A stretch of 36,536 bases of DNA from NCBI GenBank assembly GCA_028748685.1, contig JAJRDU010000071.1:1-36536 (forward strand), given 5' to 3'. Below, one piece after another: positions 1 to 36,536 of this stretch (position 1 is the first letter of the stretch; every line of letters begins with the position of its first letter). A program made the position numbers and the translations under genes. The DNA is from Methylococcaceae bacterium. Its GTDB lineage: Bacteria; Pseudomonadota; Gammaproteobacteria; Methylococcales; Methylomonadaceae. The notes under the pieces were generated by a model that did no database searches, was not told the DNA's origin, and worked only from the letters and a program-made list of their open reading frames with translations.

Positions 1-118
1 GAAGCTAGCGCATTGGTTTGAAGTTTCTCAATGGGTGAGTCTTGCGTGATGAGCCGTGTACGGACCCGTACGCACGGTTCTGTGGGCAGACGGAGGCTTC
101 GGCCTCCTCTGACCCGAT
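1..118 (+). mobile_element. 3' end of a group II intron (domains V and VI)
   Basis: Positions 51-80 fold as a group II domain V: GAGCCGTG pairs with CACGGTTC, enclosing a two-base CG bulge, a second stem TACG/CGTA and a four-base loop; the AGC catalytic triad is in the first strand. Positions 84-115 fold as domain VI: GGG/CCC, CAGA/TCTG and GGAGGC/GCCTCC around a TTCG loop, with A112 bulged as the branch point. The intron probably ends at AT (117-118), six bases past the branch point. The remainder, including any reverse transcriptase gene, lies outside the window. The intron end lies downstream of the convergent tpx gene. The fold is visible directly; intron class is not assigned. Confidence 0.8.
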
Positions 119-139
119 CCACGGCGTTGACTCCAACGT

Positions 140-163
140 GGCGGATTGCTACGCGAATCCGCC
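140..163. repeat. Short hairpin repeat downstream of tpx
   Basis: GGCGGATT (140-147) and AATCCGCC (156-163) form a perfect 8-bp stem around GCTACGCG. It lies 16 bases past the tpx stop codon. It has no T-tract on the minus strand, so it is only a possible terminator. Hairpins of this GGCGGATT type are dispersed repeats in many proteobacterial genomes. Confidence 0.45.
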
Positions 164-178
164 CTACAAAAATGTAAA

Positions 179-682
179 TCAAGCCCCCGCCAAAACCGCC
201 AAAGCCCCCGTATAATCCGGCTCGTCTGCAATCTCTGGCACCAGTTGTGAGTAAATCACCTTGTTGTTTTCATCGATCACCAGCAGCGCGCGGGCGGTCA
301 GGCCGGCCAGGATGCTGTCCAGCAATTGAACGCCGTAGTCATGGCCGAAGGTGGAACGGAAGGTGGATAGCGCCACCACGTGCTTGATGCCTTCGATTTC
401 GCAGAAGCGGGCCTGGGCAAACGGCAGGTCGGCGGAGATTACCAGCACCACGGCGTCGTGGAGATGCGCCGCCTTCTCGTTGAACTTGCGGGTCGATGTC
501 GCGCAGGTCGGGGTGTCCAGGCTGGGAACGATGTTCAGTACCTTGCGCTTTCCGGCGAATTCGACCAGGCCTACGTCCTGCATTTTACGGTTGGCGAGCT
601 TGAAATCCGGCGCGGTGGCGCCGACAACCGGCAGGTCGCCTACGGTGTTAATCGGTTTGCCTTGAAAGGTAATGGTTGCCAT
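179..682 (-). CDS. tpx: Thiol peroxidase (atypical 2-Cys peroxiredoxin Tpx)
   Basis: This 167-residue protein reduces hydrogen peroxide and alkyl hydroperoxides using thioredoxin. The peroxidatic cysteine is C60 in the motif SLDTPTCATS, and the resolving cysteine is C94 in ARFCEIEGI, the arrangement of the Tpx subfamily. Length matches the family (about 165-168). The start ATG at 682 is preceded by GGGAGA at good spacing. It stands alone, separated from der by about 280 bases of repeat-rich sequence, and points toward the group II intron end. Tpx of E. coli is periplasm-associated, but no signal peptide is visible here, so location is left open. Confidence 0.95.
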   Translation of the reverse strand: MATITFQGKPINTVGDLPVVGATAPDFKLANRKMQDVGLVEFAGKRKVLNIVPSLDTPTCATSTRKFNEKAAHLHDAVVLVISADLPFAQARFCEIEGIKHVVALSTFRSTFGHDYGVQLLDSILAGLTARALLVIDENNKVIYSQLVPEIADEPDYTGALAVLAGA

Positions 683-719
683 GTCTGTCTCCCTGGTTGA
701 TTTTGATTATGACCTCACT

Positions 720-835
720 CTAGCCCTCTCCCCTAGGGAGAGGGAACAAGCACCGTTTTAAGACAGCCTACTGAGAAGGCTGCCTTAAAAGCCCCTCTCC
801 TTGCGGGCGAGGGGTTGGGGTGAGGGGCTAATGAG
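720..835. repeat. Compound inverted-repeat element between tpx and der
   Basis: Three nested hairpins fill this gap. CCCTCTCCC (724-732) pairs with GGGAGAGGG (736-744). TTTTAAGACAGCCT (756-769) pairs with AGGCTGCCTTAAAA (777-790) with one mismatch. The right part is a GC-rich CCCCTCTCC...GAGGGG stretch ending in a GGTTGGGGTGAGGGG tract that mirrors the left end. It resembles the CCCTCACCCC/CCCTCTCCC family of dispersed bacterial repeats. It could also terminate der transcription. The remaining 835-960 shows no gene. Confidence 0.6.
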
Positions 836-960
836 CTGAAATTTGAAGTGCAAGCCTATAAACGAAGGTTCAGGGTCAAAACAGCCGGTGGGTTACTGAG
901 CGCGGAAAAGCCTTAATTTATAAACACATTCAGACAATGCACCCCTAGCCCACCCTACAT

Positions 961-2352
961 TTATTTTTTCCGCTTGCTGAAATCGATCAGCCGTTTACGC
1001 TTCTTGACCTGTCGATCGCTCAGCTTGTTTTTTTGACCGTGAAACGGATTTTCCGGTGACTTGAATACCAGTCGCACCGGCGTCCCTTTCAGTTTTAGCT
1101 GGTCGCGGTAATAATTCATCAGATAACGCTTGTAAGCGCCGGGCAGCACATCGGTCTGCACGCCGTGTATCACCACCACCGGCGGATTGCGTCCACCCTG
1201 GTGAGCGTATTTCAGCTTGATGCGGTGGCCGCCAACCAGCGGCGGCTGATGCGCGGCAACCGCATCGCTCAGAATCCGGGTCAACAGCGGCGTCGACATG
1301 TCTATCATCGCCGAATCGTACAGGGTATGCACCACATCGAAAAGCTTGCCGACGCCGCTGCCGTGCAGCGCGGAAATCGGATGTTTTTCGGCGAATTCCA
1401 GGAACGACAGCTTGATCTCGATCTGCTTCTTGACGAACTCGCGGTGTTCTGGAGTGAGGCCGTCCCATTTGTTCAGGCCGATGATCAGCGCCCTGCCCGC
1501 TTCCAGCACCAGACCGAGGATGTGGGCATCCTGATCGGTGACACCTTCCTTGGCGTCGATCAGATAAATCACCACGTGGGCTTTTTCGATGGCTTGCAGC
1601 GACTTGATGATGCTGAATTTTTCGACCACCAGCGACACCTTGGCGCGGCGGCGCATGCCGGCGGTGTCGATCAGCGTGAATTTCTGGCCGTTGCGTTCGA
1701 AGGGCACATAGATCGTGTCGCGGGTGGTGCCTGCTTCGTCGAACACCACAACCCTTTCCTCGCCTAGCAGGCGATTGACCAGCGTCGATTTGCCGACATT
1801 CGGCCGGCCGACGATGGCTATCGCGATGCCGGGATCCTGTTCCTCGAATTCGTCTTCCCGAGGCGGAATCAGCTCGTCGATACGGCCCAACAACTCGTGA
1901 ACATTGCGGCCGTGCGTAGCGGCGATGGGCACGGGTTCGCCGAGCGCCAGACTGTAAAAGTCGTTGGTCACGGTATTGCTGTCGATGCCGTCGACTTTAT
2001 TGACGACCAGCACCACCGGTTTGCCGAGCTTACGCAAGGAATCGGCGATCGCATCGTCGGTGGCATTGACGCCGTCGCGGGCGTCGACCATGAAGAACAC
2101 CACGTCGGCTTCCTGCAGCGCGATCTCGACTTGTTTCTTGGAAAAAGCGTCTATGCCTTCCTGATCGTCGGTGATGCCGCCGGTATCGACCACCAGACAG
2201 TCGCGCTCTCCGCGTTTGACGCGACCGTATTGACGGTCGCGGGTCAGGCCCGGATAGTCGGCGACCAGCGCCTCGCGGCTTCGGGTCAAATAATTGAAAA
2301 GCGTGGATTTGCCGACGTTGGGACGGCCGACCAGGGCAATGACAGGTAGCAT
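961..2352 (-). CDS. der: Ribosome biogenesis GTPase Der (EngA)
   Basis: This is an essential GTPase for 50S ribosomal subunit maturation. Its 463 residues contain two tandem GTPase domains and a C-terminal KH-like domain. Domain 1 shows GRPNVGKS (residues 9-16), DTGG (56-59) and NKVD (118-121). Domain 2 shows GRPNVGKS (182-189), DTAG (229-232) and NKWD (294-297). The tail is lysine/arginine-rich (KKRKR...KRKK), as expected for rRNA contact. The start at 2352 lies only 3 bases from the bamB stop, so the two are very likely co-transcribed. The bamB-der pairing is standard in gammaproteobacteria. Confidence 0.97.
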
Positions 2353-2355
2353 AAT

Positions 2356-3570
2356 TTATCTCGCTTTCAAGGCAGCGAGCGTGCCGTCTTTTGCGTAAAC
2401 GTAAACGGTGCCGTCGACGACAACGGGTTTGGTTTCTATCGGCGCCTTGGCGACTCGCACACGGCCGAGCTGCCTGCCATCAACGTTGGACAGCCAGTGC
2501 ACATAACCTTCGAAATCGCCGACTACCACATAGCTTTCGTAAGCGATAGCCGCGCTGAGCTGCCGGTTATGCAGGTCTTTTTGCTTCCAAAGCGAGGCGC
2601 CGTTGCGTTGATCCAGTTGCCAGACTTCGCCATGGATGTCGCTGACATACAGATAGCGAAAGTCCGCGCTGATCCCGGTGTAGGACGAAACGTTCTCGTT
2701 ACGCCAGATCACGTCGCCGTCGACTTCCGACACCGACGAAGTACCGCCCTGATAGCTGGAAACATACACCGCGCCTCGCGCTTCGACCGGATCGACGTCG
2801 AGATCGACCAAGCGCTCCACTTCGGAACGGCCGCTAGGAATGGCAACCGTAGCCTCCCACAACACCTTGCCGTCCGCCGATTGCAAGGCCATCAATTTAC
2901 CGCTGGCGGCGCCAGCAATCACGTTGCGGTCAACAATGATGGGAGTGCCCGCGCCTCGAATGCTCAGGGCTGGCACGCTGTGTTCGGCCGTCCATTGCAA
3001 GGCGCCGCTGTCTTCCCTGAGGGCGATGATTTTGCCGTCCGTGGTTCGGACGATCACCTGACCGTTGGCAACCACCGGCACCGCGGATACTTCGCTGGGC
3101 ACCGTGGCGACCCATTTCTGCTCGCCGCTACCGTTATCGAAGGCCACGACTTCACCATGGCTGGTACCTACGATCACGGTCTGCAAACCCAGGCCCGGAC
3201 CGGCACCGAATTCGTAATCGGTTTTGGTTTCCCAGGCCAGATCGCCGTTGGCCGCGGAACGTGCCTGAAGCCTGCCCTTGTGATCGGCCGCATAGACTCT
3301 GCCATCACGGACCGCCGGAACCAGTTTCAGATGTTTGTCGTCGGCGCCATCGCCCACCGACTCCTTCCAGAGAATGTCAGTCTGGATTTCCGACTGATAT
3401 TCCTGTAGCGTCGCCGGCGGATCGGCGTTATCGTCGTCGCCGGCGATGTATTCGGTCAGGCTGGAGACCAAATCGCGGCCGACATCCAGTCCGGCGCACC
3501 CTGTCAGTAAGACAAGGCTGGCCGGCAAGACCGAAACCAGAACTAAGCGGTTGATCCGGTTCATTAACAT
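2356..3570 (-). CDS. bamB: Outer membrane assembly lipoprotein BamB
   Basis: A lipoprotein of the BAM complex that assists insertion of beta-barrel proteins into the outer membrane. The N-terminus is a lipoprotein signal with lipobox LTGC, giving a lipidated cysteine at residue 25. The rest consists of repeated blade-like segments with alternating VVV/AxDG/GxxxW patterns (for example GRVYAADHKGRLQA, GEVVAFDNGSGEQKW), typical of the eight-bladed PQQ-like propeller. At 404 residues it is close to the usual 380-400. The ATG at 3570 has a poor ribosome site; the in-frame ATG two codons later (3564) is an equal alternative. It sits between yfgM and der. Confidence 0.94.
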   Translation of the reverse strand: MLMNRINRLVLVSVLPASLVLLTGCAGLDVGRDLVSSLTEYIAGDDDNADPPATLQEYQSEIQTDILWKESVGDGADDKHLKLVPAVRDGRVYAADHKGRLQARSAANGDLAWETKTDYEFGAGPGLGLQTVIVGTSHGEVVAFDNGSGEQKWVATVPSEVSAVPVVANGQVIVRTTDGKIIALREDSGALQWTAEHSVPALSIRGAGTPIIVDRNVIAGAASGKLMALQSADGKVLWEATVAIPSGRSEVERLVDLDVDPVEARGAVYVSSYQGGTSSVSEVDGDVIWRNENVSSYTGISADFRYLYVSDIHGEVWQLDQRNGASLWKQKDLHNRQLSAAIAYESYVVVGDFEGYVHWLSNVDGRQLGRVRVAKAPIETKPVVVDGTVYVYAKDGTLAALKAR

Positions 3571-3597
3571 GATGAGATGATAAAAGTGATACCCATA

Positions 3598-4299
3598 TTA
3601 CTTGGCAACGGCTTCGCTCGGCTGCGGGGATTCAGCAGGCGGAGCCAGGTCTGGAGCATTTGCAGACATTCCGGAGGTGGCGATGTCATCCAGCTTGAAC
3701 TGCACCAGCGGCGTGGCCTGGCCGGTTCTGATCGCGCTCTGATAAGCGTTGCGCGCCTCGTCTAGCCTGTCCATCGCCACATACAGATCGCCCTGCAATT
3801 CGTCGTAGCTGGCGGAAAAACCTTCGGTCGTGGCGGGATCGACTTCGGCAATCAGCTGCAAACCTTGTTCAAATTGCTTGCTGGCCAGCATCAGCTGAAT
3901 CAGGCGCAAACGGGCGACATGCCGCAACTCGACACTATCGGCATTTTTAATTTCTTTTTCCAGTATGGCCTTGGCCGCTTCCAAATCGCCTTTCTGGGCC
4001 TTGGCCTTGGCCAGTTGCAGGGCCGAGTAATGGGCGTAAGCGGACGAGTTAAAATCAGCCGACATTTTTTCGGCGATTTTTTCCACCGAATCACCGTTGT
4101 TCTTGGCGGCGCCATCCAGCAACTCCTGATACATCTGCGAAGCCTGGGTGCGCTGTTCCACCTGATGATGCTGCCAAAAATTGACGCCGGCAATCACCAC
4201 CACGGCGCCGATCACACCGGCTATCAACGAGCTTTGATTGGTTTCCCACCATTTTTTCAACTGTTCGAGCTGTTCTTCTTCTGTATCGTGAATGGCCAT
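3598..4299 (-). CDS. yfgM: YfgM, ancillary SecYEG translocon / PpiD partner
   Basis: This 233-residue inner-membrane protein has a short acidic N-terminus (DTEEEQLEQLKKWWE), one membrane segment at about residues 25-43 (LIAGVIGAVVVIAGVNFW) and a periplasmic helical TPR-like domain, the YfgM layout. In E. coli YfgM works with PpiD at SecYEG and helps hand substrates to periplasmic chaperones. The tail after residue 215 is low-complexity and proline-rich. It lies between hisS and bamB, as in most gammaproteobacteria, with small gaps suggesting an operon. Confidence 0.9.
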   Translation of the reverse strand: MAIHDTEEEQLEQLKKWWETNQSSLIAGVIGAVVVIAGVNFWQHHQVEQRTQASQMYQELLDGAAKNNGDSVEKIAEKMSADFNSSAYAHYSALQLAKAKAQKGDLEAAKAILEKEIKNADSVELRHVARLRLIQLMLASKQFEQGLQLIAEVDPATTEGFSASYDELQGDLYVAMDRLDEARNAYQSAIRTGQATPLVQFKLDDIATSGMSANAPDLAPPAESPQPSEAVAK

Positions 4300-4329
4300 G
4301 TCGATTTTCTTTTTTGCTTGGACTTTAAG

Positions 4330-5625
4330 TTAAAGGGATTTATTGGAATACCAGTTTTGCAGGGTTTGCAATAACTCGTCATGCGTGAGCGTGACTTGCT
4401 CCTGCTCTATTCGTAAGGACTTCAGCGCCGCCTGCCCGCGCTCGGCTTCGTCGCCGCCGATAATAATCGCATAAGCCGCTCCGGATTTATCGGCTTTCTT
4501 GAACTGGCTCTTGAAGCTGCCGCCGCCGCAGTTGACTTGCAGTTTCAGACCGTCAATCTCGTCGCGGATACGCTCGGCCAGCGCCAGGCCGGCTTTTTCC
4601 GCCGCTTCGCCTACCCGTATCATGTAGACGTCGACGCCGGGCTCGATGGCAACATCGTCAAGTAATTCAACCAGTGCCAGGATGCGCTCCATGCCCATCG
4701 CGAAACCTATGGCATGATTGGCCTTGCCACCCAGTTGCTCGATCAGGCCGTCGTAACGACCGCCGGCACAGATGGTGCCTTGGGCGCCCAGTTCGTCGGT
4801 TACCCATTCGAACACGGTCTTGCCGTAATAATCCAATCCACGCACCAAGCGAGTGTTGAGCTGGTAGGCTATGCCCAAATCATCCAGCGCTGATCTTAAG
4901 CTGTTGAAATGTTCGAGACTGACTTCTCCCAGATGCTCCAGCAAGATTGGTGCTTCCTGCAACATGGCCTGCATGTCGGGATTCTTGCTGTCCAGAATCC
5001 GCAAGGGATTGGTTTCCAGACGGCGCAAGCTGTCGTCGTCAAGCACGTCGATATGCTGTTTGAAATAAGTGACCAGCGTGCCGCGATAAGCGGCGCGTTC
5101 CTCGGTGGTACCCAAGGAATTAAGCTGTAGTTCCACCTTGTCGCGGATGCCCAGCTTTTTCCAGAGACGGTCGGTCAACAATATCATTTCCGCATCGACA
5201 TCGGGGCCGGGCATGCCATAGGTTTCGACGCCCAGCTGGTAAAACTGCCGGTAACGGCCTTTCTGAGGACGTTCGTGACGAAACATCGGCCCGTAATACC
5301 ACAGGCGGTGGCTTTGATTATGCAGCAAGCCATGCTCGAGGCAGGCGCGCAGGCAACCCGCCGTACCTTCGGGACGCAAGGTCAGTGAATCGCCGTTTCT
5401 ATCGTCGAAGGTATACATTTCCTTTTCGACGATGTCGGTCACTTCGCCGATCGAGCGCTTGAACAAGTCGGTTTTTTCGACGATGGGCAGCCTTATTTCC
5501 TGATAGCCGTAGGCACCCAACACTTGTCTGGCCTTGTTTTCCAGCCACTGCCAGTAAGGTGATTGCTCGGGCAGGATGTCGTGCATCCCGCGAATGGCCT
5601 GGATGGCCTGTTGTTGTTTTGCCAT
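4330..5625 (-). CDS. hisS: Histidyl-tRNA synthetase
   Basis: Class II aminoacyl-tRNA synthetase that charges tRNA-His. The 431 residues match the family. Visible signatures are the class II motif 2 region TLRPEGTAG (residues 82-90), the histidine-binding segment [14 protein letters not shown] and the glycine-rich [13 protein letters not shown]. The C-terminal anticodon-binding domain contains [10 protein letters not shown] and a conserved lysine-rich stretch. In many gammaproteobacteria rodZ and ispG lie between pilW and hisS; here the pilW stop is only about 20 bases from the hisS start codon. The ribosome site before ATG 5625 is weak. Confidence 0.97.
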
Positions 5626-5647
5626 AGTTGTTTCTATCGATGCCGGA

Positions 5648-6421
5648 TTATTTACCGATCACGTTTTTGATTTGTTGCGCTTCCTTGGACGCCGGGAAGG
5701 TGGTGACTAACTGTTGGCCATATTCGTCCGCCATCTTGCCGTTACCCAGCGAGCGTTCGGTTTGAAAGGCCAGCCAAAGTGTTTCCGGCGTGTGTTTGCC
5801 AACCGCCAGATAACGCTCCAGAAAAGCTCGAGCCGACATGTATTGCCGGTTCTCATAGCTGATTTTTTGCATTTCCAGCAAGGCCGGAGGATAGTCGGGC
5901 TCGATCTGCAAGGCTTGTCGAAAATAGTCTTCGCCATGCGACAAATCGTTTTGTTTGACCAAGCAAACTCCCATGCCGGTCAGCGCATACCATTGACGGT
6001 TGTTCATCGGCGCATCCAGCGACTGCTGCAACACTGCCATGCCTTTCTTATAATCGCCTCTGTCGCACAGGAAACGGCCGTAATTGCTCTTAATGTTGTA
6101 ATTATCCGGGGCCTTGCTGACAGCCGCCTCATAGCGATCGGCCGCTTTGTCATATTCCTTGATCTGTTCGTAAAAGATGCCCATGGCATTATGAATATCG
6201 GCATTACTGGAATCGAGATCCAATGCCGTTTCCAGTTTTTCCTTGGCGACATCCCACATACCCATTTCCAGATAGCGAGTTCCCATCTGCATGTTCAATA
6301 CCGCTCTTTCGGCATTGCTCAGTTTATTATCACCGCCAACATCGGGAATGAGCGCGCAGCCGTTGCTAATCACCGCCGCAACCAGAATTACGCCAATTTT
6401 GCCTAGCCATTTAGACGCCAT
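5648..6421 (-). CDS. pilW: Type IV pilus biogenesis TPR lipoprotein PilW/PilF
   Basis: A lipoprotein of tetratricopeptide repeats that helps localise and multimerise the type IV pilus secretin PilQ in the outer membrane. I start it at the ATG at 6421 (257 residues) because GGAG lies six bases upstream; the longer reading frame begins with a TTG that overlaps this ribosome site. Lipobox ISNGC gives a lipidated cysteine at residue 22. At least four TPR units follow, with helices such as [29 protein letters not shown]. Its start overlaps the rlmN stop by 11 bases, so translational coupling is likely. Confidence 0.92.
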
Positions 6422-7523
6422 GCAGTGCTCCAACGGACTGTAATTTCAAATGCCGGCGGCTTTTATCCTTTACCTGACCGACCAACTGTCCGCAGGCGGC
6501 ATCGATGTCTTCGCCACGGGTTCTGCGTATGGTGGTGACGATGCCGGCGTTATGCAACACATCGCGGAACTTCAGGATATTGGCGGCGCTGGAACAGCGA
6601 TAACGCGATTGCGGAAACGGATTGAACGGAATCAGATTGACTTTCGACGGCACGTTCTTCAGCAGCTTGACCAGCGCATTGGCGTCCTGTATCGAGTCGT
6701 TGATGCCATCCAGCATCACGTATTCAAACGTTATATGTTTCCGGGGACCGGTTTTCGCATATTCACGGCAAGCCTCCATCAATTCCTTTAAGGGATACTT
6801 GACGTTGATCGGCACCAGTTCGTTGCGCAACTCGTCGCTGGGCGCATGCAAGGACACCGCCATGCTGACGTCGCAAACCTCGTTGAGGCGATTCATGGCC
6901 GGCACCACGCCCGAGGTGCTGATGGTCACGCGGCGTTTGGACAAGCCGTAACCGAAGTCGTCCATCATCAGATTCATCGCCGTAACCACGTTATCGAAAT
7001 TCAATAAGGGCTCGCCCATGCCCATCATCACCACGTTGGTGATGCGGCGTTCCGCGCCAAGGCGTTGTTGGGCCAGATACAGCTGACCGATGATTTCGCC
7101 GACCGACAGGTTGCGATTGAAGCCTTGTTGGGCGGTGGAACAGAAACTACAGGCCAGCGCGCAACCGACTTGCGAGGACACGCATAGCGTCGCGCGCCTT
7201 TCTTCCGGAATGTAAACGGTTTCCACCCGATTGCCACAGTGCATCTGCACGGCCCATTTACAGGTACCGTCGGATGCCAGTTGCTCGGCGACGATTTCCG
7301 GTGGCGCTATCCGGCAATTTTCTATTAAATAACCGCGCAGTGATTTGCTCAGGTTGGTCATCTGATCGAAATCGGTGACACCTTCCTGATAAATCCATTT
7401 CAGCAACTGGGTCGCACGAAACGGTTTTTCGCCGAGACCGACAAAAAAGGCTTGCAAGCCTTTCCTGTCGAAATCGAGCAGATTGATGAGCGCTGGTTTA
7501 GCGGATGCGGTCGCAGAGTTCAT
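6411..7523 (-). CDS. rlmN: Dual-specificity RNA methyltransferase RlmN
   Basis: Radical-SAM enzyme that methylates C2 of A2503 in 23S rRNA and A37 in some tRNAs. The radical SAM cluster motif CALACSFC supplies C121, C125 and C128 (numbered from my start). The methyl-carrying cysteine is C344 in [10 protein letters not shown]; both are diagnostic. I chose the ATG at 7523 (370 residues): it gives a 12-residue lead before [11 protein letters not shown], as in other RlmN proteins, while the longer frame mostly overlaps the ndk coding end. The start still overlaps ndk by 26 bases and has no strong ribosome site, so it is not certain. Confidence 0.95.
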
Positions 7524-7929
7524 CAGCAGAGAAGAAGTAAGCGATTTCTCTCGCGGCGGATTCCGGAGCATCGGAACCGTGAACGGCATTTTCGTCGATG
7601 CTGACCGCGAAGTCAGCGCGAATGGTACCGGGAGCCGCTTCTTTGGGATTGGTGGCGCCCATCAGTTCACGGTTTTTCAGTACCGCATTTTCGCCTTCCA
7701 ACACTTGTACCACGACCGGGCCGGAAGTCATGAAACTGACCAAATCCTTGAAAAAACCGCGTTCTTTATGCTCGGCATAAAAGCCTTCGGCTTGTTCCTT
7801 GCTTAATTGCAGCATTTTCGATGCAACGACGCGCAAGCCGTTTTTTTCGAAGCGGCTGACAATTTCCCCAATCACATTTTTCGCAACCGCATCAGGCTTG
7901 ATGATTGAGAAAGTACGTTCGATGGCCAT
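7498..7929 (-). CDS. ndk: Nucleoside diphosphate kinase
   Basis: Transfers the gamma-phosphate from ATP to other nucleoside diphosphates through a phosphohistidine. The active histidine is H117 in [12 protein letters not shown]; the N-terminus [11 protein letters not shown] and the GTIRADFA segment are also diagnostic. I start it at ATG 7929, giving 143 residues, the normal length, with CTGGAG upstream; the 12 extra residues of the open frame are not expected. It heads the ndk-rlmN-pilW-hisS-yfgM-bamB-der series. Confidence 0.97.
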
Positions 7930-7968
7930 TTTTAAAACTCCAGGAAGGTTAATGATAAAAAACAAAGC

Positions 7969-7974
7969 ATTATA
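7969..7974 (-). promoter_or_regulatory. Candidate -10 box upstream of ndk
   Basis: On the minus strand a perfect TATAAT lies 40 bases before the ndk start. No good -35 box is seen at the normal distance, so this is only a suggestion. Confidence 0.3.
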
Positions 7975-7982
7975 ACGTTAAA

Positions 7983-8016
7983 TACAGGCATGGCGCGCGC
8001 CTACCGCATGCCTGTA
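7983..8016 (-). terminator. Hairpin between orf66 and ndk
   Basis: TACAGGCATG (7983-7992) pairs perfectly with CATGCCTGTA (8007-8016). On the minus strand it is followed by a short TTTAA rather than a long T-tract. It lies just past the secD-orf66 genes and before the ndk promoter region, so a terminator role is plausible but weak. Confidence 0.45.
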
Positions 8017-8054
8017 CTAAATTTGTACGGCAGAGGCCGTCTAGCGAAAGAAAG

Positions 8055-8255
8055 CTATCGTCCCCAAAACGCCAAATAAATAAACACCAGCAACGTCAGG
8101 GCCGTCAGTATTGTTAAGCCCATCCAAATTCTGACCTTCCAGTAGCGGCCAAGCCTTTCCTGAAGCCCCAACCGAAGACCCAACGCAAAAACCAATAACA
8201 GGCCAAATTCAATTTGTAATGCGGACATGATTGTCAGTAAGGACCCGTTATTCAT
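8055..8255 (-). CDS. Small hypothetical membrane protein (two helices) in the secF position
   Basis: A 66-residue protein that I do not recognise. It has two hydrophobic stretches, residues about 10-28 (MSALQIEFGLLLVFALGLRL) and 45-63 (LTILTALTLLVFIYLAF), separated by a basic loop (QERLGRYWKVR), predicting a helical hairpin with a cytoplasmic or periplasmic charged turn. AGGGGG lies about eight bases before the ATG at 8255, supporting translation. It follows the secD stop by 14 bases, exactly where secF normally is, and is far too short to be SecF. Co-transcription with secD is likely; function is unknown. Confidence 0.6.
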   Translation of the reverse strand: MNNGSLLTIMSALQIEFGLLLVFALGLRLGLQERLGRYWKVRIWMGLTILTALTLLVFIYLAFWGR

Positions 8256-8269
8256 GGCAATGCCCCCTT

Positions 8270-10117
8270 TTAGATCGAAAGTTTTTCAACTTGCCGATGG
8301 CTACCGTAGATCCAGTTAACCAGCATTCGGGTACCCGTAACGGAGGTAAACAAGGAAGTGACGATACCGACCGACAATACCAGCGCAAAACCCTTGACCG
8401 GACCGGTGCCAAAAGCAAACAACAATACGGCAACGATGAAGTGAGTGACGTTGGAATCAAGAATCGTGGCGAAGGCTTTCTCGTAACCGGTAAAAATGCT
8501 GGTCTGCGGGCTATTGCCGTGACGCAGCTCTTCGCGTATGCGCTCGTTAATCAAGACGTTGGCATCAACCGCCATACCCACCGTCAAAACGATACCAGCC
8601 ATGCCGGGCAAGGTCAGCGTGGCTTGCAGTATCGACATGATGGCGATCAGCAGCAACACGTTAAAAATCAACGCAAAGTTGGCAATCAAACCGAATCCCC
8701 GGTAATAGACAATCATGAAAAACACCACCAACATAAATCCGGCGATGATGGACATCTTACCCTGATCGATATTTTCCTGACCCAAACTGGGGCCGACGGT
8801 ACGTTCCTCGACGATTTCAACCGGCGCGGCCAAGGCGCCGGCTCTCAACAAAAGCGCCAGGGTACGAGCTTCCTGAGGACTATCCAGACCGGTGGTCTGA
8901 AAGCGCTTGCTGAAGGAATCACGAATCGTGGCGACGCTGATGACCTTCTCGACTTTTTCCTTATGCTGAACTTTCTGACCGTCGACGATTTTGGTTTCCG
9001 ATTTATATTCGATAAACACCACCGCCATCGGCTTGCCGATATTGTCCTGGGTCATCTTGCCCATTTTCTTGGCGCCCGCATTATCCAGCGTAATGAATAC
9101 CGCCGGCGAACCGTCCTGATCCAGACCGGACGAGGCATCGGTAATCTGATCACCGGTAACGATCACCGCGCGCTTCAACAGCACGGGATTTCCGTTTTTA
9201 TCCTTATAGAGACGGCTACCGACAGGCTCGTGTCCGTTCAAAACGGATTGCACGTCGTGCTCTACGTCGACCAAGCGGTATTCCAGCGTGGCGGTGGTAC
9301 CCAACAATTCCTTGGCGCGGGTGGTATCCTGAACGCCCGGCAATTGCACGACGATGCGGCTGTCGCCTTGTTGCTGGACGATAGGTTCGGCCACGCCCAA
9401 TTCGTTGACCCTATTACGCAGGGTAGTGATATTTTGGCCCAATGCGGATTTCTTGATCTCTCTAAGATCACGTTCCGGTATGGTAAGGACGAATTCATTG
9501 GCGCCGGTTTCGGCGAGATCCAGGTTGCGGAAGTCTTTATTCAACACCGCGACCGCGGAAACCTTGGATTCCTCATTCGGCAAAACGACTTTGATACCAG
9601 CGGCTTCCTTGGAGACCGACTGATAACGGATCTTGGCATCCCTGAATGCGGTGCGGATATCGTTGGTGTAACGCTCCTCGGCCTGTTTGAGCGCGCTATC
9701 CATGTCCACTTCCAGCGTGAAATGCACGCCGCCACGTAAATCCAGCCCCAGATGCATGGGTTGCGCGCCCAGTTTATTCAACCAAGCCGGCGTCGCCGGC
9801 GCCAGATTCAAAGCGACGGTGGCTTTTCCCGACATCTTGTCTCTGAGTAGGTCGGCGGCCTTCAACTGTTCGTCGGTATTGTTGAAGCGCGCCAGGATTT
9901 TTCCGTCTTTAAATTCGAAGGCTTTCAACGTAAAACCGGCACTTTTGATCGCGGCCTCGACTTCATTCGCCTGACCTTGCTGCAACGGCGTCGCACTGGA
10001 TGACCCGAGTTGCACCGCGGGGTCGTTGCCATATAAATTGGGCAACGAATAAAGAATACCGATAACCAGAAAGGTCAGGACCAGGATATTTTTCCAGAGC
10101 GGGAAATGATTTTGCAT
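8270..10117 (-). CDS. secD: Protein translocase subunit SecD
   Basis: Inner-membrane RND-type protein that uses the proton gradient to help pull exported proteins through SecYEG. The 615 residues include the N-terminal membrane helix (LVLTFLVIGILYSLPNLYG), periplasmic domain P1 with the conserved GLDLRGGVHFTLEVD segment, and five C-terminal membrane helices with the motif GMAVDANVLINERIREE. The frame is intact and full length. yajC is upstream by 82 bases, as usual, but the partner gene secF is absent downstream. Confidence 0.96.
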   Translation of the reverse strand: MQNHFPLWKNILVLTFLVIGILYSLPNLYGNDPAVQLGSSSATPLQQGQANEVEAAIKSAGFTLKAFEFKDGKILARFNNTDEQLKAADLLRDKMSGKATVALNLAPATPAWLNKLGAQPMHLGLDLRGGVHFTLEVDMDSALKQAEERYTNDIRTAFRDAKIRYQSVSKEAAGIKVVLPNEESKVSAVAVLNKDFRNLDLAETGANEFVLTIPERDLREIKKSALGQNITTLRNRVNELGVAEPIVQQQGDSRIVVQLPGVQDTTRAKELLGTTATLEYRLVDVEHDVQSVLNGHEPVGSRLYKDKNGNPVLLKRAVIVTGDQITDASSGLDQDGSPAVFITLDNAGAKKMGKMTQDNIGKPMAVVFIEYKSETKIVDGQKVQHKEKVEKVISVATIRDSFSKRFQTTGLDSPQEARTLALLLRAGALAAPVEIVEERTVGPSLGQENIDQGKMSIIAGFMLVVFFMIVYYRGFGLIANFALIFNVLLLIAIMSILQATLTLPGMAGIVLTVGMAVDANVLINERIREELRHGNSPQTSIFTGYEKAFATILDSNVTHFIVAVLLFAFGTGPVKGFALVLSVGIVTSLFTSVTGTRMLVNWIYGSHRQVEKLSI

Positions 10118-10199
10118 GGTTATTCCATTAAAAGCAGTGACAGCCTAGCAGTTGCGAATAAAGTCGGGGTGAGCTTAAAGTATCTAGAGAAAGAAAGGC

Positions 10200-10550
10200 T
10201 TAAACTTTGGGTTTTTTGTTGCTTAATGCTTTATAAGTGCCTTTGGGCATCATGTTGGCGATGGCATGACGTTGCACCTGAATAAAGCTATTTTCGGACA
10301 CTTCCAGTTTCACGAAATTATCATCCAGCTCCGCAACCTTGCCCAAGATGCCGCCGGTGGTAACTACTTCCGCGCCTTTGTTCAGCGCCGCCAGCATCTG
10401 TTTTTGTTCCTTGGTGCGCTTCGATTGCGGACGGATAAACAGAAAATAGAAAAATACCAGGATGCCCAATGGAAAGAGCATGCCTTCAAAACCGGGTTGT
10501 TGGGCGGCTGGTGCGGTTTGCGCGAACGCATCAGAGATCAAAAAACTCAT
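10200..10550 (-). CDS. yajC: Preprotein translocase accessory subunit YajC
   Basis: A 116-residue single-pass inner-membrane protein of the SecDF-YajC complex. The membrane helix is FPLGILVFFYFLFIRPQ, followed by the hallmark RPQSKRTKEQKQML and GGILGKVAELDDNFVKLEV cytoplasmic beta domain. GAGGA precedes the start ATG at 10550. Located immediately upstream of secD, the standard order. No tgt or queA is found upstream; psd is there instead. Confidence 0.95.
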   Translation of the reverse strand: MSFLISDAFAQTAPAAQQPGFEGMLFPLGILVFFYFLFIRPQSKRTKEQKQMLAALNKGAEVVTTGGILGKVAELDDNFVKLEVSENSFIQVQRHAIANMMPKGTYKALSNKKPKV

Positions 10551-10657
10551 CGTAATCCTCTATTTATTATCGTTATGTTGTCGGTTAAATCCGGCGACGA
10601 ACCGGAAAACCGGTGCATTATGCCACACTAGAAGTGCTTGGCGTATCCGGGTGTCAT

Positions 10658-11530
10658 TTACGCGGAAAATTCAGAGACACACCGACCTATCATTTCACCC
10701 AGTCTAACGGACTTTCCGGCCAGAAAACCCTCGCTCCACGCCACTCTGTCCTTGCCGAACAGCACAATGATGGTCGACCCCATATTGAAACGCCCCATCT
10801 CCTCGCCTTTTTCCAACACAGGCGCACTGTCGCGATATTGCCAGGTTCTGGTTTCACGAATCGTTGGCGGCGTCACCACACCGTGCCAGACGGTTTCGAC
10901 ACTGGAAACGAAGATCGCCCCGACCAGGATCAGCGCCATGGGCCCAGCTTCGGTATCAAAAATGCAAGCGACACGCTCATTGCGGGCGAACAGATTCGGC
11001 ACCGCACCGACGGTGGCGGCATTGACGCTGAACAAACGCCCCGGAATATGCACCATCTCTTTTAAAGTACCCGTCAGCGGCATGTGCAGACGGTGGTAAT
11101 CCTTGGGCGAGAGGTAAATGGTGGCAAATGAGCCGTTTTCAAAGGCCTTGGCGCGCACGGCGTCGCCACCCAGCAATTCCAATGCCGTGTAACCGTGCCC
11201 TTTGGCTTGAAAAATCCGGCCATCGCTGATAGCTCCGGCCTGACTGACCGCGCCATCGGCGGGACAAGCTATTGCATCGGCTGCGGTAGTGATCGGACGC
11301 GCGCCCTCTTTCAGTTCGCGGGTAAAAAATTGATTGAAGCTGGCGTAATGATCGATGTCCTCGTATTTCGCCTCGCTCATGTTGACACCGTACAAACGAA
11401 TGATCAGCCTGATAAACAGGTTTTTCCAAATTTTGTTTTCACAGTGTGTCAGTTTGGACATCCAATGTGAAAGCACGTGGTGAGGCAAAAGGTATTGCGG
11501 CAGGACGGTGAATATTTCTTTAAAGGTCAT
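10658..11530 (-). CDS. psd: Phosphatidylserine decarboxylase proenzyme
   Basis: Makes phosphatidylethanolamine from phosphatidylserine at the inner membrane. The enzyme self-cleaves to form a pyruvoyl group; the cleavage site here is MGST with S252, a conservative variant of the usual LGST. The other processing residues are visible: D92 in ACPADGAVSQ and H149 in YHRLHMP. The 290 residues fit the family. Its start overlaps the end of the upstream flhB-like gene by 11 bases, so the queF-flhB-like-psd genes are probably one transcript. Confidence 0.95.
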   Translation of the reverse strand: MTFKEIFTVLPQYLLPHHVLSHWMSKLTHCENKIWKNLFIRLIIRLYGVNMSEAKYEDIDHYASFNQFFTRELKEGARPITTAADAIACPADGAVSQAGAISDGRIFQAKGHGYTALELLGGDAVRAKAFENGSFATIYLSPKDYHRLHMPLTGTLKEMVHIPGRLFSVNAATVGAVPNLFARNERVACIFDTEAGPMALILVGAIFVSSVETVWHGVVTPPTIRETRTWQYRDSAPVLEKGEEMGRFNMGSTIIVLFGKDRVAWSEGFLAGKSVRLGEMIGRCVSEFSA

Positions 11531-11810
11531 GACTGGATTCAGGGGTTTTTCCGCTGATGAAATAAGCGAAAGCGATCACTTCGGCAACGGCAACATACAG
11601 TTCTTGGGGAATTTCGTCGCCCAACGGTACCTGCGCCAGAATGCGAGCCAACTCGGGTTCATTTTGCAGGGGAACGCCGTGTTTTTCGGCGATTGCCAGG
11701 ATTTGCTGAGCGGTAAAACCTTCTCCCTTGGCCGTGACTTTGGGAGCGTTCTTGCCGTCGTATTGCAGGGCGACGGCAATATCACTATTGTAAAAGGTTC
11801 TGCCGCTCAC
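11520..11810 (-). CDS. Free-standing FlhB/EscU C-terminal domain protein
   Basis: A 96-residue protein corresponding to the cytoplasmic domain of the flagellar/type III export switch protein FlhB without its membrane part. Recognisable features are the start YNSDIAVALQYDGKNAPKVTAKGEG, the IAEKHGVPLQNEPELARIL core and IPQELYVAVAEVIAFAYFIS. The autocleavage motif NPTH of true FlhB is not present before the PKVTAKG segment. Such short FlhB-like proteins (FhlX type) occur near flagellar or unrelated genes and can partly replace the FlhB domain. No flagellar gene is in this window; its role here is unclear. Confidence 0.85.
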   Translation of the reverse strand: MSGRTFYNSDIAVALQYDGKNAPKVTAKGEGFTAQQILAIAEKHGVPLQNEPELARILAQVPLGDEIPQELYVAVAEVIAFAYFISGKTPESSHDL

Positions 11811-11815
11811 GCCGT

Positions 11816-12205
11816 CTAAGGTAGATTAACCAATTCCGGCGCTTGCCAGTTTGGATTTCTATGCTCGGCGACCACGGTCGTGTAAATCCCGCCCCGCACA
11901 TTGAACTCGGCGCGCAAACGCATGAAGTTCGGAGAGATGGCGGCGACGATGTGATCGAGAATTTCGTTGGTCACGGCCTCGTGAAAAGCGCCGCGTTCGC
12001 GGAAGGTCCACATATACAGTTTCAGGGACTTTAACTCCACGCACAAATGGGCGGGAACATACTCTATCGTCAGTTTGGCAAAATCCGGTTGGCCGGTCAT
12101 CGGACACAGACAGGTAAATTCTGGAATATCGATCCGAATGGTGAAATCGCGCGCGGGCCTGGGGTTTTCGAAGGTGGTAAGGTCTATGCTGGGTTGGGTG
12201 CTCAT
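11816..12205 (-). CDS. queF: NADPH-dependent 7-cyano-7-deazaguanine reductase QueF
   Basis: Reduces preQ0 to preQ1 in queuosine biosynthesis. The 129 residues match the short (YkvM-type) QueF form. The nucleophilic cysteine is C34 in [12 protein letters not shown]; the NADPH-binding motif appears as [10 protein letters not shown], and [15 protein letters not shown] is the usual substrate-binding stretch. It is the first gene of the run leading to psd, separated from the flhB-like gene by five bases. Confidence 0.95.
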
Positions 12206-12640
12206 CAGTTCTCTATAAGCTTTTAAGGTAAAATTTTCAACAATTTATGGATGCTCAGGGAACTTCCGGCTTCAATCAATCCCCGATTTGCTCAACGCAT
12301 GATTTTTCGGGAAAATAATGCAAGTTCCCCGCTGATTGGGACGCATTTTACCAGCTATGACACTGGAAAAAACAAACTCTGAATATTCAATGACTTATAA
12401 ACCAGGACCAAACAGATAGGGAAAGCAATACCCGCTCTCTTTCCGGTAATATTCGCGTCAACCGAACAAATCCAGCGTCTTATCCGACAGCTACCACCGC
12501 AGTGGTTGGGCGTTATTGCGATTGCCATGTGCGCGGAAAATCTTAATCCATTCCTAATCAATCGGTAATCTAAGCTTAAGCAAGCCTAGCTAGAATTTTT
12601 CACAACTTAAACAATTTCCCAATTAAGAGGAGCTTTAAAC
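12206..12640. other. Intergenic region between divergent queF and the glycine-zipper gene
   Basis: About 435 bases without a credible gene. It should hold the promoters for both divergent genes. A small hairpin (ACCAC/GTGGT near 12494-12507) is the only structure noticed. The right end, before 12600, is AT-rich. A minus-strand open frame here has no homology I recognise. Confidence 0.5.
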
Positions 12641-12955
12641 ATGAGCAAAATGACAATAACCGTTATGACTGGTTTGTTGTTTTCATCCGTAGCCTTAGCC
12701 GATGGCCATGGTCACGGCCATCATAAACATCATGGCCACCACCACGACCATGTCCAAGTCGAGCGAGTGGTTCAATACGTGCCAGCACCAGCACCTGCGC
12801 CTCGTTACAACCGTTACGACCAACGTTCGACGCAAGGCTTGCTGGGCGGTGCGCTGGGTAGCGCGGTGGGTTACGAAATGAGCAAGGGCGATCCTTTGGG
12901 TGCCGGTTTAGGTGCCGCCGCTGGTGCATGGGTTGGTAACGGCATGGCTAGATGA
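12641..12955 (+). CDS. Secreted His-rich glycine-zipper protein
   Basis: A 104-residue exported protein. A signal peptide (about residues 1-20, ending VALA-DG) is followed by a histidine/glycine tract (DGHGHGHHKHHGHHHDHV, residues 21-38), a proline-alanine spacer and a C-terminal glycine-zipper segment (GLLGGALGSAVGYEMSKGDPLGAGLGAAAGAWVGNGMAR) of the 2TM/Rick-17kDa type. GGAG lies about 9 bases before the ATG. The His cluster suggests binding of Ni, Zn or Cu; the glycine zipper suggests membrane insertion. It is a single gene ending in an intrinsic terminator. Precise function is unknown. Confidence 0.8.
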   Translation: MSKMTITVMTGLLFSSVALADGHGHGHHKHHGHHHDHVQVERVVQYVPAPAPAPRYNRYDQRSTQGLLGGALGSAVGYEMSKGDPLGAGLGAAAGAWVGNGMAR

Positions 12956-12985
12956 GCCGCGTCGAGAAGACTTGAATACAACACT

Positions 12986-13007
12986 GCCGGGTAAAACCGG
13001 CTTTTTT
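12986..13007 (+). terminator. Intrinsic terminator of the glycine-zipper gene
   Basis: GCCGG (12986-12990), loop GTAAAA, CCGGC (12997-13001), then six T. It lies 30 bases past the stop codon. Confidence 0.85.
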
Positions 13008-13280
13008 ATGCCCATTACCTTGCAAACTCGTACGGTCGCAAGAGCGCAAAGTGTTGAAATCAACGATAACGCTCGGCTCTTTTCAACCAATGCTTGTTGC
13101 TGAATTACTGTCCTTCGGATTAGTTCGGAACATATATATTTGATTCAAAATGTATTTTTTCCATGGCACGAGAATAGCTTTCTTTCCTTCGGAAATCTAA
13201 CCTTAAGAGGAACAAGATTCGCGAATCTATTTGAGCTTGGTTTTGTTGTAGAACCAACGCGCTGCAATCAAACCTTAACG

Positions 13281-13322
13281 GCTTCCGAGCCTCTACCGTG
13301 CTACGGGTAGAGGCTCGGAAGC
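13281..13322. repeat. Perfect 17-bp stem hairpin downstream of peroxidase 1
   Basis: Arms at 13281-13297 and 13306-13322 are perfectly complementary over 17 bases around an 8-base loop. There is no T-tract on either strand. It is 150 bases past the stop of the minus-strand peroxidase gene and could stabilise or end its transcript, or be a dispersed repeat. The rest of 13008-13471 holds no supported gene; the sequence at about 13371-13395 resembles the leader hairpin block found upstream of paralog A. Confidence 0.6.
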
Positions 13323-13471
13323 AGCCTATATCTCGATTGCAATTCAAACGACCGACACCCAATTGCCGATTTTCCAGCTCTCGCCACCTCAATCATCTCA
13401 GCAATTACTCCTTAAGCCAAATCCTTGCAGGGATCCGCTAAAGCGAAGGCAGCAAAAACTTAGTGTGCGGG

Positions 13472-15682
13472 TTACGGCAGCAACTGCTTTTCAAAAGGCA
13501 ATAAAGGTTGGGGGCTGCCGTCCGCTCCAACCGCTTCAACCGTTAAGTAATCGTCCTTAGCCAAAACATTGGAAATGGAATTGCCGCTACTAACCGCCTG
13601 ACTATTGCCAGTATGTCCGTGGGGTATCTTGATTTCCGGATGGTCGAACGGCGCTTTCTGGTAACGCACCCTGTCATCGGTCAACGTTTTCAAAAACGCC
13701 ACCAAGTCCGCCCGGTTTTGCTCCGAAAACTGCAAGTTAGCCAATTGAAACACCCGAGTAATTTGCTTGGCATCGTTCATGAAATTACCGCCTCGCGTGT
13801 AAAACTCGATCACCTGTTCCAAGGTCGCCATGCCGCCGTTATGCATATACGGCCCCGTCAACTCGATGTTACGCAAGGAAGGCGTCTTGAAACTGGCTCT
13901 GACCTCGGCGTCCATTTTTCGGGTATTGGGATTGTTCAGTTCCGCCAAGGCTGCCGCTGTAGTCGGCAGAAACGCGTGGCTTGCCGCGGATAAATAGCAG
14001 TTTTCCGTACTCTGTGGCTGAGGCATGACGCCGTCCGCGAGTGTAAAAAGGCTGGTTGCCAAATACGGTGGATTGAAATTCAGCGCGAACTCTTCCTGAA
14101 AATCGCAGGCTCTAACCTTGGCCACATCGGCATCCAACACCCCGCTAGCGTTTCCGGCCAAATGTTGCAGATACTGTTTGCTGAACGATAAGGGATTACC
14201 GAAGTCGTCGACACCACCCAGGCCTATATCCACGGACTCCGCCGCGACACCGGTGGAGGCAAAGCCGGTATCGTAAAAGGCGGTAATCGGCGTATCGCGC
14301 GGCAACAGCCGAACGCGTTCCACTACGTTTTTACTGGCGCTGATACTAAAACCCGGTTCGCCAAAAGTCTCCGGATGTGTCTGCGCGATGGCGGCATTGG
14401 CATTGACCGAAGCGGCGGTAAAATTAGGCCCCAAATGGCAAAGATGGCATTGGTTCAATCTAAACTGCTCCAATCCTCTCAATTCCGCCGCTGTCAAATC
14501 GATGGGTTGATTTTTGGCATCACGGGCGCTTTTATCGAAAGGCGATTCGTCGGAAATCAGGGTACTTTCGTAAAGCTGTAACGCCAATCCGAAAAACATC
14601 GAAAAGTTGGCTTCCATCTGGTTGTAAGGATCGTTGGCGGGCCCGCCGAACTCGCCCAAACGCAGATAAGACCAATACTTGTCGCTAAACGCCTGCCTGA
14701 TCAAGGCCGCGTATGTGGTATTGAGCCCTGGTTTTAAAACGCCTGGACTGCTGAAGCTCAGGCCGCCCAGAACGCTGTCACTCCAATGTACCTTTTGGTT
14801 TTCCAGCGGCCGGCGCAGCAGCAGTTTGCGGCCTATGTCACTCAGGGTGCGTTTGTTGCAGCTCATCTCGGTGGTATTGAGTGGCGGCCCCATGGCCAGG
14901 GAAGCCAGCGAGGAGTTGATCAATTGCAAGCGCTGCTTTTGAACGCTGCGTGCATTCTTTTTGACCCACACCCCCGCATTGGGATCGCGGTCGCCCCAGG
15001 GACTGCTGCCGTTGAACACGTTGTTGGCGCGGCCGTCCCAAAAACTGCGATGATTGAAGATGGCATTAATCACGCTGGGCGCGTTGCGCGGAGTGACACG
15101 CCGGGTACCGATGCCGCCGACATGAAACAAGCTATCGGCGCTCCTTGCGCAGTTATCGACACTGTTACTCAAACGACTGACCGATTTGAACTCCCCGCCG
15201 AACGTGCCGGACGACCCGACCACATTGTCGGTATCGTAAATAACCGGCGAAAATTCCTCGAGAGGTTTTTGACGTTGATGCAAGGGAAAATCGAGAGCAC
15301 CGAGCGTATGATTAGGACCCAATGAGGCCCCATCGGCGGCGGCACTAAATGCCTTGTCGACGACGAGGGATGATTGCCCGCCAGGAGAGACCTGATTCGT
15401 CACCCTGCCATCGGCGCCGGCATGAAAATGGCAAGAGCCGCAAGCCATGCCATCGCTGCCGACACTGGTATCCCAGAACAAGGCCTTGCCCAGCGCGATG
15501 GCGGCGGCTTTATTGACAACGATGGGACTAGGCCCGTCCAATAGCCCCGGCACTTCCGGCACCGGCAAATTTTTGAGGCTGATGGGCATGGGGCCACCGG
15601 CTGCGGAAAACGCGGAACCAGCATAAAAAAACGCCGCCCCCAATAATGTCAAAACCCATGGGATATGACGGAAACCTGTCAT
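13472..15682 (-). CDS. Long di-heme cytochrome c peroxidase, MauG/CcpA family (copy 1)
   Basis: A 736-residue exported di-heme c protein. After a signal peptide (cleavage near residue 27) heme motif 1 is CGSCH (81-85) and heme motif 2 is CHLCH (412-416). The C-terminal part has the family signature [27 protein letters not shown], where M is a candidate distal heme ligand. Classical CcpA and MauG are about 330-370 residues; the extra length lies mainly between the hemes and resembles the surface-associated peroxidase SACCP of methanotrophs. It follows sorting-signal protein A on the same strand but a terminator lies between them. Nearly the same protein is encoded at 28537-30747. Whether it consumes peroxide or oxidises a protein partner cannot be read from sequence. 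Confidence 0.88.
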   Translation of the reverse strand: MTGFRHIPWVLTLLGAAFFYAGSAFSAAGGPMPISLKNLPVPEVPGLLDGPSPIVVNKAAAIALGKALFWDTSVGSDGMACGSCHFHAGADGRVTNQVSPGGQSSLVVDKAFSAAADGASLGPNHTLGALDFPLHQRQKPLEEFSPVIYDTDNVVGSSGTFGGEFKSVSRLSNSVDNCARSADSLFHVGGIGTRRVTPRNAPSVINAIFNHRSFWDGRANNVFNGSSPWGDRDPNAGVWVKKNARSVQKQRLQLINSSLASLAMGPPLNTTEMSCNKRTLSDIGRKLLLRRPLENQKVHWSDSVLGGLSFSSPGVLKPGLNTTYAALIRQAFSDKYWSYLRLGEFGGPANDPYNQMEANFSMFFGLALQLYESTLISDESPFDKSARDAKNQPIDLTAAELRGLEQFRLNQCHLCHLGPNFTAASVNANAAIAQTHPETFGEPGFSISASKNVVERVRLLPRDTPITAFYDTGFASTGVAAESVDIGLGGVDDFGNPLSFSKQYLQHLAGNASGVLDADVAKVRACDFQEEFALNFNPPYLATSLFTLADGVMPQPQSTENCYLSAASHAFLPTTAAALAELNNPNTRKMDAEVRASFKTPSLRNIELTGPYMHNGGMATLEQVIEFYTRGGNFMNDAKQITRVFQLANLQFSEQNRADLVAFLKTLTDDRVRYQKAPFDHPEIKIPHGHTGNSQAVSSGNSISNVLAKDDYLTVEAVGADGSPQPLLPFEKQLLP

Positions 15683-15704
15683 GGTTGAACTCCAAGAAAA
15701 TCGG

Positions 15705-15847
15705 TTAAGTAAACTCTGAACTAAGTCCTTCGACAGGCTCGGGACGAGCGGTACACTGTTGATTCCGTTCGTGGCGAGCCCTTCGGCTTCGATCAGGACA
15801 GGCTTGTCGAACCATGAGCGGAATCAACTTGTTCAGAGTTTCCTTAA
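15705..15847. mobile_element. MITE-like element, copy 1
   Basis: A 143-bp element bounded by 17-bp inverted repeats with one mismatch: TTAAGTAAACTCTGAAC (15705-15721) and its complement ending CCTTAA (15831-15847). The interior holds the dispersed motif CCTTCGACAGGCTCGGGACG and inverted GATTCCG/CGGAATC blocks. It codes for nothing credible. It lies between sorting-signal gene A and peroxidase 1, about 20 bases before the peroxidase start. Other copies are at 17075, 28425 and 30770. Confidence 0.75.
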
Positions 15848-15905
15848 GTATTTAAAAAGCCGGCCCAAACCGATGATCGTTATCGATTGATTGGGCAACA
15901 ATACT

Positions 15906-15942
15906 AAAAAGCCGATAAATCGCCCGAGGCAACTTATCGGCT
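15906..15942 (-). terminator. Intrinsic terminator after sorting-signal gene A
   Basis: On the minus strand AGCCGATAA pairs with TTATCGGCT and is followed by five T. It is about 105 bases past the stop of gene A and 220 before peroxidase 1, so the two genes may be only partly co-transcribed. The equivalent hairpin is conserved in the B copy. Confidence 0.75.
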
Positions 15943-16048
15943 GTCCCTATTCCTTTGGCCTTACAAACCGCCAAATTCCCTTATCAAGCAAACACCAGCT
16001 TGCACCTTAGTACGGCGCTAAGCATCATCCCTGTGTAAAAAACTCCTG

Positions 16049-16861
16049 TTAAGCGACCAGCTTTCTGCGCGATGCGCCCACCAATCCAACCAAGGCACTG
16101 CCGAACAGCCAAACCGCGCCGGGGACCGGTACCGAGGAAACCGATACGTCGATTGGGCTGCCGGTCAAGGTACCGTTAGCGCCACTGACGAACACGGTGT
16201 ACCAGCCAGCCTTCAGGTTGTTCAGTGTCAAGGAAGCAGAGCCCACGTCGACGCTGCCGGTAATGCCGGATTCGTACAAATTGTCGATGCTGACATCATT
16301 GGCGCCGCCGTTGACGGCTTGCCCCCAAGAATTGGCTGCGTAGCTGTGACCAGAGTTGGCGTAGCCCAAGGTTTCGACCACGCCGGGGCCACCCGCGGTT
16401 TTATTGGTTGCCCAGATAAAGCCGTTTTGTCCTGCCTGTGCAACCTGGCTCATGTCATGTATCGTGCCACTCGTACCGCCTGAGGTCTGTCCAGGCACTA
16501 ACCAGTCGGCTACGGTTGCATCGGTTCCAAATGGAATCCAGCTTACATCCGTTCTATAAAGGGTAAACGCCGGCGCACTGGCAGTTGCGGTTTGAGCGGT
16601 TGCCTTCACGGTGGTGGTTGCCGTGCTGGTTAGCTGGAAACTGATCCATGAGCCAAACATGCCCCAAGCGTCGTTGTTAAGGGCGCGGTTATCGACCCAT
16701 CCGTTTTTGCTGCCATTGGCCGCGGTATTGGTGATGGTCTCTCCCAAGCCCAGCACGTTGTCGCTGCCGACCCATGCCGCCGATGCGGGATTTGCCATGG
16801 CGAAAGACAAGGCTACCGCCGAAACAGTGGTTTTGAGAACGGTTTGTACAGATACATTCAT
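16049..16861 (-). CDS. Secreted protein with VPVPGA-type C-terminal sorting signal (paralog A)
   Basis: A 270-residue protein with a signal peptide (residues 1-28, ending NPASA) and a C-terminal signal of the PEP-CTERM/VPxPGA class: VPVPGAVWLFGSALVGL, then a basic end SRRKLVA. Such signals are cut by an exosortase, which links the protein to the envelope or extracellular matrix. The middle domain is not one I recognise; it has conserved blocks WVGSDNVLG, HDMSQVAQAGQ, VETLGYANSG and DVSIDNLYESGITGSV, and several conserved tryptophans. Four more paralogs (B-E) lie at 31-36 kb. GGAG is nine bases before the ATG. It sits upstream of peroxidase 1. No exosortase gene is in the window. Confidence 0.85.
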   Translation of the reverse strand: MNVSVQTVLKTTVSAVALSFAMANPASAAWVGSDNVLGLGETITNTAANGSKNGWVDNRALNNDAWGMFGSWISFQLTSTATTTVKATAQTATASAPAFTLYRTDVSWIPFGTDATVADWLVPGQTSGGTSGTIHDMSQVAQAGQNGFIWATNKTAGGPGVVETLGYANSGHSYAANSWGQAVNGGANDVSIDNLYESGITGSVDVGSASLTLNNLKAGWYTVFVSGANGTLTGSPIDVSVSSVPVPGAVWLFGSALVGLVGASRRKLVA

Positions 16862-17034
16862 TATCTAAATCTCCAATTTCCCATCGCGCATCGTTATAGC
16901 GGACGGGGCTTTAAGTTGTCGTAATATTGGAATCGCTGGCTATCGATCAGGCCGGGGTGCCAAAACCTAAAATTCCAAGTTTGCGAGCTTGTATCGCGAA
17001 AAACCAATCGTTAACCCCCATTAACGATCGGCTT

Positions 17035-17230
17035 TCCAGCTCTCCCCAACTCAAAGGAGGTAGCTCGGCTGTCTAATAAGGCCGCTCTGAATAAATTGAT
17101 TCCATTCAAAACCTGACCAGCCCGCCAAGAACGCAATCAATTTTTGACCGTTCATCCCGAGCTTGTCGAAGCACATATTCAGAATTTCCTTAAAGACCCG
17201 CGGCTTTCCGGCCCCGCCTCGCGACGAGTG
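17035..17230 (-). promoter_or_regulatory. GEMM-like structured leader RNA of gene A, interrupted
   Basis: Read on the minus strand, a GNRA-loop hairpin CTCGTC-GCGA-GGCGGG (17213-17228) is followed by GGCCGGAAAGCCGCGGGTCT, very like the c-di-GMP-I (GEMM) core that reads ACGCAAAGCCACGGGTCT. After an inserted MITE (17075-17193) comes AGACAGCCGAGCTACC, like the GEMM 3' part GCCGGGTTGCC, then a CTCC/GGGAG hairpin. The same element is intact at 32120-32215. It lies about 170 bases upstream of the start codon. Residues that contact c-di-GMP differ, so riboswitch function and ligand are unproven. Confidence 0.45.
17075..17193. mobile_element. MITE-like element, copy 2, inside the leader RNA of gene A
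   Basis: About 119 bp, bounded on the right by ATTCAGAATTTCCTTAA (17177-17193) and on the left by a degraded version near 17075-17093. Interior has the CATCCCGAGCTTGTCGAAG motif shared with the other copies. It splits the leader element between GTCTTT and AGAC, that is, inside one variable stem-loop. Confidence 0.65.
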
Positions 17231-17454
17231 TGGCAACTTTGCGTACGATATGAATTACAATCGCAACAGCCTAATAGAGCAAAATAGATGCCAACAATTA
17301 CTCAAACACGTCCCCAGCTAGCCCCTCGAAAAACTTTGATTATTATTTAAACTATAAATCAATCACTAGCCTATTCCATTAGGCGCCATAAAATCTTCAC
17401 CCCCAACCCGCGGCCGATTCCTCGTAAAAAAATCGGCGCTTTCAAGATCAAAAT

Positions 17455-17515
17455 CCACTCATAAAAATATGTCATTTCACGCAAGCTGCGTCATATCGCG
17501 CACTTTTGCACAAGG
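17455..17515 (-). promoter_or_regulatory. Conserved far-upstream box, gene A copy
   Basis: On the minus strand this contains GCGATATGACGC...GTGAAATGACATATTTTTAT. Two matching blocks occur at 32431-32490 and 35938-35998, each 220-240 bases upstream of the leader hairpin. Such fixed spacing suggests a promoter or activator site; no convincing sigma-70 or sigma-54 boxes could be assigned. Confidence 0.4.
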
Positions 17516-17519
17516 CTTT

Positions 17520-18127
17520 GCAGTCAGTAAAATCTGACGCGGCAAATCCGGTGGGTTGGGGATTAGTATATTAAGGCTCAAAGGGCCGGCTCATGAAGCG
17601 GCAAAACGTAACCAATCGTTCCAAATATCCAGCCACATAACACTCATTCACCAAATCTTGCCGTTTATAATGCCAACCAAGGTCGGATACCGCAGTTTTC
17701 GACGAATCACGTTTCGATAGTCCCCAAGCATAAAAAGGCATACCGTCATAATTTAACTGCGTTATTTAACGCTACCCATCGTTTAATTTGCGGCATTCGA
17801 CGACATTTACCCCCCCATTGATTGCAAAACTTAAGAGGCTGATCCAGACGCGCCAGAATCAGCCTTAATACCGCACCTAGAATCAACCGGAAAAGCGACG
17901 CACAAATATCAAAGCGCGCCTGATTTACGATCCCCCATTTAAATCAAGCGGATGAGCGAATAAATTACTTACAGTACTTAAAACCTCACCCCAAAAAATG
18001 GACTGATTCAAGATTCTTATCGCAACCCAAGACCGGGACAAATTCGGTCACAATCGCAATACCCAGCCATGGCATGATTAGTGCTTCCTTGGTTGACCAA
18101 GCTTAAGCCAACCACATTGCCACCTTG
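17520..18127. other. Intergenic region before the tlpA-like gene
   Basis: About 600 bases with no supported gene, between the divergent gene A leader and the plus-strand cluster. It must hold the promoter for the tlpA-DUF4266-DUF3570 genes; no clear boxes, repeats or RNA structure were recognised. Confidence 0.5.
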
Positions 18128-18604
18128 ATGAAAAAATTCATTTTTTTAACGTTTTTTCTGCTGAACAGCGGCACCTGCATCGCCGTGGAAGAAGGCCAAA
18201 ACACCCCAAGCTGTCCGGCGCTAACAAAAGACGCTGACCTTGGCCTCTACCAAGGAAAAGTCGTGCTGGTCGATTTTTGGGCAACCTGGTGCCCGCCCTG
18301 CATCAAGTCAATGCCGTTCTTCAACGGCCTGCGCAACGAACTGGCGGGCAGCGGCTTTGAAATTCTCGCCATCAACGTAGACGAAGAAAACGACGCAGCC
18401 CGGCAATTTCTGCAAACGCATCCCGTCGATTACAAAATCGCCTTCGACCCCGGCGCCGAGTGCCCGAAAATTTTCGAGGTAAAGGCCATGCCTTCCTCTT
18501 ATTTGCTGGATAAATCAGGCAAAGTCAGAAAAATTTTCCTGGGCTATCGCGACAGCGACCAAGCCTCAATCAAATCGGAAATCAAGGCCTTATTGGCAGA
18601 GTAA
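18128..18604 (+). CDS. TlpA/ResA-like periplasmic thioredoxin
   Basis: A 158-residue exported thioredoxin-fold protein. It has a short signal peptide (FIFLTFFLLNSGTCIA) and the active site WCPPC (C55, C58) in VDFWATWCPPCIKSMPF, the TlpA/ResA form, followed by the cis-proline segment KAMPSSYLLDKSGK. It probably reduces disulfides of periplasmic or surface proteins or of apo-cytochromes c. A TTG one codon earlier is possible, but ATG 18128 is more likely; the ribosome site is weak. It is the first gene of a cluster with DUF4266 and DUF3570, a recurring combination. Confidence 0.88.
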   Translation: MKKFIFLTFFLLNSGTCIAVEEGQNTPSCPALTKDADLGLYQGKVVLVDFWATWCPPCIKSMPFFNGLRNELAGSGFEILAINVDEENDAARQFLQTHPVDYKIAFDPGAECPKIFEVKAMPSSYLLDKSGKVRKIFLGYRDSDQASIKSEIKALLAE

Positions 18605-18612
18605 ACACCAGA

Positions 18613-18843
18613 ATGGCCAGCCCCAACATGCAAAACCCACCCCCCTGGTTCTACCTCCTAGGACTCATGGTCCTCCAAGCTTGCAGCAACGTTTCGCCCT
18701 GGGAAAGAGGCAATTTAGCCAAGCCGGAAATGGCGATCACGCCCTATCCCAACCTGGAGCATTTCCGCGACCATATTTTCTCCAGCAAGGAAGCCTCGCA
18801 GGGCGGACACGGAGGCACTGGAGGCGGTTGTGGCTGCAATTAA
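18613..18843 (+). CDS. DUF4266 lipoprotein
   Basis: A 76-residue lipoprotein. The lipobox is LQAC with lipidated cysteine at residue 24. The remainder carries the DUF4266 signature WERGNLAKPEMA and the end HIFSSKEASQGGHGGTGGGCGCN, a glycine-rich tail with two closely spaced cysteines (CGC) that could bind metal or be handled by the thioredoxin next door. It starts 8 bases after the tlpA-like stop and overlaps the next gene by 14 bases. Function of the family is not known; it is found with DUF3570. Confidence 0.88.
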   Translation: MASPNMQNPPPWFYLLGLMVLQACSNVSPWERGNLAKPEMAITPYPNLEHFRDHIFSSKEASQGGHGGTGGGCGCN

Positions 18844-21800
18844 TAAGGATATGAGCAAGGCACTGGCGGCCCTGACCACCGCGGCACTCAGCCTGCCGGG
18901 CATGGACGCTCAAGCCGGTGTGCCCAGCGCCCAGGCCAAGGGCAATGTCCAATACGGTTATTATCAGGAAAGCGGCGACCGGATGAAGGTGGAGGTCTAT
19001 CATGGCGACTTCACGCTGCCTGTGAGCGACAGGCTGGAATTCAGCTTCAACGTCGACCGTGACACTTACAGCGGTGCGACGCCGGCGTTCAGCATTCCGG
19101 AGACCATGACCAATCAGGTTCGTTATAGTGGCTCTCAAACCGGAACGGTGGATGTGGTAAGTGCCGCCTCCGGCGGAGTCACCGCGCAGGGACTGACGAC
19201 ATTGGGCGGACTCAACACCTTCAAGGAGGTGAACGACGGCATCGGCGCTCAAGGCCACAAAAATGATCAGGCCTTCGCCAGCATCCAAGCTCAAAAAGAC
19301 GCCGAGGAAAAAATCTGGCGTGACGCAAATCCCACAAGTTTTGCCCCGACTATTTCAGGCCCGACCACCCTCACATTTGGTAAATATATAGATATGGAGG
19401 CTGGCGTCTACGGCAAATCCAACATGAACGTAGGAGTCGACTGTCATTTATTCAGCTGCTACCGGGAGTCTGGTTTTGTAATTGGCACGGTATACGATCC
19501 TGTCGAACAGTCTACCCATGTGCACAGGGGAGGGGCTAAAACCCCTCTGGATCGGAGTTTGGAATATCACAAGGATTCCAGTGGCATCTACATCCGAGCT
19601 CTCAATGGCGAGGCATTCAACCTGCTCAACATGGACTTCAACATAGACTTAGATAAAACCCCTGGAACCGGACCCGATGATTATTGGGAAATCCTGGGTT
19701 TCAATAATGCGGTGAACCCCAACTTGGTCAGCGGCGACGGTAAGAACTACAATACCGGCGTCGCCTATCAACAAGTATTCAATACCCATACCGGCATTCT
19801 GGCGCTGGATCGTGCCTTCAGCAACATCAACGCCTTCTGGATTCACTATCACGGATATCTCCGGGACGTGGGCCATGCGCCAGGTAATGATTTTAGTGTT
19901 GAAATTGACGATATCAACCTCACCAGCGCCAACTTCCCCGGCGGCACCCCCCCCGTACAACAAGCGTGGATGACCCAGTATGCCAGTTTCCGTACCGCGC
20001 TGGATAAAAAATACGAATCGCAGTCAAAACTGGTACAAGCCCAGGTAGCAGCGCAAACCAGACAGGCGATGATAGAGCTGTACCGCAACTTTTTGAACAA
20101 AGCCGTACCGGCCAATACCCGCATCAAGCAAACCTTTCAGCAACAGCCGTTGGAAACCCGCACCCAACCGGTATTCGGCGCCAAGTATTATTTCGATGAC
20201 GCCACCCTGGCCCTATCGGGCGGACAATCGAACGAACCGGATTTCCGCTCCACCTTCGGTTCCGCGAACCTTTCCCAGGAGCTGAACAACAAACTCACCA
20301 CCATTTCCGCAGGCTACAGCTACACAAGTAACGAAATCAGCCGCAACACAGGTGCGCACAGCACCAGCCATCATGACTCCGACCCAAAGCATAACCCCAC
20401 GAATTATCCGGAATTGCACGAAAACAGCGACGCAAACGCTTTCAATCTAGGACTGTCTCAGGTATTGAACAAAAATGCGTTGCTGCAACTGTCAGCCAAC
20501 TACACCCGGCAGAGCGGTTACCTCAGCAATCCTTACAAATACGTTTACGTCCGCGGAGAAATCACCGCCGAGGAATATTACGCCCTATACCAAGCGACCT
20601 CGCCCGGCGACATCAACTGGAACGACATCACCCATCTCGAAGTGGTCGGCCTGGAATTATTCCGCGAAGCGCGCCCGAATCTGCGCAACCAGTTTTCATT
20701 CTCCACTCGCCTTAATCAGTATCTGCCGGCCATGGACGCGGCGCTACACATGGATTACCGTTATTATCTGGACGACTGGGGCGTCGATTCCCACACCATG
20801 GAACTGAAGTGGCTGCAAAAATTGCCCTGGGGACTGACCATTACCCCCAACCTGCGCTATTACTCGCAATCTAAAGCTGATTTTTTCGCGCCCTATTTCC
20901 TGGCACCGCGCGCCGACGGCCATTATTCCAGCGATTTCCGCCTCTCGGGCTATGGCGCCTTGAGCAGCGGCCTGACCGTTTCCAAGCAATTCAATCGCGG
21001 CATACGCCTGGAACTGGGCATGGAATATTACAGCCACCAGGGTAATTTGAAGCTCGGTGGCGGCGGCGAGAGCGATTACGCGGATTTCAGTTACTGGATG
21101 ACGCATGCCGGCCTCAGCATAGACCTGTCCGCCCCCGGCAATATTCTCGGCAGCGGCGCCGGCGACCACCGTCACCATCACGGTGCTCCCGCCCCGGCCG
21201 GCGTGATGTTCAGCCATATGATGAACGAAGCCGACGGCATCATGGCCGGCTACCGCTATATGTACGCCAATCAAACCGGCGACCTATGGCATGGCTCCTC
21301 GGCGATAAGCGATGCAGCCGTGCTGGGCGAGGCTTGCGGAGCGGCAAGTTGCACCGACCGGCCTACGGCGATGAGCATGCAGATGCACATGCTCGACCTG
21401 ATGTACGCCCCCACCGACTGGCTGAATCTGATGCTGATGCCGCAAGTCGCCGACATGGAAATGACACTTGCCCCGCTGGCCGGCGCAACCGGGGAAAGCC
21501 TGCATGGCGGCAGCCATCAAACCCATGATCTGGGCGATACCTACGCCGCCGCCCTGCTCAAGGTGTTCGACCACCAAGGCCATCACATGCATGTCAGCTT
21601 GGGCGTCAGCGCTCCGACCGGCAGCGTGGATGAAACATTGAGCGGCCAGGACAACGTTTTACAAGACTACGGCATGCAACTCGGCAGCGGCACCTGGGAC
21701 TTCAAACCCAGCGTCACCTATACAGGGCATTGGGATGACTGGTCCTGGGGCGCGCAGTTGAGCGGCACCAAGCGCCTGGAAAATCGCAACAAGAGCGGCT

Positions 21801-22135
21801 ACGCGCTGGGCGACCAGTTTCAGGCCACGGCCTGGGGTGGTTACAGCATCAGCCAATGGCTTTCGGCTTCGATACGCGGCGTGTACACCGAACAAGGCAA
21901 GATTCGCGGCGAATTCACCAGCAACCACGCCACAAGCGCGCCGGTCGACTATACCTCCAACTACGGCGGAAAATTCTGGGATGCCGGCTTCGGCCTCAAT
22001 CTGGCCGTGCCGGATGGCGCCTTTGCTGGACATAATTTCAGCGTCGAATGGCTGCAACCCGTCGCCGACAAATTCAACGGCTATCAGCTCGAACGCGAGG
22101 GTAGCTTGTTTGCCACCTGGAACTACCAATTTTGA
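18830..22135 (+). CDS. DUF3570 outer-membrane protein with inserted HxH domain and a second beta-barrel
   Basis: A 1101-residue protein built from three parts. Residues about 1-170 and 375-770 are DUF3570, an outer-membrane beta-barrel family (start AALTTAALSLPGMDAQA; aromatic-rich alternating strands). Residues about 175-366 are an inserted domain homologous to the standalone protein at 22565: both keep HVH (H230, H232), EYH (H247) and FWIxY (W337). After a histidine linker (GDHRHHHG, 778-785) residues about 790-1101 form another barrel of the type GVMxSHMMNEADGIMAGYRYMY, found in outer-membrane transporter proteins, with a methionine/histidine-rich stretch. The protein ends in aromatic Phe, as barrels do. 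GTG 18830 has GGAG at proper spacing; ATG 18851 is an alternative with poor spacing. Translationally coupled to DUF4266. Confidence 0.8.
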   Translation: MAAINKDMSKALAALTTAALSLPGMDAQAGVPSAQAKGNVQYGYYQESGDRMKVEVYHGDFTLPVSDRLEFSFNVDRDTYSGATPAFSIPETMTNQVRYSGSQTGTVDVVSAASGGVTAQGLTTLGGLNTFKEVNDGIGAQGHKNDQAFASIQAQKDAEEKIWRDANPTSFAPTISGPTTLTFGKYIDMEAGVYGKSNMNVGVDCHLFSCYRESGFVIGTVYDPVEQSTHVHRGGAKTPLDRSLEYHKDSSGIYIRALNGEAFNLLNMDFNIDLDKTPGTGPDDYWEILGFNNAVNPNLVSGDGKNYNTGVAYQQVFNTHTGILALDRAFSNINAFWIHYHGYLRDVGHAPGNDFSVEIDDINLTSANFPGGTPPVQQAWMTQYASFRTALDKKYESQSKLVQAQVAAQTRQAMIELYRNFLNKAVPANTRIKQTFQQQPLETRTQPVFGAKYYFDDATLALSGGQSNEPDFRSTFGSANLSQELNNKLTTISAGYSYTSNEISRNTGAHSTSHHDSDPKHNPTNYPELHENSDANAFNLGLSQVLNKNALLQLSANYTRQSGYLSNPYKYVYVRGEITAEEYYALYQATSPGDINWNDITHLEVVGLELFREARPNLRNQFSFSTRLNQYLPAMDAALHMDYRYYLDDWGVDSHTMELKWLQKLPWGLTITPNLRYYSQSKADFFAPYFLAPRADGHYSSDFRLSGYGALSSGLTVSKQFNRGIRLELGMEYYSHQGNLKLGGGGESDYADFSYWMTHAGLSIDLSAPGNILGSGAGDHRHHHGAPAPAGVMFSHMMNEADGIMAGYRYMYANQTGDLWHGSSAISDAAVLGEACGAASCTDRPTAMSMQMHMLDLMYAPTDWLNLMLMPQVADMEMTLAPLAGATGESLHGGSHQTHDLGDTYAAALLKVFDHQGHHMHVSLGVSAPTGSVDETLSGQDNVLQDYGMQLGSGTWDFKPSVTYTGHWDDWSWGAQLSGTKRLENRNKSGYALGDQFQATAWGGYSISQWLSASIRGVYTEQGKIRGEFTSNHATSAPVDYTSNYGGKFWDAGFGLNLAVPDGAFAGHNFSVEWLQPVADKFNGYQLEREGSLFATWNYQF

Positions 22136-22564
22136 TTCCGGAAGCGTTGTTACAGCTGTCGTATTAATTCAACTTTACCATCATCCTCAAGGCCGCATGT
22201 CGGCGGGAAGTCTTATTGAAATCCCATCTCCCTGGCGCCGAAACCCATTGTTTGTGAAGGCTGGCGTATATGAATTACGGCAACTGCACTACTTGTTTCC
22301 AGCCATTTAACATAGTTTTTTATATAGAGGTATTTAGTCTTTCCCGCAAAGGCGCCAAAACACTGAATCTCATTCCACGGCATGAACCTTGCTTGTAATT
22401 CTCGGGGGGCTGACGGCCGAAATAGGACTCCGTCGCTAAAACACCCTAGTATAAGGTCTTCCAATCAACAGCTAATGTTGGGAGATGGTCATGCAATACG
22501 ATTATCGACAAGACGGATGTCTTGATGTCAATTTTTTCATTTATCTTTAAGGAGCACCCAACCA
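22136..22564. other. Intergenic region before the sorting-signal protein at 22565
   Basis: About 430 bases without a gene. A short AT-rich stretch lies at 22310-22345 and a GC-rich CGGGGGGCTGACGGCCG segment near 22402-22419. AAGGAG at 22550-22555 is the ribosome site of the next gene. None of the leader RNA blocks found upstream of paralogs A, B, D and E are seen here. Confidence 0.5.
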
Positions 22565-23383
22565 ATGCCAAGTTTTAGAAAAAAAATCTTGCCCGCCCTA
22601 CTGCTAACAGGTGGCGCGACCTTCGCCGGCCAGGCATCTGCCTACACGGTGACCAACACGATGACCTTCCTTACCGGCACCACCCTCCCTGGCGGCGTGT
22701 ACGGCCATGCAAACACTGCGGCGGCCACTGGTACTTATGCGGAAGATGGCATCATCGTTGGGGTCGTAGGCGATCCAACCGATATAAACGCTCACGTCCA
22801 CAGTGCCGGACCGTCAACCAACAGAGCGCTTGAGTATCACACAGACAGTAGCGGCATGTATTTTCGTAAAGCCGACGGCTCCGCTTTCAGCTTGGTTTCC
22901 TTGGATTACGACCTCGGCTCTAGCACGGAAGGCGGCAATTTTGCGATTTACGGTTTTAAAAACGCCGTCAACGACCCTATGTTGAGCGCGGCCGGCTCTC
23001 CGTCCCCGACCGACCCTGAGGGTGGCCTTATTCCTTACGTGGCTTCAAAATTGATTGCCAATGACGGTATCGGCGGAACCCCTAAAGCCCCTGTTTATCG
23101 CACCCTGAACGTAGCGGAAGCGGGAAATGCTTTTGAAAACATCAGTGCTTTCTGGATCACTTATCAGGGCTTCAACCATAGTCCAACGACCAACTATAAA
23201 GCGCTTGATCCTGTTACGGGCGCGCCTCTATATCCTGATTTCAACATCCACGTAGACAACGTCAAGCTTGGCGCTGCTGTTACCCCTCCGCCCGCCACTG
23301 TACCCGTACCGGGTGCGGTTTGGCTGTTTGGCACGGGCTTGGCAGGACTGATGGCCAGCAGACGGAAAAAAGCGACAGCCTAA
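22565..23383 (+). CDS. Secreted sorting-signal protein, standalone version of the DUF3570 inserted domain
   Basis: A 272-residue protein with a signal peptide (cleavage after ASA, residue 26) and a C-terminal exosortase-type signal VPVPGAVWLFGTGLAGL followed by SRRKKATA. The mature domain matches residues 175-366 of the DUF3570 fusion upstream: INAHVHSAG (H77, H79), RALEYHTDSSGMYFRKADG (H92), GFKNAVN and NISAFWITY (W197). The conserved HxH...H plus tryptophan could be a metal site; this is inference. It precedes peroxidase 3 by 190 bases, matching the A/peroxidase 1 and B/peroxidase 2 pairs, although it is not a close paralog of A or B. Confidence 0.83.
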   Translation: MPSFRKKILPALLLTGGATFAGQASAYTVTNTMTFLTGTTLPGGVYGHANTAAATGTYAEDGIIVGVVGDPTDINAHVHSAGPSTNRALEYHTDSSGMYFRKADGSAFSLVSLDYDLGSSTEGGNFAIYGFKNAVNDPMLSAAGSPSPTDPEGGLIPYVASKLIANDGIGGTPKAPVYRTLNVAEAGNAFENISAFWITYQGFNHSPTTNYKALDPVTGAPLYPDFNIHVDNVKLGAAVTPPPATVPVPGAVWLFGTGLAGLMASRRKKATA

Positions 23384-23411
23384 TCCTCCAGCTGGCTGGG
23401 CGTTAATTGAT

Positions 23412-23441
23412 CTGGGTAAGGCTTAGTAATGCCCTACCCAG
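23412..23441 (+). terminator. Hairpin between the sorting-signal gene and peroxidase 3
   Basis: CTGGGTAAGGC (23412-23422) pairs with GCCCTACCCAG (23431-23441) with one mismatch. No T-tract follows, so it may be an attenuator or a transcript-stabilising hairpin rather than a strong terminator. Confidence 0.45.
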
Positions 23442-23575
23442 GCCTACGGACTTTGATGCGGCCTGACTGGAAGGCGAAAACGGGCTTTGGCTTGATTTTC
23501 GTTGTCAACGTCGGCTAAAAAAATATGAAGAGGCCTCACGGAAGGCCTGGCAACCTTACTGATTCGAGGTAAACA

Positions 23576-25888
23576 ATGCGAAGTATCCACAAATTTTTGC
23601 CGGCGGGCCTGATGCTATGTTCTCTTACAGCGTTCGCGCACGGCCCGGCAACGACGTCTTTGATCGGCGTACCCATACCACCGGTTCCCGGTCTCCTGGA
23701 CGGACCCGATCCTATCATTATTGACAAGGATAAGGCCATCGCGCTGGGCAAGGCCTTGTTCTGGGATACCAACGTCGGCAGCGACGGCCAGGCTTGCGGC
23801 TCTTGCCACTTCAGCGCCGGTGCCGATGGACGCATCAAAAATCAGATTGATCCGGGGACAAAAAGCCGCCTGCCCAGCGGACAAACCTTCGATACCTTGG
23901 GCTCCGGCACGGGTGGACCGAACCACACCTTAACCCTTAGTGACTTTCCGCTACATCAAACTAAGGACCCTTTCAACAAAGCCAGCGGCGTATTACGCAC
24001 CACCGACGATGTCATCTCTTCGGCGGGAACCTTCAGCGGCCAGTTCACCGGCGCCTCAAGATTCAGCGGAGCGGATGACCAATGCGGACGAAGCGCGGAC
24101 CCGATTCACAATATCCACGGCGTCGGCACCCGCCGCGTGGCGGTCAGAAACACCCCAACCGTGATCAACGCCGTCTTCAACCACCGGAATTTTTGGGACG
24201 GCCGGGCCAATAATGTCTTCAACGGCAGCAGTATCTGGGGTGATCGCGACCCCAACGCAGGCGTCTGGGTAAAAGTCGACGCCCGCTCTGCTGTGAAACA
24301 GAAATTGCATCTGGAAAACGCCGCACTGGCATCACAGGCGGTCGGGCCAGGCTTAAACGACCTGGAAATGAGCTGTCAGAAGCGCGGCTGGCCGGATGTT
24401 GGCAGAAAACTATTACTGCGCCCGCCCTTGCAGAATCAGAAAGTCCATTATGACGACAGCGTTTTCGCACCGTTGAATCTGGCTTTGAGCACCCCCGGCA
24501 ATTTACGGAACGGCCTCAACACCACCTATAAAAATCTGATCGTCCAGGCCTTCAATCCCAAATATTGGTCTTACACGCGGATAGGTCAATTCGGCGGTCC
24601 GACGGGTCAGACGCCTTACAATCAGATGGAAGCCAACTTTTCCATGTTTTTCGGCTTGGCTATCCAAATGTACGAATCCACCTTGGTATCCGACCAGGCG
24701 CCCATCGACACAAGCCGCAGAGACGCGGACTTGATCCCCATCGACCTGAGTCCAGAAGCGCAACAGGGTTTCCTTGATTTCAAAGGAATTCATTGCAATA
24801 TTTGCCATGCCGGCCCCGTAACGACGACAGCAGCGATCATAGCCAACGCCACCTTGGTCACACCAACTCCGGGTAAAACCTATGGTCCGTCACACAGCCC
24901 TATTCCGTTCGGAAGAGGCGCCATGGGTGCGGAAAGTATCCGTCCAGGCATAGGCGGCGTAGGCGACGCAGGGCAAGCCTTCATCACCCCAGCCGCCAAT
25001 GTGGTAAACCGCGATCAAACAACAACAGCTGCCTACAGGCTCACGGATATGGGATTTGCCAATACCGCCATCGCCGATGAGAATGCGGATCCTGGCCTAG
25101 GCGGCACCGACGACTTCGGCAACCCCTTATCCTTTACCTCGCAATATATTCAGTATCTGCTGGATAACCCTGCGGGCATCCTTGATGGTCCAGTCACCAA
25201 GGTCAAGGCGTGCGACTTTGCGAATGCCTTAGGGAACATGGCAACTGTCGTCCCCCAAACTTTCACCCAAGCGGACGGACTCATCCAAGATGGCAGCAAG
25301 GAGGGCATTGTACGCGACGAAAACTGTATCAATGATAATTGGGACCCGTCGCACAAGAATTACCTCACCGGGAAAGCAGCCGCTAAAGCCCAGGCCTACA
25401 TTCCCACCGCCGCCGCTGCGAAGGCCAACCTGAACGGAGCGAAAATGGCATACATGACCCAGGGCGTTTTCAAAATTCCCAGCTTGCGCAACATTGAGCT
25501 AACCGGCCCCTATATGCATAACGGCAGCATCGCCACCTTGGAGCAGGTTATCGAGTCTTATGCACGCGGTGGCAATTTTGATAGCATTCATAGGATTAAA
25601 GTGCTTAGTCAAGCAACAACGGGTGCTCTCAATGCCCCAACAGATGTCGCCAATATGGTTGCGTTCCTGAAATCACTCACCGATGAGCGAGTCCGCAACC
25701 AAAGCGCTCCGTTCGACCATCCGGAAATCACCATTGCCAATGGTCACATAGGCGATGAATCAGGGGTTGAGAGCGGCAATCCGCTAAACCCAGCTTTGGC
25801 CAAGGAGGAGTATCTGGTCATCCCGGCTGTCGGCGCCCATGGCGCGGACAAACCGCTCCCACGCTTCGACGAGCGGCTGGCGCCATAA
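23576..25888 (+). CDS. Long di-heme cytochrome c peroxidase, MauG/CcpA family (copy 3, divergent)
   Basis: A 770-residue exported di-heme c protein, clearly related to the copies at 13472 and 28537 but more divergent. Signal peptide residues 1-21. Heme motif 1 is CGSCH (74-78), heme motif 2 is CNICH (407-411); the C-terminal part has [27 protein letters not shown]. Shared landmarks include [19 protein letters not shown] and [12 protein letters not shown]...[15 protein letters not shown] longer insert after heme 2 (about residues 415-465) is absent from the other copies. GAGGT lies six bases before ATG 23576. It lies between two genes for exosortase-sorted proteins; either could be a substrate, which is inference. 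Confidence 0.88.
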
Positions 25889-25933
25889 GCGGTAGAAGTA
25901 GAATGCCGAGTTAATCGGCAACTTGTAAAAACC

Positions 25934-25971
25934 GAACCCAAGGCCCGCAAGCACTTACCAGCCTTGGGTTC
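25934..25971 (+). terminator. Hairpin after peroxidase 3
   Basis: GAACCCAAGGC (25934-25944) and GCCTTGGGTTC (25961-25971) form a perfect 11-bp stem with a 16-base loop, 45 bases past the peroxidase stop and 31 before the next start. A T-run (CTTTTT) follows only 12 bases later. Confidence 0.55.
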
Positions 25972-26002
25972 TAAAGAATCAACTTTTTCCTGGATTACCC
26001 AT

Positions 26003-26758
26003 ATGAATACTTTTAAACCATGCCATAAATTCATCCCCGTGTTATTCGCTCTTGGCCCGTCCCTGCTATTGGCCTCCTCGGCGCAAGCGTCTTCCTCCTT
26101 CGACAGCAGCGCGGCACTCAGCTATACCATCAACAGCATCACTAACAACGATAATGCCGGCTCGCTGGCGGGACTGGCGATTACCGGTTCTTTCGATTTG
26201 GCGGCCGCGCCGGATTACTCCGTCGATTTGAGCGGCGACGGTGCCGTCTTTGGCAACAACCCCAGCACCGGCAACGTTGCGATAAACCCCATACTGACTG
26301 GAACCGCTTTCAGCCATTCTTTTTCGGTGAGCGGCAGCGCCAGCGCCGGTAGCGCAAATACATCGCAACTGGGTTTATTCGGACTGAATTTCAAAAATAC
26401 CGGCAGCGAAAACTATACGATCAGCCTAAGCCTGAACTACCAGCTTAATTCGACGGTTGGCGGACAACTTGCCGACAGTTCGGTCGCCCTGGACTTCTTC
26501 AACGAAACATCCTCATTCACCGGTTCGAAGCGCGTCGACGCCTCGGTGTTTTCCTTGGAAAATGCGGCATTAAACGCCACATCCGACATATTCAGTTTCA
26601 CCCTGGCCCCTGGCACAAACGAAACCCTTTATGCCGACGTTAATATCACCGGCAATCTAAGCGCATCTGCAGTTCCGCTGCCCGCCAGTTTCTGGTTATT
26701 GTTTGCCGGCCTGTCAGGCATTGTCTCCGTCGGCAAGGGTCGGCGCCAACAGGCCTAA
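26003..26758 (+). CDS. Secreted protein with VPLPA-type sorting signal
   Basis: A 251-residue protein with a signal peptide ending SSAQA and a C-terminal VPLPASFWLLFAGLSGIVSVGKGRRQQA, the VPLPA-CTERM variant of the exosortase signal. The mature part is Ser/Asn/Gly-rich and beta-strand-like (SLSLNYQLNSTVGG, TLAPGTNETLYADVNITG) without a domain I recognise; no cysteine after the signal. I begin at ATG 26003; the open frame extends 13 codons upstream but through the intergenic hairpin region. It is unrelated in its middle to paralogs A-E and to the protein at 22565. Confidence 0.8.
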   Translation: MNTFKPCHKFIPVLFALGPSLLLASSAQASSSFDSSAALSYTINSITNNDNAGSLAGLAITGSFDLAAAPDYSVDLSGDGAVFGNNPSTGNVAINPILTGTAFSHSFSVSGSASAGSANTSQLGLFGLNFKNTGSENYTISLSLNYQLNSTVGGQLADSSVALDFFNETSSFTGSKRVDASVFSLENAALNATSDIFSFTLAPGTNETLYADVNITGNLSASAVPLPASFWLLFAGLSGIVSVGKGRRQQA

Positions 26759-26772
26759 CTAGCCAGTCATTA

Positions 26773-26801
26773 GGGATGACGCGAATACCACCCGTCATCC
26801 C
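26773..26801 (+). terminator. Hairpin after the VPLPA protein gene
   Basis: GGGATGACG (26773-26781) pairs with CGTCATCCC (26793-26801). No T-tract. The rest of the 356-base gap up to 27114 contains no supported gene. Confidence 0.4.
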
Positions 26802-27114
26802 GACCGCTCGGCTACAGCGAATGCCGCGACTTCCGTCAGGAATACGGCACATAACCCCTATTTGTACTGTCGTTGCTTTTTGTGCCAATCCTTGGGTTTA
26901 GAGGTTATTGACGGGTTGGGTGATGAGAGCCAAATTTGAAGCGATGGCCGTATATATTGTGGGGTACGCTTCTTTATGAAGTTTTGATTTCCGTCGAAGT
27001 CTTTGCCAATTTGGCACTCCAAGTCCCCATAACCGGGCCACTTGAATCGTACAATACAAGCCATTCCGGTCGAACAACTTGAATTGCAGTCATTTAATTT
27101 AGGAGAAATGAACC

Positions 27115-28143
27115 ATGAAAATGTTAAAACTGAAAACATCCCTCGGCTTTGTGCTGGCAGGCCTGGTAGCTTGCACCGCACAAGCCACCACGACAACGGT
27201 TAACCCGGGTGAGTACTTGGACTATATTGGAAAAAATGGTATCCAAGACACATTCAACAATCACGGCCGCACAAATTGGGAAGGCGTAGCTGTGTTCGGA
27301 TTATTGAACAATTATGGTCTATTTTATGCCGACTCGACATTAGAAGTTAGCGGTAGCGGGCACATCGTCAATCATCCGGGGGGGCATGTTCTATTGCTTG
27401 AAAGTGGACTGCACCTGTGGACTACTTCCGCGTTGTTTGAAAATCAAGGCAGGCTAACCGTCATCGACAACCACACCGGAGTTATATTCCCTTTCATTTA
27501 TACAATGTGAGGCACGATTAAAAATACCGGGACTATTCTAATCGATAGGGGATTCGGTACTTCTCCAGACAATGTTTGTTCCGGACAAGCGCAAGGAGGT
27601 TCCATCATCAACGACGGTGCTTTTGAAATTGCCCAAAATACCCAGTTTAACTGCAGCCACGTCATAAATTATATTCAAAACTCCGGAAAAACCGTCGTGG
27701 ATGGTCTTTTAAAAACCGGAAGCGTGCGTATCAATAAAGGACTGTTGACCGGTAGCGGCACTATCGCGGATGTTTATCCTATTCTGAGACCCGAGGTTAC
27801 GCTTTCGCCTGGAAATCCGTTTGGCACCCTGACTATGGTGCCGCGAGACAGTTACGGTTATCTGGATTGCAATAGATGCTCAGTGGATATAGAACTGGCT
27901 GGACCATCGAAGAATGACCGATTGCTTGTACAGGGCGATCTTCTCTTGAGTGGGGCAGTAGTCAATGTAACGTTGCGGGAGGGCTTTATCCCAAAAAGCG
28001 GCGATAGTTTTGAAATCATCAGCGCCAACAATATTTCTGGGACGCCCAATATCATCAATCTGCAAAAGCTGCCAACCTTGCCTGCCGGTCTGAGTTGGTC
28101 GGCAGACTATACGCTTACTGCGGTAACGCTGCGGGTGAAATAA
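27115..28143 (+). pseudogene. Secreted beta-helix protein interrupted by one in-frame TGA
   Basis: A signal peptide (LGFVLAGLVACTAQA) is followed by asparagine- and glycine-rich repeats typical of right-handed beta-helix or autotransporter-passenger proteins (NHGRTNWEG, NQGRLTVID, GTIKNTGTILID, INDGAFEI), ending in LSPGNPFGTLTMVP and GDSFEIISANNISG. The frame is open from 27115 to 28143 except for TGA at 27508-27510; both sides clearly belong to one gene of about 342 residues. Without readthrough only 131 residues are made. No C-terminal sorting signal or barrel is visible. AGGAG precedes the ATG. A sequencing error, a true nonsense mutation, or readthrough (TGA G context) are all possible. 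Confidence 0.75.
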
Positions 28144-28166
28144 ACAGAGCAGGAATTTGCACCGTT

Positions 28167-28195
28167 GCCTCGACCGAGAAATCCTCGGTCGAGGC
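28167..28195 (+). terminator. Perfect 12-bp hairpin after the beta-helix gene
   Basis: GCCTCGACCGAG (28167-28178) and CTCGGTCGAGGC (28184-28195) with a 5-base loop, 24 bases past the stop codon. Only TAAAA follows, so it is a probable transcript end between convergent genes rather than a classical terminator. The rest of 28196-28424 shows no gene. Confidence 0.5.
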
Positions 28196-28424
28196 TAAAA
28201 AGCCCCCTTGCTGGCTATATTGCATACTCCCCAAATGAAAGCTGTCTCCATCAACACATCTATCTCCTTAGATGGGCTATGGTTATAAGTCGTAAATCTC
28301 AGATGAACGGTATTGCATTTGGCGTCCGTTGCGCATCTCGCGTATCAGGTGTTACCTTGTAAAATGTAAAATCCCGATCACTTCAGCGGACGAGGGTTTA
28401 CAATTGCCAACTATTGATTTTATT

Positions 28425-28518
28425 TGCTGTTGATTCCGCTCGTAGTGAAACCTTCGGCTACACGTCCACAAGAGCCAATCAAATCTTAGGCGGAATCAAC
28501 TTGTTCAAAATCTCCTTA
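28425..28518. mobile_element. MITE-like element, partial copy 4
   Basis: Shares GTTGATTCCGCTCG...CCTTCGGCT and the end GCGGAATCAACTTGTTCAAAATCTCCTTAG with the copies at 15705 and 30770, but the left terminal repeat and the TTCGACAGG block are missing. It lies immediately downstream of peroxidase 2. Confidence 0.55.
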
Positions 28519-28536
28519 GAGGGCAAGAGGCAATAA

Positions 28537-30747
28537 CTACGGCACCAACAGCTTTTCAAAAGGCAATAAAGGTAAGGTTCTGCCCTCCGCCCCAACCGCT
28601 TCAATGGTGAGGTAATCGTCTTTGGCCAAGGCATTGCCAATAGGATTACCGCCATCAACCGCCTGACTATTGCCGACCTGGCCGTTGGGTATCTTGATTT
28701 CCGGATGATCAAACGGCGCTTTCTGGTAACGTACCCTGTCGTCGGTCAACGTTTTCAGGAACGCCACCAGATCCGCCCGCTTTTGCTCGGAGAACTGCAA
28801 TTTCCCCAATTGAAATACCCGGGTAACCTGCTTGGCATCGTTCATGAAGTTACCGCCCCGCGTATAGAATTGGATCACCTGCTCCAGTGTCGCCATGCTG
28901 CCGTTATGCATATAAGGGCCCGTCAATTCGATATTGCGCAAGGATGGCGTCTTGAAACTCGCATTGACCTCGGCATCCATTTTCCGGGTATTGGGATTGT
29001 TCAACTCCGCCAAGGCAGCCGAGACAGTCGGCAGAAAAGCGTCGGTAGCAGCCGGTAAATAGCAATTTTCCGTATTCTGTGGCTGAGGCTGAATATCGTC
29101 ATTCGCCGTAAAGAAGCTGGGCGTCGGATAAGGCAGACTTAGATTGACCGCAAAGGGTTGCTGAAAATCGCAGGCGCGAACTTTGGGCACATCGGCATCC
29201 AGCACCCCGCCGGCATTGCCGGCCAGATGTTGCAGATATTGCTTGCTGAACGAAAGCGGATTGCCGAAATCGTCAACGCCACCCAAGCCTATATCAGAGG
29301 ACTCCGCCGCGACGCCAGTGGAGGCAAAGCCGGTATCGTAGAACGCGGTAATCGGCGTATCCCGCGGCAACAGCGGAATACGTTCGACCACATTAGTGGT
29401 CGCGCTGATATAAAAACCCGGCTCGCCAAACGTCTCGGGGTGTGTCTGGGCAACGGCGGCATTGGCATTGACCGAAGCAGCGGTAAAATTGGGCCCTAAA
29501 TGGCAAAGATGGCATTGGTTCGCTCTAAACTGCTCCAGCCCTCTCAATTCCGCCACAGTCAAATCAATGGGCTGGTTATTGGCATCACGGGCGCTTTTAT
29601 CGAAGGGCGATTCGTCGGAAATCAACGTGCTTTCATAAAGCTGTAGCGCCAAGCCGAAAAACATCGAAAAATTGGCTTCCATTTGATTATAAGGATCGTT
29701 CGCCGGTCCGCCGAATTCGCCCAAACGCAGATAAGACCAATATTTATCGCTGAATGCCTGCCTGATCAAGGCCGAATAAGTGGTATTGAGGCCGGGTTTT
29801 AAAGTCCCTGGACTGCTGAAACTCAGGCCGCCCAGGACACTGTCGCTCCAATGTACCTTCTGGCTTTCCAGTGGCCGGCGTTGCAGCAATTTGCGGCCTA
29901 TGTCGCTCAGGGTGCGTTTGTTACAGCCCATCTCGGTGGTGTTCAAGGGCGGCCCCATGGCCAGGGAAGCCAGCGAGGAATTGATCAATTGCAAGCGCTG
30001 TTTTTGGACGCTGCGGGCATTCTTCTTGACCCAGACCCCAGCATTGGCATCGCGGTCGCCCCAGGGACTGCTGCCGTTGAACACGTTGTTGGCGCGGCCG
30101 TCCCAAAAGCTACGGTGATTGAAGATGGCATTGATGACGCTGGGCGCGTTGCGCGGAGTGACACGCCGGGTACCGGTGGCGCCGACATGAAACAGGCTGT
30201 CCGCACTCCTTGCGCAGTTATCGACACTGCTGCCCAGCCGGCTGACCGATTTGAATTCACCGCTGAAGGTGCCGGCCGACCCGACCACGTTATCGCTATC
30301 GTAAATGACCGGCGAATTGTGTTGAAGCGGATTCTGGCGTTGATGCAAGGGGAAATCGATCAAACCCAGGGTATGGTTAGGGCCTAATGACGCGCCGTCG
30401 ACGGCGGCACCAAAGGTTTTGTTAGCGACTGGGGATGATTGTCCGCCGGGCGAAACCTGATTCGTCACCCTGCCATCGGCGCCGGCATGAAAATGACAGG
30501 AGCCGCAAGCCATACCGTCGCTGCCGACGTTGGTATCCCAGAACAAGGCCTTGCCCAGTGCAATGGCGGCGGTTTTATTGACGACGATGGGACTAGCCCC
30601 GTCCAGAAGCCCAGGCACTTCCGGTACCGGCAAATTTTTGAGGCTGATGGGCATGGGACCGCCAGCAGCGGAAAACACGGTGCCGGCGTAAAAAAACGCC
30701 GCCCCCGATAATGTCAAAACCCATGGGATATGACGGAAACCTGTCAT
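28537..30747 (-). CDS. Long di-heme cytochrome c peroxidase, MauG/CcpA family (copy 2)
   Basis: A 736-residue exported di-heme c protein nearly identical along its length to copy 1 at 13472, with the same hemes CGSCH (81-85) and CHLCH (412-416) and the same C-terminal [27 protein letters not shown]. The open frame reaches 30894, but the first 49 codons run through a MITE-like element; I start at ATG 30747 because GGAG is just upstream and the protein then begins MTGFRHIPW exactly like copy 1. It follows sorting-signal gene B. Differences from copy 1 cluster after heme 2 (about residues 535-590), suggesting a less constrained surface region. Confidence 0.88.
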   Translation of the reverse strand: MTGFRHIPWVLTLSGAAFFYAGTVFSAAGGPMPISLKNLPVPEVPGLLDGASPIVVNKTAAIALGKALFWDTNVGSDGMACGSCHFHAGADGRVTNQVSPGGQSSPVANKTFGAAVDGASLGPNHTLGLIDFPLHQRQNPLQHNSPVIYDSDNVVGSAGTFSGEFKSVSRLGSSVDNCARSADSLFHVGATGTRRVTPRNAPSVINAIFNHRSFWDGRANNVFNGSSPWGDRDANAGVWVKKNARSVQKQRLQLINSSLASLAMGPPLNTTEMGCNKRTLSDIGRKLLQRRPLESQKVHWSDSVLGGLSFSSPGTLKPGLNTTYSALIRQAFSDKYWSYLRLGEFGGPANDPYNQMEANFSMFFGLALQLYESTLISDESPFDKSARDANNQPIDLTVAELRGLEQFRANQCHLCHLGPNFTAASVNANAAVAQTHPETFGEPGFYISATTNVVERIPLLPRDTPITAFYDTGFASTGVAAESSDIGLGGVDDFGNPLSFSKQYLQHLAGNAGGVLDADVPKVRACDFQQPFAVNLSLPYPTPSFFTANDDIQPQPQNTENCYLPAATDAFLPTVSAALAELNNPNTRKMDAEVNASFKTPSLRNIELTGPYMHNGSMATLEQVIQFYTRGGNFMNDAKQVTRVFQLGKLQFSEQKRADLVAFLKTLTDDRVRYQKAPFDHPEIKIPNGQVGNSQAVDGGNPIGNALAKDDYLTIEAVGAEGRTLPLLPFEKLLVP

Positions 30748-30769
30748 GCTTGAACTCCAAGAAAATCGG

Positions 30770-30914
30770 TTAAGTACAAATTCTGAATTAAGTCCTTCGA
30801 CAGGCTCGGGACGAACGGTACACTGTAGATTCCGTTCCTGGTGAGCCCTTCGGCTTCGCCCAGGAGAGCCTGATCGAACCATGAGCGAAATCAACTTATT
30901 CAGAGTTTCCTTAA
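30770..30914. mobile_element. MITE-like element, copy 3
   Basis: About 145 bp with ends TTAAGTACAAATTCTGAAT and ATTCAGAGTTTCCTTAA, and the internal CCTTCGACAGGCTCGGGACG motif. It occupies the same site relative to peroxidase 2 as copy 1 does relative to peroxidase 1, so it was present before the module duplicated. Confidence 0.75.
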
Positions 30915-30973
30915 GTATTTAAAAAGCCGGCCCAAACCGCTAATCGTTATCGATTGATCGGGCGCCCATACTT

Positions 30974-31008
30974 AAAAGCCGATAGATCGCCCCAGGCGAT
31001 TTATCGGC
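30974..31008 (-). terminator. Intrinsic terminator after sorting-signal gene B
   Basis: On the minus strand GCCGATAAATCGCC pairs with GGCGATCTATCGGC (one mismatch) and is followed by TTTT. It corresponds to the hairpin after gene A, and the paired changes keep the stem. Confidence 0.75.
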
Positions 31009-31064
31009 CGTCCCTATTCCTTTGGCGCAACGAACCGCCAAAATCCCTTATCCAGCAAACACAA

Positions 31065-31090
31065 GATTGGTGCCACATGTGGCACCAATC
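31065..31090. repeat. 26-bp perfect palindrome downstream of gene B
   Basis: GATTGGTGCCACA is followed directly by its exact complement, with no loop. It lies 20 bases past the stop of gene B. The A copy has unrelated sequence at this place, so it was gained or lost after duplication. Confidence 0.7.
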
Positions 31091-31110
31091 CTCATCCCTG
31101 TGTAAAAACC

Positions 31111-31947
31111 TCAGGCGATCAGTTTTCTGCGCGATGCACCCACCAAGCCCACCAGGGCGCTGCCGAACAGCCAGACCGCGCCGGGAACAGGAACCGAAGA
31201 AACCGTTACATCAATCGGGCTGCCGTCCAACGACGTATTGGCACCACCGACGAAAATCGTGTACCAGCCAGCCTTCAGATTGTTCAGCGTCAATGAAGCA
31301 GAGCCCTGACCGACGCTGCCGGCAATACCGGATTCGTACAAATTATCGATACTGACATCATTGACACCGTAATTGACGGCTTGTCCCCAAGAGTTGGACG
31401 CAGCACTGAGACCCGAGTTAGCGTAACCCAAGGTTTCAACTATACCGGGGCCACCAGCTACAGCTTGGGTTGCCCAGACTATGCCGTTCTGCCCTGCCTG
31501 TGCAACCTGGCTCATGTCATGTATCGCGCCGCTCGGATGGGGGGGGTATCCTTCGGTCTGTCCGGGAACGTGCGTTTGGTTCAAAGGAGTAGTTTGATCG
31601 GATCCGAACGGTACCCACTCCATGTCTGTTCTGTAAAGGGTAAATGCTGGCGCTTGGGCAGTGGTGTCTCGAGCCCTTGCGTTCACGGTAGTGGTTGCCA
31701 TATCGGTCAACTGGAAAGCGTACCAGTGGCCAATCATGCCCCAGGCGTCATTGTTAAGAGGCCAGCTCCCGAGCCATCCGCCTAAGGCGGTATCGTCGTT
31801 TACATCAATATTGCTGATGGTTTCTCCGGCACCCAACACGTTGTCAGTGCCGACCCATGTGTTCGCCGAGGCGGAATTTGCCATGGCAAAAGACATGGCT
31901 GCCGCTGTTAAAGTGGTCTTAAGAACGGTTTTTACAGATACATTCAT
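31111..31947 (-). CDS. Secreted protein with VPVPGA sorting signal (paralog B)
   Basis: A 278-residue paralog of A: signal peptide ending NSASA, mature start TWVGTDNVLGAGETISN, then HDMSQVAQAGQNGIVWA, VETLGYANSG, NDVSIDNLYESGIAGSVGQGSASLTLNNLKAGWYTIFVGGA, and C-terminal VPVPGAVWLFGSALVGLVGASRRKLIA, nearly the same as in A. I start at ATG 31947 because GGAG lies about 9 bases upstream and the signal peptide begins there; the open frame extends 10 codons into the leader. Next downstream is peroxidase 2, as A precedes peroxidase 1. It contains GHWYAFQLTD and EWVPFG, conserved tryptophan sites. Confidence 0.86.
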   Translation of the reverse strand: MNVSVKTVLKTTLTAAAMSFAMANSASANTWVGTDNVLGAGETISNIDVNDDTALGGWLGSWPLNNDAWGMIGHWYAFQLTDMATTTVNARARDTTAQAPAFTLYRTDMEWVPFGSDQTTPLNQTHVPGQTEGYPPHPSGAIHDMSQVAQAGQNGIVWATQAVAGGPGIVETLGYANSGLSAASNSWGQAVNYGVNDVSIDNLYESGIAGSVGQGSASLTLNNLKAGWYTIFVGGANTSLDGSPIDVTVSSVPVPGAVWLFGSALVGLVGASRRKLIA

Positions 31948-32119
31948 GTTGTAAATCTCCAATTTTCCATCGCGCACAAGGTGCGGATGGGGATTTAAGT
32001 TGTCGTCATCTCGGAATCTTTGGTTATTAATCAGGCCGGCACGCCATAACCGAAAATTCCACGTTTTCGAGCTTGTATCGCGGGAAGATAATCGGTAGCC
32101 CCCGTTACCATTCGTCTTT

Positions 32120-32215
32120 CCAACGCTCCCTACTCAAAGGAGGTGGCCCGGCTATCTTCGTCCAAAGATCCGCGGCGTTCCGGCCCCGCCTTGCGACGGG
32201 TGTGGCAAACTTTCG
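32120..32215 (-). promoter_or_regulatory. GEMM-like structured leader RNA of gene B, intact copy
   Basis: On the minus strand: TTTGCCACA, a GNRA hairpin CCCGTC-GCAA-GGCGGG (32185-32200), GCCGGAACGCCGCGG, a stem-loop ATCTTTGGACGAAGAT (32154-32169), AGCCGGGCCACC, and a terminal CTCC/GGGAG hairpin with loop TTTGAGTA. The order GNRA hairpin, GCC-rich junction, second stem, then AGCCGGGYYACC parallels the GEMM c-di-GMP-I riboswitch. It lies about 175 bases upstream of gene B. The junction base that stacks in the known ligand pocket (an A) is not kept, so a variant ligand or a non-riboswitch role is possible. Confidence 0.5.
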
Positions 32216-32430
32216 TTGCGATAAAAATTGCAACCACAACGCATAATCCGACAGCATAGTTCGTGCCAACTAACTAACAACTCTAGTCCAAAGGCAATTA
32301 ACACCAGGCCTGACATAATACTTTTTATTTAATAATCAATTAGTAAGCCACACCACTAAACGCAAGAACGCCTTTTAAAACCACCTTTCGAACTCATCTT
32401 TCACCACTTACACCACCCTCCGCCAAACCG

Positions 32431-32490
32431 ATTCATTAATTAAAATATGTTATTTAGTCAAAATTGGGGCATATCCCATATTTATTAAAC
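32431..32490 (-). promoter_or_regulatory. Conserved far-upstream box, gene B copy
   Basis: Minus strand reads GGGATATGCCCCA...TTGACTAAATAACATATTTTAAT, matching the blocks upstream of A and E. TTGACT might be a -35 box, but the -10 at 16-17 bases is poor. The remaining 32491-32653 between here and gene C holds no gene I can support. Confidence 0.4.
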
Positions 32491-32653
32491 TAACATCCCA
32501 TCAAGGCATAAAACACTTGGAATAAGAGCTGGCTGCCATCCTTGGCTGCGTCACCCCGAAAATCCCTGCCTGAATGACGATTTTCAAGGCCTCCCTGCAA
32601 AGCAAAACCACGCGATGGCGATTGCGATCAAGGCAAATAGCCAGGTGCCCACC

Positions 32654-33553
32654 TTACGCCAGGTTTTTCTGTCTACGCGCAGATGCCGCCAGCCCCGCCA
32701 ATGCCGAACCAAACAAATAAACCGCGCCCGGCAAAGGCACCGCGCTGGTGCTGACCGATAGCGCATGGCGCATGGTTTTTGAGTTCTCCAAAGATTTGGC
32801 CCCGCCGGTAGCCACGGTGTACCAGCCCGGCGACAAATTGGTAAAGACCAGTTCGGCCATGCCGGCGTTGTAATCGCCGGTGACGCTGTCAAAATAGCCG
32901 CCGCTGGTATCGACCCGGTTGACCCCTGCGTTGATGGTCTCGCCCCAACCGGTCTCGCTACTGGCGTGCGCGTTGCCGGCATTGACGTAAGCCAAGGTTT
33001 TCAGCAGATTACCGCCCCCTTCGGAAACCGCAGGACTGAAGGCAGGATCGATGATGGCCACCGACGGATCGGCCATCCATAGCGTACCGGGACTTCCAAT
33101 CTGACCGACCGCATTGAAGCTATGCGGGGCATTCCAGAAGTAATCTGGGCCGATTGACGACACTTCTAAGGCGGATAACGTGCCGCCGTCGAAGGGGCCA
33201 TTGGAAGCCCAGACGGTAAACGCTCGGCTCGATTGACCCGACGTCACCTGGTCCTTGATGGTGACGATTTGATGGGCGGCCGTTACCTGAAACGTGTTCC
33301 ACTCTACGGCATGCCCATCGGCTGAGTTGTACCAACCACGATTATCTGTCCAGGCATCGCTCCCATGGTACACGGCCCCATGGCTTTGATTGCTTGCGGT
33401 GATAGTCTCGTTGGCGCCCACGACGTTGTCGTTACCGTCCCAGGGGTGGTAATTTACTGTAACCGCGTAGGCGGCATAAGCCCCGCTGCTGGCCATGGAT
33501 AACGCCGCACTGGCGAGAACGGTCCTGATTGCTACTTTAATATTGATACTCAT
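32654..33553 (-). CDS. Secreted protein with VPLPGA sorting signal (paralog C, divergent)
   Basis: A 299-residue protein with a signal peptide (ending GAYA) and C-terminal VPLPGAVYLFGSALAGLAASARRQKNLA. It keeps the outline of A, B, D and E (GNDNVVGANETIT near the start; LAYVNAGNAHASSETGWGETINAGVNRVD; LVFTNLSPGWYTVATGGAKS) but lacks the HDMSQVAQAGQ block and is only distantly similar in the middle. AAGGAAC precedes the ATG at 33553. It is last in the E-D-C series, 96 bases after D and without the leader RNA, so it probably depends on the D transcript. Confidence 0.82.
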   Translation of the reverse strand: MSINIKVAIRTVLASAALSMASSGAYAAYAVTVNYHPWDGNDNVVGANETITASNQSHGAVYHGSDAWTDNRGWYNSADGHAVEWNTFQVTAAHQIVTIKDQVTSGQSSRAFTVWASNGPFDGGTLSALEVSSIGPDYFWNAPHSFNAVGQIGSPGTLWMADPSVAIIDPAFSPAVSEGGGNLLKTLAYVNAGNAHASSETGWGETINAGVNRVDTSGGYFDSVTGDYNAGMAELVFTNLSPGWYTVATGGAKSLENSKTMRHALSVSTSAVPLPGAVYLFGSALAGLAASARRQKNLA

Positions 33554-33649
33554 GCTTTAATGTTCCTTAGTGAATACGCCAAGAGGCGTTGTTGAAAATT
33601 TTAAGCCGGCTGGATAAGGGAAATGCATCCAGCTCTGTGTGCAATCGCC

Positions 33650-34486
33650 CTACGCCGCTTGCCGTTTTTTACGCGCGCCAGCCGCCAAGCCGAACATTGC
33701 GCTACCAAACAACCAAACCGCTCCGGGAACAGGTACGGCGGAAACCGTTACGTCGATTGGGCTGCCGGCCAATGAAAAGCCAGCGCCGCCATAGAAAATG
33801 GTATACCAGCCGGCTGCCAGATTGTTCAAGGTCAAGGAAGCAAAGCCCTGGCCGACGCTGCCAGTAATGCCGTTTTCGTACAAGTTGTCGATACTGACGT
33901 CATTGGCGCCGTGATTGACCGCCTGGCCGAACTTGTTGGACGCATAGCTGTCGCCCGAGTTAGCATAACCCAAGGTTTCGACGATGCCGGGACCACCAGG
34001 AGTATTGTTGCTTGCCCAGACTATGCCGGATTGCCCTGCCTGCGCAACCTGGCTCATGTTGAATATCGAGCCGGATGTAACATCACTATTATAATTACTG
34101 GATTCGGTCTGTCCGGGGACTACTGGATTGCCTTTATAAGTAGTATCGCGTCCAAATGGCACCCAGCTTACATCCGTTCTATAAAGAGTGAATGCGGGCG
34201 CATTGCCTGTTGCATCCTGAGCCCTGGCAGTCACGGTGGTGGTTGCCGTACCACTTACTTGAAAACTGATCCACGCACCAAACACGCCCACGGCGTCATT
34301 GGACAAACGGCTATCGACCCATCCGGTTAATATGGAAATGTCTCCAATGTTGGTAATGGTTTCGCCAGGACCAACCACGTTGTCACTACCTACCCATGAG
34401 TTCGCCGAGGCGGAATTTGCCACGGCGAAAGACAAGGCTGTTGCGGTTAAAGTGGTTTTGATAAAGGTTTGTACAGATACATTCAT
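33650..34486 (-). CDS. Secreted protein with VPVPGA sorting signal (paralog D)
   Basis: A 278-residue paralog: signal peptide ending NSASA, then SWVGSDNVVGPGETITN, SIFNMSQVAQAGQSGIVWASNNTPGGPGIVETLGYANSGDSYASN, NDVSIDNLYENGITGSVGQGFASLTLNNLAAGWYTIFYGGA and C-terminal VPVPGAVWLFGSAMFGLAAGARKKRQAA. The histidine of HDMSQ is replaced by asparagine here, so that residue is not essential to the family. The open frame continues 64 codons upstream, but the start ATG at 34486 gives the signal peptide directly after GGAG. Sits between E and C. Confidence 0.85.
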   Translation of the reverse strand: MNVSVQTFIKTTLTATALSFAVANSASANSWVGSDNVVGPGETITNIGDISILTGWVDSRLSNDAVGVFGAWISFQVSGTATTTVTARAQDATGNAPAFTLYRTDVSWVPFGRDTTYKGNPVVPGQTESSNYNSDVTSGSIFNMSQVAQAGQSGIVWASNNTPGGPGIVETLGYANSGDSYASNKFGQAVNHGANDVSIDNLYENGITGSVGQGFASLTLNNLAAGWYTIFYGGAGFSLAGSPIDVTVSAVPVPGAVWLFGSAMFGLAAGARKKRQAA

Positions 34487-34662
34487 GTTGTAAATCTCCT
34501 TTTTTCGATCGTGCATGGAATAGCCGATGTGTGATTTAAGTTGTCGTTTGTGTTGAAACCATGGGCTATCGGCCAATGAGGGCACGCCATAACCAAGGAT
34601 TTCACAATTTCTAGCTTGTATTGCGGGAAGATAATCGGTACTCCCATGTCGCTTCGTCATGT

Positions 34663-34716
34663 CAGCTCCCCAACTCACAGGAGGTGGCCAGGCTATCTCT
34701 TCCCAAAATTCGCGGC
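34663..34716 (-). promoter_or_regulatory. 3' half of the leader RNA element, upstream of D
   Basis: Minus strand carries AGCCGCGAATTTTGGGAAGAGATAGCC-type sequence followed by TGGCCACC and the CTCC/GGGGAG hairpin, as in the B leader, but the GNRA hairpin half is missing: the stop codon of gene E occupies the place where it should be (34717). This is therefore a truncated element. Confidence 0.45.
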
Positions 34717-35556
34717 TTACCCCAGGTTTTTCTGTCTACGCGAGGATGTCGCCAAGCCCGCCAAGGCAGTACCGAACAAATAAACCGCCCCGGGAACCGG
34801 AACGGCGGAAACCGTTACGTCGCTTGGGCTGCCGGCCAATGACGTATTGGCGCCACCGACGAAAATCGTGTACCAGCCAGCCTTCAGATTGTTCAGCGTC
34901 AAGGAAGCAAAGCCCTGGCCGACGCTGCCAGTAATGCCGGTTTCGTACAAGTTGTCGATACTGACGTCATTGGCGCCGTAATTGACAGCCTGCCCCCACG
35001 AGTTGGATGCATAGCTGTCGCCCGAGTTGGCATAACCCAAGGTTTCGACTATGCCGGGGCCGCCAGGAGTATTATTGCTTGCCCAGACGATGCCGGGTTG
35101 TCCTGCCTGCGCAACCTGGCTCATGTCGTGAAACGAGCCGCTCGGATTGGGGGGCATTCCTTCGGTCTGTCCGGGGACGTTCCAACCTGGATAAGTAGTA
35201 TTTTTATCGTATCCGAACGGAACCCAGTCAATGTCTGTTCTATAAAGGGTAAACGCCGGCGCATTGGCGGTTGCGTTCCGAGCCCTTGCAGTCACGGTGG
35301 TGATTGCCGTATCGGTCAACTGGAAACTGTACCAGTGGCCAATTGGGCCCCAGCCGTCACCGACATGAGAATTCGCCCCAACCCATCCGCCTAAAGAATA
35401 GTCGTCCGTTACATCAATATTGGTGATGGTTTCTCCAGCGCCCAGCACGTTGTCACTACCTACCCACGAGTTCGCCGAGGCGGAATTTGCCACGGCAAAA
35501 GACATGGCTGTTGCGGTTAAAGTGGTTTTGATAAAGGTTTGTACAGATACACTCAT
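34717..35556 (-). CDS. Secreted protein with VPVPGA sorting signal (paralog E)
   Basis: A 279-residue paralog of A, B and D: signal peptide ending NSASA, SWVGSDNVLGAGETITN, FHDMSQVAQAGQPGIVWASNNTPGGPG, NDVSIDNLYETGITGSVGQG and a C-terminal VPVPGAVYLFGTALAGLATSSRRQKNLG. Its tail (YLFG...RRQKNL) matches C rather than A, B or D, while the body matches B and D, so the gene is a mosaic. The start is ATG 35556 behind GGAG; the longer frame runs through the leader. It is the most upstream of the tandem group. Confidence 0.85.
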   Translation of the reverse strand: MSVSVQTFIKTTLTATAMSFAVANSASANSWVGSDNVLGAGETITNIDVTDDYSLGGWVGANSHVGDGWGPIGHWYSFQLTDTAITTVTARARNATANAPAFTLYRTDIDWVPFGYDKNTTYPGWNVPGQTEGMPPNPSGSFHDMSQVAQAGQPGIVWASNNTPGGPGIVETLGYANSGDSYASNSWGQAVNYGANDVSIDNLYETGITGSVGQGFASLTLNNLKAGWYTIFVGGANTSLAGSPSDVTVSAVPVPGAVYLFGTALAGLATSSRRQKNLG

Positions 35557-35707
35557 GTTGTAAATCTCCATTTTTCCATCGCGCATTGAAATAGCCGATG
35601 TGTGATTTAAGTTATCGATTGTGTTGAAACCATGGGCTGCCGGCCAGTGAGGGGACGCCTTAACCAAAGATTTCACAATTACTAGCTTGTATTGCGGGAA
35701 TATAGCC

Positions 35708-35730
35708 CCCGCCTTGTGACAGGTGTGGCT
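35708..35730 (-). promoter_or_regulatory. 5' half of the leader RNA element, upstream of E
   Basis: Minus strand has CCACA, then the hairpin CCTGTC-ACAA-GGCGGG (35708-35723). The downstream half (GCCGG junction, second stem and AGCCGGGCCACC) is deleted and joined directly to the leader sequence ending in CCCGCAATACAAGC. A truncated element, complementary to the one upstream of D. Confidence 0.4.
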
Positions 35731-35937
35731 ATTTGCTAACCGCAACACTAACAAGCAAAATAAGCACCAACAGCAAATACATTTTTATTGCACCATCAAC
35801 AAATTGAAAATAATCTAAATATCAATCTTTATTTACCTTATGCCTCAATAACTTGTCTCATTAAATGGCCACAAAAGCCTCCTGCGTCCAAGCTAATAAA
35901 ATGCCAATTTAACCGGCCTTGATGCTCCCCGTCTTTC

Positions 35938-35998
35938 CAATCGATTAATTAAATTGCATTATTTCAACTTAATCGCGGCATATCCCCTATTTAAGCGC
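35938..35998 (-). promoter_or_regulatory. Conserved far-upstream box, gene E copy
   Basis: Minus strand reads AGGGGATATGCCGC...GTTGAAATAATGCAATTTAATTAAT, matching blocks upstream of A (17455) and B (32431), and again lies about 220 bases upstream of the GNRA hairpin. Confidence 0.4.
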
Positions 35999-36146
35999 CT
36001 GGAAGTTCAAACAAGTCGAACGGATCATCACGACCGAAACAAAGAACGTTCCGTTCATGGGGTTTTGTTAAAGGAATTTCGCGGAAACTCCCTATTGCTT
36101 GAACTCCGCCGCCCGTGTATTTGGCCGCCTCAAAGCAAACCCTCTC

Positions 36147-36301
36147 CTGATTATTATAAAGATCCTTCAGCAGGCTCCAAAGATCGTCATCTCGGCAGGG
36201 ATTGCCGAGATCCAGAAGTCATGGATGACAACATCCTAGTGACCTGGATTTCGGCAATCCCTGCCGGAATGACGTAGTTGCTGAACCATCTTTATAATCA
36301 G
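36147..36301. mobile_element. 155-bp inverted-repeat element
   Basis: The left arm begins CTGATTATTATAAAGAT and contains GGCAGGGATTGCCGA followed by GATCCAG; the right arm is its imperfect complement ending ATCTTTATAATCAG. The arms of about 60 bp are separated by a short centre. No protein is encoded. This is the layout of a MITE or a large palindromic repeat. Sequence from 36302 to 36440 includes a further dispersed repeat-like stretch with GGGTTACGCTACGC. Confidence 0.65.
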
Positions 36302-36445
36302 GAACCCTCTTGAAGATGTTTTCGTAAAAAATTGGGCCGAACACAATGAAACCAACCGTTTTGATTTTGTTGGGTTACGCTACGCTCGGCAACCGTTCCA
36401 TGCGCTGCCCTACCTCCCAATGCCGTTAAGTTAAGAGATTTGTGT

Positions 36446-36536
36446 TATAATAAACAGCGTAACATACTGAAAAACAAGGATAAAACAATGAAATCGACTT
36501 AGCAGTATCCATGCCAGCATTCTCGCCCATCTTTCA
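36446..36536 (+). other. Possible start of a frameshifted gene at the window edge
   Basis: TATAAT (36446-36451) and AAGGA at 36476-36480 precede ATG 36488, but the frame stops after four codons (MKST, TAG). Another frame continues as LSSIHASILAHLS, which faintly resembles the N-terminus of IS4-type transposases. Too little sequence remains to decide between a broken transposase gene and chance. Confidence 0.25.

Follow-up and report, generated by a model that had tools for sequence, protein, structure and literature searches.

The double-barrel outer-membrane protein predicted at 18830..22135 of the window (the whole stretch of 36,536 nucleotides analysed; all features described here lie on its + strand) carries, within a DUF3570 barrel, an inserted domain that also occurs as a separate protein encoded next to it, and in several species one of the two copies seems to have overwritten the other. 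Judged from the sequences, this overwriting between insert and neighbour suggests that the two proteins work as a matched pair, perhaps in gathering copper. The locus offers an example of gene conversion that recurred between the loop of a barrel and a protein secreted on its own, and it links genetically a flavinylation cassette with a Met-rich putative channel and a putative domain for capture at the surface, a combination that is testable in a culturable genus.

As stated in the initial annotation, the frame is uninterrupted, its 1101 codons running from GTG 18830 up to a stop codon at 22133..22135 (the GTG is the mechanical first start; ATG 18851, residue 8, is a possible alternative). The protein exceeds the curated cut-off of DUF3570 (PF12094) across the whole barrel, with 299.5 bits against 25 (E 5e-89), in two stretches covering positions 2-107 (18866..19165) and 111-426 (20123..21097) of the 427 of the profile. 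This bears out the proposed arrangement of N- and C-terminal DUF3570 parts around an inserted domain, with about 957 bases inserted at a single point of the profile (after position ~107). In the AlphaFold2 model (pLDDT 75.9, pTM 0.50; numbering begins at 18896) the inserted, jelly-roll-like beta domain (19355..19927, residues 176-366) is flanked by two long helices that are predicted to form a stalk, the first at 19223..19327 (residues 132-166, model 110-144) and the second at 19952..20104 (residues 375-425, model 353-403). Judging from loop lengths, the domain would be extracellular. A hand count from the strand table of this model, given its pTM of 0.50, yields 16 strands for the DUF3570 part and later 12 further strands; these follow a linker that is His-rich in sequence and of low confidence in the model (21134..21199), which agrees with the earlier description of a second barrel behind such a linker.

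The free form of the domain, at 22565..23383, has a signal-peptide-like start and a PEP-CTERM tail. Inserted and free forms are clearly homologous by sequence (BLASTP 8e-28, 69 of 216 columns identical, 32%), as had been claimed for them, and when the genome of the window was searched with the inserted piece, it recovered the piece itself and the 22565 gene, the latter in two pieces (3.3e-18 and 0.237). The motifs named earlier as shared are present, namely HxH (230, 232), YHxD (246-249) and FWIHY (336-340). H230, H232 and D249 are identical in all 55 aligned copies of the domain and H247, W337 and H339 are near-invariant, the same residues being conserved in both forms; the window's free protein has WIT in place of the WxH histidine and lacks the domain's Cys pair. 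Exosortase sorting of the 22565 product, also predicted at the outset, is supported by matches above cut-off to PF07589 (22.8 bits vs 20.7) and TIGR02595 (18.7 vs 16) and by an XrtA exosortase in the window's genome (342.4 bits vs 208). Searched alone, the inserted domain gave no Pfam match up to E 10, its profile found nothing among PDB sequences at E<=10, and it was not found in 298 other genomes of the phylum among the candidates scored, at most ~10 per genome. Its model resembles BtuJ (DUF4465), one of the surface proteins of vitamin-B12 scavenging in Bacteroides, in its jelly roll (VIA Z 10.4 over 149 residues, 11% identity). BtuJ captures for an outer-membrane barrel to which it is not known to be fused, and there is no reason to expect the same ligand for the inserted domain.

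The window's assembly is close to Methylomonas. Among 41 loci, picked from the upper part of the homologue list neither at random nor strictly in order, 25 carry the insertion; it is not the rule among DUF3570 proteins, nor present in all of them. A free copy lies within 2.4 kb at 23 of the 25 insert loci (counting L043, where the free copy is weakly related, at 78.5 bits and 23% identity) vs 1 of the 16 insertless loci; Fisher tests on these locus counts ignore relatedness. The nearest free copy is 0.3-2.0 kb from the barrel frame at the 23 loci. In a survey of 200 genomes both forms were found in 24 of 27 domain-bearing genomes, and the free form without the inserted one in G075 and G145. 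The two forms remain paired across two family codes (f1 and f4), and in the Ga0077536 MAG the genes for the free copy, TlpA, DUF4266, the barrel and ApbE occur in succession on one strand. One locus (L089) has the cassette, ApbE and the head, and neither the free domain nor a MauG-like gene in 20.5 kb. Twelve of the 13 named loci belong to methanotroph genera.

In the barrel-backbone tree the 25 insert-bearing rows share one clade with 5 insertless ones, with 3 changes, as would fit a single gain of the insert. In the domain tree a single clade of inserted copies is rejected (AU p 1e-39), and in at least four loci (L040, L042, L048 and L052) long identical tracts are shared between the insert and the neighbouring gene. 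Identical runs in these loci span 20-38 sites vs at most 10 in controls, and four-fold-site identity is 65-85%, compared with 22-57% in the other own pairs; between-locus pairs of at most 90% amino acid identity average 31-50% with a highest value of 65.2%, so that L048 (65%) is not above all of them. The conversion test covered 8 of the 23 two-form loci, chosen since their pairs group in the tree, and the window. Because its p-values are poorly calibrated (3 of 6 cross-genome controls fell below 0.05), run length and four-fold-site identity were relied on, and by this standard the evidence for conversion is weak in L041, L044, L049 and L053. No conversion tract is seen between the two copies of the window (longest run 4, p 0.90), in L085 the tree does not place insert and free copy as sisters, and many loci, that of the window included, keep the two unmatched. 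Capture of the domain by the barrel is well supported by the single backbone clade, the scattered inserts and the shared tracts, and appears more dynamic than originally proposed; the free form without inserted form in G075 and G145 would fit a direction from free protein to barrel. Synteny and homogenisation fit docking between the two proteins, and also a shared ligand or mere proximity.

Immediately upstream are encoded a TlpA/ResA-like thioredoxin with WCPPC (18125..18604, start codon mechanical; Pfam Redoxin 1.4e-23, AhpC-TSA and Thioredoxin) and a small DUF4266 protein with CxC at its end (18613..18843; PF14086, 3.4e-23), which shares 14 nt with the annotated frame of the barrel. Homologues occur at 34 and 39 of the 41 loci, respectively. 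Adjoining thioredoxin, DUF4266 and DUF3570 genes are the gene families of the published ApbE-flavinylation cassette, and flavinylation of DUF3570 has been described, with two motifs in the family and the motif tested in the C. luteolum DUF3570 protein (PMC8238504). The sequence SGAT at residues 81-84 (19070..19081) matches the published motif [S/T]GA[S/T], and the DUF3570 barrel at 18830 would, on this basis, carry FMN. A single motif is found in all 23 insert-bearing barrels with complete N-termini and two motifs in 7 of the 16 insertless barrels, insert-bearing members thus keeping one of the two described in PMC8238504. ApbE lies within the fetched 11-20 kb at 15 of the 41 loci, and in the window's genome PF02424 (ApbE) is matched on two other contigs. 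By its predicted products the locus resembles the systems of PMC8238504, with the same families side by side, the motif kept and ApbE near in some loci; its apparent additions are the fused Met-rich barrel, the stalked inserted domain and the paired PEP-CTERM protein.

The second barrel (21200..22132; 12 predicted strands, Met/His-rich) has no Pfam match up to E 10, Phenol_MetA_deg (PF13557) included; a distant Ruegeria relative, and this relative only, matches PF13557 (32 bits, cut-off 22). With the full model, the top Foldseek rows by E-value were TonB-dependent receptors of poor superposition (rmsd about 18-20 Å), and the best-superposed rows, over ~310 columns, were the COG4313 channel 4rl8 (TMt 0.70) and FapF 5o68 (TMt 0.71), which are assigned to the second barrel by their length, as the Foldseek table is without model range. 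From the COG4313/PF13557 channels with which it aligns through 4rl8, the window's barrel differs in its Met/His set, its fusion and its lack of a Pfam match. Ten Met and three His are identical in 40 of 40 aligned rows, and 13 of 16 Met of the second barrel are kept at >=90% in these rows, vs 0 of 5 in the first; from strand periodicity, the Met residues would face the lumen. Two predicted barrels per chain, one of them 12-stranded, recall the multi-barrel outer-membrane proteins (Solan et al. 2021 PNAS, as described in PMC8592465), among them GfcD/YjbH with a 12-stranded FapF-family barrel. Unlike GfcD/YjbH as described there, the protein here has DUF3570 as its first barrel, bears an insert as surface head and is encoded with a redox cassette.

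Plasmid relatives of the second barrel (8 records listed per search) were inspected in 3 of 4 Ruegeria and 2 of 3 Methylocystis records. A stand-alone Ruegeria relative has cueR, a heavy-metal P-type ATPase and a multicopper oxidase within 20 kb, and a multicopper oxidase is also near a second; the third Ruegeria record has no copper gene in the stretch inspected. Both Methylocystis relatives lack the Met set and have other neighbouring genes, and the contextual argument for copper therefore comes solely from Ruegeria. In Methylosinus C49 a relative is fused to a different barrel (PF13505), and its neighbours, feoB and a PepSY protein, point to iron.

Downstream of the free form, 23576..25888 encodes a di-haem MauG/CCP-like protein (770 aa, two CxxCH; PF03150, 9.4e-16), with homologues at 23 of the 25 insert loci (including that of L049, which lies in two frames) vs 2 of the 16 others. 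It was rejected as MbnH (TIGR04039; 83.1 bits, below the cut-off of 362.85) and belongs to the wider CCP_MauG family PF03150; no MbnP family is among the NCBIfam matches of the barrel or the free protein. The arrangement is reminiscent of CorA and MopE, methanotroph surface copper proteins with the di-haem partners CorB and SACCP (PMC3912023, PMC3423442), in that a surface protein gene adjoins a di-haem peroxidase gene, and Trp130, His132 and His203 of MopE (Trp-x-His plus a further His) may be set beside the candidate residues W337, H339 and H230/H232; in the CorA/MopE/MbnP copper proteins, Cu(I) is bound by two His together with a Trp that has been oxidised to kynurenine. It differs from them in the domain's want of a sequence match to any PDB chain, and in L085 insert and free copy occur without a MauG-like gene. 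A direct relation to MopE or CorA found no support by sequence at E<=10, although both are in the PDB (2VOV and 4BZ4), and neither is among the structure matches listed for the domain model.

Flavinylation of DUF3570, the conserved Met of the second barrel and the copper genes near a relative suggest a device of the outer membrane for redox and the uptake of metal, most likely copper, whose capture head sits on a stalk; this is our preferred, still tentative, reading, in which we infer the metal, the docking and the ligand. Copper matters to methanotrophs (PMC3912023). Electrons would pass from the thioredoxin via DUF4266 to the FMN of the DUF3570 barrel, which would reduce the metal, most likely Cu(II) to Cu(I), for conduction through the Met/His-lined second barrel into the periplasm, where the His-rich linker would lie. 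The stalked inserted domain would serve as the head that captures on the outside, a role supported by its structural resemblance to BtuJ and to carbohydrate-binding modules. The free protein, whether fixed in the surface matrix or released from it, may bind the same ligand farther out and either hand it over to the head or dock on it. In some species gene conversion would keep the head in step with the free protein; in the strain of the window it would not have done so recently. A narrower version, a two-part copper system whose capture domain is matched by ongoing gene conversion on two carriers (the stalk of a flavinylated double barrel and a matrix protein), in which the MauG-like neighbour would oxidise W337 of WxH to kynurenine and so create a Cu(I) site independent of CorA, MopE and MbnP, is improbable. 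No copper-specific gene was recognised in the window or among the neighbours scanned.

Since the window comes from an assembly that is 77% complete and consists of 337 contigs, of which it is one, an assembly or frameshift artefact fusing unrelated genes was considered; it is refuted, its probability being negligible, by full-length homologues of 49-68% identity and the same architecture in independent assemblies, including the single-contig G025, G169 and G017 and named isolates. The shared domain could instead be a carbohydrate-binding or adhesive module, the PEP-CTERM protein residing in an exopolysaccharide or surface matrix to which the barrel head ties the outer membrane, and matching reflecting the same glycan or self-association. 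The domain model does resemble the adhesin domain K2 of gingipain (Z 10.6) and CBM29/CBM22 modules, its jelly-roll matches being mostly carbohydrate binders, G073 has the same domain also within a large DUF4347/cadherin-like surface protein, and PEP-CTERM/exosortase systems are linked to exopolysaccharide. Yet the Foldseek matches are weak, with none reaching E<=0.001, what every copy retains is His, Asp, Gly and Ala and not a row of aromatics, and the flavinylation cassette and Met-rich barrel would be left unexplained, which makes this reading rather unlikely.

The adhesin-like third context, together with the unmatched pairs at many loci, the window's among them, would also suit neutral sharing of a mobile surface module, for which the short distance to the free copy favours conversion by proximity, with docking or a shared ligand unneeded. 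Against this, pairing persists across both family codes and, contiguous with the cassette, in Ga0077536, and the same residues are kept in both forms; we regard such sharing as unlikely. The same device could also serve iron, the flavin barrel being a surface ferric reductase and the second barrel admitting Fe(II). The feoB neighbour in Methylosinus supports iron, as do 25 DUF3570-type clusters with a VIT1 iron transporter, for which iron assimilation was suggested (PMC8238504). The ten invariant Met, which are better suited to Cu(I) than to Fe(II), and the copper genes around the Ruegeria relative speak for copper instead, and iron appears unlikely.

Repeats around the locus were not striking and a viral-model search gave nothing useful. 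The third gene of the conserved downstream set (25964..26758) encodes a small VPLPA/PEP-CTERM protein (TIGR03370, 20.5 bits, below the cut-off of 25.35). It was rejected as an obvious MauG substrate, since beyond the sorting tail no Trp or His position is invariant among the 15 sequences aligned. Members of its BLAST cluster occur at 22 insert loci and at 2 other loci.

Contig C71, which carries the frame at 18830-22135 (forward strand), belongs to a 3.68 Mb assembly (337 contigs, 77% complete) that is probably a MAG. As the initial annotation had proposed, the frame is open throughout its 1101 codons, and profile matches at 18866-19165 and 20123-21097 place the DUF3570 stretches on either side of an inserted domain. 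In the structural model, a predicted helix (residues 132-166) and the inserted beta domain (residues about 176-366) lie between these stretches, a second predicted helix (residues 375-425) follows the domain, and the anticipated His-rich linker and further predicted barrel are found C-terminal of the DUF3570 barrel. Counted from the strand table, there are 16 strands, interrupted by the insert between 3 and 4, followed by a further 12. Since the model has a pTM of only 0.50 (pLDDT 75.9), the relative placement of its parts is unsure, and the double-barrel and stalk shape is a prediction. Most long loops share a side with the insert and most short turns lie on the opposite one; as long loops usually face the outside and short turns the inside, the insert would lie outside and the His-rich linker inside. 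The top Foldseek rows were TonB-dependent receptors with poor superposition (rmsd about 18-20 A); superposition was best, across some 310 columns, for the COG4313 channel 4rl8 and FapF. Multi-barrel outer-membrane proteins have been described (PMC8592465). This architecture was not found in the titles and abstract openings of literature on Methylomonas with PEP-CTERM, MauG and outer membrane, or on flavinylation/ApbE with copper and methanotrophs; it is assembled from known kinds of parts.

The insert had been claimed to recur as a separate, exosortase-sorted protein next door. The product of 22565-23383 (forward strand) matches it at 8e-28 and carries a PEP-CTERM tail, and an XrtA exosortase is encoded in the same genome. 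The modelled domain of this free protein is a jelly roll (pLDDT 84.4) with no Foldseek match at E<=0.001. Its best VIA matches were gingipain K2 (Z 10.6) and BtuJ2 (Z 10.4), followed by a putative carbohydrate-binding module (Z 9.6) and CBM29 (Z 9.3), on a scale where a best Z of 7-8 is typical for models without a clear match. In an alignment of 55 domain copies (25 inserted, 30 free), H230, H232, D249, G252 and A335 are identical throughout, and W337 (54/55), H247 (53/55) and H339 (48/55) are near-invariant. The free copy of the window has Thr at the H339 position and is without the Cys pair.

A match to the barrel protein was found in 130 of 200 relatives, the genome of the window included. 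Forty loci from 39 genomes in the upper part of this list were compared together with the window (41 loci); the insert is present in the barrel at 25 and absent at 16. A free copy occurs within 2.4 kb at 23 of the 25 insert loci versus one of the 16 insertless ones (L056), and a MauG-like gene at 23 versus two. Both insert loci lacking a free copy, L050 and L057, are truncated by contig ends; elsewhere in the L050 genome, a free copy and a MauG-like gene sit at the edge of a different contig (L100). DUF4266 was present in 39 of the 41 loci and TlpA in 34. A domain search of the 200 relatives, with at most 15 candidates scored per genome, gave 27 positives, 25 with the inserted form, 26 with the free form and 24 with both; the single-form genomes were G029 (inserted only, 78% complete) and G075 and G145 (free only). 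A search of 298 further genomes from the phylum, with at most about ten candidates scored in each, did not find the domain. Nor is the insertion universal in DUF3570 proteins, which occur in 71 of 274 genomes of the class, that of the window included. Of these, the window has the longest frame (1138 codons stop to stop, ahead of frames of 920 and 904), and in none of the others tabulated are the profile stretches separated by more than about 60 bases. A scan of genome contigs recovered 13 loci, 11 from genomes already covered and two additional ones, L085 (MAG Ga0077536) and L089 (Methylobacter KS41). The genera named among the loci are Methylomonas, Methylocaldum, Methylobacter and Methylicorpusculum. 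The architecture is real and conserved; among the genomes searched it is confined to a single lineage plus one additional MAG.

In a tree of the barrel backbone, built on the part after the insert, the 25 insert rows and five insertless rows form one clade with three changes in total, the simplest reading of which would be one gain and two losses of the insert. Simple descent is contradicted by the domain tree, since the inserts do not form one clade (AU p 1e-39) and well-supported branches require the label to change at least 8 times. At L042, L045 and L049 the insert is paired, with good support, with the free copy of its own locus, and for L040/41, L044-48 and L052/53 the two forms fall in common groups; they do not group in L036-39, L043, L055, L058-60 and the window. 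The longest shared DNA runs at variable sites were 38 (L052), 30 (L048), 28 (L042) and 20 (L040), 9-13 in the other four loci tested and 3-10 in cross-genome controls (n=6). Agreement at four-fold sites in own pairs was 85% (L042), 72% (L040), 70% (L052) and 65% (L048); between-locus means were 31-34% below 65% amino acid identity and 43-50% at 65-90%. Such long runs and high four-fold agreement are the trace expected of gene conversion or fresh recapture. Sequence evidence thus shows both the pairing of the two forms and their repeated homogenisation. The pair of the window (33% amino acid identity, 27% four-fold identity, longest run 4) is old, its insert and free copy each grouping with their counterparts of L036-L039 in the domain tree.

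On one strand of L085, the free domain at 9812-10570 is followed directly by TlpA and DUF4266 (open frames at 10571-11098 and 11076-11312) and then by the insert-bearing barrel and ApbE (11176-14466 and 14471-15391, both taken from the first start); no MauG-like frame was found in 20.5 kb. Insert and free copy share 55% identity over 192 columns, yet are not sisters in the tree. L089 has the cassette, ApbE and the insert, and neither a free copy nor a MauG-like gene in 20.5 kb; in G145 the free copy and a MauG-like gene share one contig, and an insertless barrel with cassette and ApbE lies on another. Because of these arrangements, the MauG-like gene seems to accompany the free protein rather than the insert.

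A full-text search for DUF3570 literature returned a single paper, PMC8238504, which demonstrates flavinylation of a DUF3570 protein by ApbE at [S/T]GA[S/T] and describes clusters of DsbD, ApbE, thioredoxin, DUF4266 and DUF3570; there the function is left uncertain, with iron suggested for 25 clusters. The barrel of the window has SGAT at residues 81-84. Across 40 rows, 13 of 16 Met positions in the second barrel are kept at >=90% and three His in all, versus none of five Met positions in the first barrel. Most of the Met set can be recognised in Ruegeria and Methylosinus relatives of the second barrel, but not in Methylocystis relatives. One Ruegeria relative has cueR, a heavy-metal P-type ATPase and a multicopper oxidase within about 20 kb, a second has a multicopper oxidase nearby and a third no copper gene in the stretch seen; the relative in Methylosinus sp. 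C49 adjoins feoB and a PepSY protein gene. From this Met/His set and the Ruegeria versus Methylosinus contexts, copper is modestly favoured over iron. We infer each of the electron route, the metal, the direction of transport and the docking.

The copper sites of MopE and CorA are formed by His and a Trp-derived kynurenine, in MopE as Trp-x-His, and the genes of these proteins lie beside one for a di-haem peroxidase (PMC3423442, PMC3912023); MbnP/MbnH is a further case (PMC3621798). By analogy, MopE/CorA may serve as precedent for the inserted domain as a copper site; sequence comparison of the two found no homology. L085 shows that insert and free copy can occur together with no MauG-like gene beside them.

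Within 17 kb the window encodes three di-haem proteins of the MauG/CCP-like type (13472-15682, 23576-25888 and 28537-30894), 736-785 aa long and each near PEP-CTERM-type proteins. Between 31114 and 35754 (reverse strand), further proteins ending in VPxPGAV-type sorting tails are encoded in succession; Pfam had no match for them, or matched the tail alone at a score under the cut-off. On a plasmid of Methylosinus sp. C49 (L079, 8588-10804) the Met-rich barrel relative is fused to a different barrel (PF13505), and relatives of the second barrel on Methylocystis plasmids (L080, L081) are annotated 'alpha-amylase', probably a misnomer. At L049 the MauG-like gene (3200-5514, reverse strand) is split across two frames. 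In L098 (G073:C150, 1-4856, reverse strand), from the same genome as L059, the domain lies within a large DUF4347/cadherin-like repeat protein. L037-L039 have one barrel flanked by three free copies, two divergent upstream and one downstream. The barrel frame of L057 (G029:C414, 13460-19477, reverse strand) spans at least 2005 codons and contains two domain copies between long helical-looking stretches, of which the second most closely resembles the free protein of L055, a different strain.
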